From the NCBI RefSeq assembly GCF_012222305.1, contig NZ_CP035730.1:1-64000 (forward strand): a stretch of 64,000 nucleotides of DNA, read 5' to 3'. Source of the DNA: Sulfolobus sp. S-194 (GTDB lineage Archaea; Thermoproteota; Thermoprotei_A; Sulfolobales; Sulfolobaceae). This document shows, in pieces, positions 1 through 64,000 of the stretch. The notes beneath the pieces were generated by a model. That model made no database searches. It was given only the letters and a program-made list of their open reading frames with translations, and was not told the DNA's origin. Within the stretch, counting starts at the first letter, position 1. Each line of letters begins with the position of its first letter. Position numbers and translations under genes: made by a program.

Positions 1-909
1 ATGGGAGCAAAAAACGCAATAAAAAAATATAATAGAATAGTAAAAAGAAAAGGGCTTGCAGGTTTAGACACTGCAATAATATTAATAGCATTTATAATAA
101 CTGCATCAGTATTAGCTTACGTGGCTATAAATATGGGATTATTTGTGACACAGAAAGCCAAATCCACTATAAATAAAGGAGAGGAGACAGCTTCTACGGC
201 TTTAACTCTGTCTGGTTCTGTATTATATGCAGTAAACTATCCTACTAATACTAAGAGTTATTGGATATTCTTTACAGTATCGCCGAGCTCTGGAGTATCT
301 AGTGTTGAACTATCTCCTGCTACTACAGCAATATCATTTACAGCATCTGCAGAAGGTATCGCCTATTCGAACATATATAAGTATACATTATTAACGGTAT
401 CTCCATCAGTATTAAGTAATGTTATATACGCTAATGGCCAGTATCTGAATTTAGTAGATACTGAAACAAGCGGTGGTCAAACTTATGTGTATTATCCAAA
501 TCCATATTATGCTTTATTGGCACTCAATTATACTTTATCTAAGACTGTTAAACCTTCGCCATTATACATAACAACTTCACCCCCAACTACCACTACTCCG
601 AGTTGGTTAACACATGATAATGTGTTCTCATTTGTTCTTAATATTAGTGGCACAGCGGTTACCTATTATGCATATGTTAACCAAACATTTGCGTTTACTT
701 ATCCTGTAGCAGGTGATCCTCTAGTAGGTAGCGCAATAGCACCAGCAGGGTCCGTAATAGGTGTGATGATATTATTTGGTCCTAGTCTGGGTAGTCATGT
801 ATTTCAGTATCAAACAATAACTATACAAATATCACCTAATATAGGATCACCACTAACATTAAGCGAATACGTATATCAACCTGAAGGTAATGTTACTGTA
901 ATAGGATAA
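1..909 (+). CDS. arlB: Archaellin, major filament protein
   Basis: Structural subunit of the archaellum filament, assembled on the outer face of the membrane. It has a class III (pilin-like) signal peptide: a positively charged leader with RKG at residues 16-18, then LAGLDTAIILIAF, so the PibD/ArlK peptidase should cut after Gly18. The hydrophobic segment (about residues 19-48) forms the filament core. The rest is a Thr/Ser-rich beta-type domain with several NxT/NxS sites, as expected for a glycosylated archaellin. At 302 residues it matches Sulfolobus ArlB in length. The ATG is the first base of the window, so its promoter lies outside, but the charged leader makes this start convincing. It opens the arl operon and is separated from arlX by a T-rich gap, which fits the much higher amount of filament subunit needed. 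Confidence 0.97.
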   Translation: MGAKNAIKKYNRIVKRKGLAGLDTAIILIAFIITASVLAYVAINMGLFVTQKAKSTINKGEETASTALTLSGSVLYAVNYPTNTKSYWIFFTVSPSSGVSSVELSPATTAISFTASAEGIAYSNIYKYTLLTVSPSVLSNVIYANGQYLNLVDTETSGGQTYVYYPNPYYALLALNYTLSKTVKPSPLYITTSPPTTTTPSWLTHDNVFSFVLNISGTAVTYYAYVNQTFAFTYPVAGDPLVGSAIAPAGSVIGVMILFGPSLGSHVFQYQTITIQISPNIGSPLTLSEYVYQPEGNVTVIG

Positions 910-975
910 GGCAATTTTAAAAGATAAATAAGTTGAAAAATTTTTTATTTTAAAATATCAAAAAGGGGATATAAA
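910..975 (+). promoter_or_regulatory. arlB-arlX gap: T-run terminator and possible internal promoter
   Basis: This is the only sizeable gap inside the arl operon. It holds a run of T followed by TTTTATTTTAAAATA (about 944-958), which can be read both as a leaky T-rich archaeal terminator after arlB and as a TATA box lying 20-30 bases before the arlX start. A GGGGAT ribosome site sits just before the TTG start of arlX. In Sulfolobus acidocaldarius a second, weaker promoter ahead of arlX is known, which supports the reading. The exact start site cannot be seen from sequence. Confidence 0.5.
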
Positions 976-1716
976 TTGATAAGTTTAAATTTCCAACAAA
1001 TTATTGATTCTCCATTATTCATATTACTTGTAACTATAAGTATTCCTTTAACAGCTTTCTTCATATTACTTTTTAAGGTAATTTTACCTAAGACTTCTAA
1101 ACCTAAAACACTTCAGCAACCTCCACCGTCAGAGCAAGTTCCTCAGCAACAGCAACAGCAAGAAAAAACTCAGCAATTAGAGGAAACGTTTAAAATACTA
1201 ATAAATAAGATTGATAAATACCAAAGTGACCTAGCAAATGTAATAAATACTTCTATGAATGATTTAAAGCAAATGATACAAAGTATGAACTCATCGATAG
1301 AGGATGTCGTATTATCTTTAAAGGCTTCGCAAGCAGATTCAACTTCGCCTTTTAATATTATAACCAAAGAAAGTGATGAAGGTCAAAAACCTGAAGGTGC
1401 TAAAAGTCTAAAGGCCATGGCTGAAATTGTTGGAACATCAAATATAGACCTTACCAGCTTCGTTAGAAATTGTGTATTATTAGAAGTTTTAGAGTATGAT
1501 GATTCTAAAATAACAGCGCTATATGAATTAGGTTATATTTCTGCTGATGATATGTACATACTTATGAAAATTCAATCATATATTAGAGCTAACAGTGGAA
1601 AGATCAGAGCTAAGGAATTGGCAAATATTGCTATGAATGTAGCTGAAAGTTATTCAGCAATAACTGCAGATATGAAGAAGTATTTACTGGTGTTAGAGGC
1701 GAATAAGAATGGCTAG
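976..1716 (+). CDS. arlX: Archaellum motor ring protein ArlX
   Basis: Crenarchaeal archaellum component that forms a membrane-anchored ring around the ArlI/ArlH motor. One N-terminal membrane segment (about residues 12-36) is followed by a Pro/Gln-rich linker with a run of six Gln, then a long heptad-like helical region (about 65-115) rich in N, S, D and L suitable for a coiled coil, then a globular helical C-terminus. This is the ArlX layout; the family has no enzymatic motif. The start is TTG, chosen because GGGGAT lies just upstream and because the membrane segment would otherwise be lost. It overlaps arlG by 8 bases, so the two are probably translationally coupled. Function is assigned from domain layout and operon position. 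Confidence 0.9.
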   Translation: MISLNFQQIIDSPLFILLVTISIPLTAFFILLFKVILPKTSKPKTLQQPPPSEQVPQQQQQQEKTQQLEETFKILINKIDKYQSDLANVINTSMNDLKQMIQSMNSSIEDVVLSLKASQADSTSPFNIITKESDEGQKPEGAKSLKAMAEIVGTSNIDLTSFVRNCVLLEVLEYDDSKITALYELGYISADDMYILMKIQSYIRANSGKIRAKELANIAMNVAESYSAITADMKKYLLVLEANKNG

Positions 1717-2173
1717 TGAGGCGATAAGTGAATCTATAATGTTGATAGTAAGTATTGTATTAATAGGAGCATTAGCTGGTATTGTTTTTTCTCTAGTATC
1801 TTCTATATCAACAAGTATGATGTCCTACGGTTTATTAGAATCACAGAAATTAGTTACGAATTTACAGATAGATTATGCCACTAATACAAGTCCCACTACT
1901 GTAGTAGTTTATCTACAAAACGTGGGTGAATCTACAATCTTTAATCTAGATCAGAGTATATTATATTTTGGTCCTGAAGGGAATTTACAACAAATAGGAT
2001 ACAATACTGGCACACCACCCTATTGGACTGTTAATATTAATACTTTATATCCAGGATCAGTTGCTAAGATTACTATCTATTTGTCCTCACCTTTATCCTC
2101 AAATCAGTACTACACTGTTGAGATATATACTCCTAATGGATATTCAGTAAGTTATACTTTTGGGGTGAGTTAA
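1709..2173 (+). CDS. arlG: Archaellum stator protein ArlG
   Basis: Pseudo-periplasmic stator subunit of the archaellum, which pairs with ArlF and binds the S-layer. The protein has one N-terminal membrane helix (about residues 10-33) that resembles a type III signal anchor but lacks the [K/R]G cleavage site, followed by a beta-sandwich archaellin-like domain of about 115 residues rich in T, S, Y and N. Length (154) is typical. Its start lies inside the end of arlX and it is followed by arlF after 3 bases, so it is co-translated within the operon. Confidence 0.93.
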   Translation: MASEAISESIMLIVSIVLIGALAGIVFSLVSSISTSMMSYGLLESQKLVTNLQIDYATNTSPTTVVVYLQNVGESTIFNLDQSILYFGPEGNLQQIGYNTGTPPYWTVNINTLYPGSVAKITIYLSSPLSSNQYYTVEIYTPNGYSVSYTFGVS

Positions 2174-2176
2174 AAA

Positions 2177-2665
2177 ATGAGTTTTTCACTTATTTTAACA
2201 TATGCTTTTCTAATTTTTATCTCAGTCTCATTAGCTCTTATTCTCTTAAGTACATATATTAGAAATCAACAACTTTTGACTTACTCAGAAGAAATTCAAC
2301 AGAGAATTGAGCTAAATGAATTAAATACAAAAATATTAATAAAAAGTGTGTATGTAAGTAATAATCTTGTATATGTAACAGTAACTAATAACGGTTCAAC
2401 TACCTTCTATGATTTTAAATCGTTCGTGGTTATTGTAAAATATTATGCTAATATTAGTAATGTATCAACGCTAATACTTTCTCAATACAATTATTCAACT
2501 GTATTAGCATCTTATAAATGGATATCTAGTGCGATAGTGATTCCACCAGATAGTAATGCTGTTTTTACTATTGAACTGCCCTATCCTCCTTATCCCAACA
2601 CTAAGGCTACAATTGTTATATCTACTAATTATGGTAATGAGGCTATTTGGAGGGGTATACTGTGA
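2177..2665 (+). CDS. arlF: Archaellum stator protein ArlF
   Basis: Second stator subunit, which binds the S-layer and works with ArlG. The first 28 or so residues form one membrane helix (SLILTYAFLIFISVSLALILL) and the remainder is a beta-rich soluble domain facing the pseudo-periplasm. No catalytic motif is expected. The gene follows arlG by 3 bases, and its last codons carry the GGAGGGG ribosome site of arlH; its TGA stop overlaps the arlH GTG start. 162 residues is the usual size. Confidence 0.93.
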   Translation: MSFSLILTYAFLIFISVSLALILLSTYIRNQQLLTYSEEIQQRIELNELNTKILIKSVYVSNNLVYVTVTNNGSTTFYDFKSFVVIVKYYANISNVSTLILSQYNYSTVLASYKWISSAIVIPPDSNAVFTIELPYPPYPNTKATIVISTNYGNEAIWRGIL

Positions 2666-3351
2666 TAATAAAAACCGGAAATGAGGATTTAGATAGAAGA
2701 TTATCTGGATTGCCGTTTCCCGCACTAATCATGATTGAGGGAGATCATGGAACTGGTAAAAGTGTACTAGCTGCACAAATATGTTTTGGGCTGTTAATTT
2801 CCGATAAAAAAGGTTACGTAATAACTACTGAACAGACTACTAAGGATTATTTAATGAAAATGAGGGATGTAAAAATAAACTTAATCCCTTTTTTTATAAA
2901 GGGTAGCCTTGGAGTGGCTCCGTTAAATACAAATAGATTTAACTGGAATTCAAATTTAGCTAATAAGATTCTCGATTTGATTATAGATTTTGTGAAAAAA
3001 AGAAAAAATATTGAGTTCTTAATTATAGATAGTTTATCCGTATTGGCAACTTTTGCTGAGGAGAGACAAATACTACAATTCATGAAAGAATCTAGAGTGT
3101 TAGTAGATTTAGGGAAATTAATACTTTTTACAATTCATCCAGACGTATTCGGTGAAGAAATAAAAAGTAGAATCACTAGTATAGTTGATGTTTATTTTAA
3201 ATTGTCAGCTGTTACTATAGGAGGTAGAAGGATTAAAGTATTAGAGAGAGTAAAGACGGTAGGTGGAATTCAAGGTTCTGATACAATATCTTTTGATATA
3301 GATCCTGCCTTAGGAATTAAAGTAATTCCGTTATCCTTATCGAGGGCGTAG
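2662..3351 (+). CDS. arlH: Archaellum motor regulator ArlH (RecA/KaiC-like)
   Basis: RecA/KaiC-fold ATP-binding protein that docks on the ArlI motor inside the ArlX ring and regulates assembly and rotation. The Walker A segment GDHGTGKS lies near residues 26-33 and a Walker B-like stretch IEFLIIDSL near residue 115. I place the start at the GTG that overlaps the arlF stop (GTGA), 6 bases after the strong GGAGGGG site. An in-frame TTG 15 bases earlier overlaps that site and would add five residues before the conserved MIIKTGN... beginning, so it is less likely. The result is 229 residues, normal for the family. It is followed by arlI after 2 bases. Confidence 0.95.
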
Positions 3352-3353
3352 CT

Positions 3354-4895
3354 ATGAGTTTTGTTAATGATTATATAAGGAATTTAAAGGAAAAACCTAT
3401 TTTAGTTGATAATCCCAATACTCTAAAAGGATCTAAGAGTTATAATGCGATATATAGAGTAGACGATAACATCTATATACATGTTCAAAGTTTAAAATCT
3501 GAAGATGGATATAATCAATATACTGTGATTGAACCTCCAAGACCTAAACCAGAAGAAATGGAAGAAATTGAGGAAAAATTTGCTAAGGTAGTAGGAGATA
3601 AAGATCCTCCAATAACTATTGAAGAGAAAGAAAAATTTATTAAACAAAAATTAGAAAAAATATTAAGTAAGATGAGATTGTCAGTAGCTAAAGAGTATGC
3701 TATTTATCATTTTATTCGAGATAAATTGTATTTAGGAATAATAGAACCATTAATTAGAGATCCCTATATTGAAGATATATCCTTACCTGGATTAGGTCAT
3801 ATCTACATAGTGCATAAAGTTTTTGGACCAATGAGAACATCAATAAAAATAGAAAAAGAAGAAGAATTAGATGATTTGATTATATCCCTAAGTGAGAAAA
3901 CATATAGACCTGTATCTCATAATAGACCTATTGTTGATGCAAGTTTACCGGATGGTTCTAGAGTAAATTTTGTATACGGAATAGATGTAAGTAGAAGGGG
4001 TTCAAATTTAACTATAAGAAAATTCAGTAAAGTTCCAATAAGTATAACCCAGTTAATATCTTTCGGTACTATGTCTCCATTATTAGCCGGTTATATATGG
4101 ATGATGTTAGACGAGGGAATGAACTTGTTCGTATGCGGAGAAACTGCCTCCGGAAAGACAACTACCCTCAACGCAATTACTGCTTTCATCCCTCCAAATT
4201 TAAAAATAGTAACAATAGAAGATACGCCGGAGTTAACTGTTCCTCATTCTAACTGGGTTGCCGAAGTGACTAGAGAAACCGGAGGAGAAGGGACAATAAA
4301 ATTATTCGACTTACTTAAAGCTGCTTTAAGGCAAAGACCTAATTATATTTTAGTAGGCGAGATAAGAGATAAGGAAGGGAACGTAGCATTCCAAGCAATG
4401 CAGACTGGTCATTCAGTTATGGCAACCTTTCATGCAGCAAACATAACAACTTTAATACAGAGACTTACAGGATATCCGATAGAAGTTCCAAAAACCTATA
4501 TTAATAACCTTAATATAGCACTATTTCAGACCGCACTATACGATAAAAAAGGCAATTTAATAAGAAGAGTGGTTGAAGTTGACGAAATAATTGACGTAGA
4601 CCCTGCAACTAATGATGTAATTTACATTCCATCATTTACCTATGATGCAACTGAAGATAAAATAATTTTCGCAGGGAGAGGTTCTTCGTATTTAATAGAA
4701 AATAAAATAGCAATAAGAAGGGGAGTTAGTAGGAAAAATATTGGAATTCTTTATGATGAATTAAACTTAAGGGCAGAATTTCTTAAAAATTTGGTTGAAA
4801 AGAAGATATTTAACTATTTTGATGTATGGGCATATGTTCTTAAAGCGAGACAGTTAGGTCTAGAGGAGGCAGTTAGATATGTTAAAAATATTTAA
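3354..4895 (+). CDS. arlI: Archaellum assembly/rotation ATPase ArlI
   Basis: Hexameric type II/IV secretion superfamily ATPase that powers both assembly and rotation of the archaellum. The N-terminal part (about residues 1-220) is the variable membrane-contact domain. The C-terminal domain has Walker [10 protein letters not shown] near residue 261, an Asp box (IEDTPEL) near 285, Walker [10 protein letters not shown] near 330, and a His box ([11 protein letters not shown]) near 350. All motifs needed for ATP hydrolysis are present. 513 residues is normal. The 3' end overlaps arlJ by 17 bases. Confidence 0.97.
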
Positions 4896-6300
4896 TAAGA
4901 GAGAGGAACTAGATTCAAAATATATATTTATGATAGCTTATATGTTAGCATTATTCTCGTCAGGAGTCCCACCAGAAATAGTTGTTCTTCATTTATCTAG
5001 AGAAAATTCATTTGAGCCTTACGTTAAATTTATAAAAAAGATAAAGAATCTCGTGTCAGGATATAGATATAAGTTTTCTTCTGCAATATCATTTACGACT
5101 AAAACTATACATATTAGATATTTAAAAGAATTTCTAATAAGATTCTCACAAGCAGTTACGTTTGGAGATGATATGGTAGAATTTCTAACTAGAGAAATAG
5201 ATTTCTCCTTATCCGAATATAACGCATCTTCAACTAGATTAATAGAATCAATGAATAATTTCCTTACAATCTATGCTACATTAAATAGCTCCCTTACCTT
5301 TCTAGTAGCTGACATTACGATTTTATCCTTAATTTATAGTGGGGGAACTACTCTAATAATACAGCTTACTATCTTATCCTTAGCACTTCTAGGAAATTTA
5401 ACATTAGTAATGTATCTCTTATATAGACCAGAAAATTACATGAGATACAATAAAAAAGATAAAACTATTCTGTTTTTATCAATAATGATTCCTATCTTGT
5501 TATCAGTCATATTTACTTCATATATAACGTTGTTAACAGTAGGCATAATATTAGCAATCATCGGGTTTAGATATAAAACATTTGAGAATAAAATTTATAA
5601 TATAGAAAGACATTACATACTTTTTATAAGATATTTTTCTAGAAACTACTCAATAGTAGGCAACTTAAAAGATTCATTAATTGCTGTACTAAGAGGAGAT
5701 TTAGGTGATGTGAAGCCATTAATAAAAAGGGCTATAAATAGACTTTCTTTAGGTGTAAACAAAGAAAAAGTATTCAAATTAATAGGTGATGAAAGTAAAA
5801 GTGTTTTAGTAAGTATGTTAACTAAGGTCATATATGAAACAATAACTATGGGTGGAAATATTTTAGTTGTAGGGGAGATCTTGAGTAAGATAGGCGATTC
5901 AATATTAAATATAAGAGCTAGGAAAGAACAAAATGGAAGAGCGTTCGAGACTTCAATTTATGCACTACAAACTGCCTCAGCAGGGATATCGGCTGCATTA
6001 ATATCTATTGTAGGAATTTTAAGTAATATATTTTCAATAGGGGCTGTATCTACAGTTTTTAACTTTACGCCAGTAAATGTAGATTTAATATCTAAAATAT
6101 TGCTTATTATTATACTAATTTTAAGCTTTGCAAACGGAATTGCAATCACATTAGCTTATGGAAGATCAATATATGCTGGCCTATACTTTATAGGAATATT
6201 ATTAATATTAAGTTCAATAACCTATCATATAGTCCTAATACTTACTGGGGAAATATTTAGGGAGTTGTCATCTCCGTCAGGAGTCTTAAGCGTTCCTTAG
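4879..6300 (+). CDS. arlJ: Archaellum polytopic membrane platform ArlJ
   Basis: Inner-membrane core of the archaellum, homologous to the TadC/GspF platform proteins, onto which ArlI docks. Hydrophobic blocks lie near residues 14-30, 130-185, 195-235, 365-390 and 405-460, giving the usual N-terminal helices, a central group and a C-terminal group around two basic cytoplasmic loops, the second (about 240-360) rich in K and R. 473 residues is normal for Sulfolobus. It is the last arl gene; no conserved arlK/pibD follows, consistent with the peptidase being encoded elsewhere. Confidence 0.95.
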
Positions 6301-6567
6301 GCTTTTCCAAGTTTATAATTACTGTTTTTGAATAGGAAAGATTGAATCCAGCTACAAATTAAAAAATCTTATACTTTAAAATATTCCATATACGAATATA
6401 ATTTCAATATATATTATGGAAGCAAATAATGATCTAAATATATCTATTTATGTAATTTAACAAGTTACAATTACATGTTTATAGGTACGAATCTTTTTAA
6501 AATAATACTCTCATTTTATTCTGTTTTTTTCTGTATATAGATTTTATTATACCTATTTCAGCAAAAA
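6301..6567. terminator. Convergent gap after arlJ with T-runs
   Basis: This gap lies between the converging ends of arlJ and the ZIP transporter gene. It has no coding frame worth reporting. T-rich stretches such as TTTTTAAA and TTTTATTCTGTTTTTTTC (about 6491-6533) would serve as + strand archaeal termination signals for the arl operon. No hairpin of note was seen. Confidence 0.4.
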
Positions 6568-7314
6568 TCAAGTCATTCCTAAAAAGGTAAGTAAAGATTC
6601 TAATCCGTATGTTATTGCTACTCCAATAAATATCCATGTCCAAAACTTTGTTTTAAATCCGCCTAGTAGTGACGCAGCGGAAATGTTTATTTTTACCATA
6701 ACATAAACAAGAGATGCCGATGCTACTACATCAAGCAATGCTAAGAAGATCTGATTTGATATACCTAGGTAATATATTGAAGCTCCTAGTGCGGTTGGTA
6801 ATCCAGCTATTAGAGAAAGAATAATTAACCTTATGATACTAACTTTATTTCTATTTATAAAAGATGGTGTTGAAATAGCAAATCCCTCTGTCATGTTATG
6901 TACAGCAAAACCTATTGTAAATGCCCACGCAGAAGATATAGAACCAGCTAATAATGCAGCGGCTATAGCAAATCCCTCCCCTATATTATGAAATCCTAGT
7001 CCCATAGACACAACTAGTGATTGATCGTTTCTTTCAAATAAACTTAAACTTATCCATGTTGCTAAAAATCCTATAGAAGTAATTATAAGAGATACTAGAA
7101 AACTCTTATATTCGTTTGAGATTAAAAAATTGTTAACTATTTCTTCAGCTCCAGAACCAGTATCTAATGCTAAATACGAGAGTATTCCTCCAGTAAAAGC
7201 AGCTAAATATCCAAGTTTAGTTTTACCAAATTTTCTCGCCGTAACTATTATAGAACCAAATGCTACTGTAGAGCCAGCTATAAAACCAAGAATTATAGGG
7301 AACAAATTAAACAT
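6568..7314 (-). CDS. ZIP-family divalent metal transporter
   Basis: Integral membrane protein that should move Zn2+, Fe2+ or related divalent ions into the cytoplasm. It has about eight hydrophobic segments and the two metal-site helices of the ZIP family: FHNIGEGFAIA (near residue 108) and HNMTEGFAI (near residue 140), with His, Asn and Glu ligands in both. At 248 residues it matches the ZupT/GufA type. The start ATG is followed directly by a hydrophobic helix. It is monocistronic, on the opposite strand to the arl operon. The metal cannot be told from sequence. Confidence 0.88.
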   Translation of the reverse strand: MFNLFPIILGFIAGSTVAFGSIIVTARKFGKTKLGYLAAFTGGILSYLALDTGSGAEEIVNNFLISNEYKSFLVSLIITSIGFLATWISLSLFERNDQSLVVSMGLGFHNIGEGFAIAAALLAGSISSAWAFTIGFAVHNMTEGFAISTPSFINRNKVSIIRLIILSLIAGLPTALGASIYYLGISNQIFLALLDVVASASLVYVMVKINISAASLLGGFKTKFWTWIFIGVAITYGLESLLTFLGMT

Positions 7315-7670
7315 TTCTTTTCGCCTTGTCGTAATTGTAAAAACAAACTAAAAAGCTTTACTATTAAACGTTTTATAAAAACTTAATAGAAATTAATAAT
7401 ATAAGAGAGTTATTAATCGAGTAAAAAGCGCATAGGTTAGAATATCGCACAGCACTATCACTAGGGTTATAAATTTCTCTTCGATTAAGACGAATCATAG
7501 TTTTCGATATCTTGATTTAATGCTATATAGAAGGTATTCACTACAAGGATAATTTATACTTTAAGGATAACACTATAGAATATAGTAGCATAAGTAAAAA
7601 TGCTTATACAAATTAGAGTGATCAAAAAGAACGTAAAAATCTAACTCTCCAATGAACAATATCTTGTTGC
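7315..7670. other. Intergenic gap upstream of ZIP gene
   Basis: This stretch separates the 3' end of the alpha-glucosidase gene from the start of the ZIP gene, both on the - strand. It should carry the ZIP promoter: an AT-rich TATA-like segment lies around 7338-7375 on the - strand. No coding frame, RNA gene or clear repeat was seen in the remaining bases. Confidence 0.35.
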
Positions 7671-9593
7671 TTATAAGCTGATTTCAGTAATAACTTTGTC
7701 TATTTTTAGTATCCCAAATTCACTTATGAGATTTCTGACATATGTTGGTGTGTTAAACATTATCTTTCTCTCCCTTCTTACGGCTTTGCCCTTAATCTCT
7801 ACATCACCAAAAGAAATTAAGTCTCCGTCATCTAATTGTATTAAACTTCCTTCCCTTACATATAATGGTAAATCGCTCTTACTATTCACCCAACCTTCAT
7901 TTATTTCCTGATTCCAAAACTCCATCCACTTACTCTTTCTTGGCAAATACACTATCCTTTTATCACTCTTCTCTATAATAGGAGCATAAAGTATATATTT
8001 CCCGACCATGTATTCATCTTCTATCCTATATGTATTCTCGTCATCAGGGAACTCATAAAACAGTGGTCTAATTATTGGATGTCCAGTGTTATGAGCTTCC
8101 ACAGCTAAAGAATATATGTAATTTAAAAACTTATACCTAGTCTCTATCACCTTTTTCACTCTCTCTTTATAGTAGTCCGGCAGAAAAGCAGGTTCCGTAT
8201 CTATTCCATCTTTAGCCTTATGTGTTCTAAATAGGGGAAAGAACATTGCAATCTCAAAATATTTTACTAATAATTCTAATGAGTTATCTATCTTTTCAAA
8301 CCCCCTTCCTTGGAAACCGCCAATATCGATCCCTACATAGGATACTCCAGAAATTGATAAACCGAGGACTAACTGTATTTGTAGTTTTAAGTCATCCCAT
8401 GATGGTGTATTATCACCAGTCCAGATACCGGCAAACTTCTGTATTCCTGCGTAACCGCTCCTAGTAAGTATAAAAACCTCTTTGTCCTTGAATCCCTCAT
8501 ATGTTGCCATAGCTTCGTAATAGGGATAAGCGTTCCTAACCAATTCGTGGTACACTTTTTTGCCTTTGTAGTAATGAACTACATTCTTAGGAAAGGCTAA
8601 TAATAACCTATCTTCACCCTCTTTATATTGTGAGAAATCTGTTGGTTCGTTCATATCTAACCAAATACCATCAATACCCTGGTTTAACCATTTATTAATT
8701 AATTCACTCCACCACTTTCTTGTTTCTTCTCTAAAGAAATCCGGATATACTGAATTACCCGGCCATAATTTTCCAACAAATAACTCTCCCTTATCAGTCT
8801 CACAATACTTGCCTAGGCCAGATAAAAACACCTCATAATTCTGATCAGCTTTTACTGAGTGATCAACTATTGTTATTATCTTTATATCCCTTTTGTGTAC
8901 TTCATCAATAAACTTTTTCACATCAGGAAACTTCTCCTTATCCCAAGTAAATAATTTGTATGAGTCCATATAGTCAATATCTAGAAAAATTCCGGTGACT
9001 TTGAACTCTTTCATTAAATCAAGTAGCTTAACTATCTCATCTTGAGGAAAGTAGGAGTATCTGGAAATTAGATAACCGAGAGCCCATTTTGGTGGTAAAT
9101 AGGGTTTGCCGGTAACATCTGTATATTTCTCAATAACCTTTTCTGGCGTTGATCCTTCAAATACGTAAATTTCGACATCTTTATGAGGTATTGTAATTAT
9201 AACTTTTGAGTAGTGAGTAAAACCAACGTCTACAATGACTTTTGAAGCAGAATTTACAAAATATCCGGTAGCTTTTCCCTTATAAACTGAGATAAAGAAT
9301 GGGATGCTAATATATAACGGATCTTGGAATCTTTTATAAGCTCCAGCATCAACGTTGTACATCACGTATTTAAATCTTCTTCTGTCAAGTTCTGTTGCCT
9401 TTTCTCCCAAACCAACTATATGTTCCTCCAATTCTAACTTCTTTTCCACAACAATGGAATTTTCTCCTTCAATTATTGTTAATCCTTCGGGTATTTTATT
9501 CACCTTTTCTCCTTGAAAGTTAAACTCTACTGGGGGGATCGGATTATTTACTCTTATTCTATAAATCCCATTTCTCTCTTCAACTTCAATCAT
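7671..9593 (-). CDS. malA: GH31 alpha-glucosidase (MalA-type)
   Basis: Exo-acting alpha-glucosidase that releases glucose from malto-oligosaccharides, probably cytoplasmic because no signal peptide is present. The family GH31 nucleophile motif WLDMNEP is present with Asp313, and the acid/base motif [11 protein letters not shown] with Asp394; FLDIDYMD near residue 203 and the GGF near 435 complete the barrel. It aligns over its length with S. solfataricus MalA, but is about 50 residues shorter: the differences are a short N-terminus, a shorter insert after the nucleophile and a trimmed C-terminal beta domain. It is divergent from the GH116/MFS operon, with only 36 bases between the two starts, so the promoters overlap and co-regulation is likely. 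Confidence 0.95.
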
Positions 9594-9629
9594 AGTTAGA
9601 GATTTATCCTGAAAAATAAATGTTTTATT
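9594..9629. promoter_or_regulatory. Divergent promoter, malA / GH116 operon
   Basis: Only 36 bases separate the divergent ATGs. An AT-rich box (AAATAAATGTTTTATTA) can serve as the TATA element of malA read on the - strand. The TATA box for the + strand gene must overlap the malA start. Both transcripts would be leaderless or nearly so, and one regulator bound here could control both directions. Confidence 0.5.
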
Positions 9630-11546
9630 ATGGATAATGGCATACCTTTAGGAGGCTTAGGTACTGGAAAGATTGAGTTCTTCCCAGATTTGACAATTAG
9701 TAATATCACCATAATGAATAATTGGAGTAATCCACTAAGAAACATTAGGGGATTTCATATAGTTAAGGATGGGATATTTCTTCAAACAAATCCAGGAAAG
9801 AACATTCCCTTGCCCCCTGAATATAAAAAGGTTAAAGAGATAAGGGTTATGGAGAAATTCCCTAAAATAGAATATGAAATACCAGAGGTTAATGCTAAGA
9901 TAACTGTTTATTCTATAATTAACAAGGATTTAAAAGAATCTTCTTTACCAACAGTAGTAATTAAGGTTAGAGGTAATGGTGTCTTTGCAATATCTTTTCC
10001 TAATATTGTTGGTAGTAGAAGGGCTGGTCGAGTTAATTATGCAGTGAAAAAGAAGCTAAATGGGGTCCTGTTCACTAATGAGAGGTCTTTGCAATGGGAT
10101 TCCGCTTATGGTAATATGTTTTTAGGTTGTATGGGTTGTAAAGTTTATGCAGGCTATTCTTTTTATGTACCATCGGAGAGGGGGATGACTGAAGATATTT
10201 CGCCGCTACTTTCTCTAGGTGAAAAAGATTATTACAAGATTGAAAGTTATGCTAGGGAAGAGATTGCAGGAATTGTATGGAAAGAAATTCATGGAGAAGA
10301 CGCTTTTATCCTTTCTTGGTATTTTAATGGTAAGCCTCATCATTATCCTTATGGTCACTACTACGAGAATTGGTTTAGTAATTCTTATGAAATTGCAGAG
10401 TATATCTTTACTAATAATCCTAAAATAGGACTTGAGGATGAGGATTCATGGGTTAATGAAGCATACAGGGATGGATTGTACATCCTTACTCATAGTTGGT
10501 TTACTAAAGATGGTAGATTCGCCATTTATGAAGATCCTGAAGTTTCTCTTTTGATGAACACTATAGGTGCTATGACTTGGGATTCTGCATCTTTTCCTTT
10601 ACTTGAGCTTTACCCGGATTTAGTGAAACGGATGGATGAGTACTTTGGTTTGTTTATTAGAAATGGTGAGGCGCCACATGATTTAGGTGAGGAAAGTATT
10701 GAAGACCCAATTTATGGAGCTTCTTTTGGTTATCCATGGACTGATTTGGGTTCTACTTGGGTTTTAATGATATATAGAGATTATAAGTTTACTAATGACT
10801 TAGCTTTTCTAAAGAGAAATTATGGAAAAATGAGGGAAGTTATCGATTGGTTAATTTCTTTAGATAAGGATAATGATTGTATTCCAGATAGTAAAGGTGG
10901 GTTTGATAATTCTTATGATGGTACATATATGTATGGTGCTTCATCATACGTAGGATCAATGTTTCTCTGTGCTTTAAGAGCTTTTATCTCTGCTTCTAAG
11001 ATTCTTGGGATTGAGTATTCAAAATATGAGGATTGTTTAAGGAGAGGTATAGCGACTTTTAATTCCCTATGGAATGGTAAATACTTTATTGCGTGGAAGA
11101 ATGGTAATAGGAAAAAGGAGAGTTGTATGAGTTCTCAAATTTTGGGTCAATTCTGGTGCGATATTTTAGGTTTAGAACCTATAACTGGTGAGGATAAGGT
11201 TAGTAAGGCTTTAAGGACTATTTATGAGTTAAATGGTAAGGCATCAAAGTTCTGTCTTGTAAATTCAGTGAACCCAGATGGTAGTATTGATACTGAGACT
11301 AATCAGATGAGAAGTTGCTGGTCTAGGGTAGCTTTCGCTGTTTCGGCTCATATGATAATTAGGGGTTTAAGGGATGAGGGAATTGAGATTGCTAAGAGAG
11401 AGTGGGAGACTATAAAAAGTTTAGGAAAATGGAATCAGAGTTCTAGGATTGATGGGATAACTGGTAATAAAGTTGGTCTACCTTATTATATCGGTAGTGC
11501 TTCAACATGGTTTATTAAGTTTGCTTTAACTAACTACACTAAATGA
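9630..11546 (+). CDS. GH116 beta-glycosidase
   Basis: Retaining beta-glycosidase of the GBA2-like family GH116; characterised Sulfolobus members act on beta-glucosides, beta-xylosides or N-acetyl-beta-glucosaminides. The N-terminus [11 protein letters not shown] is the family signature. The segment [11 protein letters not shown] near residue 301 aligns with the nucleophile region of GBA2, and [13 protein letters not shown] near residue 428 aligns with the acid/base region, followed by the (alpha/alpha)6 barrel repeats and a C-terminal SxSTWFI. 638 residues without a signal peptide suggests a cytoplasmic enzyme. It is the first gene of a tight operon; its stop overlaps the start of the MFS gene. 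Substrate cannot be fixed from sequence. Confidence 0.88.
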
Positions 11547-12646
11547 GAAAAAACTTCCTTATCTCATCATGGCTTTTTGGTTTCGGGAATAGTATTTCTT
11601 CTCCATTAATCTCACTTTATATTTATGTTACATCGTCAACATTTTACGCGTTGAAATTCATACTTTTTAATTCTTTCTTTATCTTGATGTCATATTTTAT
11701 AGCTGGTTATATACTCTCAATAAAAACTAAAGTGTTAAGTTTATATAAGATTGGTATAGCTCTTTATATCATTTTTTATCTTCTATTAGCTTTATTAAAT
11801 GTGAATTCTTACAAGTTAGTAGACTTAATCAGTGTTATTTATGGTTTTGCCCAAGGATTTTATTGGTTCGGTTGGGATGTTATTTTTTATAATACTCCAA
11901 GGAAAATGGAGTTCTTTAATAAATCTTCTTACTTAAGTTATCTAACAACCCTCCTAGCCCCAGCAATTTATGGTATAATCCTTTCTATTTTCCATAATTC
12001 TGGTTATATAATTCTCTTCACTTTATCTTCTTTAATTTTACTTACTGTAATATTGCTGGTGGAAGATGTTAAAGTTAATGTTGAATTAGATTTAAAGAAA
12101 TCTTTCCTAGTAATTATAGAAAACAAAAATTATAAATATACGATGATTGCATTAGCCCTAATTGCTGGTTATAACTATGTTGTGGGGAACTTGAACCCAA
12201 TACTCATGTACAAGATCTTTTCTGGTAACTATACGTTTTTCTCTATAATGAACTATATCCTAGGGCTTATATCTCTATTGTCTGTATATTTTATTAGAGG
12301 TAAAATAATAAATAAGGTAAAACATTACTATATTGTTTTTCTCTCCTCTATTCTTCTAGTTGCTGCTACTTTATTTATACTTCTCTATCCATTAGTTTAT
12401 CTTGTATTCTATTCTTTTTTCTCTCCTCTAATTTACCCCATAATAGATGTTCATAACTGGAACAATATAGAGAGAAATCTTCTTTTACCTTATTTAATAA
12501 ATAGACAAATATTCCTTAATGCAAGTAGGATATTGACTAGCCTAATTGATATTTACGTAATTAATGTTGACATTGGGATAATTGTTTTAATACCTTTACT
12601 TATAACAGCTTCAGTAGTATTTTATTCTTGGAGGATGAAAGTATGA
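11543..12646 (+). CDS. MFS-like membrane transporter between two GH116 genes
   Basis: Polytopic membrane protein of 367 residues with 10-12 hydrophobic helices and short basic loops, in the pattern of a small major facilitator permease. The loop FFNKSSYLSYLTT between helices is typical; I see no strong substrate signature. Its ATG overlaps the stop of the upstream GH116 gene (ATGA), and its stop overlaps the ATG of the downstream GH116 gene, so all three are translationally coupled. Context suggests import of a mono- or disaccharide acted on by the neighbouring enzymes, or export of a product. Family assignment is moderate. Confidence 0.65.
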   Translation: MRKNFLISSWLFGFGNSISSPLISLYIYVTSSTFYALKFILFNSFFILMSYFIAGYILSIKTKVLSLYKIGIALYIIFYLLLALLNVNSYKLVDLISVIYGFAQGFYWFGWDVIFYNTPRKMEFFNKSSYLSYLTTLLAPAIYGIILSIFHNSGYIILFTLSSLILLTVILLVEDVKVNVELDLKKSFLVIIENKNYKYTMIALALIAGYNYVVGNLNPILMYKIFSGNYTFFSIMNYILGLISLLSVYFIRGKIINKVKHYYIVFLSSILLVAATLFILLYPLVYLVFYSFFSPLIYPIIDVHNWNNIERNLLLPYLINRQIFLNASRILTSLIDIYVINVDIGIIVLIPLLITASVVFYSWRMKV

Positions 12647-15153
12647 GATACTCATATTCTTATGCTTTGGATTCTGGAGTTGTGTTAGGTGGTATAGGTG
12701 CTGGTTCTATGGAAATAAGAGCCGATGGGAGATTGTATGATTGGACAATATTTAATAATGGTGGTTATGCTGAGAGGCAAGAGATTAGAAGAGTTTATTA
12801 TCTCACGCAAAACGATTTCTTTACTGCAGTAAGATATGGAAATAAGGTGAGGATTCTACAAGCCTATGATTATTACTTCGGTGCAAGTCCTTATTATACA
12901 CCATGGTTGAGACCTATAAAGAGTTTAGAATATATAGGTGAACAGCCTTTTGCTTTCTTAAACTTTATAGACGACTTTGGGGTTAGACTGAAGGCTTTTT
13001 CGCCTTTCATCCCACACGACCTTAAGAATTCATCCTTGCCAGTTGCAATATTTGAATATGACGTTGATAAGGATTCGGATTTTGTAGTAGGTGTAAAAAA
13101 CCCATTTGAAAGTGGTAGAATTGAGTTTATGAGGGATACTTTAGTTTTTTCTGGTGAGGTCACCTCTAAGGATCCTAGATATGGAGGTAATTTATGTATA
13201 AAGGTTATTGGAAGTCCGTGGCTTGCTAGGTCGGATAATTTTCCTCTATTTAAGGAGTGGAATGAATTTAGAGTAAAGGGTTATATTTCTACTAATCAAG
13301 GTGATAAGTGGGGATTTATTGGAAATAGGGCTATGAAATTTACAGTAATAGTAGGATGGTATTTTCCAAATCATCTAACTACTAAAGGTAAAAAGATAGG
13401 GCATTATTATGAGAACTTTTTCAATAATTGTCTTGATGTCGTAAATTATGTTGAGGAAAACATTGCATACTTAGAAAAAATGACTGTCGAGTTTCATGAC
13501 GCTCTTTATAATACTCGAGGTGTTGAGGATTGGATTGCTGATTTAGTTGGTTCCCAGTTAACAACTCTTATTAAATCTACATGGTTATCGAAAGATTGCA
13601 ATTTCTACATCTGGGAAGGGTATTATCAGGCCTCAGATGAAAGAAAAGTTAATGAACATCCGTATACTGATGGACCAGTTAATACTGCGTTAAATACTGT
13701 TGATGTTTCTACTTACTTTATTTATACTCTTACAGTATTATATCCACAATTAGCAAAGAATTTACTTTTAACCTCTTCTAAGAGTGCATTGAGTTACGAT
13801 AACCCTCTATACATTTTTTACTCATTAGCAATACCAGATAATAGATCAAGATATGTAGAGAAAGTGATTAGAGATCCCTCTATTCCCTCTTCTATCGAAA
13901 AGCTTTTACAAACTGTAAAGGAGATAACTAAGGAAACTGGAAAAGACCCTAAAGGAAGAATTGCTCATTATTTATATAGAGATTTGAAGTTTGATGAATA
14001 TGGCAGGAACGATTTAAATCCAGAGTTTGTACTAATGTGGGGATTAGTTTCTAAATATACTGGAGATATTGAATTTATGAAATCCTTATTCCCTATTGCA
14101 AAAGAGGCCATGGAAAGTGTTTTAAGGACTCACTCATACCAAGCTCTAATTTATAGTAGGTTACCTAGTGGTTTTGAGTGGAACAGACAAGTATTTTCTC
14201 ACTTTAAGGACGTTAATATTTATGATAATCTCTTCCTAGTTGTCTCCTTATTAGGTATCGATTCCTTTCATATGAGTGTTAATACTTTTGATGATTGGAC
14301 TGTAATTGGTATTAATTCCTTTGTTTCCCTTCTAGGTATTTCGGCTTTGAAAACGTTAAACGAGTTAGGAGGAGATAAATATGATGTTGAAAAAGCTCTC
14401 TCACTTTATGAGTCTGTGCTTTGGAACGGTGAATATTTTGACCTGTGGTATGACCCAATCTCTGGATATAGAGATAAAGCTTGTCAAGCTTCACAGTTAT
14501 TGGGAGAATTTTATTTAAACATATTAGGTTATTCTCTTCTAGATAGAGATAAGGTAAGGAAAACTCTACTATCTATTATTAAATATAATTTAAAAGAAGA
14601 GGAAGGAGTAATTAATGGTGCTTATCCAGATGGTTATAGACCCTTAATGAGAGAATATGAAAACCCATTAAAGATTAAAGAAGCTAGTATTCATCAAGAT
14701 ACTCCTTGGAGTGGAGTTGAGTTTTATTTAGCTTCTCACTTAATTTATGAGAAAATGGTTAGCGAGGCTAAGAAAGTGTTAAAGGAGGTTTATAACAGAT
14801 ATTCTCTTTCTGGGAACTTCTGGAATCATTGGGAGTGGGGTTCACATTATTCAAGACCACTCTCTTCATGGTTAATTATTCCGGCATATTTAGGTCTTGT
14901 TTATGACGGCATTAACAGAGTCCTTACTTTAGATCCTGCAATTGATGAATTATCATGGATAATTGTTTTGCCAGAATTTTGGGGAAGGATTAATGTAAAT
15001 AAGGAAAAGGCAGAGATTAAGATTATTGATGGTAAGGCTGTTTTAAAGAAGATTAATATTAAGGGTAAAAAGATTACAAGAATAGTTGCTGATAGGAAAG
15101 TTGCTGATGGTGACATTATTGCTGAAAAGGAGATAACAATTGAATATGCGTAA
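12643..15153 (+). CDS. GH116 beta-glycosidase, long paralogue
   Basis: Second GH116 enzyme of the operon, 836 residues. The N-terminal VLGGIGAGSME is the family signature, NTALNTVDVSTYFIY near residue 345 aligns with the nucleophile region and NTFDDWTVIGINSFVS near residue 547 with the acid/base region, more canonical (FDDW) than in the upstream paralogue. It is longer because of an N-terminal beta domain and a C-terminal extension. Its length and order resemble the Sulfolobus GH116 enzyme reported to act as both beta-glucosidase and N-acetyl-beta-glucosaminidase, an inference. I start it at the ATG that overlaps the transporter stop, 6-7 bases after GGAGG; an in-frame TTG 15 bases earlier covers that ribosome site and is unlikely. 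Confidence 0.87.
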   Translation: MRYSYSYALDSGVVLGGIGAGSMEIRADGRLYDWTIFNNGGYAERQEIRRVYYLTQNDFFTAVRYGNKVRILQAYDYYFGASPYYTPWLRPIKSLEYIGEQPFAFLNFIDDFGVRLKAFSPFIPHDLKNSSLPVAIFEYDVDKDSDFVVGVKNPFESGRIEFMRDTLVFSGEVTSKDPRYGGNLCIKVIGSPWLARSDNFPLFKEWNEFRVKGYISTNQGDKWGFIGNRAMKFTVIVGWYFPNHLTTKGKKIGHYYENFFNNCLDVVNYVEENIAYLEKMTVEFHDALYNTRGVEDWIADLVGSQLTTLIKSTWLSKDCNFYIWEGYYQASDERKVNEHPYTDGPVNTALNTVDVSTYFIYTLTVLYPQLAKNLLLTSSKSALSYDNPLYIFYSLAIPDNRSRYVEKVIRDPSIPSSIEKLLQTVKEITKETGKDPKGRIAHYLYRDLKFDEYGRNDLNPEFVLMWGLVSKYTGDIEFMKSLFPIAKEAMESVLRTHSYQALIYSRLPSGFEWNRQVFSHFKDVNIYDNLFLVVSLLGIDSFHMSVNTFDDWTVIGINSFVSLLGISALKTLNELGGDKYDVEKALSLYESVLWNGEYFDLWYDPISGYRDKACQASQLLGEFYLNILGYSLLDRDKVRKTLLSIIKYNLKEEEGVINGAYPDGYRPLMREYENPLKIKEASIHQDTPWSGVEFYLASHLIYEKMVSEAKKVLKEVYNRYSLSGNFWNHWEWGSHYSRPLSSWLIIPAYLGLVYDGINRVLTLDPAIDELSWIIVLPEFWGRINVNKEKAEIKIIDGKAVLKKINIKGKKITRIVADRKVADGDIIAEKEITIEYA

Positions 15154-15168
15154 ATAAGCTGTTTTTCA

Positions 15169-15663
15169 CTATGTATTATATCCAAGTATTTTATTCATAA
15201 AAGTTCTAAATTTTTCGTCGTAGTTATATAATGTTGTATAAGATTTCGATAATTTACCGCAGATATAAATGCCCTCTTCTTCTTTGTTTACAATATACCA
15301 CGTAAGTCTTGGTTTATATCCTTCTATTTCCTCAAAGATTTTTTCGTACATTTCCTTTAATATCCTTACTTTAGTATTCTTTATTATCTCTTCTTGTCTT
15401 TCATTTAGATAGTAGGACTGGTTATATAAGTTTTTTAAGATATCAACCTTATCTAGACTTTTCTTTTTCATATACTGTAGAGACCCATACCCTTCTTTTA
15501 TTAATCTAATGACTTGGCTTAACCCTAATCCTTTAATACCTTCTTTCTTATCATTCTCACACTTAGGTACAACTAAGAATATCCTATCCTCTGGTAAAGA
15601 TACTTTGTCAATAAAAAACGAGTCAATTGCTATTTTGTTAAAGACGTAATATGGGATGTTCAT
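15169..15663 (-). CDS. Hypothetical protein, last gene of ABC importer operon
   Basis: I do not recognise this 164-residue protein. It is soluble and charged, with a K/E-rich helical middle (about residues 60-120) that could form a coiled coil, and mixed alpha/beta ends. There is no signal peptide or membrane segment. Its ATG overlaps the stop of the upstream permease gene (ATGA), so it is translationally coupled to the importer, and a role in the uptake or first processing of the transported compound is possible. It converges on the long GH116 gene with 15 bases between. Confidence 0.7.
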   Translation of the reverse strand: MNIPYYVFNKIAIDSFFIDKVSLPEDRIFLVVPKCENDKKEGIKGLGLSQVIRLIKEGYGSLQYMKKKSLDKVDILKNLYNQSYYLNERQEEIIKNTKVRILKEMYEKIFEEIEGYKPRLTWYIVNKEEEGIYICGKLSKSYTTLYNYDEKFRTFMNKILGYNT

Positions 15664-16517
15664 GCTCTTAGCCTTGGGTTTGTTATTTCATCTATTCCAT
15701 AACTTAGTAAAATTAACCCAAACATTAGTCCTATGACAGCCAAACTTGGGAAGATTAAATACCAAACCCCTTTTCCTCCAAAAATAGCACCCATATTAAG
15801 CGCTTGACTTATCATATAACCCCAGTTATTTGGATTTACCGGCAACACACCTAAGAAATAAAGACCAACTGCCGCATAAAGGGCTCCCTCAACATTGAAA
15901 ATAAAGTGTACCGCTATATACGAGCCTAAGTTTGGAATTATTTCTCTGAAGATAATATGTAAATTACTAAGACCTAATATCTTTGAAATTTCGATGTACT
16001 GCATAGATTTTAATAAGAGTACCTGTGACCTAATTGATCTCGCTAATCCCGTCCAACTCATTGAACTTAGTATTAATGCTAAGATAACTGGGTTTGAAGT
16101 TCTGATAAGTGTGGCTAAAATAATGTAAACTACTAATGTAGGTAGTGTCATTACAATATCGTTTATTGCCATAAGTATGTTATCAATAATCCCTCCTAAA
16201 TATCCAGCGATTATACCGATTAAAATTCCTATTAGTGTAGTAAATAATCCCGCAAGTAAAGACAATTCTATGATAAACCCGGCACCATAAACTATGTTGG
16301 CTAATATACTTTCACCTAATGGACCAGTACCTAGGATATAATAAAAGTTTGGTTGAGGAGGAAGGAAAATTTTGTTAGCGTTTATTGTTGACACTACGGG
16401 TGGAGGAATAAAGAACGGAAAGATAAATGCTAAGATTAGGTAAAAGACAAGTATAATTAGGCCTACCCTACTCTTTTTATTTTTCCATATTAACTTCACG
16501 TACTCTAGTACGTTCAT
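15660..16517 (-). CDS. ABC importer permease, DppC/OppC type
   Basis: Inner-membrane permease of an oligopeptide/oligosaccharide-type (family 5) ABC importer. It has an N-terminal helix followed by about five membrane segments, and the DppC-like proline-rich extracellular loop (FPFFIPPP). The EAA loop that contacts the ATPase appears as EISKILGLSNLHIIFREIIPN near residue 178-198. At 285 residues it is of normal size. Its pair, the DppB-type permease, and both ATPases are encoded on the other strand starting at 18855, so this importer is split over a divergent promoter. Confidence 0.9.
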   Translation of the reverse strand: MNVLEYVKLIWKNKKSRVGLIILVFYLILAFIFPFFIPPPVVSTINANKIFLPPQPNFYYILGTGPLGESILANIVYGAGFIIELSLLAGLFTTLIGILIGIIAGYLGGIIDNILMAINDIVMTLPTLVVYIILATLIRTSNPVILALILSSMSWTGLARSIRSQVLLLKSMQYIEISKILGLSNLHIIFREIIPNLGSYIAVHFIFNVEGALYAAVGLYFLGVLPVNPNNWGYMISQALNMGAIFGGKGVWYLIFPSLAVIGLMFGLILLSYGIDEITNPRLRA

Positions 16518-16542
16518 ATTAAAATATTCACGTTAACAGTAT

Positions 16543-16728
16543 TTATCTTTTATCAATCAGACTTTTTCTTATCTTATAAATTGAAAATATAATGAGGAAG
16601 AGTGATAAGATAATGATGTAAAGTAAGATAGGAAAGACTGCCATATTATTATAATCTAGAATGAGAGAAAAAATTGAAAGTAATAAAAAAATGTATCCTA
16701 TAGCTAATAAAACTCTGTATTCTCCCAG
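16543..16728 (-). CDS. Possible small two-helix membrane protein, no canonical start
   Basis: Between the binding-protein and permease genes, on the same strand, is an open frame of about 61 codons whose product has two strong hydrophobic helices separated by LDYNNMAVF and ends in a basic tail (KIRKSLIDKR), the pattern of a small membrane protein. A perfect GGAGGT ribosome site formed by the last codons of the binding-protein gene lies just upstream. However, the frame contains no ATG, GTG or TTG before an internal ATG that would remove the first helix. ACG and CTG codons sit at the right distance, and I place the start at CTG provisionally. It may be a real gene with a near-cognate start. 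Confidence 0.45.
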   Translation of the reverse strand: MGEYRVLLAIGYIFLLLSIFSLILDYNNMAVFPILLYIIILSLFLIIFSIYKIRKSLIDKR

Positions 16729-16736
16729 CGTTTTAT

Positions 16737-18731
16737 TTACCTCCTTCTTAGCAAGATTACAGCAACTATAATAATGACGATTATTACTGCTACAGCTACC
16801 CCTACAATTAACCCTACATTAGTACTACTCACAGTCACAGTTGATGGAGGGGTAGTAGAGGTAACGATAGAGGTAACTGTTGGTACTGTAGTTGTTGTTG
16901 TAGTAGTTATTGTTGTAGAAACAAGATAGCCATATTGGAACCCTGCTTGTAAGAATGCTGTTCCTCCAATTCCATATAATGCTTCTTCCCAGAACCAGGA
17001 GTTTGATGGAGGTGCAGATAATACGTTAGAATTGTAAACAATTACATAATCTGAATAGACTAAGGGTAATAATGGTAGATAATAGTTTAATGCGTAAGCT
17101 ATTTCATCATTTGCCGCTATTAGTTGAGAAGTCGAATTAGGTGCCGTTGATTCTATATAAAGCTTTGACATGTTATATACACTACCATTAGGTAGCGGGA
17201 CTAATAAGTCCCAATGGGTCACATTGTACGGTATTCCGCTTAGATATTGTAATTGTAAGTACCAATCAACTGTTCCAGGATAATAGCCTCCCCAATTCTG
17301 GAATGCTAAATCATAATCTCCAGTTTCGTAAAGTTGATGAGCCACAGAAGGAATTGTGATAATTGAATAGGTTGTCGGAATACCGAATGCTGTTAATTCA
17401 TCAGCTATTAGTGTTAACATTGAATCTACTCCAGGTGAAGAAGTACTCGTATCTGTGATATTTAATGTAAATGGTGTACCAGATGGGGTATACCATTGTC
17501 CATTCTTTTCAGTAAAACCAACGCTTTCTAATAGTTCTGCCGCTTTAGTTAAATTTACATTATATGGATTTAAGTTAGATACTGCTGGACTTCTAAACTC
17601 ATTAAAGTATGAAAAGTTTGGTATTCCATTTGGTATATGAACAGGGGAGTATTTTACACCACCAACTAAGGCAATTGCAGTTCTGTTTATTATATAAGCT
17701 ATTGCTTGTCTCACTTGCACGTACTTTAACCATGGATTTTGTAAATTGAAGTATAGTGCATATCCAAATGGTTGAGGTACTGAGACTACTTTATAATAAC
17801 TAGGTAATGATGATAAGGCTAATGATGGTAATGATGTAGCCCCAGAATAAAGTAAACCTATTTCACCTGTTTTTATTCCTGCTAATAGGTCTTGAGAAGA
17901 AGTATATTGATAGATTATTACTTCATTCCATGGAACCATATTTACAGCATAGAATCCAGGATTCTTTGACAGTACTATTTCACTTGGTGTTATTTGACTA
18001 ACGTAGAATGGTCCGTTGTAGCTTGCAGAAATTGGAGCTACTAATGCTGGGTTAAAACTCCTTATCATATTTCTAAATACTGTAGTCTTTACTTTACCCT
18101 CTTGTAATAAAGTCCAGTTTCCTTCAATTTGTGTGATAATTGGCTTCCACACCTGATAATTAGTTATAACTGCAACTTCACCTAATCCTACAGTATTTAA
18201 AAGTGTAAAAGGCATTAAATAAGGAGAAACATAATCCTTAGGGTAAGATATAATTATCGTGTAATTGTTAATCACAGTGTAATTTGGAAATGGGGGAGCG
18301 CTATACATATCTAAAATTAGACATGTTGCTAAAATATCGTAAGCAGTAACTGGTTGTCCGTTTGCCCAATGGGCATTAGGATTCAAATATAAAGTTACAT
18401 TAACACTACTGAGTGAATTATATTCTTGGATCCAATTTGATGGAGAGAACGTCCAATTTTCTACTATTCCAGGTAACATTTGATTATTAGAAACGTTAAG
18501 TATTGCCGAATAAGCATATACGAGACCATAAAATGCTCCTCCAAGACCTCCAGAGAATATGTTTGGATTATATGAGGATAAACTAGTATATGGGGAACTA
18601 GTTACCCAACCAATTGTTAATACCTTAGAAGCTTGCGAGTTTGCAATTATGGTTACAGACGGTAATATTAAACCTAGTAATAGAATAAGCAATGGTATAC
18701 TATACAGTAGTTTAACCTTCATTTCAATCAC
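16737..18731 (-). CDS. ABC importer substrate-binding protein, C-terminally anchored
   Basis: Family 5 solute-binding protein (the OppA/DppA/NikA fold) that captures an oligomeric substrate outside the cell. The order is: Sec-type signal peptide (about residues 5-34), long binding domain with the typical YxxLNxxAHWANGQPVTAYD motif near residue 115, a Thr-rich stalk with TTTTTTTVPTVTS, and a C-terminal membrane helix ending in LLRRR. This order (Ser/Thr linker then C-terminal anchor) is that of the Sulfolobus di/oligopeptide-type binding proteins. The start may be GTG as given, or the ATG nine bases downstream, which leaves a better signal peptide. The substrate is unknown; members bind peptides or oligosaccharides. 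Confidence 0.9.
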   Translation of the reverse strand: MIEMKVKLLYSIPLLILLLGLILPSVTIIANSQASKVLTIGWVTSSPYTSLSSYNPNIFSGGLGGAFYGLVYAYSAILNVSNNQMLPGIVENWTFSPSNWIQEYNSLSSVNVTLYLNPNAHWANGQPVTAYDILATCLILDMYSAPPFPNYTVINNYTIIISYPKDYVSPYLMPFTLLNTVGLGEVAVITNYQVWKPIITQIEGNWTLLQEGKVKTTVFRNMIRSFNPALVAPISASYNGPFYVSQITPSEIVLSKNPGFYAVNMVPWNEVIIYQYTSSQDLLAGIKTGEIGLLYSGATSLPSLALSSLPSYYKVVSVPQPFGYALYFNLQNPWLKYVQVRQAIAYIINRTAIALVGGVKYSPVHIPNGIPNFSYFNEFRSPAVSNLNPYNVNLTKAAELLESVGFTEKNGQWYTPSGTPFTLNITDTSTSSPGVDSMLTLIADELTAFGIPTTYSIITIPSVAHQLYETGDYDLAFQNWGGYYPGTVDWYLQLQYLSGIPYNVTHWDLLVPLPNGSVYNMSKLYIESTAPNSTSQLIAANDEIAYALNYYLPLLPLVYSDYVIVYNSNVLSAPPSNSWFWEEALYGIGGTAFLQAGFQYGYLVSTTITTTTTTTVPTVTSIVTSTTPPSTVTVSSTNVGLIVGVAVAVIIVIIIVAVILLRRR

Positions 18732-18854
18732 AAAATAAAAATATATAACAATAATATATAAACTTTTTCAAATGTTTAAGTACTCTAAAATTAATGATAA
18801 ACAATTGTTATATATATTAAACATTTATATATCTGGTGAATTAACACTATAATT
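18732..18854. promoter_or_regulatory. Divergent promoter of first ABC importer with nested inverted repeats
   Basis: Both divergent importer transcripts start here. Two nested inverted repeats are exact: ATATATAACAAT (18741-18752) with its complement at 18804-18815, and AAATGTTTAA (18770-18779) with its complement at 18817-18826. A 10-base palindrome AACAATTGTT is centred near 18804. The repeats overlap the probable TATA elements in mirror order, so each direction would carry the same operator-promoter arrangement. Confidence 0.6.
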
Positions 18855-19856
18855 ATGAAAACATGGCTTATTCGACGTGTTATCATGTCAATAGTTACTA
18901 TTCTAGCAACCATTATATTTACTTGGGCATTATTAGAATTCTCACCTACAAGTCCAGCTAACTATATTCTTAATCAAATTTCACCATCAGCATTAAGCTC
19001 TAGCAGATCAGCTGAGATATATACTAGTTTAGAGCAATACTTAGAAACTTTACGACCGCACGGAAATCCAATTGTTGAGGCTTTAACTTACTTAGGTAAT
19101 TTTCTTCATGGTAATTTGGGAGTAAGTATAGTTTATGAGGTACCAGTAACTACATTAATAGCAAATGCTTTGCCATGGACGCTTTTCGTAATTGTAACGT
19201 CAGTTATCATAAGCTTCTTCATTGGTATTAGGGCTGGAGAAATTATGGGGTATAAAAGAGGAACTAAAAAGGATTCTACCTTACTTATGACGTTCATAAC
19301 AATTAGGGCTATACCAATTTATATCTTGGGTACACTCCTCTTATTCTTCTTGGGTTATGAACTTCATATATTTCCAAGTGGTGGCGCATATTCAGTTAAC
19401 ACCACACCGGGGTTTAATCTCCAATTTATTGAAAGTGTTCTTTACCATGCAACCTTGCCAATCTTAACCTTAACGTTAATCAATTTAGCTGGTTGGGCGA
19501 TACATATGAGGGCTAATACAATATATACCTTAAGAGAGGATTATGTGGATTTTGCAGAAACTAGGGGTGTTATGGATAAAGTAATCGAATCAAAATATGT
19601 AGGAAGGAATTCAATATTACCCCTTTACACTAGTCTAATAATCACATTAGGTTTCTCCTTTGGCGGTTCAGTCTTTTTGGAGGAAATCTTTAGTTACCCC
19701 GGAGTAGGATTACTTCTTTACAACTCAATAATGAATAACGATTATCCAGTAGAGATGGGTATTTTAGTTATAATAGTTTTAGCAGTTGTAATCGGAGTAT
19801 TTTTGGCAGATCTAACATATTCCTTGCTAGATCCCAGAGTAAAAATGGGTGACTAA
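18855..19856 (+). CDS. ABC importer permease, DppB/OppB type
   Basis: DppB-type permease of the first family 5 importer. The N-terminal helix (RRVIMSIVTILATIIFTWALLEF) and following extracellular loop are typical, about six membrane helices are present, and the EAA loop reads DFAETRGVMDKVIESKYVGRN near residue 236-256. 333 residues is normal. The start follows a TATA-rich region by about 20-25 bases, fitting a leaderless transcript. The downstream ATPase gene begins at or within the stop, so these genes form one operon. Confidence 0.9.
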   Translation: MKTWLIRRVIMSIVTILATIIFTWALLEFSPTSPANYILNQISPSALSSSRSAEIYTSLEQYLETLRPHGNPIVEALTYLGNFLHGNLGVSIVYEVPVTTLIANALPWTLFVIVTSVIISFFIGIRAGEIMGYKRGTKKDSTLLMTFITIRAIPIYILGTLLLFFLGYELHIFPSGGAYSVNTTPGFNLQFIESVLYHATLPILTLTLINLAGWAIHMRANTIYTLREDYVDFAETRGVMDKVIESKYVGRNSILPLYTSLIITLGFSFGGSVFLEEIFSYPGVGLLLYNSIMNNDYPVEMGILVIIVLAVVIGVFLADLTYSLLDPRVKMGD

Positions 19857-19857
19857 A

Positions 19858-20817
19858 TTGCTTTTAAAAGTACAAGATCTATCAGTATCTTACTTCGTCA
19901 ATAAGCATGAAATAGTAGCCTTAAAGGGTGTTTCTCTCGAGATAGAAAAAGGAGAAATATTAGGAATTATTGGAGAGAGCGGTTCTGGAAAAACAACTTT
20001 GGCTAAAGCAATTATTAGGAGCATTAAACCTCCAGGGAAGATAACCAAGGGTAAAATACTTTATGAAGGTGAAGATATTCTCTCAGTTGACATTAAGAGG
20101 TTTAAAAGAGAGTATCTATGGAAGAAAATTAGTTATGTGCCGCAAGCTAGTCAAAACTCTTTAAACGGTGTTATGAGAGTTATTGATCATTTTTATGATA
20201 CAGCGATATCCCATGGTATTACCGGTAAGAATATTATATATAATAAGGCGAAAGAAGCTGTAAAAATGGTATCTTTAGATGAAAGGGTTTTATCATCTTA
20301 TCCTCATGAGCTAAGTGGTGGAATGAAGCAAAGGGTGTTAATTGCCTTATCACTTCTTCTAGATCCCGAGGTCATTATTTTAGATGAACCAACAAGTGCT
20401 TTAGATGTCGCTACGCAAAAATCAATCCTTGATCTGGTAATAAAAATCACTAAGGAATTAGGAACTACAATTATTTTGATAACACATGATATTGCAGTGG
20501 CTAATTATATTGCTAAGAAAATCCTTGTCTTATACGCCGGACGGGTCATGGAGTTTGGAAATACGGAAGAAATAATGAATCATCCTCTACATCCTTATAC
20601 ACAAGGTTTAATTAATTCAGTTCCATCAATTTATAAGGATATTAGCAAATTAAAACCTATAAATGAGGGAGAAATACCACTAAAGGGTTGTCCTTTTCAT
20701 ACAAGGTGTAGTTATGTATCTGAAATCTGTAAGGTAGAGGAACCGTCGTTGTATACAGTTAATACTAGGTTAGTTAGGTGTTTTCTTTATGATAAAACTA
20801 GAAAAAATATCAGTTAA
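19858..20817 (+). CDS. ABC importer ATPase, DppD/OppD type
   Basis: First of two ATPases of this importer. Walker A GESGSGKTT is near residue 38, the ABC signature LSGGMKQR near 156, Walker B VIILDEPTSALD near 176 and the switch His in ITHD near 208; the C-terminal CxxxTRC...C region (GCPFHTRCSYVSEICKVEEP) is the oligopeptide-type C-terminal domain, which in some members binds an Fe-S cluster. I prefer the TTG start 5 bases after GGTGA; an in-frame GTG nine bases earlier overlaps the permease gene and that ribosome site. It overlaps the next ATPase gene by 29 bases. Confidence 0.9.
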   Translation: MLLKVQDLSVSYFVNKHEIVALKGVSLEIEKGEILGIIGESGSGKTTLAKAIIRSIKPPGKITKGKILYEGEDILSVDIKRFKREYLWKKISYVPQASQNSLNGVMRVIDHFYDTAISHGITGKNIIYNKAKEAVKMVSLDERVLSSYPHELSGGMKQRVLIALSLLLDPEVIILDEPTSALDVATQKSILDLVIKITKELGTTIILITHDIAVANYIAKKILVLYAGRVMEFGNTEEIMNHPLHPYTQGLINSVPSIYKDISKLKPINEGEIPLKGCPFHTRCSYVSEICKVEEPSLYTVNTRLVRCFLYDKTRKNIS

Positions 20818-21727
20818 ATTTGGTGGCGGATTACTTTCAAGGAAAAGTCTTGTTTACGCACTAAGAGATATAACTACTGATGAAATAAATTCATCTACAT
20901 TAGTCATAGGAGAAAGCGGTGCCGGTAAGACAACATTAGGGAAAACAATTTTAGGGCTTATAAAACCCTCTGAAGGGGTATATTATTACAAGGGAATTAA
21001 CGTGTGGAAAAACAAGAGAAAAATGTTGAAAATTATTAGGAGAGAAATTCAATATGTTGCACAAGATCCCTTTGCATCTTTTAATCCAAACAAAACTGTA
21101 GGTGAATCAATAGGTTATGTTGTAAAGAAATATTATGGAAGAAAAAACTATAAAGAAAGAGTGATAGAGTTATTAAAAAGTGTAGGATTAAGTGAAAGAG
21201 AGTTTTATAAGTACCCTCACCAATTATCTGGTGGGCAATTACAGAGAGCAAACATCGCTAGGGCTTTAGTTCCTAATCCTAAAATCTTAGTCGCTGACGA
21301 ACCTACATCAATGTTAGATGCTTCATTAAGATTAAGTATTATAAATTTGTTAGCAAATTTAATAGAAAAAAATGAGTTAAAAGTTATTATGATCACTCAT
21401 GATTTAGGGATTGCTAAGTATTTTTATTATAAGGTGAAAAAGGTTAAGGGGCTAATTCTCTATAAGGGTAGACTAGTTGAAGAAGGAGACTTTCTAGATA
21501 TATTAGAGAAGCCATTACATCCTTATACAAAATTTCTAAAAGAGAATATAATTGATATTGCTAATGTGAACAGAGATAATCAATATATAGTCAACGAAAA
21601 AAAGTTAAATGAAAATGGATGTCCATTTTACCTTTACTGCTCATTTAAGCTAGATATTTGTAAAAATAGTTTTCCTCCTAGCAAGAGTATTAATAATCGT
21701 AAAGTTGCTTGTTTCCATTATGCTTAA
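20789..21727 (+). CDS. ABC importer ATPase, DppF/OppF type
   Basis: Second ATPase of the first importer. Walker A is GESGAGKTT near residue 43, signature LSGGQLQRANIAR near 146, Walker B ILVADEPTSMLD near 168 and switch His in ITHD near 203. The C-terminal region has the Cys pattern GCPFYLYCSFKLDICK. The Q-loop AQDPFASFNP is normal. The ATG lies inside the preceding gene and is preceded by GGTG at 8 bases, so it is coupled. 312 residues is typical. Nothing suggests loss of activity. Confidence 0.9.
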   Translation: MIKLEKISVKFGGGLLSRKSLVYALRDITTDEINSSTLVIGESGAGKTTLGKTILGLIKPSEGVYYYKGINVWKNKRKMLKIIRREIQYVAQDPFASFNPNKTVGESIGYVVKKYYGRKNYKERVIELLKSVGLSEREFYKYPHQLSGGQLQRANIARALVPNPKILVADEPTSMLDASLRLSIINLLANLIEKNELKVIMITHDLGIAKYFYYKVKKVKGLILYKGRLVEEGDFLDILEKPLHPYTKFLKENIIDIANVNRDNQYIVNEKKLNENGCPFYLYCSFKLDICKNSFPPSKSINNRKVACFHYA

Positions 21728-21752
21728 AAATTAGTTTGATAATTTTTGACAT

Positions 21753-22193
21753 GTGAAGTTGCTTTATATTAGCCTGTTTTTCGTAGTCCTTGGTATATTA
21801 ATAATTCCAATCACTTATTTTGTTTCTAATGAAGTGGTATACGCGACTAACTTCGACAGAACTTTATCAGATCTTGGAGCATATACGATAAGTATACCAC
21901 AGTATCAAGGAGAACTTGTGGTAAAAGGTTATACAAATTCTAGTATAACAATTGAGGTTCTCAAGTACTTAAAGTTAATAAAAAGTGAGGAAGTAAATGG
22001 AAATTTCACTTTTTCTTTAACTGACAAAGGAGCAAACGCAATTTTCTTACATAATAGTTATAATCCAGCACATGTTTATTTGTTTATAAAAATTATCAAC
22101 AGCGGATTTCAAGGTATTGGAGATACAATAGCTTCACTTCTCATCGTAATTGGGTTAATTTTATTGGGTTATTATAGAGTATTATCTAAGTAA
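21753..22193 (+). CDS. Hypothetical membrane protein with exposed domain
   Basis: I do not recognise this family. The 146-residue product has an N-terminal membrane helix (LLYISLFFVVLGILIIPITYF), a predicted beta-rich extracytoplasmic region with two NxS/NxT sites, and a C-terminal membrane helix (IASLLIVIGLILLGYY). Both termini would be on the cytoplasmic side. It starts at a GTG 25 bases after the ATPase gene, so it could be the last gene of the importer operon, perhaps an accessory subunit. It converges with the DUF871 gene, overlapping its end by 8 bases. Confidence 0.65.
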   Translation: MKLLYISLFFVVLGILIIPITYFVSNEVVYATNFDRTLSDLGAYTISIPQYQGELVVKGYTNSSITIEVLKYLKLIKSEEVNGNFTFSLTDKGANAIFLHNSYNPAHVYLFIKIINSGFQGIGDTIASLLIVIGLILLGYYRVLSK

Positions 22194-23181
22194 GAAATTC
22201 AAATTCTTTTTTCATTTTAAGGATTTCAATATTTAAGTCATCTATTTCACCTATAAGGGTGAAAGGACCTACTCCCAAATCCTTTTTAAATATATAAATA
22301 TCATTATTTAGTAACGTAACTGCATTTTTGAATATTTTCGTGTGGCACTTTAAGTTATTTTCAATCCTCTCCTTACTCTTGCAAACAATCGCATATTCTT
22401 TTTCCTCATAGAGGTAAAATTTGCTCTTTAGGAATTCTTTAAATCTCTCGTCGTATAATTTTATCCTAACCTTGTTTGATTTGAATGCGATAGATACATC
22501 TTTTAACCATTCTTCTTTAGGAGTTGGATCTCCAATTAAAACTCTGTCTACAAAGTGTGAAAGATAATTCGCTGAATCAAAAGGCTGTACAAATCTCAAC
22601 ATTTCTAATGTGGTCCTTAAATTATATAAGGGATGGGAGATAAAGGCACCAATTTCAATACCCCATTTTTTTAACAGCTTATTCTTTTCTTCAAAAATCT
22701 CTTTCGAAATCCCAGTATAAAACACAGGATAATAGTTGTGAATTGCCTTTATCCTTTCTAGGTCTGCATTATTCATAATGAATTCTAACTCAGCCTCAGT
22801 AATTTCAAATGGGTTTAATTCAACTACCATTTGCTTGCTCATCTCAACAATCTCTTCTTTTGAAAAACCGTAATCTGCTCTAACAGCCTTAAATCCCATG
22901 TTAATAAATTTAGATAAATCCTTTGGCGATGCGTTAACTCTCTTTAGTATGTCCGGGTTTATATCAACGAATGTGTAATAATCCTTTGCTTCTTCTAAGA
23001 AATCTTTAGCTAAAATGATTGCTTCTTCTACTGAAGTTTTCCAATGTGTACCGGGACCTATGCCGAAGAATATCTCTGAATAGCCGTAATTTCTCGCAAT
23101 TTTTATGATATCTAATTGTTCTCTTTTTATCTCTTTCCATCCTGGGAAAATTGAAAAACCTATCTTTTTTCTTTGTCCCAT
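22186..23181 (-). CDS. DUF871 / MupG-like protein (6-phospho-muramidase fold)
   Basis: Belongs, by pattern, to the DUF871 family, whose bacterial member MupG hydrolyses MurNAc-6-phosphate-GlcNAc disaccharide in peptidoglycan recycling. Seen here: the N-terminal GFSIFPG strand, a TIM-barrel-like series including FVDINPDILKRV, then GFKAVRADYGFSKEE, VVELNPFEIT and HNYYPVFYTGIS, all with counterparts in MupG; and a C-terminal domain ending GPFTLIGEIDDLNIEIL. 331 residues is slightly shorter than MupG. Sulfolobus has no peptidoglycan, so the natural substrate is open. Its neighbours are two oligomer importers and, 7 kb on, glmS-like and nagA genes, suggesting action on a phosphorylated amino-sugar disaccharide. 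Substrate is inference; family membership is fairly secure. Confidence 0.75.
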   Translation of the reverse strand: MGQRKKIGFSIFPGWKEIKREQLDIIKIARNYGYSEIFFGIGPGTHWKTSVEEAIILAKDFLEEAKDYYTFVDINPDILKRVNASPKDLSKFINMGFKAVRADYGFSKEEIVEMSKQMVVELNPFEITEAELEFIMNNADLERIKAIHNYYPVFYTGISKEIFEEKNKLLKKWGIEIGAFISHPLYNLRTTLEMLRFVQPFDSANYLSHFVDRVLIGDPTPKEEWLKDVSIAFKSNKVRIKLYDERFKEFLKSKFYLYEEKEYAIVCKSKERIENNLKCHTKIFKNAVTLLNNDIYIFKKDLGVGPFTLIGEIDDLNIEILKMKKEFEFLT

Positions 23182-23292
23182 AAGTTATATGCTTACCTTC
23201 TATTTAAATAGTTGATTTATTAAACTTAAAAAATAAAAACGGGTATAAACATTAGAAGAGTTGCTTAAACCTCTTTGGAAATGGATAAAAAA

Positions 23293-25353
23293 TTACATAC
23301 TTTGACTTGAATACGTATATGTGGAGTAGTACATCATATTGTAGAAGTAACCTACATAGGGGTTATATACGAATCCTTGCACATATGGCTGTACTAAATA
23401 GTACGTGTCTGGGAATGGTAACCATGCATAAGGTGCTTCATTATATAGTATCTGATATACTTTAGCAACTAGCTGTATTTGTTCTGTCTGATTAGTAATG
23501 AATGGCAGTGTCTGATAAATCTGTTGTAGAGTTGAGATGTTAACCCATGCTAGGTTTCCAGAGATACCACCAAATTGTACATCAGTTAATGGCATTAACT
23601 GCTGGAATACTGGGTCTGGCCAATCTGGGAACCAACCTAAATCTACCATATCTGGAGTACCAGATGGTGTTGTCCATCCATCTGTTACTGAGGGTAATAC
23701 GTATTTCACAGAAACACTAAGACCTATTTGCTGCAAATCTTGAGTTATTATTTCAAGTTCATCTTGCTCTAATGGTGTTACTGGAGCTAACGCATATATA
23801 TTTAACGTGGGTAACTCTTGTCCATTAGGATTACCTAGTAATGTACCGTTTGGTAAAACTACGTAGAAATCTCCTTGATAACCAGCTTCATTTAAATATT
23901 TCATAGCTAATGCTGGATTATACTGATAAGGTGTCAAATTATCTGGATTATAATATCCTGGGAATTGTGGAGATATAGGTCCTAAATATTCAGCAGCTAA
24001 AATCTTTCCATTATAACTAAATATTTGTAGTAATTGCTGATAATTAATTGCATGTACTATAGCTAGTCTAAAATCAGTGATATTTGTTGGGAATTGTTCC
24101 ATGTTCATTGAAATGTAAAGGACACCGGGTTCAGCACCAAAGTTTCTAAATGTAACATTTAACGGTAATACTGAATAGGGCTTCTGACCTAAAATTTGGC
24201 CTAGGTATGGTATTGAGACGTAGGATATTTGAGCTTGGTTCGTTAAGAAGTCTTCTACTCTATCATTATGTGATAATCCATAGTCAATTACAATATACTT
24301 AATGTGGGCTGGTTGGGCTACTGCTGGCACATTTTGATATTTACCCCAATAATTGGGATTTGCCTCTAATACTATAGTCGAAAATCCTGGAGTAACTTTA
24401 ACTATTAAATATGGTCCGGTTCCGTTCATGCCATACTCATCAAGATATGAATTTGCTGTATTTGGTTGTACTCCACCATGAGCATCAACAACCACAGGAT
24501 TAACAATAGCACCCCACCATGATGCTATATCATAAATAAAGAACCTATAGGGCTCTAATGTATTTATCTCTACCTCATAAGGACCTAGGACTACAACAGC
24601 TTGATTTGGATAACTCATGATTTTTTGTATTGTGACATTGTTTGCATTAAAGTGAGATAGTATTGATGCCAATACTTCCGCTGTTAGTGTATAATTGTTT
24701 GCGGTTGGTAAACCAGTGGCATTTTGTATTGCGTAGTTAACTCCCCAGGGTATAGCATAAAGAGTTTGAGCATAAACTGTTGCATTAAATAACAATTCAA
24801 TATAATTTGCTACTCCGGGACCTTGACCCATTAATATTGTCCTATAGAAAGAGAACCATACTGTTGATGCGTTAACTTGAACACCGTCTGGGAAGTAGAT
24901 TCCATGTCTAATATAGAATATCCAGTGCTGATAATCAGATGTTGAATAATTCTGAGCAATCACTGGTACTACCTCATGATAATTACTACCATTAAACTCT
25001 ACAAGCTCTTGGAACACAGCTGTAAATAATGGACCATCTTGAACATAAAATCCAGTAGCTGGATCTAAAGCATCTGGAGGAGCAGTTTGAGATACATCAA
25101 CCAAAGTAGACGAATTTGGAGTAGAAAGCGTGATAGCCGTAGGAGTTATTGTGGAAGTTGTTGTGGTAGTTGAAGTTGTCGTCATCGGTGGAGTTGTTGT
25201 TGTTGTAGTTGAAGTTGTTGTGGTAGTTATTGTTGTGGTAGTTGGTTTATGACTCATTAGCATTATTGCGGCTACTGCAGCTATTATTATTATTACAACT
25301 ACTATTGCTGCAATTACAGCTCCTGATACTCCACGATTTAGTTTCCTATTCAT
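23293..25353 (-). CDS. ABC importer substrate-binding protein, N-terminally anchored (class III signal)
   Basis: Family 5 binding protein with the opposite topology to the other one in this window. The N-terminus MNRKLNRGVSGAVIAAIVVV is a class III (pilin-like) signal of the sort cut by PibD, as in the Sulfolobus sugar-binding proteins that form the bindosome. A Thr-rich stalk (about residues 37-72) follows, then the 600-residue binding domain, with no C-terminal membrane helix. The binding domain has the usual family 5 features, including FYIRHGIYFPDGVQVNAS near residue 147. By analogy with other class III binding proteins a sugar-type substrate is more likely than a peptide, an inference. 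Confidence 0.9.
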   Translation of the reverse strand: MNRKLNRGVSGAVIAAIVVVIIIIAAVAAIMLMSHKPTTTTITTTTTSTTTTTTPPMTTTSTTTTTSTITPTAITLSTPNSSTLVDVSQTAPPDALDPATGFYVQDGPLFTAVFQELVEFNGSNYHEVVPVIAQNYSTSDYQHWIFYIRHGIYFPDGVQVNASTVWFSFYRTILMGQGPGVANYIELLFNATVYAQTLYAIPWGVNYAIQNATGLPTANNYTLTAEVLASILSHFNANNVTIQKIMSYPNQAVVVLGPYEVEINTLEPYRFFIYDIASWWGAIVNPVVVDAHGGVQPNTANSYLDEYGMNGTGPYLIVKVTPGFSTIVLEANPNYWGKYQNVPAVAQPAHIKYIVIDYGLSHNDRVEDFLTNQAQISYVSIPYLGQILGQKPYSVLPLNVTFRNFGAEPGVLYISMNMEQFPTNITDFRLAIVHAINYQQLLQIFSYNGKILAAEYLGPISPQFPGYYNPDNLTPYQYNPALAMKYLNEAGYQGDFYVVLPNGTLLGNPNGQELPTLNIYALAPVTPLEQDELEIITQDLQQIGLSVSVKYVLPSVTDGWTTPSGTPDMVDLGWFPDWPDPVFQQLMPLTDVQFGGISGNLAWVNISTLQQIYQTLPFITNQTEQIQLVAKVYQILYNEAPYAWLPFPDTYYLVQPYVQGFVYNPYVGYFYNMMYYSTYTYSSQSM

Positions 25354-25444
25354 ATTAGACCAATAAAAAGTTTCTAATTCTATTATTTAAATCTTATCAA
25401 ACTAATCAGTGTTGGTAATGATATAAAGCAATAAATTTTAAATC
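25354..25444. promoter_or_regulatory. Divergent promoter of second ABC importer
   Basis: 91 bases separate the divergent starts of the binding protein and the DppB-type permease. AT-rich TATA-like boxes lie on both sides (ATTATTTAAAT toward the - strand gene, AATAAATTTTAAAT toward the + strand gene). The nested repeats seen at the first importer are not present here, so the two importers are probably under different control. Confidence 0.45.
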
Positions 25445-26497
25445 ATGATTATGGGTAGTTTAATTATGCAAAGCTCATTTTTGAAATTCGCAGTCAGAAG
25501 AGTTATAAACGGGATTGTAACACTGCTACTTCTTATACTATTTGTGTTTATTCTTATTCATGCTGCTGCTCCAAATCCAGCAGCTTTAGCCAGAATCTAC
25601 GCAGGTAATCCACACGCTCCCCCAACAGAGATAGATGAAATAATAAAAGAGTATAATCTTAATGCCCCGATTTATATTCAATTTGTGAATTATATAAAGG
25701 ATATTTTTACTGGGAACTGGGGTATAGATCCTATTTATAATGTTCAAGAATCTTCTCTTTTATTTTATTATTTACCAATCAGTCTTCAAATTGTTATTCC
25801 AGGTGATATTTTAGCAGCAATAATTGGAATATTAAGTGGTGCTATTGCTGCTGCAAATAGAGGAACTTTAAAAGATAGGTCTATAAAAGGTGTTTATCTA
25901 ATAACTTGGGCATCTCCCCCATTTTTAGTTGCTCTACTACTTCAATTAGTTATAGCTTATTATTTAGGCTTATTACCACCTAACGGGACAGTTAATCCTT
26001 TATTAAAAGCACCCCCCTCATATACACCATTCCCTATCTTAAACGCATTAATAGCTGGAGATTGGCCATATTTTATATCAGCAGTGAGACACGCAGTGTT
26101 ACCAGCAATTTCAATAGCTATAATTACATTCGGACTATTTACTAGGATAACAAGGTCGTCTATGCTTGATGCAATGGAATCTGATTATACTAAATTGGCT
26201 TTTGCTAAGGGATTAAAGAGAAATTACGTAGTTTACAGAGTTGCCTTAAGAAATAGTTTAATCCCAGTGATAACTCTTATAGCACTGTTTTTTGGCTATT
26301 CAGTAGCTGGAGCAGTGATAATTGAGGATATCTATCATTATTTAGGAATTGGCTATTTCATAACACAAGCGATAGAAAGCTTAGATTATGTTGCTGTTCT
26401 AGATTTTACAATAATTATTGGTATTGCTGTAATAATAGCCAATTTTATAGCTGATGTACTTTACGGTATTTTAGACCCAAGGGTGAAATTAGAATGA
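25445..26497 (+). CDS. ABC importer permease, DppB/OppB type
   Basis: DppB-type permease of the second importer. Basic N-terminus then helix (INGIVTLLLLILFVFILIH), an extracellular loop with PTEIDEIIKEYNLN as in DppB, about six helices, and the EAA loop DYTKLAFAKGLKRNYVVYRV near residue 250-270. It ends ADVLYGILDPRVKLE, typical of the family. The true start may be the ATG seven codons in (MQSSFLKF...), as no ribosome site marks the first ATG, which would then be a leaderless start. Its stop overlaps the start of the next permease (ATGA). Confidence 0.9.
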   Translation: MIMGSLIMQSSFLKFAVRRVINGIVTLLLLILFVFILIHAAAPNPAALARIYAGNPHAPPTEIDEIIKEYNLNAPIYIQFVNYIKDIFTGNWGIDPIYNVQESSLLFYYLPISLQIVIPGDILAAIIGILSGAIAAANRGTLKDRSIKGVYLITWASPPFLVALLLQLVIAYYLGLLPPNGTVNPLLKAPPSYTPFPILNALIAGDWPYFISAVRHAVLPAISIAIITFGLFTRITRSSMLDAMESDYTKLAFAKGLKRNYVVYRVALRNSLIPVITLIALFFGYSVAGAVIIEDIYHYLGIGYFITQAIESLDYVAVLDFTIIIGIAVIIANFIADVLYGILDPRVKLE

Positions 26498-27570
26498 AAG
26501 TAAGTAAGATATTTATAATTGCAGTTATTGCTTATCTCATAATTAATATAGGTATTTATGCATATTCAGCAAATAAAGCAACCTTGAAAGCCTTACACTT
26601 TCATAATACTGTGTTAGTACCTTACGTACTATTTTCTGCATTTAGTATAACTGCTTCTGTTATAGCTTTAGGAATTTATTTTATATATAGGAATAGCTTA
26701 ATGAGAAATGCATTAAAAAGTAAAGTGGCATTCGGTGCACTAATAATAATCTTCGCTTATTACACATGGTCTATATTTGAGGGGCTTTTACAATATGCTT
26801 CTCATCAAATTCTATATTTTCCATTAGCTTACAAGTTCTTGCCATACAATCCATTCCAATTTAATTTTACGGCATCATTATTACCGCCATCAATTCATCA
26901 TCCTTTTGGAACAAATTATAATGGCGAAGACATTCTGAGTAGAGTCTTATATGCAGCACCCTCAGATGCAGAAATATCAACTGTAGTTGTAATCTCGGCA
27001 ATTATAATTGGAGGTTTAGTAGGAATGTTTGCTGGATATTTTGGCGGATGGGTTGATGAAGTGCTGATGAGAATAACAGATGTATTCTTAGCTATACCCG
27101 GTCTAATACTGGTTATAGCTGTTGCGGTTCTTTTGGGCTCAAGCTTTACGAGTGCCATGATTGGATTAATGATACCCTGGTGGGCAACATACGCAAGATT
27201 ATTTAGAAGTCAAACTTTAGTAGTTAAGAACATGGGCTATGTTGATATGGCAAAGTTAATGGGGTTTAGAAGTTTTAGAATAATTTTCAAACATGTGTTT
27301 CATAACGTTATAGACCCTATACTATCCTATGCTGCATTAGACTTTGGTAATGTCATATTAACCTATGCGAGTCTAACCTTTTTAGGAATAGGACTTCAGG
27401 GTGTTAATCAGCCAGAGTGGGGGGCAATGGTATCTGATGGTTTGCAGTACTTACCACATGTATGGTGGTGGCCTTTATTTCCCTCAATTATCATTCTGGT
27501 TCTGGTAGCATCCTTCGTGGTTTTAGGTGACAGATTACAAGATGTAATTGCAGGGAGGGTTACATATTGA
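26494..27570 (+). CDS. ABC importer permease, DppC/OppC type
   Basis: DppC-type partner permease. It is longer than usual (358 residues) because two extra N-terminal helices precede the family core. The core includes HPFGTNYNGEDILSRVLYAAP near residue 136 (the HxxGTDxxGRD motif of DppC), and the EAA loop DMAKLMGFRSFRIIFKHVFHN near residue 250-270. It ends VVLGDRLQDVIAGR, typical. It overlaps the genes before and after by four bases each. Confidence 0.92.
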   Translation: MKVSKIFIIAVIAYLIINIGIYAYSANKATLKALHFHNTVLVPYVLFSAFSITASVIALGIYFIYRNSLMRNALKSKVAFGALIIIFAYYTWSIFEGLLQYASHQILYFPLAYKFLPYNPFQFNFTASLLPPSIHHPFGTNYNGEDILSRVLYAAPSDAEISTVVVISAIIIGGLVGMFAGYFGGWVDEVLMRITDVFLAIPGLILVIAVAVLLGSSFTSAMIGLMIPWWATYARLFRSQTLVVKNMGYVDMAKLMGFRSFRIIFKHVFHNVIDPILSYAALDFGNVILTYASLTFLGIGLQGVNQPEWGAMVSDGLQYLPHVWWWPLFPSIIILVLVASFVVLGDRLQDVIAGRVTY

Positions 27571-28538
27571 AAGTCCTTGAAGTTAAAAATCTTTCAGTAG
27601 GATATAAATCATTAGTCGGGAAATTTAGAGTCTTACATAATGTAACCTTTAATGTGGAGAGTGGAGAAATTATAGGAATTGTTGGAGAATCGGGTTCAGG
27701 TAAGTCTACTTTAGGTCATTCAATTATTAGATTATTACCACCAAATGCTTACTTTGAAGACGGTGAGATTCTCTTTCAAGGAAAAGATATAACCAAAATT
27801 TCTGAGAAAGAAATGGTAAATATAAGGGGTAATGGAATTTTTATGATATTCCAAAACCCATTAAATAGTCTAAACCCAGTAAAAACTGTTGAATACCAAC
27901 TTCTTGAAGCTGTAAGAGTTAAGGCAAGTAGGGATGGTAAAAATTTCGATGAGAAAGAAGCTATGGAAATAATTTTAAATGCTGTAAAAGACGTTAGGTT
28001 GCCAGATCCAGAAGAAATAATAAAGAAATATCCTCACCAATTATCTGGTGGACAAGTTCAGAGAGTTGTAATCGCTATGGCCCTAATTCTTAGGCCAAAG
28101 ATACTAATTGCCGATGAGCCTACTTCAGCATTAGACGTTACAATACAAGCTCAAGTTGTAAAATTATTTAAACAGCTGAGAGAGGAAGAGGGTATTTCTA
28201 TTCTTTTTATCTCTCACGATATATCTCTTGTTTACGCTATTGCCGATAGGATAATAGTAATGTATGCTGGAAGGATAATGGAGGATGGTAATATAGAGGA
28301 AGTTATAAAAAATCCAATGCATCCATATACTCAAGGGTTAATAAGTAGTATTCCCAATATTTCAAAGAGAGAAGGGGAATTAAGAGTAATTGAGGGTAGC
28401 CCACCATCATTTTTAGTTTTACCAACTGGATGTAAGTTTCATCCTAGATGCAACAAAGTAATGGATATATGTAGAAATAAAGAACCAGAATTAAAAGAGA
28501 TAAATAATAGAAGAGTAAGGTGTTGGTTATATGAATGA
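27567..28538 (+). CDS. ABC importer ATPase, DppD/OppD type
   Basis: ATPase of the second importer. Walker A GESGSGKST near residue 42, Q-loop IFQNPLNSLNP near 96, signature LSGGQVQRVVIAMAL near 161, Walker B ILIADEPTSALDV near 181, and the switch His ISHD near 213. The C-terminal oligopeptide-type domain has GCKFHPRCNKVMDICRNKEPE. The TTG start overlaps the stop of the permease gene (TTGA), a usual arrangement here. It overlaps the next ATPase gene by 8 bases. Confidence 0.92.
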   Translation: MKVLEVKNLSVGYKSLVGKFRVLHNVTFNVESGEIIGIVGESGSGKSTLGHSIIRLLPPNAYFEDGEILFQGKDITKISEKEMVNIRGNGIFMIFQNPLNSLNPVKTVEYQLLEAVRVKASRDGKNFDEKEAMEIILNAVKDVRLPDPEEIIKKYPHQLSGGQVQRVVIAMALILRPKILIADEPTSALDVTIQAQVVKLFKQLREEEGISILFISHDISLVYAIADRIIVMYAGRIMEDGNIEEVIKNPMHPYTQGLISSIPNISKREGELRVIEGSPPSFLVLPTGCKFHPRCNKVMDICRNKEPELKEINNRRVRCWLYE

Positions 28539-29502
28539 ATTAATAAGAGTAGTAGGATTAAAGAAGTATTTTATAGTGGGCAGTTACGGTATTTTAGATA
28601 AAATTTTTGGGAAGAAACCGGTTATAGTAAAGGCACTTGATGGTATTGATTTAGAAATTTATGAGAAAGAAACTTTAGGTGTTGTAGGAGAATCCGGTTC
28701 TGGAAAAACCACTTTAGGAAGAATATTGGTAACATTAGATAAACCAACATCTGGGGAAATATATTACAGAGGTAGAAAAGTAACTGAGAAAAACATTAAC
28801 GAGATAAGAAAGAAAATTTCAATGGTTTTCCAGAATCCAGCCAGTAGTATAGATCCTAAGATGAAGATATTTGATGTAGTCGCTGAACCATTAAGAAAAG
28901 TAAGTTCAGATACCAAGAGAAAATTAGTAAAGGAAGCGTTAGAGAGTGTTGGTTTAGACTTTGATTACATAGCTGGAAAGTATCCAAAGGAACTATCTGG
29001 TGGACAGTTGCAAAGGGTAGCTATAGCTAGGGCATTAATTACTGAACCAGAATTTATTGTATTAGACGAACCGACTTCGGCGTTAGATGCTTCAGTTCAG
29101 TCACAAATACTAAATCTTCTAGTAAAAATTCAAAGAGAAAGAGGAATAACATATATGTTCATAACTCACAACATTCATGTTGCAAGATATATTTCAGATA
29201 GAATTGGGGTGCTGTATGCTGGAAAATTAATGGAAATCGGTGGTTCTGAAGATATAATTTCATCACCAAAACACCCATATACTCAAAGTTTAATTGCGTC
29301 AGTGCCATCATTAAAGAGAAGGGAGTTACAACCACCAAGTGGAGAAGTACCGTCACTAATTAATCCCCCTAGTGGTTGTAGATTTAACCCAAGATGTCCC
29401 TTTGTCATGGAAATATGCAAAAAACAAGAACCATCATTATTCGAATATAACGGGAGAAAGGTAGCATGTTGGTTACTAAACCAACAATCACAAAAACAAT
29501 AG
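28531..29502 (+). CDS. ABC importer ATPase, DppF/OppF type
   Basis: Second ATPase of the importer. Walker A GESGSGKTT near residue 54, Q-loop VFQNPASSIDP near 98, signature LSGGQLQRVAIARAL near 153, Walker B FIVLDEPTSALDA near 176, and ITHN in place of ITHD/H-loop with the His kept. The C-terminal Cys motif is GCRFNPRCPFVMEICKKQEP. A short insert (VGSYGILDKIFGKKPVIVKALDG) before the first core strand is usual in DppF. GGTG lies 8-10 bases before the ATG. It overlaps the next small gene. Confidence 0.92.
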   Translation: MNELIRVVGLKKYFIVGSYGILDKIFGKKPVIVKALDGIDLEIYEKETLGVVGESGSGKTTLGRILVTLDKPTSGEIYYRGRKVTEKNINEIRKKISMVFQNPASSIDPKMKIFDVVAEPLRKVSSDTKRKLVKEALESVGLDFDYIAGKYPKELSGGQLQRVAIARALITEPEFIVLDEPTSALDASVQSQILNLLVKIQRERGITYMFITHNIHVARYISDRIGVLYAGKLMEIGGSEDIISSPKHPYTQSLIASVPSLKRRELQPPSGEVPSLINPPSGCRFNPRCPFVMEICKKQEPSLFEYNGRKVACWLLNQQSQKQ

Positions 29503-29855
29503 TGAAAGGAACTATTCTAATTTTAATCTTCTCTTTATTTTTAGATTTTTACAAGATATTTGACTTTATTTTATTTTTATTAATCATATACTCATTACTC
29601 TTCTTATACATAATTTGGAAAAGAATGCATACTTATGAGTTCAGTGAGAGTGAAATAATAATAAAAACTCCTTTTTCAAGCAAAAAGATTATGTACTCTA
29701 GTATTGATGACGCATTCTTTTCCATAGGTTTTTTAGCCAAAAGATTTCACTGTGGTTCAATATACTTAATATTAAAGGACAGAAAAGTTGAGATAATTAG
29801 AGACATTCCTAATCCTGAAGAGGCTTTTGAAATATTGAAAAAGAAAGTTATATAG
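29466..29855 (+). CDS. Small membrane protein with PH-like domain
   Basis: A 129-residue protein with two adjacent membrane helices (about residues 14-50) and a soluble C-terminal half whose strand pattern ([30 protein letters not shown]...) resembles the bacterial/archaeal PH-like (DUF304-type) domains found after paired helices. The function is unknown. AAAGGT precedes the ATG; this start overlaps the ATPase gene by 37 bases. A GTG at 29502 touching that gene's stop is an alternative. It is probably the last gene of the importer operon and it converges on the glmS-like gene with an 8-base overlap. Confidence 0.6.
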
Positions 29856-31593
29856 TTACAGCTTTAACTAAACCTACTGGAGTATCAATTGGTAATTCCT
29901 TCTTAACACCAAGCTTATAAGCTAATAGTTGAAGAGGAATAACATTAGTTATTGGAGAAAGATCTCTAGTAGTTTTCACACTCTTAAAATCACCCTCTGG
30001 GGAAATAGTTATTATCGGACTACCCCTATCTTTTGCTAACTTAATAACTTTGCTATATAGATCCTCAGCTTGATCTTCGGCAGGCTTTATAATTAGTATT
30101 GGATAACCTTTATTAGTTAAAACAATTGGACCGTGAAGAAGTTCTCCTAATTGAACGCCTTCTGCATGGGTTAATGAAGCTTCCTTAAACTTTAAAGCTC
30201 CTTCAAGGGCAATTGGATAATTAATTCCACTACTAGCAACATAAAGACTTTCTTTATCAATCAAATTAACTAACTCCTCAGCTCTCCTCTCCATATAAGG
30301 TAATGACTCTGAAACTAACTTTGACAATCTTTGTATTTCATTCTTATCACTATCTATTTCATTCTTATTGATTTTACCTAGTTGATAAGATACATAATCA
30401 GATAAAATTTTGAGAACCACAATTGTAGAAGTGAAGGTTTTTGTAGCCGGTACGGCCAGTTCTGGTCCAGCAGTTATTGGCAAATAAACATTTGATTCTA
30501 AAGCTAATCTAGAGCCCACAGAGTTTGTAATACCCAAAATTACAGCACCCCTTTGTTTTGCCAATTTAATACTCCTTATTACATCTGAAGTTTCGCCACT
30601 TTGACTAATTGCAATAACTACAGTACCAGTTGTAATGTTATCTAATGCGTAATAAGGAAATTCGGCTGCACTTATAACGTTTAAACTGATATCGTGAAAG
30701 TAATAAGAAGAAATATAGCCAGCGTGTAAACTACTACCATTACCAATAATGTAAACCTTTCTAGCACTTGCAACAATCATTGAAGCTAAAGATAAATACT
30801 TCTCCATAAGCGAATTCACAGAATTTATTAACGAAAGAGGAATATCATAAATTTCTTTTAGCATAAAGTGTGAAAAACCTCCCTTATCTGCAATCTCCTC
30901 CTTATACTTAACCCTCTTTAATTCCCCATTTACTTCACCTTGAGTATTAAATATCTTAAAATTATCTGGAGATAATATTACATAAGTGTTTTCTGGTACG
31001 ATAATAGCGTTTTCTGCAAAACCAGTTAAGGAGTATAAATCACTTGAAATAAAGAAACATTCATTAGAAATACCAACATATAATCCTTGACCAGCGTTTA
31101 CTGCAAAGATTTCTTCAATACCCTTTACTATGAAAGCAAAAGAATATAGGCCCCTAACTACGTTCCAGATACCCTTTAACTTCTCCTCATAATTTCCCTC
31201 CAGATAGTGTGGTAAAACTTCGGTATCGGTAGTAGTAACAAATTTGTGTCCTTCCTTCTCTAATTTTTCCCTTAATATCTCATAATCATATAAAATACCG
31301 TCCATAACTAATGCAATCTCCCCTTTACAGTCAGTTATTGGATGTGTATTATTTATTGTTGGCCATCCTCTACTCGCGTATCTAGTATGACCTAAGGCGA
31401 CTTTAGATTTATCATTTACCTTGATTTCACTCTTGCTAATATTACCCAACATCTTAACTACTTCTAATGAGGAGTTCTTTTCATAAGTAATACCCGCACT
31501 ATCATAACCTCTATAAATAAGCCTTTTTAAACCAAGATTAATAATAGAAACGTCTCTAGGGTTTTTACATATAAATCCAAAAATACCTCCCAT
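29848..31593 (-). CDS. GlmS-like SIS protein with degenerate glutaminase site
   Basis: Full-length homologue of glutamine:fructose-6-phosphate aminotransferase (GlmS): N-terminal Ntn glutaminase domain (about 1-215) and two SIS sugar-phosphate domains. The N-terminal nucleophile Cys is missing: the protein begins MGGIFGF instead of MCGIFGF, and the oxyanion Asn of the NGI motif is Asp98 (MDGIL). The THG motif reads SRG. The SIS half is intact: [42 protein letters not shown]...GELLHGP, and the C-terminal LVKAVT with the isomerase Lys. A synthase using glutamine is therefore unlikely; an ammonia-dependent or reverse (glucosamine-6-phosphate deaminase) role fits better. It diverges from nagA with 34 bases between starts, which supports a catabolic role. 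Confidence 0.88.
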
Positions 31594-31627
31594 ATATTTT
31601 ATACCCTTCTAACTTTAATAAACCTTG
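31594..31627. promoter_or_regulatory. Divergent promoter, glmS-like / nagA
   Basis: Only 34 bases lie between the divergent starts, so the two core promoters overlap and both mRNAs are probably leaderless. ATATATTTTATA just inside the glmS-like start region and CTTTAATAAACC toward nagA are the AT-rich elements. Such a shared promoter implies the two enzymes are induced together. Confidence 0.45.
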
Positions 31628-32743
31628 ATGGAGATAAAACTAACAAAGGCCAAAATAATAACACCTTATAAAGAAATTGAAAGAGGTAGTGTGATAATTA
31701 AAGACGGTAAAATTAATGAAATACTAGAGGGAGGGACTAACGGAGAAGACTTAGAGGGAATGCTCTTACTTCCAGGGTTTGTTGATATTCATACTCACGG
31801 AATTGGTGGATATGATTATACATCATGGGATAGTGAGGATGATTTCATGAAAAATGCTATAGGAATGAAAAAGAAACTGATCCAACACGGCGTAACGACT
31901 TTCTTACCTACAACAGTTACTATGCCTAAGGAAAGTTTATTAGAGGCTTGTAAGGCTATATCACAAACAGACATTTTAGGACTTCACTTAGAGGGGCCTT
32001 ATATAAGTGAAAAACATGCAGGTGCACAAGATATAAGATATATAAGAAATCCAGACAGGAATGAAGTGTTAGAGTGCGTAAGAAAGAGTAATAATAAAGT
32101 ATTGACAATAACTTATTCCCCCGAAAAAGATTTGAATTTTGTTCAATTTCTGTTAAGTCTAAGTATTTATCCTTCAATAGGACATACTGATGCCGATTAT
32201 GAGACTGCAATTAAAGCATTTCTCTTAGGTGCTAATAGGGTTACACACTTGTTTAATGCAATGAGAGGGTTCCACCATAGAGATCCCGGAGTGATTTTAG
32301 CTAGTATTAATTTTTCTCCATTTATTGAAATAATTCCAGACTTTATACACGTTGATAAAGAGGTGATAAGGTTTTTAACTAAAATAGTTGATATAAAAAG
32401 AATTGTAGCAGTGACAGATTCTATAATTGCCACGGATCTTCAAAATGGTACTTATTCTCTAGGTAAAATGAAGATAAGGGTTGAAAATGGTATTGCAAGA
32501 ACTGAGGATGGAAAACTTGCCGGGAGTACGTTAACAATGGATAAGGCATTCAAAAATTTATCAAACATTATAGGAATAGTGGAGGCTTCACTTATATGTT
32601 CATATAATCCAGCAAGAGCGATAGGACTTAGTGACAGAGGAATTATTGAAAAGGGAAAGAGAGCTGATCTAGTTGTAATGGATGAAAAGTTGAATGTTAG
32701 AAAAGTGTTTATAAATGGAGAGGAGGTTTTTTCTAGCAGTTAG
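31628..32743 (+). CDS. nagA: N-acetylglucosamine-6-phosphate deacetylase
   Basis: Amidohydrolase that removes acetate from GlcNAc-6-phosphate to give GlcN-6-phosphate. The motifs in order are [15 protein letters not shown] (HxH site), LEGPYIS (metal Glu), [10 protein letters not shown] (His), [18 protein letters not shown] (His and substrate loop), VTDSIIATD (catalytic Asp), and the C-terminal [24 protein letters not shown] strand typical of the family. 371 residues is normal. I prefer the ATG to a TTG directly before it. Together with the divergent GlmS-like SIS protein it forms a two-step route from GlcNAc-6-phosphate to fructose-6-phosphate; no GlcNAc kinase is seen nearby. Confidence 0.93.
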
Positions 32744-32923
32744 GCAAAGAAGTATTTTACCTAAGATGGGTATCCTTACATTTACTGAAATCAACCGTGT
32801 GACCTTTCTTTATAAGAGTTCGTAAAACTTGAGAATAACATAAAGTTATTCAAACATATTAGTTAATGTTTTTTACTTAGTTAAAGGAAATTCTTTAATA
32901 CAAATACTTTAAAAATACTTCTG

Positions 32924-34165
32924 ATGGAGACCTTTTTACTAGCTAAAAAGGAATTTGAAAAAGAGTTTGGTTCTAAATTTCTTGATAATGAAGAAATTAT
33001 AGATGAGTATTCAAAAGCTCCTTACCTAGTTTCGCCTATTCTTTCTAAAATGGGTAAAAGAATTTTAGGTGCTATAATAGCTGAAGATGAGAACGATATT
33101 GAATATGCTATTAAAGTTTGTAGTAAATATCGTATTCCTCTATTGGCTAGAGGTTCTGGCACTTCAACAATTGGTCAAGTTTTACCGATTTTTCCTTCAA
33201 TAGTTATTGATATTCAGAAAATGAATAAAGTATTGGAGCTTGATGAGAACTTTTTAAAAATATCTCCAGGCGTTAAGGTTTTACAGGCACTCAATTATTT
33301 AAGAAAAAAAGGAAAGGAGTTAAGAGTATATCCCAGTAGTTTTTATATATCTACTTTAGGAGGTTATATTGCTGGTGGAGATGTAGGAATAGGATCTTAT
33401 CAATTTGGCTATCACTTTCACGATAACGGAATTAGACGTGTAAAAATAATAGGTCCTAACGGATTTCATGAGCTTAGTGGAGACATGACTTTAGCAGTGG
33501 CTCAAGCAGCAGGTACTACTGGAGTTATAACTGAGGCGGAATTGGCGATAATAGACTATGAAGACTGGAAAGATCAATTAGTACGATTTAATAACGTCAG
33601 TGAAGTAGTAAACTTCTTAAAGGATCTTGAAAAAGAAAGATCTAATATACGAAGAATTACGGTGGAAGACGAAGAAGCTTTAGCTTTAGTCTCTCAAGGT
33701 AGAGTTAAGCCCGGAAAGTGGAATGTCATATTAGCAAGCACTAAAAGTTTTGGAGAAGAGGTAAATATGAGATTCCTAGACGAATTGGCATTTGCAGCAA
33801 TTTATGTGACTATGAGTAAATTAACTAGATTTCCAAACTATTTCTACGAGGTAAGATTACTTCCTTTGAATAGTTTTCTAAGCGTTATAAATCAAATAAA
33901 GAGAGCTTTAGGTTCAAACGTATTAATTCACGGCGATGTCATGACATTAAGAGGAGAAACAATAATCTATACTGTATTCATGTCAGACAAAAGCAATTTC
34001 GAATTAATAGATTCAATAATGACAAAGGAGGGAATACCATTTGAAATACATTCCTTGATAGTAAATGATAGAGTTGATGAAGAATATAGGCTAGAATTGA
34101 TGAAAAAATTAAAGAAAATGGTTGATCCATACGATATACTAAACCCTGGGAAGCTGAGATTATGA
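32924..34165 (+). CDS. FAD-binding oxidoreductase (GlcD / lactate dehydrogenase-like)
   Basis: PCMH-type flavoprotein related to glycolate oxidase GlcD and D-lactate dehydrogenases. The FAD-binding domain shows ARGSGTSTIGQ near residue 76, the long ISPGVKVLQALNYL strand near 109, and STLGGYIAGGDVGIGS near 145, the family signature for diphosphate binding. The C-terminal cap is shorter than in GlcD (413 residues in total), ending in the typical MVDPYDILNPGKL. The substrate is a 2-hydroxy acid by family. It opens an overlapping three-gene operon; the next ATG overlaps its stop (ATGA). Confidence 0.85.
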   Translation: METFLLAKKEFEKEFGSKFLDNEEIIDEYSKAPYLVSPILSKMGKRILGAIIAEDENDIEYAIKVCSKYRIPLLARGSGTSTIGQVLPIFPSIVIDIQKMNKVLELDENFLKISPGVKVLQALNYLRKKGKELRVYPSSFYISTLGGYIAGGDVGIGSYQFGYHFHDNGIRRVKIIGPNGFHELSGDMTLAVAQAAGTTGVITEAELAIIDYEDWKDQLVRFNNVSEVVNFLKDLEKERSNIRRITVEDEEALALVSQGRVKPGKWNVILASTKSFGEEVNMRFLDELAFAAIYVTMSKLTRFPNYFYEVRLLPLNSFLSVINQIKRALGSNVLIHGDVMTLRGETIIYTVFMSDKSNFELIDSIMTKEGIPFEIHSLIVNDRVDEEYRLELMKKLKKMVDPYDILNPGKLRL

Positions 34166-35049
34166 TTTTAAAGACTCTAATTGATGTGATCAATATCTTA
34201 GAATCTAAAAATCCGCTAGAAATAATTAGAAAGAGACTGGAAAATAAGGTCAAATATGAGGAAATTACAGTAGGTGAAGTTCCTTATATTAAAGTCTTAT
34301 ATAAAGGTGAAGGAAAGGATAAGATTGAAATTTTAGGAAGACTAGGGGCAATACAGATGGTTGGTACTAATAAGGGTTTAGTTTCTGATGCTGATGGTGC
34401 TATTATCACATTGACTACACTTTTAGAACTTCTTAACCTAATGGATAAAGGAATTACCTTTGATATTGACATATTATTTGTTACAAATTTAGCTACGAAA
34501 GCTAAATTAATCCCTCATAAACCATTTGACTTTATGGTTCCCCTAATGGGATTAGATGATGCATTAAAAATTGAAGTAGATCCTACAGCTTCATTTATAT
34601 TATCTATAGATTCTACTAAGGGGAATAGGCTAGCAAAATATGATGATTTTGCATTAACTCATGTTGTTAAAGATGGTTATATATTAAAATTGCATGATAA
34701 CATTATTGATATCTACAATAGAGTGACGGAACATGAAATTTATATGATATCCCTTACTACCGGTGATCTTACACCTTTAGACTATAATGTATATCATATA
34801 AGTACTTTAATTTCCCCTTGGTTATACACTTCATCACCAGTCTTAGGCTTAGCAACTGTTTCTAAACAAGTAATACCAGGGTACGAGACTGGAGTTCAAA
34901 ATCTAACAATGTTAGAACATGCATCAAGATTTTGCATTGAACTTATAAAGTATTTAGAAAAAGGTGGAAAAGTATACAATGAAAACGAGTTAATGGAGTT
35001 AGAAAGCAAATTAGGTAAATCAAATTTGATTAAGGTTAAGAGAGTGTAA
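34162..35049 (+). CDS. DUF1177-like conserved protein
   Basis: The protein resembles the DUF1177 family of archaea and thermophilic bacteria, an identification from memory of the GRLGAIQMVGTNKGLVSDADGAI segment (residues about 58-80). A second conserved block is SIDSTKGNRLAKYDDFALT near residue 150. It is soluble, 295 residues, without signal peptide. The biochemical function is unknown to me; its Asp-rich SDADGA segment and its place before an M20 amidohydrolase suggest an amino-acid or peptide hydrolysis pathway. The genes on either side overlap or touch it, so they act together. Confidence 0.65.
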   Translation: MILKTLIDVINILESKNPLEIIRKRLENKVKYEEITVGEVPYIKVLYKGEGKDKIEILGRLGAIQMVGTNKGLVSDADGAIITLTTLLELLNLMDKGITFDIDILFVTNLATKAKLIPHKPFDFMVPLMGLDDALKIEVDPTASFILSIDSTKGNRLAKYDDFALTHVVKDGYILKLHDNIIDIYNRVTEHEIYMISLTTGDLTPLDYNVYHISTLISPWLYTSSPVLGLATVSKQVIPGYETGVQNLTMLEHASRFCIELIKYLEKGGKVYNENELMELESKLGKSNLIKVKRV

Positions 35050-35050
35050 G

Positions 35051-36175
35051 GTGATGATTACTTCACTATTGAGAGATCTAGTAGAAATTCAAACGGTAAA
35101 TCCTCCAGGAAGAGAATACGAAACTATTGTAACCTATTTGAAGGATTTATTTTCTGGATTAGGATTTAAAACCGAGTTTATAACTATACCGGAAGAGTAC
35201 ATTGATAAAAATTATATTTACTCACCTCAACATAAAGGATATAGAAGAATAATACTGATTGTAAAAAATTCTAGAGAACCGTTACTTCATTTCAATTTTC
35301 ATTATGATGTAGTTCCAACTGGGGATAATTGGATAACAGAACCATTTAAACTAAAGATAATTGACCACAAAGCATTTGGTAGGGGAACATCAGATATGAA
35401 AGGAGCTATAGTTAGCCTATATTTAGCTCTGTCAAGGTTCAATGATACACCAATAGAAATAGCCTTTGTCCCCGATGAGGAGAGTGGAGGAATTGGCTCT
35501 AAATATTTAACAGAGGAAATTGGAATTAAACCCAAAGAGGTAGTATTTGGAGAGCCTAGCTTCCCAAATATCTATATAGGGCATTACGGTATAATAAGGG
35601 GCATTATAAAAGTCTTTGGAAAGCAAGTCCATGCAAGCATGGCGAATGAAGGTGTAAACGCGTTTCTTGAAGCGTCAAAGTTTTCCCTCAAATTAAATGA
35701 AGAACTAAGTAAGAAATATAATATTAATTTAGGTGGATATACTATAAATTCTTCTAATAGTGATGGAATAGTACCAGGATTTTTTGCCTTTAGTTATTAT
35801 AGAGCTATTTCACCTAATGAAGAGAAACTTTTTGATAAAGAGATTATTGACAAAATTTCGAAAGAGTTAAAAATAAATTATGAATTCGAAATAAAATCTA
35901 TAGTAGCTGGATCTGTCTCCAAAGAATCAGATTTAACTAAACAACTAGAGTATTGTGTTAAATCAGTTTTAAATATAAACCCAGAAAAGTTAGTCAGTAG
36001 GCTAAGATATGATGCTATATTCTATAAAGATTCTGTTTCGGTTAATTTTGGTCCAGGAGATCCTAAACAAGCACATATCGTGAATGAATATATAGAACTG
36101 AAAAATATTGAAAAAGCTAGTTCAGTTTATGAGTGTCTATTGAGGGAAAAGATAAAAAGTTTTAAAAATACGTGA
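35051..36175 (+). CDS. M20-family amidohydrolase (ArgE/DapE/ACY1-like)
   Basis: Zinc-dependent amidase/carboxypeptidase of the M20 family. Metal and catalytic motifs in order: FHYDVVPTGDNW (His and catalytic Asp), GRGTSDMKGAI (bridging Asp), FVPDEESGGIGS (catalytic Glu pair), and the late KQAHIVNEY (His); the lid dimerisation domain with GKQVHASMANEGVNA lies between. 374 residues is normal. Members remove N-acyl groups or C-terminal amino acids; the exact substrate is not visible. The start is GTG or the adjoining ATG, one base after the preceding gene's stop. The operon mate is the DUF1177-like gene. Confidence 0.88.
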   Translation: MMITSLLRDLVEIQTVNPPGREYETIVTYLKDLFSGLGFKTEFITIPEEYIDKNYIYSPQHKGYRRIILIVKNSREPLLHFNFHYDVVPTGDNWITEPFKLKIIDHKAFGRGTSDMKGAIVSLYLALSRFNDTPIEIAFVPDEESGGIGSKYLTEEIGIKPKEVVFGEPSFPNIYIGHYGIIRGIIKVFGKQVHASMANEGVNAFLEASKFSLKLNEELSKKYNINLGGYTINSSNSDGIVPGFFAFSYYRAISPNEEKLFDKEIIDKISKELKINYEFEIKSIVAGSVSKESDLTKQLEYCVKSVLNINPEKLVSRLRYDAIFYKDSVSVNFGPGDPKQAHIVNEYIELKNIEKASSVYECLLREKIKSFKNT

Positions 36176-36259
36176 TATGAGAATAAGGATAAAATTAAAA
36201 AATTTTTAAGAAGTAAGTAAAAAAGTTTATTAATTGGAATTGACTAATAACCCGTTAGA

Positions 36260-36865
36260 ATGAAGAAACTATACAAGATTAGCTTTTCAATATTGCATGA
36301 AGGTTGCTGGACTAGTAACGTTAAGGATAAGGTAGTTACACTAAATATCTCAAAATACAATAATAACAAGATAAAAGTTAGTATAATATCACCTCGACTA
36401 TTAGTAAAAGATCTAGAGAAATCTGAAAATGTATACGATATATTAAAATATAGAAAGATTAAAGGTGGTTATATTATCGATTTTCTTGAGGAAATAAATA
36501 GTACTATATCTGGGTATTTATTATCTAATGATAATGTCTTATATCACAAAAATATTGTAAGACAGAAATTAGAAAAATGGGAAATAATATCGCTAGGTAA
36601 ATCTGTTACTAACAAATTAACTGAAAAATTTAATATTAATAGTATTTCAATTAATGAAATAAAACCCTCAGATATATTATATTATGGTCTAACTGAAAAA
36701 GAGCTATTAGTTCTTAAAAACGCAATCTCAATGGGATATTTTAACTATCCAAGAGCAGTAAAGGCTAATGAGGTAGCTAAAAAGTTAGGAATAAGTAAAC
36801 AAGATTTTCTTTATCATTTACGAAATACAATTAGCAAATTAGTTTCCTCAATCGATTTCGATTAA
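36260..36865 (+). CDS. Bat-type (HTH_10) transcription regulator
   Basis: DNA-binding regulator of the bacterio-opsin-activator type. The C-terminal 60 residues form the HTH_10 domain: LTEKELLVLKNAISMGYFNYPR, then ANEVAKKLGISKQDFLYHLRN, the recognition helix pattern of this family. The N-terminal 130 residues are a ligand or effector domain of the Bat/GAF-like beta type that I cannot match. It lies between the M20 operon and an amino-acid permease, both candidates for control. An A/T-rich leader with TTTATTAATTGG about 30 bases before the ATG would be its promoter. Confidence 0.82.
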   Translation: MKKLYKISFSILHEGCWTSNVKDKVVTLNISKYNNNKIKVSIISPRLLVKDLEKSENVYDILKYRKIKGGYIIDFLEEINSTISGYLLSNDNVLYHKNIVRQKLEKWEIISLGKSVTNKLTEKFNINSISINEIKPSDILYYGLTEKELLVLKNAISMGYFNYPRAVKANEVAKKLGISKQDFLYHLRNTISKLVSSIDFD

Positions 36866-37035
36866 CTTTGAGAAGTATTTATTACTTCTTATACTTAAAT
36901 AACTTCGTGTATGATAAATGACAAATAGCTACTATTCTTATAAACTTTTCTTTTAACCTCGTTAAAAGAATAAACAAAAATGATAGGAAGACTTTAAGGT
37001 AAAAAAGGAAAAATCTTGATACTGCTTTTAATTAT

Positions 37036-38457
37036 ATGATGGAAGATAAAAAGAGTGATTTGCAAAAATCAGAACTTAAGAGAGAAGTATTAGGAACTTG
37101 GTTAGTTGCAAGTTATGGTATAGCGGCCAATGCACCAATAGCCGTTGCAACACTTTATTTTGTAGGTTTAGCTGGACTAGTTGGTGGGGCAATGCCACTT
37201 ACAGTTCTTCTCTCTTATTTAATCTATGCTACTACTTTAGTGGTAATTTATGAGTGGAGCAAGGAGATTGCAGCTTCATATGGTTATGTAGCTATGATAA
37301 AAAAAGGTCTCAATAGTAGCTTAGCAGCATTTACTGTAGGTTACGGATACATTTATCAATATCTTATTGCCGGTGCCGCAGGTTTCGGAATATTAGGGTT
37401 AGCCTCATTTATTTATCTAATCTCTCCTAATATACAGTCAACAATGCCTTGGTTATGGGCTTTAATTGTAGTTGTAGTCACAGCAGAAATTACATTAATA
37501 ATGTGGCTTGGAGTAAAACCTGGTGGAATTCTTAATCTTGTTATCGGTTTAATATCTATAGGTTTCTTGATAATAACTTCATTATATTTAATTATAATTG
37601 CGGGTCCTAAGAACACTATTTATCCTTTTACGGCAGTCCCGATTAATAACAACTGGGCTTTAGTACTAACTGCAATGATATTCGGGATAACCACATTTGG
37701 TGGAGCTACCACACCAATAGGAGTAGCGGAAGAAGCTAAGGTACCTAAGAAAACTTTACCTAGAGCACTTCTCCTAACTTTTGCTCTTTTAGGAATTGGT
37801 TTAATTCTTAACTCTTATGCTCAAACAATAGTTTATGGAATAAATAATATGTTTAATTATGCTAATTTACCAGATCCTATGATTATATTGTATAGTAAGT
37901 ACTTTAATCCTATCGTAATAGGTCTTCTAATATTCTTAGTAGCATTTATGTTTAACTCCTCTGCTTTAGCATTTGCCACAAGCGGTAGTAGAATGATATT
38001 TGGAATGGCTAGAGATAGTATACTTTATCCACTAGTTTTCTCTAAAACTAATCACTATGGTGTACCAGGTAATGCTATAATACTAACTGGTATAATCACC
38101 GGTGCAGTTAGCCTTATTAGCGGATATATTTTAGGGCCACTAGAAGCTAGTATATTCTTGATAACCTTTGGTTCATTTTATGTCGCTTTAGGACATTTAT
38201 TTGCAGCTATAGGATTAATAACACATAAGGTTAAGTTAAGAAAGGTAGATATAGTAAAACATATAATAGTGCCGTTAATTTCCATAGGATTATATTTAGC
38301 AGTAATATATTTCGGTACTTACCCAGCTCCAGCATTTCCTCTGAATATAGCAGTATATGCAGCATGGGGTGTTCTATTACTTCACCTAATAGGATACTAT
38401 ATATTAAGAATGAGAAACCCAGAGAAAATTAAACGTTTTGGAGATTATAGCCTATAG
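37036..38457 (+). CDS. APC-superfamily amino acid permease
   Basis: Twelve-helix secondary transporter of the amino acid-polyamine-organocation superfamily. The first helix carries GTWLVASYGIAANAPIAV, with the helix-breaking substrate motif, and helix six carries TTFGGATTPIGVAEEAKVPKKTLPRALL, the characteristic conserved loop of this superfamily (cf. GFDSISTVAEEAKNPKKNLP). Length (473) is normal. It has its own promoter region and probably a leaderless start at the first of two ATGs. The substrate is not visible; the neighbouring M20 and DUF1177 genes fit an amino acid or amine. Confidence 0.88.
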   Translation: MMEDKKSDLQKSELKREVLGTWLVASYGIAANAPIAVATLYFVGLAGLVGGAMPLTVLLSYLIYATTLVVIYEWSKEIAASYGYVAMIKKGLNSSLAAFTVGYGYIYQYLIAGAAGFGILGLASFIYLISPNIQSTMPWLWALIVVVVTAEITLIMWLGVKPGGILNLVIGLISIGFLIITSLYLIIIAGPKNTIYPFTAVPINNNWALVLTAMIFGITTFGGATTPIGVAEEAKVPKKTLPRALLLTFALLGIGLILNSYAQTIVYGINNMFNYANLPDPMIILYSKYFNPIVIGLLIFLVAFMFNSSALAFATSGSRMIFGMARDSILYPLVFSKTNHYGVPGNAIILTGIITGAVSLISGYILGPLEASIFLITFGSFYVALGHLFAAIGLITHKVKLRKVDIVKHIIVPLISIGLYLAVIYFGTYPAPAFPLNIAVYAAWGVLLLHLIGYYILRMRNPEKIKRFGDYSL

Positions 38458-38655
38458 AAGTCATGCAGTTTAATTTTTTATAAATGTTAAATATTTAATT
38501 ATGTAGAAAAATTAGGGAACTATAAGTTGCGTTGTTAAAACCCTAGCGTTCTCTAAGTTATCAATTAAGTCGTTAAAAAATTAAAGAAGTCGCCTATAAG
38601 GCATATTAGACAATAAGAAATTATGAATACCATAATTTAAACAGAATAGGAAAAA

Positions 38656-40611
38656 TTACTCAATAGTAACTATTTCTTCAGCTTGTACACTTATTTCTCT
38701 TTTTGTAGAATTCTTTATGTAAACTAAAGTACCCTTAGCTTTCGAGTATACCTTATTATTTCCAATAATCTCTATTGGGTACGGAGGTAAAAGATATTCT
38801 TTCAATCCTACTATATTTCTCCCTTTAGGTAAGACTATCACAATTTCTGCTTCAAGCTCCTTTAATTTTACCTTAATATCACCTTTTCCTAATTCACCCG
38901 AAAGCACTTTGTAATAAATTGACTCTTTATCGGTCTTGTAGACCTCTTCAATCTCTTTCTCATTTACATTAAAGAAAGCTATTACATCACATCCTTTAGA
39001 CTTACTTTTAATTTTTAGTAGAACATCATCTTTTAAGGGATTTTTAAACAGTATATCCGGCGTAATAGTTCCTGGTTCGTCTACTCTTATTATTTCCCCA
39101 TTTGGTAATAATACTGACTTAAGTAGCTCAACGTTCGTTCTTTCTGGATGCCTATCAGTGATGTATATCGGGCCTCCACTAAAAATTCTGGCTATTAGAT
39201 GTATTTTAGCGTATGGGTCATAAGAGATTAACATATCATAGTCTGGGTAAGCTATTTGAGAAGTTAGCAAGGAATTATATGCGTTGAAGAGTATGTGTAA
39301 CTTAGCTCCTTCTTTCCAAAAAGGAACATAATCAATAGAGTTTCTCATAATATTACTATATAAGTAATTACAGTAATTTTCAGGAGTCATAGACATACAA
39401 TTTATTATATCCAACCCAAAGACGCTTTGAAGCGAAAACTGAATATTTCTAGCTACAATGCCTATAGGTAATTCCTCATATATAGCGTGAATAACCCATT
39501 GATTGTCTACCTTAACGAAATCAAAACCTTCTCTCATAATATGGCCATCAAATTCTTTATAAAACTTAATTGAATCCTCTAATAACGAGGCTGGTGGAAC
39601 ATAACTATTAAGGAATTTACTAAAATAACCTGGAACATTATACGTTTTTAAAAAGTTTTGTGTTAATCCTCCCCAATGACCGTTTATAGTATGCCATAAG
39701 CCCACATGCCTAATTCCCAGTGCTCTTAAAGACTCTATGAGTTTTCTAAATCCACTAGGAAATTTCTTACTGTCTGGATTTAAGGAATTCAAAGCCCTAT
39801 CAGTATTTTGATCCTGCCAGCCATCATCTATCAGAACCCAGCTTAACTTTACACCTCTATCAATTATGCCTTTTACCGTTTTTAATAAATTTTCCTCATT
39901 TAGATCTTTAGTTAGAAAAGCATTCCAACTACACCAGCCCAATCCATTTAACAATTTCTGAGGAATTCCCTTTTGTTCTCGTAATTTAAATGTTAATAAA
40001 TGTTTAGAAGCTATCTCAAATGAAGATCTTATAGCCTCATAAGGATCTTTTGAAAATCCAACTGATAAGAAATAACTTTCTGGGATTGTATCACTGATAA
40101 GACCAGAATAAATTATGACTTTGTCAGATGATAAATAAGCTGTTACATAGTTATTTGAAAGAGCCAACAGAGCCTCATATTTTCCATTTTCTTCAGCTAT
40201 TACAAAGACAGAGTAGGCTGGAATGGTTCCAATTACTGGGTAAATCCAACATGGATAAGTTCTTAAGTAACTTTCATGATCTATATTCTCTAATTTGTAA
40301 TCAACTTCTTTAGGGGGTTCTGTTACTGGTTCCGTATCTATGGCAAGTGAATTATAATAATTAAAGGCTTTTCCGTAAGTTTCAGCATATATTTGTTGGG
40401 TTGTAAATGACAGTATGTTATTAGTATTAATGTCCAGTTTCACTTCTATAGGGGACTTAGATAGTCTAACAAGGGACTTAGCCTCTACGCCTAATAATTT
40501 ACCTTTATCATATTCCTTGGTATATACCTTTACTAACGCAATATTCTCACAATTTCCTTTTTCATCGCACTCATATTTCTTCCCATTTTCGTCATATATC
40601 CAAATCATCAT
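38656..40611 (-). CDS. galS: GH36 alpha-galactosidase (GalS-type)
   Basis: Retaining alpha-galactosidase of family GH36, close to the characterised S. solfataricus GalS (same length class, 651 residues). Catalytic motifs: VLIDDGWQ near residue 263, FVKVDNQW with the nucleophile Asp near 369, and NSIDYVPFW with the acid/base Asp near 427, positions that match the known pair of GalS within a few residues. The Trp-rich [10 protein letters not shown] lies before the barrel. There is no signal peptide, so it acts on imported galactosides. It is monocistronic, with its own promoter. Confidence 0.93.
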
Positions 40612-40928
40612 CTTGGTATATATAGCGGCAGAGAGAATTATTAAGGTAATCAGTTTTGACTAAGCAGTACTAAAATTAAAAATTTCAAGTTATTGATTTT
40701 AAATCCTTATTAATTTTATATTAGAGTTAATATACAAAAGCTGATATTTTAACTCATAACATCTTATTAGGGCATAAAATATTTTCTTGTAGGGGATATA
40801 CTCTTTATAGAGTTAAAAATCTTGAGATTAAGAATTATGAAGCAACTTCATAGAAAAAGAATTTATAAACCTATTTTCGGCACAATAGTTTAACCGCTTT
40901 TTTTCTTATAATTTTTTAAATCTATATA
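40612..40928. other. Intergenic gap upstream of galS and the GntR remnant
   Basis: This is an AT-rich stretch with the galS promoter region at its left end (read on the - strand). The N-terminal half of the GntR-type gene that follows should lie here but is not recognisable: stop codons interrupt all frames. No RNA gene or strong repeat seen. Confidence 0.35.
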
Positions 40929-41478
40929 TTTGCAAATACTCTTAGTATCAGTAGGACACCAGTTAGAGAAGCTTTAGTTAGATTAGAGAGAGATGGTATT
41001 ATAATAAAATCTGGGAAGTCGTATTCTGTTATTCCTTTATCAGCAGAAGATATAATTCAAATTTATGAAATTAGGATACCTTTAGAGGCTGAAGCAAGTA
41101 AGTTAGCTTCATTAGAGGTACTGAAGAGGAGTTAAAGAAAATGCTAGACATTATAGAAGAGATAAAAAGAGTTAAGGAGGATGCTGAGCCTTTGACTTTA
41201 GCTGAACTCAATGGAAAACTTCATAGAACTTTAAGTGAAGCTTCTCATAATAAATTTCTGGTAGATATATTAGAGAATATAAGATTAAAATTAAAGATAG
41301 TTAGAGTAACTCTTTTTACTAGTTTTCAGAGGAGAGAAGAAGAATTAAAGGAGCATAGTGGAATTGCCATGGCTATTATAGAGAGGAATCCCGATAAAGC
41401 TTATCAACTTATGAAGGGCATGAACTAAATGTTCTAGAATATGTAAAAAAGAACATTTTACCAATACTCTTTAGATGA
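40929..41478 (+). pseudogene. GntR/FadR-type regulator, frameshifted and N-truncated
   Basis: Remnant of a GntR-family transcription regulator with FCD ligand domain. The recognition helix and wing are clear (SISRTPVREALVRLERDGI, then YSVIPLSAEDI), followed by YEIRIPLEAEASKLAS. Near 41119 the frame is lost, and the protein continues in another frame (EELKKMLDIIEEIKR ... LAELNGKLHRTLSEASHN). A second shift near 41415 leads to HELNVLEYVKKNILPILFR and a stop. The first helices of the HTH domain and the start codon are missing. Two shifts plus truncation show decay rather than a sequencing slip. It may once have controlled galS. Confidence 0.82.
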
Positions 41479-42060
41479 GTTACTTTAACCGCCTCGGTAG
41501 AATATATCTTACTGTATACATTTAACCACTCATTTTAAAAATTCTCTGATTTGTTTTCTACTGATTAATATTTTTCATCTATAATTAGAACGTGAAAGAT
41601 AATTTTGTTAATTAATAAATCGTATAAAGTAATAACTTTGCTCTCACTCATGGTAAGATCTGATATCGAGAAAGAGAAAATATTTACTCTCTTTCAAAAA
41701 TTTTATTGTGCAATTAAAACATTCAAAGGAAGATGTTTAAGGAAATTTAAGTAACGAAAGTGTGCATAATCTATAGATATAATATATCCCTTAAACTCTA
41801 ATGATGTATATAATAAAAAAGAAAAATTATATGCTGTAAATGCCTTATACGGTCGTGTTAGATATATATTAAATTTTTAGATTGAGAGAAGTTTAGCTGT
41901 TAGATACTCACCTCGTTTAGTAGTATAATAATCTAATGAAAAATGTTTTGATGTTTGGCCCAGATGCTCTTAAGGAGAAATTAGGATTTAAAATATATCA
42001 AATAAGAGATAATAACGGATGAATAGGAGTAGATGATAAATTTACAAAATAAAAAGAAAT
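41479..42060. other. 582-base gap without a supported gene
   Basis: This AT-rich gap lies between the GntR remnant and the convergent SQR gene. A short frame from the ATG at about 41936 (MKNVLMFGPDALKEKLGFKI, 28 codons) is the only readable stretch; I cannot match it to a family and it may be the beginning of a lost gene. No RNA gene or repeat seen. Confidence 0.35.
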
Positions 42061-43167
42061 TTAATTATTTTTACTTAAATATGAAAACATTGGCTTTAAT
42101 ATAATGTCTATGCTACCATATAGGCTAGCCCAATACATATAAGTAAATGTCTTTTTCATGTAATAATACATTGTACTAGGACCTAGAGCCTTACTTTTTT
42201 CGTAATTTAACCACACCAATGCCCCGCTTTTAGGACCTGCATACACGGCACACATGGCTTCTCCCCTATATTTTTCTCTACTCTTATTGCCTTCTATTTC
42301 AGATAAAATATTGTTGGCAACTATTTCAGTTTGAAAGTGTGCAGAAGCGCCTGTCTTTGGAGTTGGAGTATTGTTCGCATCTCCAATTACAAATACCCCA
42401 TCCTTGAATGTCAATGTCTCTTTATCTACTGGAATTAAGCCAGATTTATCAGCCAGATCAGTAAAATTGGTTGTAATAGGAGTATCGAGTGTTAAATTAT
42501 CGAAATTAATTTTTTCCCCTTCTGTTGATATAATTAACTTTTTTTCATAATCTACATTAGTTATAGTAAATCCTGTTATTACATTTATACCCAAACTTGA
42601 TGCAATCTTAGAGAAAAGATTAAACATAGGTACTTGTAGTTGCGGAGGTTGTTTAACTGGAACTATAATATTAACGTTAGCTTCTGGATATTTTCTCTTT
42701 ATAAGGAACGAAATTTCCCAAGGTGCAGCTGGACATTTTATCACTCCTGGTAACGAACCTACTACGAAATTCTTACCTTTAGGATTCTCTATGAGTTCTC
42801 TGATGGTTTTTCCCTCATCTAGAGTATGATACCCTCTTAATTTAAACATATCCTTATTTGTTCCTCCAGTAGCTATTACTAAATAATCTCCCTCATATTT
42901 CTTACTATCTTCAGTTATTACTGTCCTATCTTCTGGTATTATTTTTACGGCCTTAGATTTTATCCATTTGATGGAGAGTCTTAGTAAAGCTCCAGTAGGT
43001 CTCTTTATTGCATCTTCATTCAACTCACCTAACATGAAATCTACAAGACCAGGTTGATATATATGATAATCATTAGGTTCTATTACCGTAATATCCAATT
43101 TTCCCGCTAATAAGTTAGCCAATAATGTACCAGCATTTCCTCCTCCTACTATAACCAATTTTTTCAT
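42061..43167 (-). CDS. sqr: Sulfide:quinone oxidoreductase-like flavoprotein
   Basis: FAD flavoprotein of the SQR family, which oxidises sulfide at the membrane and passes electrons to caldariella quinone. The N-terminal Rossmann motif VIVGGGNAGTLLANLL begins at residue 4; NDYHIYQPGLVDFMLGEL near residue 40, the ATGGTN of the second diphosphate contact near 100, and VIGDANNTPTPKTGASAHFQ near 270 are family marks. Cys residues in IKCPAAPWE and AMCAVYAGP match two SQR Cys; the third, often on the first half, is not seen, which may mean another subtype. The C-terminal amphipathic tail would bind the membrane. I start at the third Met (MKKLVIVGG); an extension of nine residues upstream is possible. 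It stands next to sulfur-transfer genes. Confidence 0.82.
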   Translation of the reverse strand: MKKLVIVGGGNAGTLLANLLAGKLDITVIEPNDYHIYQPGLVDFMLGELNEDAIKRPTGALLRLSIKWIKSKAVKIIPEDRTVITEDSKKYEGDYLVIATGGTNKDMFKLRGYHTLDEGKTIRELIENPKGKNFVVGSLPGVIKCPAAPWEISFLIKRKYPEANVNIIVPVKQPPQLQVPMFNLFSKIASSLGINVITGFTITNVDYEKKLIISTEGEKINFDNLTLDTPITTNFTDLADKSGLIPVDKETLTFKDGVFVIGDANNTPTPKTGASAHFQTEIVANNILSEIEGNKSREKYRGEAMCAVYAGPKSGALVWLNYEKSKALGPSTMYYYMKKTFTYMYWASLYGSIDIILKPMFSYLSKNN

Positions 43168-43234
43168 CAATTGAATCATATATATTATGTACACATCAAA
43201 TTTAAACTTAATGAAAGAAAAATTTATATTAAAA

Positions 43235-43486
43235 TTATATACATTCCTTTATAACTTCTATTTTTAAGAAAGTATCCTCTTTACCCTTTTCAACAATTTT
43301 TAATGGCATCTCATTGATTTGGATAATGTATCTTAAACCCAAGAGCCAATCATAATCGTTTAATAAAATTTCTACACTTTCATCACATTCTTTTATTTTT
43401 TTAATAGTATCTAATATTATACCTAAAGGACTTCTTGATCCACAAGATTCTGTTCTGTCTATCTTAACCTTATCTATTATTTTCAT
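43235..43486 (-). CDS. TusA-like sulfur carrier
   Basis: A 83-residue protein with the strand-helix-strand order of TusA/SirA sulfur carriers: IDRTESCGSRSPLGIILDTIKKI, then SVEILLNDYDWLLGLRYIIQINE and a final strand. The single N-terminal Cys (in ESCGSRSP) takes the place of the Cys of the usual CPGP motif; the motif itself is altered. Its start overlaps the rhodanese stop by four bases, so the two are coupled. The proposed role is to accept persulfide sulfur from the rhodanese. A second Cys pair lies at the C-terminus (KECI, single Cys). The fold is inferred. Confidence 0.6.
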   Translation of the reverse strand: MKIIDKVKIDRTESCGSRSPLGIILDTIKKIKECDESVEILLNDYDWLLGLRYIIQINEMPLKIVEKGKEDTFLKIEVIKECI

Positions 43487-44364
43487 GGTTCATTTCCTTT
43501 TTTGACTGGAGCTCCTACTATGTTTCCCCATTCAGCCCATGATCCGTCATATACTCTTACCGCAGGATAGCCCAATAAGTATTTCAAAACGAACCATGTA
43601 TGAGAAGCTCTTTCCCCTATTCTGCAATACGTTATTATCTCCTTATCTTGTAATATACCAGCACTCTCTGTCAATCTCCTTAATTCTTCTATTGGCTTAA
43701 ATTCTCCAGTTTCTGGGTTAACTGCTTGTGACCACGGAAAACTAATTGCCCCAGGTATATGACCTCCAACTTGTGTTTGTTCATCAGCATATTCAGGGGG
43801 AGCTCTGATTTCTCCAGAATACTCTTTAGGTGATCTCACATCAACCAATATTGTAGTTTTTCCAACTTCACCTTTAGTTACTCTCTGGAGTACTTCCCAG
43901 AAGAATGCCCTATGATTTCCCCAATCTACTTTTTTAACTTTATATGAGCCTTTAGGATATTGAGGCTCTTTAGGTCCTTGCTCTGTTGGTAAGTTCTCCT
44001 TAGCCCACTTTGTTCTTCCGCCATTTAATATTCTTACATCCTCATGTCCATAAGCCTTAAATAACCAAAATGCATAGACCGCGAACCAATTATTGTAGTC
44101 ACCGTATAGCACAATTGTTGTATTGTTACTTATCCCTTTACTTTCCATTAATTTTTCAAATTGACTAGGTTCTATAAAATCCCTTAACACAGGATGCCTT
44201 AAATCCTCCCTCCATCTTATTAATGTCGCACCCTGAATATGCCATACGTTATATGCACTATTATGGTCGTAATCTACTTCTACAATCCTGACATTAGGAT
44301 CCTTTAAATGTTCTAACAGCCATTTAGTATCAACTATGACTTGTTGTTGTATTATTTGTGACAT
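43483..44364 (-). CDS. Thiosulfate sulfurtransferase (two-domain rhodanese)
   Basis: Two-domain rhodanese, 293 residues. The N-terminal inactive domain has VRIVEVDYDH and the C-terminal domain has the active loop CRIGERASHTW with the catalytic Cys near residue 245. Other family marks are YNVWHIQGATLIRW, YGDYNNWFAVYAFW and GGHIPGAISFPWSQA. It transfers sulfane sulfur from thiosulfate or persulfide to an acceptor, here probably the TusA-like protein encoded next. It has its own leader of about 100 bases from the next gene, with an AT-rich box 25-30 bases before the ATG. Confidence 0.92.
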   Translation of the reverse strand: MSQIIQQQVIVDTKWLLEHLKDPNVRIVEVDYDHNSAYNVWHIQGATLIRWREDLRHPVLRDFIEPSQFEKLMESKGISNNTTIVLYGDYNNWFAVYAFWLFKAYGHEDVRILNGGRTKWAKENLPTEQGPKEPQYPKGSYKVKKVDWGNHRAFFWEVLQRVTKGEVGKTTILVDVRSPKEYSGEIRAPPEYADEQTQVGGHIPGAISFPWSQAVNPETGEFKPIEELRRLTESAGILQDKEIITYCRIGERASHTWFVLKYLLGYPAVRVYDGSWAEWGNIVGAPVKKGNEP

Positions 44365-44466
44365 TTTTGATCACTAAATATATATTCGTTATACCATTTA
44401 TATATCTATATGAATTGTGCAATTTTAGTATTTAACGAATAGATTAAAAATAAACATAATAACATT

Positions 44467-45165
44467 TTAAGATAATTTCCATAAGAAATTTCTGAGTTTT
44501 ATTACATCTCCTATGACTAGCATAGAGGGAGAGGATAAGTTAAGTTCTGACAATTCCCTAAGCTTAACTAAGGAAACTCGTTGATCAATATAAGTACCTC
44601 TTTCTATTATAGCTACTTCCTCTGATGGACTTCTTTTAGATATTAAGCCTTTAGAAATTTCCTCTAATCTCTTACCCGCCATTAATACTATCAAAGTTCC
44701 CTTCTCGGGAATTTTCTGAAAATCGAAAAGCTTACCTCCCTCAGTTATACCACTGACAATAGTTATCATATCGGAGATTTTTGGGAAAGTTAAAGGTATT
44801 CCAGCATAGGCAGGGACTGAATTAACTGACGAAACACCGGGTATTACTTCACACTCTATTCCCTCTTCTGTTAACGTAAGACAGATCTTTCCGCCCCTTC
44901 CAAAAATGTAAGGATCACCGTTCTTTAATCTTACTACCAGCTTACCTTTTAAAGAATATTTTCTTAGTATATCTATTTCCTCATTATCATTGTTAAGGTA
45001 AATCATTTTACAGGAGGATTTTGAGTAAGATAATACTTCTTTAGGTGTTAAATGGTCGTAGATTATGACGTCAGCTGCTCGAATATACTTTATACCCTTT
45101 AAGGTTATTAATTCTGGATCTCCTGGACCTGCACCAACTAATACTACCTTACCCTTGTTTAAATT
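44467..45165 (-). CDS. cobA: Uroporphyrinogen-III C-methyltransferase (SUMT), no canonical start
   Basis: Makes precorrin-2 for siroheme, the cofactor of the sulfite reductase encoded just upstream. The full family frame runs from NKGKVVLVGAGPGDPEL (SAM loop) through DVIIYDHLT, RLKNGDPYIFGRG, EVIPGVSSVNSVPAYAGIPLT and LIVLMAGKR to GDVIKL, about 232 codons. But the first 53 codons contain no ATG, GTG or TTG; the first standard start is an internal ATG (at 45006) that would discard the SAM loop. The frame overlaps the 3' end of the sulfite reductase gene, where GAGGTGA lies six bases before a TTA. Either a near-cognate start, a +1 shift from the upstream gene, or a start-codon mutation must be assumed. 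No codon inside the frame is otherwise broken. Confidence 0.75.
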   Translation of the reverse strand, partial: NLNKGKVVLVGAGPGDPELITLKGIKYIRAADVIIYDHLTPKEVLSYSKSSCKMIYLNNDNEEIDILRKYSLKGKLVVRLKNGDPYIFGRGGKICLTLTEEGIECEVIPGVSSVNSVPAYAGIPLTFPKISDMITIVSGITEGGKLFDFQKIPEKGTLIVLMAGKRLEEISKGLISKRSPSEEVAIIERGTYIDQRVSLVKLRELSELNLSSPSMLVIGDVIKLRNFLWKLS

Positions 45166-47032
45166 TTATCACCTCATTTAATCTCTTCTTTAGTAATTCG
45201 TGATATTCCCTAAATCCCTCTATTTTTACATCAAATTTGTGTGGCTTCATTAAATCTCTAGTCTTATCATGCCTTTTCAAATATTCAATTATCTTCTTAT
45301 TGCCCAATTTTCTAAATACTTCTCCTGCATCTTTTCCTAAGTCCTTATTCTTCTCATAAAGCTGTAGTAATACCTCAGTAACATCAGCTAATCTTTTAGA
45401 AGGTACTTGATATAAGTAAATTACGTTCTCCTCCCAGTCTATTAAGGGTTCTCCTAAGTGGTCATTGGAACCTCCTATCTTTAACATGTAAAGCTCATAT
45501 CCACTACCTACCCAACTAATGGGATGAGTAGCGGGTCTGGAGCATTGTGCCACACAACCAGAAATACCTAGAGATGCTGAAACGTTAGAAAAACCTCTTC
45601 TCTCTAACTCATCAATAAGTGATGGAAGGAATCTCTCGGAGTCAGTAAACGATAACTTGCAAGTAGGGAATCCTACACAAGCTATAGAATTAATTCTCAG
45701 TTTAGAATATGGCTTTCCGTCTCTGAATCCGTAACCGAATTCTTTAAATATTTTTTCAATTTCGTCTCTTTGATCTATTTGGGTGATTATTAAATGCTGA
45801 TTAGGTGTTATAAACAGTTTTACATCGTAATAATTATCTATGATATATCTTATCATACTCTTTATCTTACCGTTCTTTCCATCAATAACTCTTCCATTTT
45901 CAATAAAGATTCCGTAACCCCATTTATTCCCTAATTTTATCCATCCTAGATGCAACTCTTTGAAACTAAGGTTAATATCCTTAATCCCTCCTAATTCTAT
46001 TCCAGAGTACTCTCTTACTTTCTCCCTCATCCATTCTACTCCCATCTTATATACTAAATATTTCAACCTAGCCCAATACCGGTTTTTTCTATCACCCCAT
46101 TCTTGTTGTATCCTAACTATAGCATCTAAAACCCTTATCAATTCTTCTTCGCTAACAGTCCCTATAGGCAATGCTAAGGCTGAGAAAGTAGGATATGAAT
46201 TATTTTCTCCCATCGATCCGCCAACGTATAGTTGATAATCTTCTATTTTACCTTCTTCTATTACTGGGACTATACCTATATCATTAGCCCTAACCTCTAC
46301 GCAATTATCAATAACGTATCTATCATTAATTTTAATAATTCCTGCAATTGCAATCTTGAATTTTCTAGGTAATAAATTATCTGAATACTTAAAAAATTCT
46401 CTATTTTCAATTTCGCTTGAAATATTCGGATCTAACTCGAATACTTGAATGTAAAGTTGTGACGGTAGTCTAAAATACTCAGCTATTTTCCTAGCAAGTC
46501 TATTTACATCAAAACCGTAATACGACGATATAGGACAGGAAATCGTATTTCTTACGTTGTCCCCACATCCGTTCAAGGTATAGAATTTGGATTCAACTAT
46601 ATCCCTTATTGCGTTAACCAGATCCCTCTTTTTAACATTATGGAATTGAACATCTTGTCTCGTGGTCAATTTTAATGAAGGTTGCGGATAACCAGTATAT
46701 GCATTTGAAATAGTATATTTGTTCGCGACTTCATCGAGTATTCTCCACTGATCAGAACTTATAGGACCTCCTCCGGGAATCGGTAGCCTTACCATGTATA
46801 TCCAATCTTTGACTCCATTTAATTTCATCTTATCTCTATTGAACTCTAAATAAATACCGAAACTTTTGACTATTTGAGCTATTTCTTTTTCTATATCGTC
46901 TCTTGTTAAATCATTAACTGAGTTATAAATTCCTAAGGAATCTTGTGTTAAACCTTTTGTTATTAGTTTAATCTTTTCCTCTTCACTATAATCTTCGGGC
47001 TTCGTTTTAAAGGTGGGGTTTATTGATGATAT
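45149..47032 (-). CDS. Sulfite/nitrite reductase hemoprotein; N-terminus without canonical start
   Basis: Siroheme and 4Fe-4S enzyme for six-electron reduction of sulfite to sulfide (sulfite is likelier than nitrite from the neighbours). Motifs: GCGDNVRNTISCP, the cluster-siroheme Cys set CVGFPTCKL (CxxxxxC) and GISGCVAQCSRP (CxxxC), and TTRQDVQFHNV. The first ATG is at 46828 (MKLNGVKDWIYMV, 559 residues), but the frame stays open upstream for 68 more codons with normal protein-like content (PTFKTKPEDYSEEEKIK...) to just after a perfect GGAGGTGA site in the end of the preceding gene. No ATG, GTG or TTG occurs there; an ATA seven bases after the site gives MSSINPTFKTKPED... I therefore extend the gene to it. 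It is the middle gene of the cysH-sir-cobA operon. Confidence 0.82.
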   Translation of the reverse strand: MSSINPTFKTKPEDYSEEEKIKLITKGLTQDSLGIYNSVNDLTRDDIEKEIAQIVKSFGIYLEFNRDKMKLNGVKDWIYMVRLPIPGGGPISSDQWRILDEVANKYTISNAYTGYPQPSLKLTTRQDVQFHNVKKRDLVNAIRDIVESKFYTLNGCGDNVRNTISCPISSYYGFDVNRLARKIAEYFRLPSQLYIQVFELDPNISSEIENREFFKYSDNLLPRKFKIAIAGIIKINDRYVIDNCVEVRANDIGIVPVIEEGKIEDYQLYVGGSMGENNSYPTFSALALPIGTVSEEELIRVLDAIVRIQQEWGDRKNRYWARLKYLVYKMGVEWMREKVREYSGIELGGIKDINLSFKELHLGWIKLGNKWGYGIFIENGRVIDGKNGKIKSMIRYIIDNYYDVKLFITPNQHLIITQIDQRDEIEKIFKEFGYGFRDGKPYSKLRINSIACVGFPTCKLSFTDSERFLPSLIDELERRGFSNVSASLGISGCVAQCSRPATHPISWVGSGYELYMLKIGGSNDHLGEPLIDWEENVIYLYQVPSKRLADVTEVLLQLYEKNKDLGKDAGEVFRKLGNKKIIEYLKRHDKTRDLMKPHKFDVKIEGFREYHELLKKRLNEVIKFKQG

Positions 47033-47034
47033 GA

Positions 47035-47754
47035 TTACTTCACCTCCCTATAATGCAATCCACATTCTTTGTCTCCACTTTGTTCCCACCACCATCTACC
47101 TGCCCTAGGATGTTCCCAAGGCTTCGTCGGTATCGTACATGGTACACATCCTATACTCTTATACCCTTTATCGTAGAGCTTATTATAAGGAACATTATTT
47201 TTATTTATATATTCCCATACTTGTTCCCAAATCCAATCCGCTAAAGGATTTAGTTTTACTATTCCCCCATTGATTTCATCAATTTCAATTTTCCTTATTT
47301 TACTTCTAGTGAAATTTTGTTCTCTCCTTAGCCCAGTTATCCATGCATTCATCCCCTCCAAAGCTCTCTTTAAAGGCCTTACTTTTCTAATTTCACAACA
47401 TAATTTTCTGAGCTCAATACTTTTATAAAATAAGTTTATTCCATGTTTTTTGACCATTTCTTCTACCTCTTTATAATCTGGGAAGTATATTGATAAATCT
47501 ATATTATATATGTTTGTAATCTGTTCTATTAAATCATAAGTTTCTTGATGTAATCTTCCGGTATCTATTATGAAAACCTTCGGCCTTTTCACTATTTTAC
47601 TAAGCATGTCTAATATTACTAAATCTTCTGCTTGAAGACTGCATGCTAAGATTATTTTAGGCTGAAACTTTTCTATACCCCATTTTAAGATTTCTATTGG
47701 TTCTTTCTCTTCGAAGTAACTATTGAGCTTTTCGAGTTCTTCTCTGCTTATCAT
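47035..47754 (-). CDS. cysH: APS/PAPS reductase
   Basis: Reduces adenylyl sulfate (or its 3'-phospho form) to sulfite. The nucleotide-binding beginning reads IILACSLQAEDLVILDML, ATP-pyrophosphatase-like SGGxDS having become SLQAED, as in the family. The Cys pairs KLCCEIRKVRPLKRAL and SIGCVPCT are those that bind a 4Fe-4S cluster in the APS-using type. The C-terminal catalytic ECGLH is present. 239 residues is normal. It is divergent from sat over a 103-base promoter with a 17-bp palindrome. Its 3' end provides the ribosome site of the sulfite reductase gene. Confidence 0.92.
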   Translation of the reverse strand: MISREELEKLNSYFEEKEPIEILKWGIEKFQPKIILACSLQAEDLVILDMLSKIVKRPKVFIIDTGRLHQETYDLIEQITNIYNIDLSIYFPDYKEVEEMVKKHGINLFYKSIELRKLCCEIRKVRPLKRALEGMNAWITGLRREQNFTRSKIRKIEIDEINGGIVKLNPLADWIWEQVWEYINKNNVPYNKLYDKGYKSIGCVPCTIPTKPWEHPRAGRWWWEQSGDKECGLHYREVK

Positions 47755-47796
47755 CTAAATACTTGTATTTGGATTAATAATTTTAGTTTTTCGATA

Positions 47797-47813
47797 TGTG
47801 CAAAATTTGCACA
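47797..47813. promoter_or_regulatory. 17-bp palindrome, putative operator between cysH and sat
   Basis: TGTGCAAA-A-TTTGCACA is a perfect inverted repeat with 8-base arms and one central base. It lies almost exactly midway, 42 bases from the cysH ATG and 44 from the sat ATG. TATA-like boxes (TTTAAAAA near 47824-47831 for sat; an AAATTATTAA element for cysH) lie on either side, about 25-30 bases before each start. A dimeric regulator bound here could act on both sulfate-assimilation transcripts. Confidence 0.7.
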
Positions 47814-47857
47814 AATAGCTAAATTTAAAAACCAGTTAACAAAATAACTTTTCCCAG

Positions 47858-49093
47858 ATGACCCAATTTATAGGGCACGGAAGAGTTGAGGTAGTTGAAA
47901 GAACTATTAGGAATTTTAGTGACTTTAAGGAGTTAAATAAAATTAACGTGAGAAGGCAATTAGCTCATGAAATAATAGGAATAGCCTACGGTTTCTTCTC
48001 TCCGCTTAAAGGTTTCATGATCTTCAACGAAGTCGATTCAGTTGTTAAAGAAATGAGACTTCCAAATGGGATATTGTGGCCTATTCCACTGGTTTTTGAT
48101 GTAAATGAAACAAACGGGATAAAGGAAGACGATATTATAGGAATTACGTATCTTGGAAAACCATTAGCAGTAATGCATGTTAAGGAAATATTTACTTATG
48201 ACAAAGTTTACATGGCTGAGAAAGTGTATAAGACGATTGATATTAAGCATCCTGGTGTGAAAAGAACATTAAGTTATGCTAATAAATTTATAGGTGGTGA
48301 TATTTGGTTAATAAAAGAGCCTAAATTTTCTCAACCTTATACGGATTTTTGGTTAACTCCAAGACAACATAGAGAGATGTTTGAAAGGAAAGGTTGGAAA
48401 AATATAGTAGCATTCCAAACCAGAAATGTACCTCATACGGGTCATGAATATTTAGTGAAATATGCTTGGTTTGCTGCAAATGGTAGTGATAAAGTTGAAG
48501 AACCAAAAACCGGGATTTTAGTTAATGTAGTAATAGGTGAAAAGAGAATAGGGGATTACATAGATGAGGCCATTCTTCTAACTCATGATGCCCTATCTAA
48601 ATATGGTTACATTAGCAGGAGAGTTCATATGCTCTCATTTACCTTATGGGATATGAGATATGCGGGACCTAGAGAAGCAGTACTTCATGCTATAATTAGA
48701 AGTAACCTAGGTTGCACTCATCACGTATTTGGCAGAGATCATGCGGGAGTTGGAAACTATTACTCACCTTATGAGGCTCATGAAATTTTCGATACAATTG
48801 ACGAGAAGGACCTAATTATAAAGCCAATATTCTTGAGGGAGAATTATTACTGCCCTAAGTGTGGAAATATAGAAAATGAAATGTTGTGCGACCATAAGGA
48901 TGAAAGGCAAGGGTTTAGTGGAAGTTTACTAAGGAGTGTTATACTGGATGAAGTTAAGCCTACTAAGATGGTTATGAGACCGGAAGTTTTCGATATCCTA
49001 ATGAAAGCTGCTAAGGAATATGGTTTTGGAAGCCCCTTTGTGACTAAAGAATATTTAGAAAAGAGGAGAAAAATATTCGATTTAAGTGATTAA
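47858..49093 (+). CDS. sat: Sulfate adenylyltransferase (ATP sulfurylase)
   Basis: Joins sulfate and ATP to APS, the first step of sulfate assimilation. Catalytic motif FQTRNVPHTGHEYLVK (family QTRNPxHxxHE) near residue 188, GRDHAGVG near 288, and the zinc-type Cys/His set CPKCGNIENEMLCDHKDE near 330 typical of thermophilic enzymes. There is no C-terminal APS kinase. 411 residues is normal. The ATG follows a TATA box by about 27 bases with no room for a ribosome site, so the mRNA is leaderless. It is divergent from cysH and followed after 2 bases by a small unknown gene. Confidence 0.95.
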   Translation: MTQFIGHGRVEVVERTIRNFSDFKELNKINVRRQLAHEIIGIAYGFFSPLKGFMIFNEVDSVVKEMRLPNGILWPIPLVFDVNETNGIKEDDIIGITYLGKPLAVMHVKEIFTYDKVYMAEKVYKTIDIKHPGVKRTLSYANKFIGGDIWLIKEPKFSQPYTDFWLTPRQHREMFERKGWKNIVAFQTRNVPHTGHEYLVKYAWFAANGSDKVEEPKTGILVNVVIGEKRIGDYIDEAILLTHDALSKYGYISRRVHMLSFTLWDMRYAGPREAVLHAIIRSNLGCTHHVFGRDHAGVGNYYSPYEAHEIFDTIDEKDLIIKPIFLRENYYCPKCGNIENEMLCDHKDERQGFSGSLLRSVILDEVKPTKMVMRPEVFDILMKAAKEYGFGSPFVTKEYLEKRRKIFDLSD

Positions 49094-49095
49094 AA

Positions 49096-49392
49096 GTGAA
49101 AATCTTTATCTGGCTTAATGAGGAAATGAGTAAGAAAATAGATGAATTGAGTTTAAATTATGCTAAAGAAGTGTTAGGGGGAATGAAAAGAATAGAGATT
49201 GATGTCGAGGAAGACATTGTCAACGAGATAGTTAAACTATTTCCTAATGTAAAAATAGATAAATCTACGACTGACTCTATAGAGCTATTACCTAAGAGTT
49301 TTAAGAATGAGATTCTTAAGCTAATTATAGAAAAGAAGATCGATCCTAAGAAAGCGTTACTTGAAGTATTAAATACACTTAAATATAGATGA
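49096..49392 (+). CDS. Hypothetical protein following sat
   Basis: I do not recognise this 98-residue protein. It begins at a GTG two bases after the sat stop and is thus in its operon. The composition is that of a soluble, charged alpha/beta protein: KIFIWLNEEMSKKIDEL, then DVEEDIVNEIVKLFPNVKI and a helical, lysine-rich C-terminus (SFKNEILKLIIEKKIDPKK). No Cys, so it is not a redox partner. A role next to ATP sulfurylase is possible, for example sulfate sensing or assembly, with no motif evidence. Confidence 0.55.
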   Translation: MKIFIWLNEEMSKKIDELSLNYAKEVLGGMKRIEIDVEEDIVNEIVKLFPNVKIDKSTTDSIELLPKSFKNEILKLIIEKKIDPKKALLEVLNTLKYR

Positions 49393-49646
49393 ATATGAGT
49401 GACTTAAATATATTCATATCATATAAGTTTAATTAGCGACAATATCGCCACCATAAAGCTTTAGGAAGAAAGTCCCCTTCTAGTTCAGAATAAAAATTGT
49501 ATCTAATTTACCAATGATGAATTTATGATTATTTATTTTTAAGTTAATTTTAAAAAATAAATATTCTAAATATAAAAATTAGTGATAGTAGAATCTATGA
49601 AAACAATATAGATTGATATTTTAACACTCAAGTTAAAAGTTATATT

Positions 49647-50237
49647 GTGATTATTTTAGCATTTGATATATTCGGAACAGTTCTTGATATATCCACAGTA
49701 ATTCAAGAGTTTAGAAATAAGCAATTAGAGTATACATGACACTTACAATAATGGTAAATACGTCGAATTTGAGGAAATAACAAAGAGGGTTTTAAGAGAT
49801 GTCTTAAAGGTAAAGGCGAAGAGAAGAAATTTAATGAGGAGTTGAATAAATGGAAGAACCTTAAGGCTTATGAAGATACGAAATATTTATAAGACCTCAG
49901 AGGTATAGACGTTATCTAATGGGCCTGTAAATGAGATTTAAACGGCATTTAGAACGTAATGGTTTGCTAAGAAATTTTAATGATATATTTAGTGCAAAAA
50001 TCGTTAGGGAATATAAAACTTCACTTAAAGTATAAAAATATTTCCTAGACTCGATATGAACTAAAGAAGCGTATTTGGTTTCATCGAAGGTCTTTGATGT
50101 AATAGGGACTAAAAACGCGAATATGAGGAAGTATATTTGTAAATAGAAAGAAGACAGCAATCTATCCTACTGGCTACGAGCCTGACATCATAGTGAATAA
50201 CTTTAAACAATTATACGAATTGGGTATTGCAATATAA
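49647..50237 (+). pseudogene. HAD-family (2-haloacid dehalogenase-like) hydrolase, decayed
   Basis: Remnant of a haloacid dehalogenase type II protein. The first block FDIFGTVLDISTVIQEF carries the nucleophile Asp motif, followed at once by a stop after NKQLEYT. Later blocks appear in other frames: VEFEEITKRVLRDVLK, KKFNEELNKWKNLKAYEDT, then a segment with stops around KYL-DLRGIDV, further blocks around EYKTSLKVYKYF, and finally VNRKKTAIYPTGYEP ... LYELGIAI at the natural end. Several shifts and nonsense codons were needed to follow it, so it is a full-length but dead gene. Confidence 0.8.
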
Positions 50238-50703
50238 GTGATAAGAGGTATTTATGCTTTATAAGATGTTATGATTTTTAATACTAATTCTTAAACTTAC
50301 TTAGGTTAAAGATAAGTCCCCATTCTTTTATACTTCACTAGCTAACAAGTTTATTTAATCACAAATAGTAAAATCTTTAACTTCTATGTTTCAATGATTA
50401 TACATTACTTTTAATTAACGGGTTTGGGATCTTAGTATTATAAAACGAAGTGATACTTCATAGCGATCTATTAAGTTAATAATGGCACAATGTTAAGATT
50501 GATCTCAATTAACTCTGAATTTATATAATTTTACTATATCGAAATGGATTATTATAATCTTAAACTATTAAAAACATAAAATCAAAGGATTGCTGCCAAG
50601 AGCCTTTCAATATTTTTATATTTTAGTTAATTATATCTTAAGAATTTTTTATTCAATTTATCTTATTCATTATACTGCATAAGTTTATAAGAATTAAGGG
50701 GGA
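50238..50703. other. 466-base gap without a supported gene
   Basis: AT-rich sequence between two pseudogenes. No readable frame above 40 codons that looks protein-like, no RNA gene and no repeat linked to the surrounding elements were seen. The last 15 bases contain the GGGGGA site of the ATPase pseudogene that follows. Confidence 0.35.
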
Positions 50704-51213
50704 TTGTATATTGCGAGTGAAATAAAGCAAGTGCTTGTAGATCAGAAATTAAGATTAGAAAGAAAATTAGAAAGGGAGAGAATTATAGAGAGATATTTCG
50801 AATTTGAAAAAATCTTTTGTAACCTAATATTTTGGCAATACTTGGGATCAGAAGAAGTGGTAAATCGACATTAGCTGAAATATTATTAAGGGGGAAGGAT
50901 TTCGGGTACGTAAATTTTGATGATGATAGATTAGCAGGGATAAGAGTTAAGGATTTACATAGGTTGGAAAAAGTTATTTATAAGTTATTTGGTGAAGTGG
51001 AATATTTCCTTTTTGACAAGGTTCATAACGTAGAAATCTGGGAATTATTCGTAAGTAGGTTAAGAGAAGAAGGTAAAAAAAGTTATAACCGGAATTCAAA
51101 AATGCTTTCTGGTGAACTTGCAACTGCATTAACTGGAAGACACGTAAACTTTACCTTATTTCCCTTCTCTTTTTCAGAATATCTTAGGTTTAAGGGAGTT
51201 AAAATTGAAAGAG

Positions 51214-52338
51214 TATAGCACTTGTCGGAAAATCCGTGCAGACCAAGGAGACCTTGAAAACTTTTTAAAATTAACCCGGATGAAATATGCATGGATAAAA
51301 ACTCAGAAAAACAAGCGTATTACAAAGCGTTGGAGAATGCAATAATCATAACACTTACCCCACTAGAGGGCTTAAGAAAAAGCACAGCAGCAAAACTAAT
51401 ACTAGGGGGAGTAATAGGTTGCACAGCATCAGAAATAGCACAAGAAATAAACATGGACTATGAGACAACACTAAAAAACTTGGACAAGATAGCAAACACT
51501 AGCTTAATAAAAGCAGTAAAGGAAATAGTAAAAGACCACCCAGTACAACTAATAGTAGACGACACACATGACCATAAACAATACGCAAGAGCAATACCAG
51601 TATCGAGAAACTGCACACAAATATACTACTGCAGAGAACACAAGAGATACGAACCAGCAATACAACTACTAATAATAGTATTAAAGGACTTGAGAACAAA
51701 CGAGACTTACATAGTAGCAATAACACCCTACATACCGCAAAAGGTTGCAGAAATACTCAAAGAAAGGGGTGAAGAGGCAGAGTTCAAGACAAAAATCCAG
51801 TTATACCTAGAGTTACTACCGATACTCTTAAGTGAGTTCAATGTTGTTATTATCTCCTTCGACTCTTGGTATGTTAATTCTAAGACTCTTTTACCTAATA
51901 CTGTGGGGGAACTCAAGTCCAACGCGCGGGTCAACGAGGGTGGTAGATCCGTGCCCGTTGGCGAGTTCCCCCAAGGGGAATACCTAGTTGAGTATCTAGG
52001 TGTTCCCATAAAGTTACTTGTAGTAGATGATTATAAGGGTTTGGGTAAGAGGTACTTCTTCTCTACTAATGTAAATGATACTTCAGAGGACATAATAACT
52101 TCATGGGAGAGTCGTTGTTGGGGTTTTGATTAGGGAGTTAAAGGCGTTGGGGTTGGATAAGGGTTCTTTCCTCACTTGGGTTAGGAATAAGGGTTTCATA
52201 ACCCTTAAAGCCCTCTCCCTCCTCTTCGTTCTCTCATTCAAATACTCCCTTGGTTTACACCTCGGTGCCAAGAGAATTGCTAGATTGATAAAAACTGTTT
52301 ATCAAGAATCTGGAGGGATAAAGAAATTGTTTATGCGG
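51214..52338 (+). mobile_element. ISH3-like insertion sequence inside the ATPase gene
   Basis: Insertion of about 1.1 kb. Its left non-coding end (GTATAGCACTTGTCGGAAAA ...) precedes the transposase, and the element ends about 10-15 codons before the host frame resumes. The host codons on the left (GVKIE) and right (RRKTYTAK) fit together once it is removed. I could not find a clean inverted repeat: the right end seems shortened. The same left end recurs as a fragment at 61984-62100. The borders are good to about 10 bases. Confidence 0.75.
51291..52330 (+). pseudogene. Transposase of ISH3-like element, frameshifted
   Basis: DDE transposase. Catalytic parts: LIVDDTHDHKQYAR (first Asp near residue 90), VIISFDSWYVNSKTLL (second Asp near 190) and ITSWESR (Glu). 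Directly after the Glu region, an extra base in CGTTGTTGGGGTT shifts the frame near 52115, giving a premature stop at 52133; the original end continues in the next frame (LIRELKALGLDKGSFL ... LIKTVYQESGGIKKLF). The family assignment ISH3 (IS4 superfamily) rests on the DDT...DSWY...E pattern. The base composition in the middle (51900-52000) is richer in G+C than its surroundings, which marks it as a mobile gene. It is inactive as it stands. Confidence 0.8.
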
Positions 52339-52911
52339 AGGAGAAAAACATACACTGCTAAGAGTAAAGTATTTACTACTTCCTCGGAAGGTGTGATTAA
52401 GAGGAAATTGGAAAATTATACTAGAGTGGGAGGTTTCCCAGTAGTATTGAAGATCTCTGAGGCTTCATTTTCACACTATTTTCGGATATAGTTTATAATG
52501 ACGTTGTACGGAGGTTAAAAATAAAGAGGGTTGAATTATTCAAATCATTTGCAGTAAATATTATAAAATATTTCTCTATGAAGTTTCGCTGTCTAGGTTA
52601 TCTAAAACACTTAAGCTTAGTAATAGTACCGTTGAAGAGTGGTTTAACGGCCTTGTAAATGCTTATGTAATAATAACATCTGAAAGATTTACTGAAAGAC
52701 CGAGAGAGGGTAATGACATTACCAAAAAAGTTTATGTAATAGATCCTGGTTTTATATCTTCAAGTGCTTTAGATAACTCTAAAGGTAGGATAATGGAGAA
52801 TTTAGTTGCGTTACAACTATCTATAATAGGAGAAAAAACTGTTTTATGTTAAGAGTAATAATTATGAAATAGATTTTTTAGTAAAGGATAAGGGCGTTAT
52901 GATTAGTTAAT

Positions 52912-53423
52912 CTCTTAAACGATGCAAGGTTTAAAAATAATGCGGATAGAGTGAAGTGTGTGTCCATAGTGTCGCCATTATGTTATAAATTCATTAGCGG
53001 AGTTTATCTCTAGCCAGAGAAGATGCTAAGATAAAGTTCTTGTTCTCCTTATTTTAATATAGAAATATAAATACCATTATGACGACACTATCGACACACA
53101 CAGAGTGAAGAATAGAAAAAATTTACATGAAATACTACAACAGAAATTTAGTTTAATGAGCTTAAATGAAATAGTAGAGACTTTTCGTAATAATGACATC
53201 CCAGTAAGTAAGCTAAATAGTAGAAGAATTTAATTAATAGTAATGAATTAGTAGAGTGAGAGATGTTTAAGAACATTCTAATACCAAAGCTTCCGTTATC
53301 TGAATCTTTAAATAATCAAAATGTACCAAATTTAGGAGAAGATACTTTAAGTATATTGAAGAAGTTATGATATTCAGAAAACGAGATAGAGAAAATGATT
53401 AAGGGAAAATTACTTTTAATATT
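52912..53423 (+). pseudogene. CaiB/BaiF-type CoA-transferase, C-terminal remnant
   Basis: Recognisable end of a class III CoA-transferase. Removing the MITE and one copy of its 9-base repeat restores a continuous frame: LNDARFKNNADRVK-NRKNLHEILQQ, then MSLNEIVETFRNNDIPVSKLNS, as in CaiB/BaiF. It then passes a shift and a stop to VE-EMFKNILIPKLPLSES, and the typical end PNLGEDTLSILKKL-YSENEIEKM, with a stop replacing the Gly. All of the N-terminal domain is gone; the left side is joined directly to the ATPase remnant. The function is lost. Confidence 0.75.
52957..53101. mobile_element. MITE with inverted repeats and 9-base target duplication
   Basis: Non-coding element of about 145 bases. The left end TGTGTGTCCATAGTGTCG and the complement of the right end TGTGTGTCGATAGTGTCG differ at one base in 18. 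The direct repeat AGAGTGAAG flanks it on both sides (52948-52956 and 53102-53110). The inner part contains GCTAAGATAAAGTTCTTG and AATATAGAAATATA, both shared with an older copy near 59240. It has no coding capacity, so a transposase elsewhere in the genome must have moved it. Confidence 0.88.
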
Positions 53424-53685
53424 TAATAATAAGGAAAGTTATTATATAATAGAATTAAAATCAGTAATGATATTTATAAGAAAATTTCGGTAGTATTCTC
53501 GTTGTGATGCAAATCATATTCTCATAATTATTACTCCTTATGGGCTATAAGATCTAGAAATCTAAAATAATGATTCAACTTTGTTGAAGATATTTCCAAT
53601 CTCTTGATATCACCATTCATGCCACTATTTAGTTTACTTAAGTATTAGTAGTAGCATTTAAATGTTACTATAACAATATAAATTT

Positions 53686-54720
53686 ATGAAAGTTGTAATT
53701 TTAGGCGGAGGATTTGCTGGAATATCAGCTAAATTATCTTATCCTAACTCAATACTAATAGATGAAAATGATTTCGTAGTTAATACTCCCAAGTTGATTG
53801 AAGTTATAGAGAATACTGACTTAGAAATTTCTCATACACTAATTCGTAGAAAGGTTGATCTTAAAGCTAAAGTTTTAAAGGTCGATTTTAAGGAGAAAGA
53901 AGTTATTACAACTGAAGGAAAGGTTAAGTTTGATAAATTAATAATCTCCTTGGGTTATGAACAAGACCTAAGCAAGATAAAGGGAGCTGAGAGTTATGCA
54001 ATTGGATTCACCCTACAAAGCATAGAGAAAATAAGAAGATTTAAAGAGAAGTCCACTGTAACCATACTTGGAGGAGGGGCTTTAGGTATCGAGTTGGCCG
54101 GAGCTTTAAGGAGGAGGGGCTTCAGCGTTAATCTGATAGAGGCAGAAAAGAGATTAGTACCTTATTTACCTTCTAACTTTTCTATGGAAATACAGAAAAC
54201 TTTAGAAGAACAAGGAGTGAACATTATCTTAAATGGAAAAGTTGATGAGGTAAAGGAAAACGAGGTTATTACAAGTCAAGGAGTAATAAAGACGGATTAC
54301 ACAATATTTTCAGCTGGATTTAGTGGTCCTAGAATAATAAAAGAGCTAGGATTAACAAACAAGAATAACAGAATGTTAGTAGATGAGTATTTAAGATCTG
54401 TTGATTACGAGTTTGTTTATGGTGCAGGGGATTGTGCGAATTTTAAATCTGGTTTTATTCCTCAATCAGCCCAAGTAGCTTCTCAAGCTGGAAATGTGGC
54501 AATTAGGAATGCTATAGAAGATGATAATATCATTTTCAAACATAACCAAAAGGCTATAGTTCTGAAAGTTGGCGATGAATATATAGGATTATTTAAGGAT
54601 AGCGTTGTAAAGGGTGCTTTATCGAAGTTGGTAAAGATTTACGCAATAAATAGTTTTGAAAATAAAGTATCTAAGTTAAACACTTTAACTTTTCCTGTTT
54701 TCAGTCATAACCTTAGTTAA
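53686..54720 (+). CDS. NDH-2-like FAD/NAD(P)-dependent oxidoreductase
   Basis: Flavoprotein of the pyridine nucleotide-disulfide oxidoreductase superfamily, similar in order to type II NADH dehydrogenase. FAD motif VVILGGGFAGISAK at the start; LIISLGYE near residue 88; NAD(P) motif VTILGGGALGIELAGALRRRG near 126; the second FAD contact VYGAGDCANFKSGFIPQSAQVASQAG near 245. 344 residues is shorter than classic NDH-2 (about 400). No CxxC disulfide motif. It would reduce quinone with NAD(P)H, or another acceptor. It is intact among pseudogenes and has its own AT-rich promoter. Confidence 0.82.
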   Translation: MKVVILGGGFAGISAKLSYPNSILIDENDFVVNTPKLIEVIENTDLEISHTLIRRKVDLKAKVLKVDFKEKEVITTEGKVKFDKLIISLGYEQDLSKIKGAESYAIGFTLQSIEKIRRFKEKSTVTILGGGALGIELAGALRRRGFSVNLIEAEKRLVPYLPSNFSMEIQKTLEEQGVNIILNGKVDEVKENEVITSQGVIKTDYTIFSAGFSGPRIIKELGLTNKNNRMLVDEYLRSVDYEFVYGAGDCANFKSGFIPQSAQVASQAGNVAIRNAIEDDNIIFKHNQKAIVLKVGDEYIGLFKDSVVKGALSKLVKIYAINSFENKVSKLNTLTFPVFSHNLS

Positions 54721-54793
54721 TTATAAAAAACTTATCATTTATTAAAGTCCAGATATAAGTTTATCCCAAGTAGAAAATCGCCTTGCATTTAAT

Positions 54794-55066
54794 GTGGGGG
54801 GTCGTTTACGCATCAATTCAAATTTATTAGGATATTTAGATGAGATTATCGCTGCTGAGAAAGTTAAAAAGTATAAACCAGCTAAAGATGTCTATAAATT
54901 AGTAGAAGGAGCAATTTTCATTTCCTCTAACCCTTGGGACATAGCTGGAGCACGTAATGCTGGATTACAAGCAATTTACGTTAATAGATACGGTTATAAT
55001 TTAGAGGAAATAGATATCGAAGATAAAATAAAAATAATTAAATCTTTAAAGGAATTGGTTAAGTAA
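54794..55066 (+). pseudogene. HAD hydrolase, C-terminal fragment
   Basis: C-terminal part of a second HAD dehalogenase-like protein: YLDEIIAAEKVKKYKPAKDVYKLV carries the conserved Lys and Pro of motif III, and FISSNPWDIAGARNAGLQAIYVNR carries the Asp of motif IV. The N-terminal nucleophile half and the cap domain are absent; the sequence before GRLRINSNLLG is not related. A start at TTG/ATG for 90 residues is open but the product would lack the nucleophile. It is distinct from the older remnant at 49647, whose own C-terminal part is present. Confidence 0.7.
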
Positions 55067-55471
55067 TTTTGTAATTAGCAATATTTTTTAATATAAAATT
55101 TTTATAGAATATTGAGTTATGTTAATAAGAGGGTATGATATTGACTGAATACTTTTTTAACAACAGGACAAATTAGCTCCAGCAGCCGTTGTTAACAGTT
55201 TCCGATAAATCATGAAGTTTATACTATTTGATATCATTCAAACTAGTAATGAGAGCTATTGGGCTGAGCATGCCGAGGTGTAGTTAATTAATAAGAAGCC
55301 TAGAAGATTAAACGAGACAAAGGCTAGGTTTATTTCGAATAATACAAGATTTTCTCAATATTTTTCTATATTTTGCATTTAGAGAAGTTATAAACTCGTT
55401 ACAGCTATTATGAAAATTAGATATTTAAAAAACAGTTTCTATAGAAATACAATTATATTAATTATTTTCCA
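55067..55471. other. 405-base gap without a supported gene
   Basis: AT-rich stretch between the HAD fragment and the MNT gene. One broken stretch reads QDKLAPAAVVNSFR, FILFDIIQTSNESYWAEHAEV and RRLNETKARFISNNTRF with stops between; these look like gene debris but I cannot name the family. No repeat or RNA gene was seen. Confidence 0.35.
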
Positions 55472-55807
55472 TTAGTCACTAATTATGACATAATTATTAC
55501 CTACAAATTTTAGGAAATCGTCTTCATCTTCTTCTGCAATTATGGTTAAATCTATTATTTCTGAAATTTCGTCTGGTAAGGCTGAATGGATTTTAATTAA
55601 TAGTTTGCTTATCTCGCTCTTATTTAATCCCCTAATAATTAGGGCGAGATCTAAGTCACTTGCACCCATGGTTTTGCCCTTAATAACTGAGCCGAAAACT
55701 ATTACCTCTTTTACATTAGCTATTTCCCTAGATTTATGTAGAACTGTCTCAGCGATTTTTCTCCAATTTTTCTCCAATAATTCTATTCTCTCTAATCCGA
55801 ACACCAC
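55472..55807 (-). CDS. MNT-type minimal nucleotidyltransferase (MntA-like)
   Basis: Small nucleotidyltransferase of the HEPN/MNT toxin-antitoxin type, 111 residues. The active motif is VIVFGSVIKGKTMGASDLDLALII (GSxxxG...DxD) near residue 36, and a later IIDLTIIAEED supplies the third acidic residue. In characterised HEPN/MNT pairs the MNT protein is the antitoxin, adding AMP to the toxin. Start is the first GTG of two, overlapping the end of the HEPN gene. Since the partner HEPN gene carries a nonsense codon, this antitoxin may now be an orphan. Confidence 0.8.
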   Translation of the reverse strand: MVFGLERIELLEKNWRKIAETVLHKSREIANVKEVIVFGSVIKGKTMGASDLDLALIIRGLNKSEISKLLIKIHSALPDEISEIIDLTIIAEEDEDDFLKFVGNNYVIISD

Positions 55808-56241
55808 TTATTCCCCCATATCTTTTTCATTAAATTAATAATCTCCTTAGCAATATTTAAACAAATTTCTGCATCTTCTCTATCTAAACCGTAAGATAAA
55901 TATTGTCCTCTTGTTCTAGCATTCTATAAAAGTATTAATTCTCCCCTTCTAGACTTAATAAAGTTTTGTATTTCATCTCTTAAAGTTAAAGAAGATAAAA
56001 TACTAAGTAGTTTCCTAATTTCATGTGTTTCTGGAAATGAATATCCTAAAAATAATATTGTAGCCTTAATTGAAAGTTCCGCAGACATTTGGGCTAATAC
56101 GCCACTAACGTCATACAAGCCTCTACTTAAAGAATCTTCAGATGCTTTTAGGTATTCTAAAGATCTCTTACATAACACGTAATGTAATTCATGCATAACA
56201 AACCTAGACTTACTAATAAAAACAAAAAGTTTTTTATTCAT
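55792..56241 (-). pseudogene. HEPN domain toxin with in-frame amber codon
   Basis: Partner of the MNT gene. Readable as MHELHYVLCKRSLEYLKASED, YDVSGVLAQMSAELSIKATILFLGYSFPETHEIRKLL, the HEPN helix pattern, up to GELILL, where a TAG follows. The same frame continues without any shift for 43 more codons (NARTRGQYLSYGLDREDAEICLNIAKEII...), which is the proper end of a HEPN protein, and its stop overlaps the MNT start. So a single nonsense change separates the gene from a normal one. The ATG given may be too early; the Met before HELHYV (16 codons in) is the likely original start. Confidence 0.82.
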
Positions 56242-56279
56242 TATCCGTTTAGCTGACCATTATCATCTCCGCTTTAATC

Positions 56280-56669
56280 TTAAGGAATTGTTTTTACACC
56301 ATGTTTTTCGGCAGCTTTCCTCAATTTTTCATCATAGGTTGCTAAATTTCCTTTTAATTCCTTAGCTAAGGCTAGAATTATGTAATCATTTAACATTTTT
56401 AAAGGTTTACCGTCTTCCTTTAACATTTTTATACCATTTAGTATGGTTTCTGGGCTTTCGCATATAATTTCAAACTCCCTTAACTCTTTAATCTTAGTTT
56501 CTATTAAGGAAACATTTGGCGTAAGTTTTGCTAAAACCCATAAGAACTCATAAACTACTATCTGCGGAATTTTAACGTCCTCCTTCTCCATGATTTCCAA
56601 AGCTTTAGAATGGTTTTCTGAATCTTCAAAAGTAGAATAAACTAATACGTTAGTATCTACTATTATCAT
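56280..56669 (-). CDS. vapC: PIN-domain toxin VapC
   Basis: PIN-domain ribonuclease toxin, 129 residues. Acidic residues of the metal site: Asp5 in IIVDTNVLVY, Glu in VVYEFLWVLAKL near residue 40, Asp in LNDYIILALAKEL near 95 and Asp in LATYDEKLRKAA near 114. All are intact. It overlaps the antitoxin gene by 20 bases (vapB upstream), the usual arrangement. The target RNA is unknown. Confidence 0.9.
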   Translation of the reverse strand: MIIVDTNVLVYSTFEDSENHSKALEIMEKEDVKIPQIVVYEFLWVLAKLTPNVSLIETKIKELREFEIICESPETILNGIKMLKEDGKPLKMLNDYIILALAKELKGNLATYDEKLRKAAEKHGVKTIP

Positions 56670-56883
56670 TTAATGCCTCCTCAACTGCCTTATCTATATC
56701 CTCTTGATCCACTTTTCTATTCAGTCTTATTGTAGTCCACTTTCTTATGTACGGTTTAATTATTATAGCCCCATTACTTTCATCTAAAGTTACTTCAACG
56801 TAATCCCCTTCCTTTATACCTAATTTTTCTCTTATCTCAGAGGGTATAGTAACTTGAAAATTTCTAGTAACCTTTACCTTCAT
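56650..56883 (-). CDS. vapB: AbrB-type antitoxin VapB
   Basis: Antitoxin of the SpoVT/AbrB fold: VKVTRNFQVTIPSEIREKLGIKEGDYVEV is the DNA-binding swapped-hairpin domain, followed by a tail (about residues 45-77) that should wrap around VapC. 77 residues is normal. It probably represses its own operon: an inverted repeat AGTTACT/AGTAACT lies around its TATA box just upstream. Both proteins look functional, unlike the second VapBC pair at 59355. Confidence 0.9.
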   Translation of the reverse strand: MKVKVTRNFQVTIPSEIREKLGIKEGDYVEVTLDESNGAIIIKPYIRKWTTIRLNRKVDQEDIDKAVEEALNDNSRY

Positions 56884-56897
56884 AGTAAAAAAGTGAG

Positions 56898-56928
56898 AGT
56901 TACTAATATATAAATTTTACCAGTAACT
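56898..56928 (-). promoter_or_regulatory. vapBC promoter with flanking inverted repeat
   Basis: AGTTACT (56898-56904) and its complement AGTAACT (56922-56928) flank AATATATAAATTTTACC, which contains the probable TATA element of vapB read on the - strand. An autoregulatory VapB or VapBC operator in this place would be expected. Only sequence symmetry supports it. Confidence 0.45.
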
Positions 56929-57184
56929 ACTACAACTCAGTAGCAGATTCGATAAGTTTCTAAGCACTATTCATTGGCGTGAAAATATTTAAAAATAAGG
57001 AAAATTATAATATCACTTTTCTTACTGGTAAATCTCATTGTTCAGTTGAACATAAATTTCCAATTATATAATCTATATTAAATTAACAAAAACTGGTTAT
57101 CCACAATGCATGGATAATACATTTTGTTGTTTCCTAAAAACATTATAGTATAACGAATACTGACCTCCTTATATAAAACATATT
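56929..57184. other. Gap upstream of vapB with one inverted repeat
   Basis: AT-rich, non-coding. TTATCCA (57097-57103) and TGGATAA (57111-57117) form a 7-base inverted repeat around CAATGCA. No frame worth reporting was found. The bases up to 57184 belong to the presumed flank of the IS110-like remnant that follows. Confidence 0.35.
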
Positions 57185-57211
57185 AGTCAGATCTATATTA
57201 CAGATCTGACT
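57185..57211. repeat. 10-base hairpin before IS110-like remnant
   Basis: AGTCAGATCT and AGATCTGACT form a perfect hairpin with a 7-base loop. It stands immediately before a stretch of clearly higher G+C content (about 57212-57310) that leads into the IS110-type transposase remnant. It is the most stable small hairpin I noticed in the window. Its function is not known; an end structure of the element is possible. Confidence 0.55.
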
Positions 57212-57445
57212 GGGATGTAGGCCGTTGATGTCTATGGGTTTAAAGCATGTCGTGGAGCTTGGCCGCCTCAAATTCGTACCAGAAGTTGGGTAAAAAACCT
57301 GAGTGAGTATAAATGTAGACCCAATCGCGGGAATAGATGTATCAAAAGATAAATTAATAGTATATTTTCAAGGTAAATTCTACGAGACGTTATCCAAGTT
57401 GATTAAAATGGCAATTCATGAGTAATATTAATAAGAAATTGGGAT
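57212..57445 (+). mobile_element. IS110-like remnant: GC-rich leader plus transposase start
   Basis: The readable transposase segment is PIAGIDVSKDKLIVYFQGKFYETLSKL, the N-terminal RuvC-like DEDD motif of IS110 transposases (first Asp in GIDVSKD), at about 57326-57405. After it the frame is lost. Before it lies about 100 bases of G+C-rich sequence (TGTCGTGGAGCTTGGCCGCC...), which does not continue as a protein because of stops. In IS110 elements the non-coding left end encodes a bridge RNA, so this stretch is a candidate remnant of one. The element is dead. Confidence 0.6.
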
Positions 57446-57958
57446 GAGATAATATTGTGAAGACACTTTCAACTGAAAAGGACCTTTACTCAAGGTCGAT
57501 AAAGTATTTCCATGGGAAACGTTTAGGGGTAAACTTGAGTCACTTTACTCCAAGAAACCCAAGTAGATCCTCATTTGCTTAGTGTATATTAGGTTGGAGT
57601 TTTTACCTAGTCTACTCTGTAGGCGATAGGGATGAGAATATTTTACGCGAGATCAAAAAGTATTTATCAGATGAGGGTAAACGGGTGAGTAATGATTATA
57701 ACTTGTACTTCTGGTTGAAAAACCACACGATTGTCTCACCAGTTTATCTAACGAGCCTTCATAGGCTAATTCAGGAGAGCAACGAAGACTGTGAATAGGG
57801 GCATTGGCACAATGATGTACTCTATAACCCTAGTCTTGTGAAAGAGAAAGTTAATTCCAGAACTTGTAACTTGATGACGACACTATGTTTATACTTAATA
57901 TCTTTTAAAATAAACATTAACTGTCAACGATTTTCCAATAAATACTAATCGAAATTAT
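57446..57958. other. Unidentified decayed sequence before adh
   Basis: Contains broken but protein-like pieces on the + strand: TEKDLYSRSIKYFHGKRLGV, then YSVGDRDENILREIKKYLSDEG and NYNLYFWLKNHTIVSPVYLT-like text, with stops between. I cannot name the family; it may belong to a transposase. The 13 bases ATGACGACACTAT (57874-57886) also occur at the right end of the MITE at 53081, and TTTCCAATAAATACTA (57932-57947) recurs at 61907. The right end should hold the transcription terminator region of adh. Confidence 0.4.
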
Positions 57959-59002
57959 TTAAGGTATTAGTACTTGCCTTCCTACGGCTCTAAAGTTCTC
58001 TAAATTATCTATAGCCTCATTTGCTTCTTCCAATTTCATAGTCTTAGTTACCATAGGTTTAACTTTACCGGCTTCAGCTAAACTCATAATACCTAGGAAG
58101 TCAGATTGATTACCAACAAGACTGCCTATAAATTGAATCTCGTTTAGCGTTATTAAAGGTGCATGATAATGCAAATCTGCACCAAACAGTCCCACCATTA
58201 CGTATTTACCTTGTTTAGCTAAAACATTAGGATAAATAGAGAGGGTTCTCTCCGAATTATTTAAATCTATCACCGCATCTGCTCCTTTACCTTGCGTTAT
58301 TCTCCTAATCTCACTTATTGGATCTTGAGACGAAGCATTTATTGCATAATCTGCCCCAGCCCTTTTAGCAGCTTCTAATGCCTCATCTCTCACATCAACA
58401 CCAATTATCGTAGCACCGCTTATAGCCTTAGCTATTTGTATAGCCATAGTACCTAATCCTCCACCAGCACCTACTACTACTAGTGTCTTTGAAGGATCAA
58501 GAGACGCTTTCCTAACAGCCCTATATGTTGTTATACCAGAACAAGTTAATGGGGCAGCCTCAACAGCACTAAGCCTCCTCAACTTAAACAAGTATTTATA
58601 ATGAGGAACTATTACATACTCTGCATAAGCTCCATCAAAATTAATCCCCAACCATCTAGGAGAGTCACACAGATGCTCCTCTCCTATTCTACAATAGTAG
58701 CAATTTCCTTCTCCCTGCCAAGGATTAACTGCAACTAGATCCCCCTTAGAATATCCAACTACTTCATCTCCAACTTCCTCTATTTTTCCTGCAATCTCAT
58801 GACCTAAAGTTACGGGCAATTTTACACCCAAATCCTCCACTATTCTTAAATTCCCAAACCTTCCTTGTCTCATGTGCACATCAGAATGACAAACTCCAGC
58901 AGCTTCAATCTTAACTAAAACTTGGGGACCTTTAGGTTTAGGGGCTGGAATATCTTGTAGTTGTAATGGTTTTCCTATTTCTACTAATCTAATTGCACGC
59001 AT
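57959..59002 (-). CDS. adh: Zinc-dependent alcohol dehydrogenase
   Basis: Medium-chain NAD(H)-dependent alcohol dehydrogenase, 347 residues, the same length as the S. solfataricus enzyme and near-identical to it over long stretches. Catalytic zinc: Cys38 in [12 protein letters not shown], His68 and Glu69 in LGHEIAG, Cys154 in [10 protein letters not shown]. Structural zinc: [19 protein letters not shown], with Glu replacing one Cys as in that enzyme. Rossmann motif [15 protein letters not shown] near 178. It oxidises a wide range of alcohols and reduces aldehydes. Intact, alone, with an AT-rich upstream region. Confidence 0.97.
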
Positions 59003-59175
59003 AAAATATTATGCGTTATTCTAATTAATAAAGATTATGGAGATATTTTTAATAAAAAAATTAAAATAGATATATACACTAATATAGTTCTGATATTACT
59101 AATGGATAGTCTAAGGTTTATTTATTAATTCATTTTGTCTTATTAATATAATATTAAATAGTTTATCATACAGAT

Positions 59176-59309
59176 CGTGTCTTCATCTGTATATAAATTT
59201 ATTAATTAGGATTTATCTTTAGGAAGAGTAGGTACTAAGATAAAGTTCTTGTATGTCTTATCTTAATATAGAAATATAGATTGCTAAATGACACACTATC
59301 GGCACATTC
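59176..59309. mobile_element. Degenerate second MITE copy
   Basis: About three quarters of the bases match the MITE at 52957 in the same order: GTGTC at the left, then ATATAAATTTATTAATTAGG against ATAAATTCATTAGCGGAG, the core CTAAGATAAAGTTCTTG and AATATAGAAATATA, and the right end ACACTATCGGCACA. The terminal repeats have drifted apart and no target duplication can be seen. It is therefore an older insertion of the same family. Confidence 0.72.
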
Positions 59310-59354
59310 ATTAATAGTGGGAAAAGCTTTTAACTTCTCAGAGTACTTCTCCTT

Positions 59355-59615
59355 ATGGAAATTAGAAAAGCTGACGATAAAGGTTGGGTTTATTTAGGAA
59401 GTGAATTTGTAAATAAATGATTGTACGTAAGAAGGATCTTTGACAGTATTTTCATTATCACAGATAAGGATAAAGCAAATGAGATTGAGAAAAGAAGAGT
59501 TTTTGAAAGAGGGTATAGAGAAAATTTTCAGCTCTTAGGTGAACCTTCTGTTGATGAAACTAAGGAGGTAATTGAAAGATCCAACAAGAGAAGATTTTCG
59601 TCGATACAAATATAA
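59355..59615 (+). pseudogene. VapB-type antitoxin with in-frame TGA
   Basis: Starts MEIRKADDKGWVYLGSEFVNK, an AbrB-type antitoxin beginning, then TGA at 59418, and continues in the same frame LYVRRIFDSIFIITDKDKANEIEKRRVFERGYRE to the normal end RSNKRRFSSIQI. One nonsense codon is the only break in this gene. A restart at the TTG just after the TGA would lack the DNA-binding hairpin. The adjoining VapC is far more decayed. Confidence 0.75.
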
Positions 59616-59820
59616 TAAGTAAAAAGATAGTTTCTATTCAGCGGTTCATCATAACTGAAAGCGTTCTTCAAGAATTTGGTGAATTTATTTACGAGAATGT
59701 GTGGAGTTAACTAAAGTATCTCAAAAAATAGCTACAATTAAGGCTAGAAGAGCGATACTTACAAGAGACAAGGATTTCGAAAGAGTAAAGTATTTGGTAA
59801 AGGTTATTTATGATAACTAA
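59616..59820 (+). pseudogene. VapC PIN-domain remnant
   Basis: Follows the broken vapB. Pieces readable in different frames: FIITESVLQEFGEFIYENV and, at the end, AILTRDKDFERVKYLVKVIYDN with the last acidic motif (TRDKDF) of PIN domains. Several shifts and a large internal loss separate them. The toxin is dead, so the loss of the antitoxin would carry no cost. Confidence 0.65.
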
Positions 59821-59962
59821 TGCTCCGCAAATTATCTTGTTTTTAGCTTATTTTTAATCTATTTTTAGGAAAAGCCTAAATTTAATAAGAAAAGGAAGTA
59901 AAGTGCTTCTGCACTGATAGCTACTTAAAAATTTATTTTATTGTTAGAAAGTATCCTTTGAG

Positions 59963-60220
59963 ATGGATAAGAAAATTTACGATGAAATAATTAGGCCTTT
60001 TGGTTCTTATGAAAGATTTAAGAAGGGGGTAGATTATATAAAGACTTAGATAGAAAACAAGAAGAAATCTAGTAAAACATCTGAAGAGATTTTCTTAGAA
60101 CTTTATGAAATATGGGAGAAAGAATACCTTAAAGCATTTAAGGGTGATGTAAACAAAGCAAGAGAACATTTAATGAAGGTGAGAGAGTGGAGAAGATCTC
60201 TGAGGCCCTACAGAGGTTAG
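59963..60220 (+). pseudogene. Small unknown partner gene with in-frame TAG
   Basis: Frame of 85 codons read through one TAG at 60047: MDKKIYDEIIRPFGSYERF, VDYIKT-stop-IENKKKSSKTSEEIFLELYEIWEKEYL, ending REHLMKVREWRRSLRPYRG. Its end overlaps the start of the nucleotidyltransferase gene by 34 bases. It is charged and helical. The pairing with a nucleotidyltransferase suggests the antitoxin or regulatory member of a toxin-antitoxin set. Family not recognised. Confidence 0.55.
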
Positions 60221-60728
60221 TAGAAGCGTTAGAGAAAGCTAATTGTAAATACGTAATAGTAGGAGGTTTAGTTGTAATTCAGTATCGTAAAAGTAGAGTA
60301 ACTCAAGATATTGATGTAGTTATAGATACCGATAAAGTAGAACTACTTGTCTCGTCACTAAAGGATAAAGGTTTTGAATTTTCAGAGCGTAAGTTATTAG
60401 AGGCTTTTAAAGAGAGGAGTAAAGTTACGTTATTTTTTCCGAAGATGTCTTTTTTCATGTTGGCTTAAAATTTGCTAAGGACGAACTTGATTACAATGTC
60501 CTTAATGGAAGGATTAGAGGAGAGCTTTTAGGAATCCCGTGTTGGATTGAAAGTAAGGAAGATATCGTAGTGGCTAAACTTATCTATGGTAGTAGCCAGG
60601 GTGAAGAGGATGTTATCGCGATGCTGTTAAATCATGGCTTAAGTGAAGGGCTAAAGGAAAAAGCTAAAAAGTTCGGGGTTTACGATAAATTATGCGGAAT
60701 TGCTGAAATGATAGGGTTAGCATGTTAA
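60187..60728 (+). pseudogene. Nucleotidyltransferase (AbiEii/DUF6036-like), frameshifted
   Basis: Starts MEKISEALQRLVEALEKANCKYVIVGGLVVIQY, with the GG of the nucleotidyltransferase fold, and TQDIDVVIDTDKVELL, the DxD motif. After ERSKVTLFFP the frame is lost near 60437; the normal continuation lies in another frame (FFHVGLKFAKDELDYNV...GIPCWIESKEDIVVAKLIYGSSQGEEDVIAML) to a natural stop. One frameshift thus splits an otherwise complete gene of about 180 codons. Such proteins are usually the toxin of AbiE-like pairs. Confidence 0.78.
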
Positions 60729-60918
60729 CAGAATTGCAAAATTAACGATAAGTATCACTTCTGTTAGGCAAGAAGATATTAGGTAAATCTCGTAAAATTT
60801 CGTTAATAAATTGTGTATAACGTAACTTTAATTTCAATTAACGATAAAAGACTATAAAACGTAATTTTAATCCTAACAAAAGTTCACTATCAGTTAGAGC
60901 TCTTAGAATTAATTTGGC

Positions 60919-61440
60919 TTAAGAACCCATTTCTTTTTCTGCAATTTTATAATGTTGTTCAATTTCTTCATCCCAGTAATCCTTAAATAATTCCCTTACA
61001 TTAGTAAGAATATCTTTGGCTAACTGGAGAATATCTCTTATTGCCTCTTCTCTGTCTGAGTAGTCGCTTGCTCCTTTATATAGTCCAATATAAGCGTATC
61101 TATGTAGTTCAAGAGCAGTAGAAGTTAAATGATTCAACTTTATACCCTAGTTCTTCAAGTCTTTGTGAAATTCCCTTTAATCCAGTAGTTGGAGCAAGGA
61201 AGCCAGATTTATAGTACCACCCTTTTTCTTTTTCCGTCTCTGGGCATTTTTTCTAAGTTCATGACTGTTAAAGCGCTTATTAATGCCTTCCATGAAAGGA
61301 AGATCTTACTTGCCGAGTTTCTACTGAATCCCTCTTTAAGGAGTTTTAAAGCTAAGGCTAGTTCATCTAAGGTTTCAATTACTCTGATTTTTATATTAGG
61401 CATTTCTGTGTTTTTCAATTGTTGGTATTTTTGCCTCCAT
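60919..61440 (-). pseudogene. PaREP1-like (HEPN-superfamily) protein, twice frameshifted
   Basis: The beginning reads MPNIKIRVIETLDELALALKLLKEGFSRNSASKIFLSWKALISALTV, then changes frame near 61209 to YKSGFLAPTTGLKGISQRLEELGYKVESF, and again near 61140 to LTSTALELHRYAYIGLYKGASDYSDREEAIRD...ELFKDYW. In this order it matches the PaREP1 family of archaeal repeat proteins: alpha-helical HEPN-like with the late ALELHRYAY-type helix. The two frameshifts show it to be decayed. Confidence 0.65.
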
Positions 61441-61983
61441 ATTATTATATAATACTTGAGAAGTTAAAAGCGACAGCTTAGTTATTATGGTTGATTACAC
61501 GTATGACGAAATTCGCATAATCGATTAGATTGCTTTATACTCAGCCAGACCTTAAAGGCAAATAATAACTTACACTCCAACCTCGTATTTACGGAATAAG
61601 GCTTAATAAGCAAGAGGAAGAGAATGGAATTAACACCCTAAAGAACGTGAATAATAAAATGAGTGTGAACCTTATTTGTTAGGAGAAAAAGATCTTGCCC
61701 TTTAAAATCTCAGAAAGTATGATATACTGAGGTTTATTATATTTCGTTGTAACAGTTTACGTAAAATCCTAACAATAAGATAGTTTTTAAATAAATCAGT
61801 CTCAGTAATGAATATTCTTACTATAAAAACGAATTATCTTATCTTATTTACTAAAGTTAGATATAAGTATAGAAAATTTTTCATAATAATTATCTTATGC
61901 ATTGACTTTCCAATAAATACTATTTGCTGTTGTATTCACAACATAATTCTTAGTAAGAGCATGAATTCCCGATTAGATAAATA
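61441..61983. other. 543-base gap with gene debris
   Basis: AT-rich stretch without a supported gene. A few short protein-like fragments (such as GIRLNKQEEENGINTLKNVNNK near 61605-61670) are bounded by stops and cannot be named. The 16 bases TTTCCAATAAATACTA at 61907-61922 also occur at 57932. No RNA gene seen. Confidence 0.35.
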
Positions 61984-62100
61984 GGAAAATCTGTGCAAGC
62001 TAGGATAACCTTGAAACTTTTTAAAAATTAACCAAATAAAATATCATATTAATAAAATCTCAATGAGACTGGAGTATTACGAAGCGTTTAGAAAAACAAG
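61984..62100 (+). mobile_element. Fragment of ISH3-like left end
   Basis: GGAAAATCTGTGCAAGCTAGG and CCTTGAAACTTTTTAAAA match the left non-coding end of the IS at 51214 (GGAAAATCCGTGCAGACCAAG, CCTTGAAAACTTTTTAAAA) at most positions and in the same order, and TATTACGAAGCGTTTAGAAA matches the first transposase codons (TATTACAAAGCGTTGGAGAA). The rest of the element is absent. This is an old truncated copy. The 246 bases after it have no gene I can support. Confidence 0.75.
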
Positions 62101-62346
62101 CCAATACATATTTTAAAGTATTCCAATAATCCCTACATAATTACAATTTAACAGATATATGAACAACTTGTGGCGACATTAAAAGCATATTATAAGAGTG
62201 GATTTGCTAAGCTGATAACATAATTCTCTCTAAAGGAGATTTAACGTTAATTCCATACAAGCTAGATGTATGACAAAAAGAAGCTAGCCTATCTCTCTTA
62301 ATCATAATAAAGTCGATTTTTAAACTTTAAAAACTTTAATTGTCTT

Positions 62347-62769
62347 ATGAGAAAAATATATTTTGCAATACCTATAGTTATTTTGATTGCTGGTCTTATT
62401 CCATTGCTTATTACTCACGTTAAAGAAAGTAGCAGCGGAATTATATATGTAATAGGTAACGTGAAAATTGGATACTCAACAATTCCTATTGAGCAAAAGT
62501 TAGATATAAATGCCACAGAATACATAAACTTAACGGTTAAAAATAGTGGGGACGAGGCTATTGCTATATGTTATATTAAGCAAGGAGATGTTACAATTCC
62601 AGGTTACAATATTACTGCAATAGTTAACGGAATTACGGATTATGGCTCATCTATTCCACCTGGAATAAGTAACTTGACTTTACTAATCTCAGGATACAAA
62701 ATAGAGGAGAATATTACTGCATATGTGTATTTAGGTAATGGTCAACTGCTAGAATTAAACTTTTCATAA
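62347..62769 (+). CDS. Small exported/membrane-anchored beta-rich protein
   Basis: 140 residues: a signal peptide or anchor (KIYFAIPIVILIAGLIPLLITHV, residues 3-25) followed by a beta-rich domain of about 110 residues with several NxS/NxT sites (INATEYINLT, NITA). It resembles a single immunoglobulin-like or CARDB-type domain of archaeal surface proteins, such as KYxNLTVKNSGDEAI, where NSGDE is a common motif. Function unknown. It has a TATA-like region about 25 bases upstream and a possible leaderless start. Confidence 0.7.
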   Translation: MRKIYFAIPIVILIAGLIPLLITHVKESSSGIIYVIGNVKIGYSTIPIEQKLDINATEYINLTVKNSGDEAIAICYIKQGDVTIPGYNITAIVNGITDYGSSIPPGISNLTLLISGYKIEENITAYVYLGNGQLLELNFS

Positions 62770-62889
62770 CATAAAAAGTGTGCTCAATCTGTCATATTCG
62801 TCAAGATAATTGTTCAGGTTTAAAAAACAATAATATATACTACATATTATAAGTATATATTTTAGTGAACTTACTTATACTTGACCAAT

Positions 62890-63936
62890 ATGAGTTTAAA
62901 CAAACAAGCAATTGCTTTTACATCAGTTATATCATACGCTTTAGCAACTTATGTATTAGTTGCACCGGCATTTACAGTAAATCAGTTTACTTTACCTCAA
63001 TGGTTATCATTTTTAATAGTCTCTATACCGTTTGGCGGAAGAGTAATGGGGGCATTATTATATCAGAGACTAGTTTCAATGCTTGGGTCTAGGTTAACTT
63101 ATTTAATATCAATCATTGCACTTGGACTTTTCTCTTTAGGTAGTAGCATTAACTTCTTAGGATTACTAATAACCTTGAGATTGTTAGTGGGAATTGCATT
63201 TGGAATAGCTACATCATTAGCTGTTGAGCAAGCAATGCGGAGTGGGAATAAGATAATAATTGCACTGACTATGAGTGGCTGGGCATTCGGATGGATAATG
63301 GGAGCATTTTCCTATTTAGAACTACAAAATTGGAGCTTAATTGCAATCTCTGGAGTAATCACCATACCTTTCTCGCTATTATATAAAGCTTTACTAAACT
63401 TTAAAGCAGAAGAAGTTGATTTCTCTTTACCTTCAATATCATCAATCTTAATTTTCTTCTTCTCCTTTGAACCAGCATTTGCATTACAATTAGCTCCTTC
63501 TATAGTTGAAGATGAAGGAGGAATTACTTGGTTAATTTTAGGATATATAATTTCAATACCAATGTATATATTAATGCCGACTATTTCGAGATTTTTAGGT
63601 GAAACAAGAACTGCTATAATATACACTTCAGTCTCAGCTATAAGCGGAATTCTATTCTTCATCACTTCATTGCCTTATATTTTAGTTATTTTCACGGCAT
63701 TCGGATTAGGAATGAATGCTATCGCTCCCAGATTAGCTTCGGTATATGGAGCAACTGCTAGGAGTGTAGGAATAGCACTAAACACAGCGGCATTAGGAGG
63801 AGTTGTTGTCCCAGTAATTGCATCGTTAAATATTAAAATTATAGCCTCACTATTCACGGCGATTTCAATGGTGATCTTACTAGTTATGGCTGTGAAAAAA
63901 AGGAATGCAATGTATGTTGAAGTTAGTTATAGATGA
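62890..63936 (+). CDS. Major facilitator superfamily transporter
   Basis: Polytopic protein of about 348 residues with 10-12 hydrophobic segments. The loop between helices two and three has FGGRVMGALLYQRLVSMLGSRLTYL, the MFS signature GxxxDRxGRR in altered form, and RLLVGIAFGIATSLAVEQA is the matching helix-four motif. The second half (from about residue 180) is a second six-helix set. Substrate unknown. The ATG is preferred over a TTG nine bases earlier, since it gives a normal short N-terminus before the first helix. The promoter region (AATAATATATACTACATATTATA) is about 40 bases upstream. Confidence 0.82.
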   Translation: MSLNKQAIAFTSVISYALATYVLVAPAFTVNQFTLPQWLSFLIVSIPFGGRVMGALLYQRLVSMLGSRLTYLISIIALGLFSLGSSINFLGLLITLRLLVGIAFGIATSLAVEQAMRSGNKIIIALTMSGWAFGWIMGAFSYLELQNWSLIAISGVITIPFSLLYKALLNFKAEEVDFSLPSISSILIFFFSFEPAFALQLAPSIVEDEGGITWLILGYIISIPMYILMPTISRFLGETRTAIIYTSVSAISGILFFITSLPYILVIFTAFGLGMNAIAPRLASVYGATARSVGIALNTAALGGVVVPVIASLNIKIIASLFTAISMVILLVMAVKKRNAMYVEVSYR

Positions 63937-64000
63937 TAACATTTTACGCTAATTTATGATAAGATATATCTTAAGCTACTAGCCCTCATAATTAATATTC

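Follow-up and report, generated by a model that had tools for sequence, protein, structure and literature searches.

The MupG protein of Staphylococcus aureus is a 6-phospho-N-acetylmuramidase of family GH170 (PMC6262408). A second GH170 protein, ChbE of Lacticaseibacillus paracasei, was reported in 2026 to be needed, along with nagA, when the bacterium grows on N,N'-diacetylchitobiose (PMC12791066). An earlier sequence-only reading of the DNA studied here held that the family has a single characterized member, which is nearly right, as ChbE adds genetic rather than biochemical characterization (PMC12791066). MupG-like proteins of Sulfolobus solfataricus and Sulfurisphaera tokodaii, with a function guessed to be different, were already published in 2018 (PMC6262408), and a full-text literature search for DUF871 and archaea retrieved that paper only. 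No link between the MupG-like proteins of Sulfolobales and an amino-sugar catabolic pathway was found in the literature searched.

Here we describe a MupG-like gene from a 64,000-nucleotide stretch of the genome of Sulfolobus sp. S-194 (the window), together with its relatives in other archaeal genomes. The sequence-only reading had supposed an archaeal host, which fits the genomes of the same family; among these are "Sulfolobales archaeon HS-7" and a metagenome-assembled genome titled "Sulfolobaceae archaeon."

The window encodes a protein with the MupG family fold

The MupG-like (GH170/DUF871) gene, of the type that we call subfamily A, occupies positions 22186..23181 on the minus strand, with its ATG at the 23181 end, and encodes 331 amino acids. 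The sequence-only reading had identified this open reading frame without giving its strand, and the DUF871 motifs that it quoted are present in the protein (RADYGF at residues 101-106, VELNPF at 120-125, HNYYP at 148-152, and YTGIS at 155-159). The family assignment is supported by a match of residues 7-230 to Pfam MupG_N (PF19200; E = 1.3e-43; 149.7 bits versus a cut-off of 24) and by a phmmer search, which retrieved the DUF871 structures 2p0o (1.3e-22) and 1x7f (2e-14). An AlphaFold2 model built from 19 archaeal sequences (mean pLDDT, 91.2) superposed on 1x7f with a Z score of 31.3 over 310 residues (span 3-331) and on 2p0o with a Z score of 27.0; the next-best fold, tryptophan synthase alpha, scored well below both DUF871 structures (Z = 16.2). 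The closing domain claimed earlier is suggested by the predicted fold but not by Pfam. An HMM search with Pfam MupG_C gave no match in the window protein and recognized 9 of the 19 archaeal relatives (best, 2.4e-17). Because the model aligns with 1x7f up to residue 331, the predicted structure suggests that a C-terminal domain is present in diverged form.

The protein should be located in the cytosol, since none of its segments is strongly hydrophobic (maximum 19-residue Kyte-Doolittle value, 0.83). A TATA-box-like element, ACTATTTAAATA, was read by eye on the minus strand at 23201..23212, approximately 20-31 nt upstream of the ATG. This position suggests that the gene has its own promoter and a leaderless mRNA; an alignment of upstream regions revealed no conserved motif.

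Conserved acids and an archaeal loop signature

We compared 19 archaeal sequences with 13 bacterial sequences, some of the latter partial, using the numbering of the window protein. Residues D73, R101, D103, N123, Y151, T191, E193, and R196 are common to all 19 archaeal sequences and to every bacterial sequence that has a letter at the position. G105, P152, and F180 are likewise kept wherever a letter exists, and H148 is kept in all sequences but one. The sequence-only reading had named loss of the catalytic acids as grounds for abandoning it, and the acids D73, D103, and E193 are retained. In the model each of these three is found at the C-terminal end of a predicted barrel strand (3, 4, and 7) or past it, so the protein appears to offer acids suited to a glycosidase mechanism. 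The catalytic residues of GH170 were still undetermined in 2018 (PMC6262408), and we found no later assignment in the literature.

The loop after strand 7 reads R-T/S-T-x-E in the archaeal proteins, in contrast to LPT-x-E in the bacterial proteins, and within the sample compared, Arg189 and Thr/Ser190 are confined to archaeal sequences. The altered loop fits a changed substrate without proving such a change. A change of His to Leu at position 195 was considered as a further archaeal mark and was dropped, as one bacterial MurQ-linked protein also has Leu there.

MupG-like genes are sparsely distributed and occur in two forms

The MupG_N domain was found above the cut-off in 11 of 398 genomes of the phylum, belonging to 4 genera. 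Within the family Sulfolobaceae, a MupG-like homologue is present in 15 of 31 genomes and 5 of 11 genera; 2 of these 15 carriers (G173 and G357) have an intact copy B and only remnants of copy A. A scan of genome contigs with the window protein alone gave no match, and an alignment-based scan gave 12 loci. Carriers outside Sulfolobaceae include Caldivirga. In four Caldivirga genomes (L095-L098, around 9.2-10.7 kb), the gene occupies a conserved spot beside an apparent pyrB, judged by eye; no sugar genes lie near it, and NagA (about 40% identity) is elsewhere in the genome.

A phylogenetic tree places the archaeal proteins on a single branch (support, 100/100), separate from 8 bacterial sequences. 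The program warns of long branches, and this bacterial sample is small, which limits any reading of the direction of a possible transfer. The archaeal branch divides into subfamily A, the type of the window protein, and a group containing subfamily B and the Caldivirga branch. On the bacterial side, DUF871 proteins in Borreliella plasmid records (H31, H33, and H35-H40) are labelled "alpha3-beta1 integrin-binding protein," and their close relatives are labelled DUF871 or MupG family; these labels may all denote one glycosidase family.

Genomes G173 and G357 belong to the genus of the window, and in both the locus is otherwise conserved but copy A is broken. In window coordinates, G357 lacks approximately 22585-22870 and 22988-23125, and G173 lacks approximately 22220-22571 and 22896-23029. 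Since these deletions do not coincide, the two losses look independent. Both genomes carry a near-identical copy B elsewhere, and the presence of a broken copy A alongside an intact copy B suggests that the two copies do the same job.

Transporters and glycosidases surround the gene

The MupG-like gene of the window lies between two Opp-type ABC transporters. Transporter 1 (15660..21727) comprises a permease (15660-16517) and an SBP_bac_5 solute-binding protein (16737-18731) on the minus strand and a permease (18855-19856) and two ATPases (19849-20817 and 20789-21727) on the plus strand. In transporter 2 (23293..29502), the SBP_bac_5 protein (23293-25353, minus strand) is directly upstream of the MupG-like gene and is followed on the plus strand by two permeases (25445-26497 and 26494-27570) and two ATPases (27567-28538 and 28531-29502). 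Orthologues of the Opp transporters surround the MupG-like gene in several genera. The 3' end of the MupG-like gene overlaps that of a convergent small membrane-protein gene (21753-22193) by 8 bases (22186-22193); the small protein has no Pfam match, and its relatives adjoin transporter 1 in other genomes.

On the far side of transporter 1 are genes for a GH31 glycosidase (7671..9593, minus strand), a GH116 glycosidase (9630..11546, plus strand), and a second GH116-type glycosidase (12628..15153, plus strand). GH116 includes beta-glucosidases and beta-N-acetylglucosaminidases (PMC10167657). An archaellum-like cluster, running from an archaellin-like protein to an assembly ATPase and membrane protein, was recognized by eye at 1-6300, a few kilobases from the glycosidase genes.

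NagA and a glutaminase-dead GlmS paralogue accompany MupG-like genes

The window also encodes NagA, N-acetylglucosamine-6-phosphate deacetylase (31625..32743, plus strand; TIGR00221 above the cut-off), and a GlmS paralogue, GlmS-II (29848..31593, minus strand). The Sulfolobaceae genomes that have NagA and those that have MupG-like genes are the same 15 of 31, and across the phylum NagA is present in all 11 MupG-like carriers versus 65 of the 398 genomes overall. The corresponding chance values are approximately 3e-9 (family) and 1e-9 (phylum) when phylogeny is ignored and 0.002 and 0.001, respectively, when counted by genus, the fairer unit. The reverse link fails: 54 sampled genomes of the phylum have NagA without a MupG-like gene, and therefore the NagA pathway does not need a MupG-like protein. 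Most genomes of genus g5 have only a distant NagA (37 to 40% identity), located elsewhere.

GlmS-II is present in 13 of the 15 MupG-like carriers, G402 and G088 being the exceptions, and in none of the 16 other Sulfolobaceae genomes. Every genome also has a canonical-type GlmS, at approximately 31 to 38% identity. All 13 GlmS-II proteins have Gly in place of the nucleophile Cys1 and Asp in place of the NG-motif Asn, so the glutaminase site appears dead, and they keep the C-terminal sugar-site lysine; the window copy also keeps the sugar-isomerase domains. The canonical copies keep the Asn and, where the N terminus is readable, the Cys. Given the known roles of the missing residues, we predict that GlmS-II acts as a glucosamine-6-phosphate deaminase rather than as a synthase that depends on glutamine. 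The window copy scores 432.7 bits with TIGR01135 (glmS) versus 118 with NagB-II and 67 with GlmD, the latter two below the cut-off. It passes the glmS equivalog cut-off, and automatic annotation is likely to label such proteins glucosamine-6-phosphate synthase despite their missing glutaminase residues.

Gene clusters in relatives repeat this association. The MupG-like gene, GlmS-II, and NagA adjoin one another in G409, and in five genomes of genus g5, GlmS-II is within approximately 2 to 4 kb of the MupG-like gene, with an Opp-type transporter close by. In G302 and G244, copy B lies inside an orthologue of transporter 1, and NagA, GlmS-II, and a GH38 alpha-mannosidase are encoded close by. 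The GH38 assignment was made on the G302 protein, to which the G244 protein appears orthologous from its position and the beginning of its sequence; GH38 enzymes were seen in the clusters of one genus. In G400, a BadF kinase gene joins GH116, GlmS-II, and NagA; in G402, two GH116-type genes accompany NagA. Both clusters include relatives of the 12628..15153 glycosidase. The neighbors of copy B in G173 and G357 include genes for a PIG-L deacetylase and a GH116 enzyme. In G088, the MupG-like gene is outside any sugar cluster. Near the gene at loci L080-L085, L087, and L094 is a split UxaA-type dehydratase pair (approximately 99 and 387 amino acids), to which some loci add an Ldh2-family dehydrogenase (best NCBIfam model, L-sulfolactate dehydrogenase), a CitE-like lyase, or an enolase-superfamily protein.

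A proposed route for GlcNAc-containing sugars

These observations lead us to lean, at slightly better than even confidence, towards a GH170-type TIM-barrel glycosidase that works in the cytosol on imported sugars of the chitobiose type and liberates GlcNAc or GlcNAc-6-P from them. An Opp-class ABC transporter would bring in a chitobiose-type disaccharide or short oligosaccharide that contains GlcNAc and stems from chitin or Sulfolobales N-glycans. The MupG-like enzyme would cut the glycosidic bond in the cytosol, freeing GlcNAc or GlcNAc-6-P, and any free GlcNAc would be phosphorylated by a BadF-type hexokinase. NagA would deacetylate GlcNAc-6-P, and the glutaminase-dead GlmS-II, running as a glucosamine-6-phosphate deaminase, would yield fructose-6-P. 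No ROK-type kinase was found above the cut-off in Sulfolobaceae; BadF-type kinases are present in 31 of 31 genomes, and we take the broad-specificity hexokinase of S. tokodaii to belong to this family. A structure of the S. tokodaii hexokinase is cited in PMC10465942. Plausible sources of substrate are a recombinant S. tokodaii chitinase with an optimum pH of 2.5, listed in PMC6172850, and the N-glycans of Sulfolobus acidocaldarius, which have a chitobiose core and sulfoquinovose (PMC2948927).

We favor this GlcNAc route because of the NagA co-occurrence, GlmS-II, and the clusters with Opp transporters, GH38, GH116, PIG-L, and BadF genes and because of the predicted cytosolic location, the retained acids, and the ChbE precedent. 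Several findings count against it. HPr is absent from the window's genome, whereas each of the two known GH170 proteins operates downstream of a PTS. The archaeal enzyme would either no longer depend on a phosphate group or follow a kinase in the cytosol, which, as no PTS was found, would have to make any 6-phosphorylated substrate. In addition, NagA occurs without a MupG-like gene in the 54 genomes, G402 and G088 lack GlmS-II, the NagA of most genus g5 genomes is distant, and the Caldivirga neighbors are not sugar genes.

Alternative explanations

The sequence-only reading had proposed that the protein handles either imported bacterial cell-wall fragments or a new substrate, such as a phosphorylated GlcNAc disaccharide derived from chitin or N-glycans. 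A true 6-phospho-N-acetylmuramidase, processing the scavenged wall disaccharide MurNAc-6-P-GlcNAc, would agree with the MupG family and fold of the protein and with its retention of the shared residues. However, the etherase MurQ is needed for use of MurNAc-6-P, and none of the 31 Sulfolobaceae genomes has MurQ (TIGR00274) above the cut-off, the matches being short and limited to the SIS domain. No PTS HPr was found in the window's genome, and inspection revealed no PTS genes among the neighboring genes. Bacterial MupG genes commonly adjoin murQ and PTS genes, and such neighbors are missing at the window gene. We therefore rejected cell-wall scavenging as the main reading; the muramidase is very improbable, and the window protein is probably not a peptidoglycan enzyme. 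The other proposed substrate, the GlcNAc disaccharide, is favored by the co-occurrence with NagA and the glutaminase-dead GlmS and by the ChbE genetics (PMC12791066).

The glycone could also be sulfoquinovose, the enzyme cutting sulfoquinovose-GlcNAc of an own-type N-glycan with a C6 sulfonate replacing the C6 phosphate of MurNAc-6-P. Sulfolobus N-glycans consist of Glc1Man2GlcNAc2 plus 6-sulfoquinovose on a chitobiose core, and a HexNAc-QuiS fragment has been seen (PMC2948927); GH38 and GH116 occur in the clusters, Arg189 and Thr/Ser190 replace Leu-Pro in all archaeal sequences, and the UxaA-type pair, Ldh2-family dehydrogenase, and CitE-like lyase lie near the gene in several genomes. This glycone nevertheless seems improbable. 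The UxaA-type gene resembles one for an ordinary UxaA hydrolase; neither the window's genome nor G409 or G302 contains it, and its distribution does not follow that of the MupG-like gene. The Ldh2-family dehydrogenase reaches 240 bits with the sulfolactate dehydrogenase model, far short of the cut-off of 500. On these same points, a sulfoquinovose pathway through SuyAB-like and ComC-like neighbors, with the UxaA protein as large subunit, was rejected. More generally, Sulfolobales might have put GH170 to a new use in turning over or scavenging N-glycans of their own type, as a hydrolase of sulfoquinovose-GlcNAc or of unphosphorylated chitobiose; the ABC importer, GH31, GH38, GH116, kinase, NagA, and GlmS-II would together dismantle the Glc1Man2GlcNAc2-sulfoquinovose glycan. 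We regard this as doubtful; if true, we know of no earlier archaeal locus for N-glycan catabolism, and GH170 would contain a non-phosphoglycosidase. Finally, the protein might serve another sugar pathway, acting on a different sugar or sugar-acid glycoside or catalyzing a nonhydrolytic TIM-barrel reaction, the NagA link reflecting no more than shared sugar-rich species. Enolase-superfamily and UxaA-type dehydratases and an SDR beside the gene in G400, G399, G406, and G409 are consistent with this possibility, as are the Caldivirga neighbors and the isolated gene of G088. We consider it a real possibility, although rather unlikely, since the UxaA-type dehydratase does not track the MupG-like gene, while NagA does so without exception and GlmS-II nearly so.

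Comparison with known systems

The archaeal GH170 members were without a function in the 2018 paper, and the tie to NagA and GlmS-II joins them to one testable pathway of amino-sugar catabolism in Sulfolobales. This suggests that a heat- and acid-loving archaeon directs amino sugars from chitin or its own surface sugar chains into central metabolism, rather than recycling bacterial walls. New, to our knowledge, are the link to NagA and the glutaminase-dead GlmS, the replacement of copy A by copy B, and the archaeal loop signature.

The window protein resembles S. aureus MupG in its MupG_N domain, whole-chain family fold, and conserved acids and arginines. It differs in having ABC importers, NagA, and GlmS-II as neighbors and no murQ, murP, or PTS partner, in the loop after strand 7 (R-T-T-x-E versus L-P-T-x-E), and in a C-terminal domain missed by Pfam. 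The structures 2p0o (Enterococcus faecalis) and 1x7f (Bacillus cereus) share the whole-chain fold but are bacterial, with 22 to 26% identity, and their PDB records assign no function. The SIS-domain deaminases NagB-II and archaeal GlmD resemble GlmS-II in their SIS domains, expected reaction, and NagA partner; unlike them, GlmS-II retains a glutaminase domain that is full length though apparently dead, and its highest scores are with glmS models. With ChbE, compared here by its published description, the window system shares a GH170 protein tied to nagA and an expected product, GlcNAc-6-P or GlcNAc, that enters the NagA route, but ChbE acts on a sugar phosphorylated by a PTS, whereas the window has an ABC importer without a PTS. 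ChbE is a direct genetic precedent for a GH170 role alongside NagA. The tie of the archaeal proteins to NagA and GlmS-II also suggests a wider scope for GH170, as a family of glycosidases that release GlcNAc and include the muramidase as one branch.
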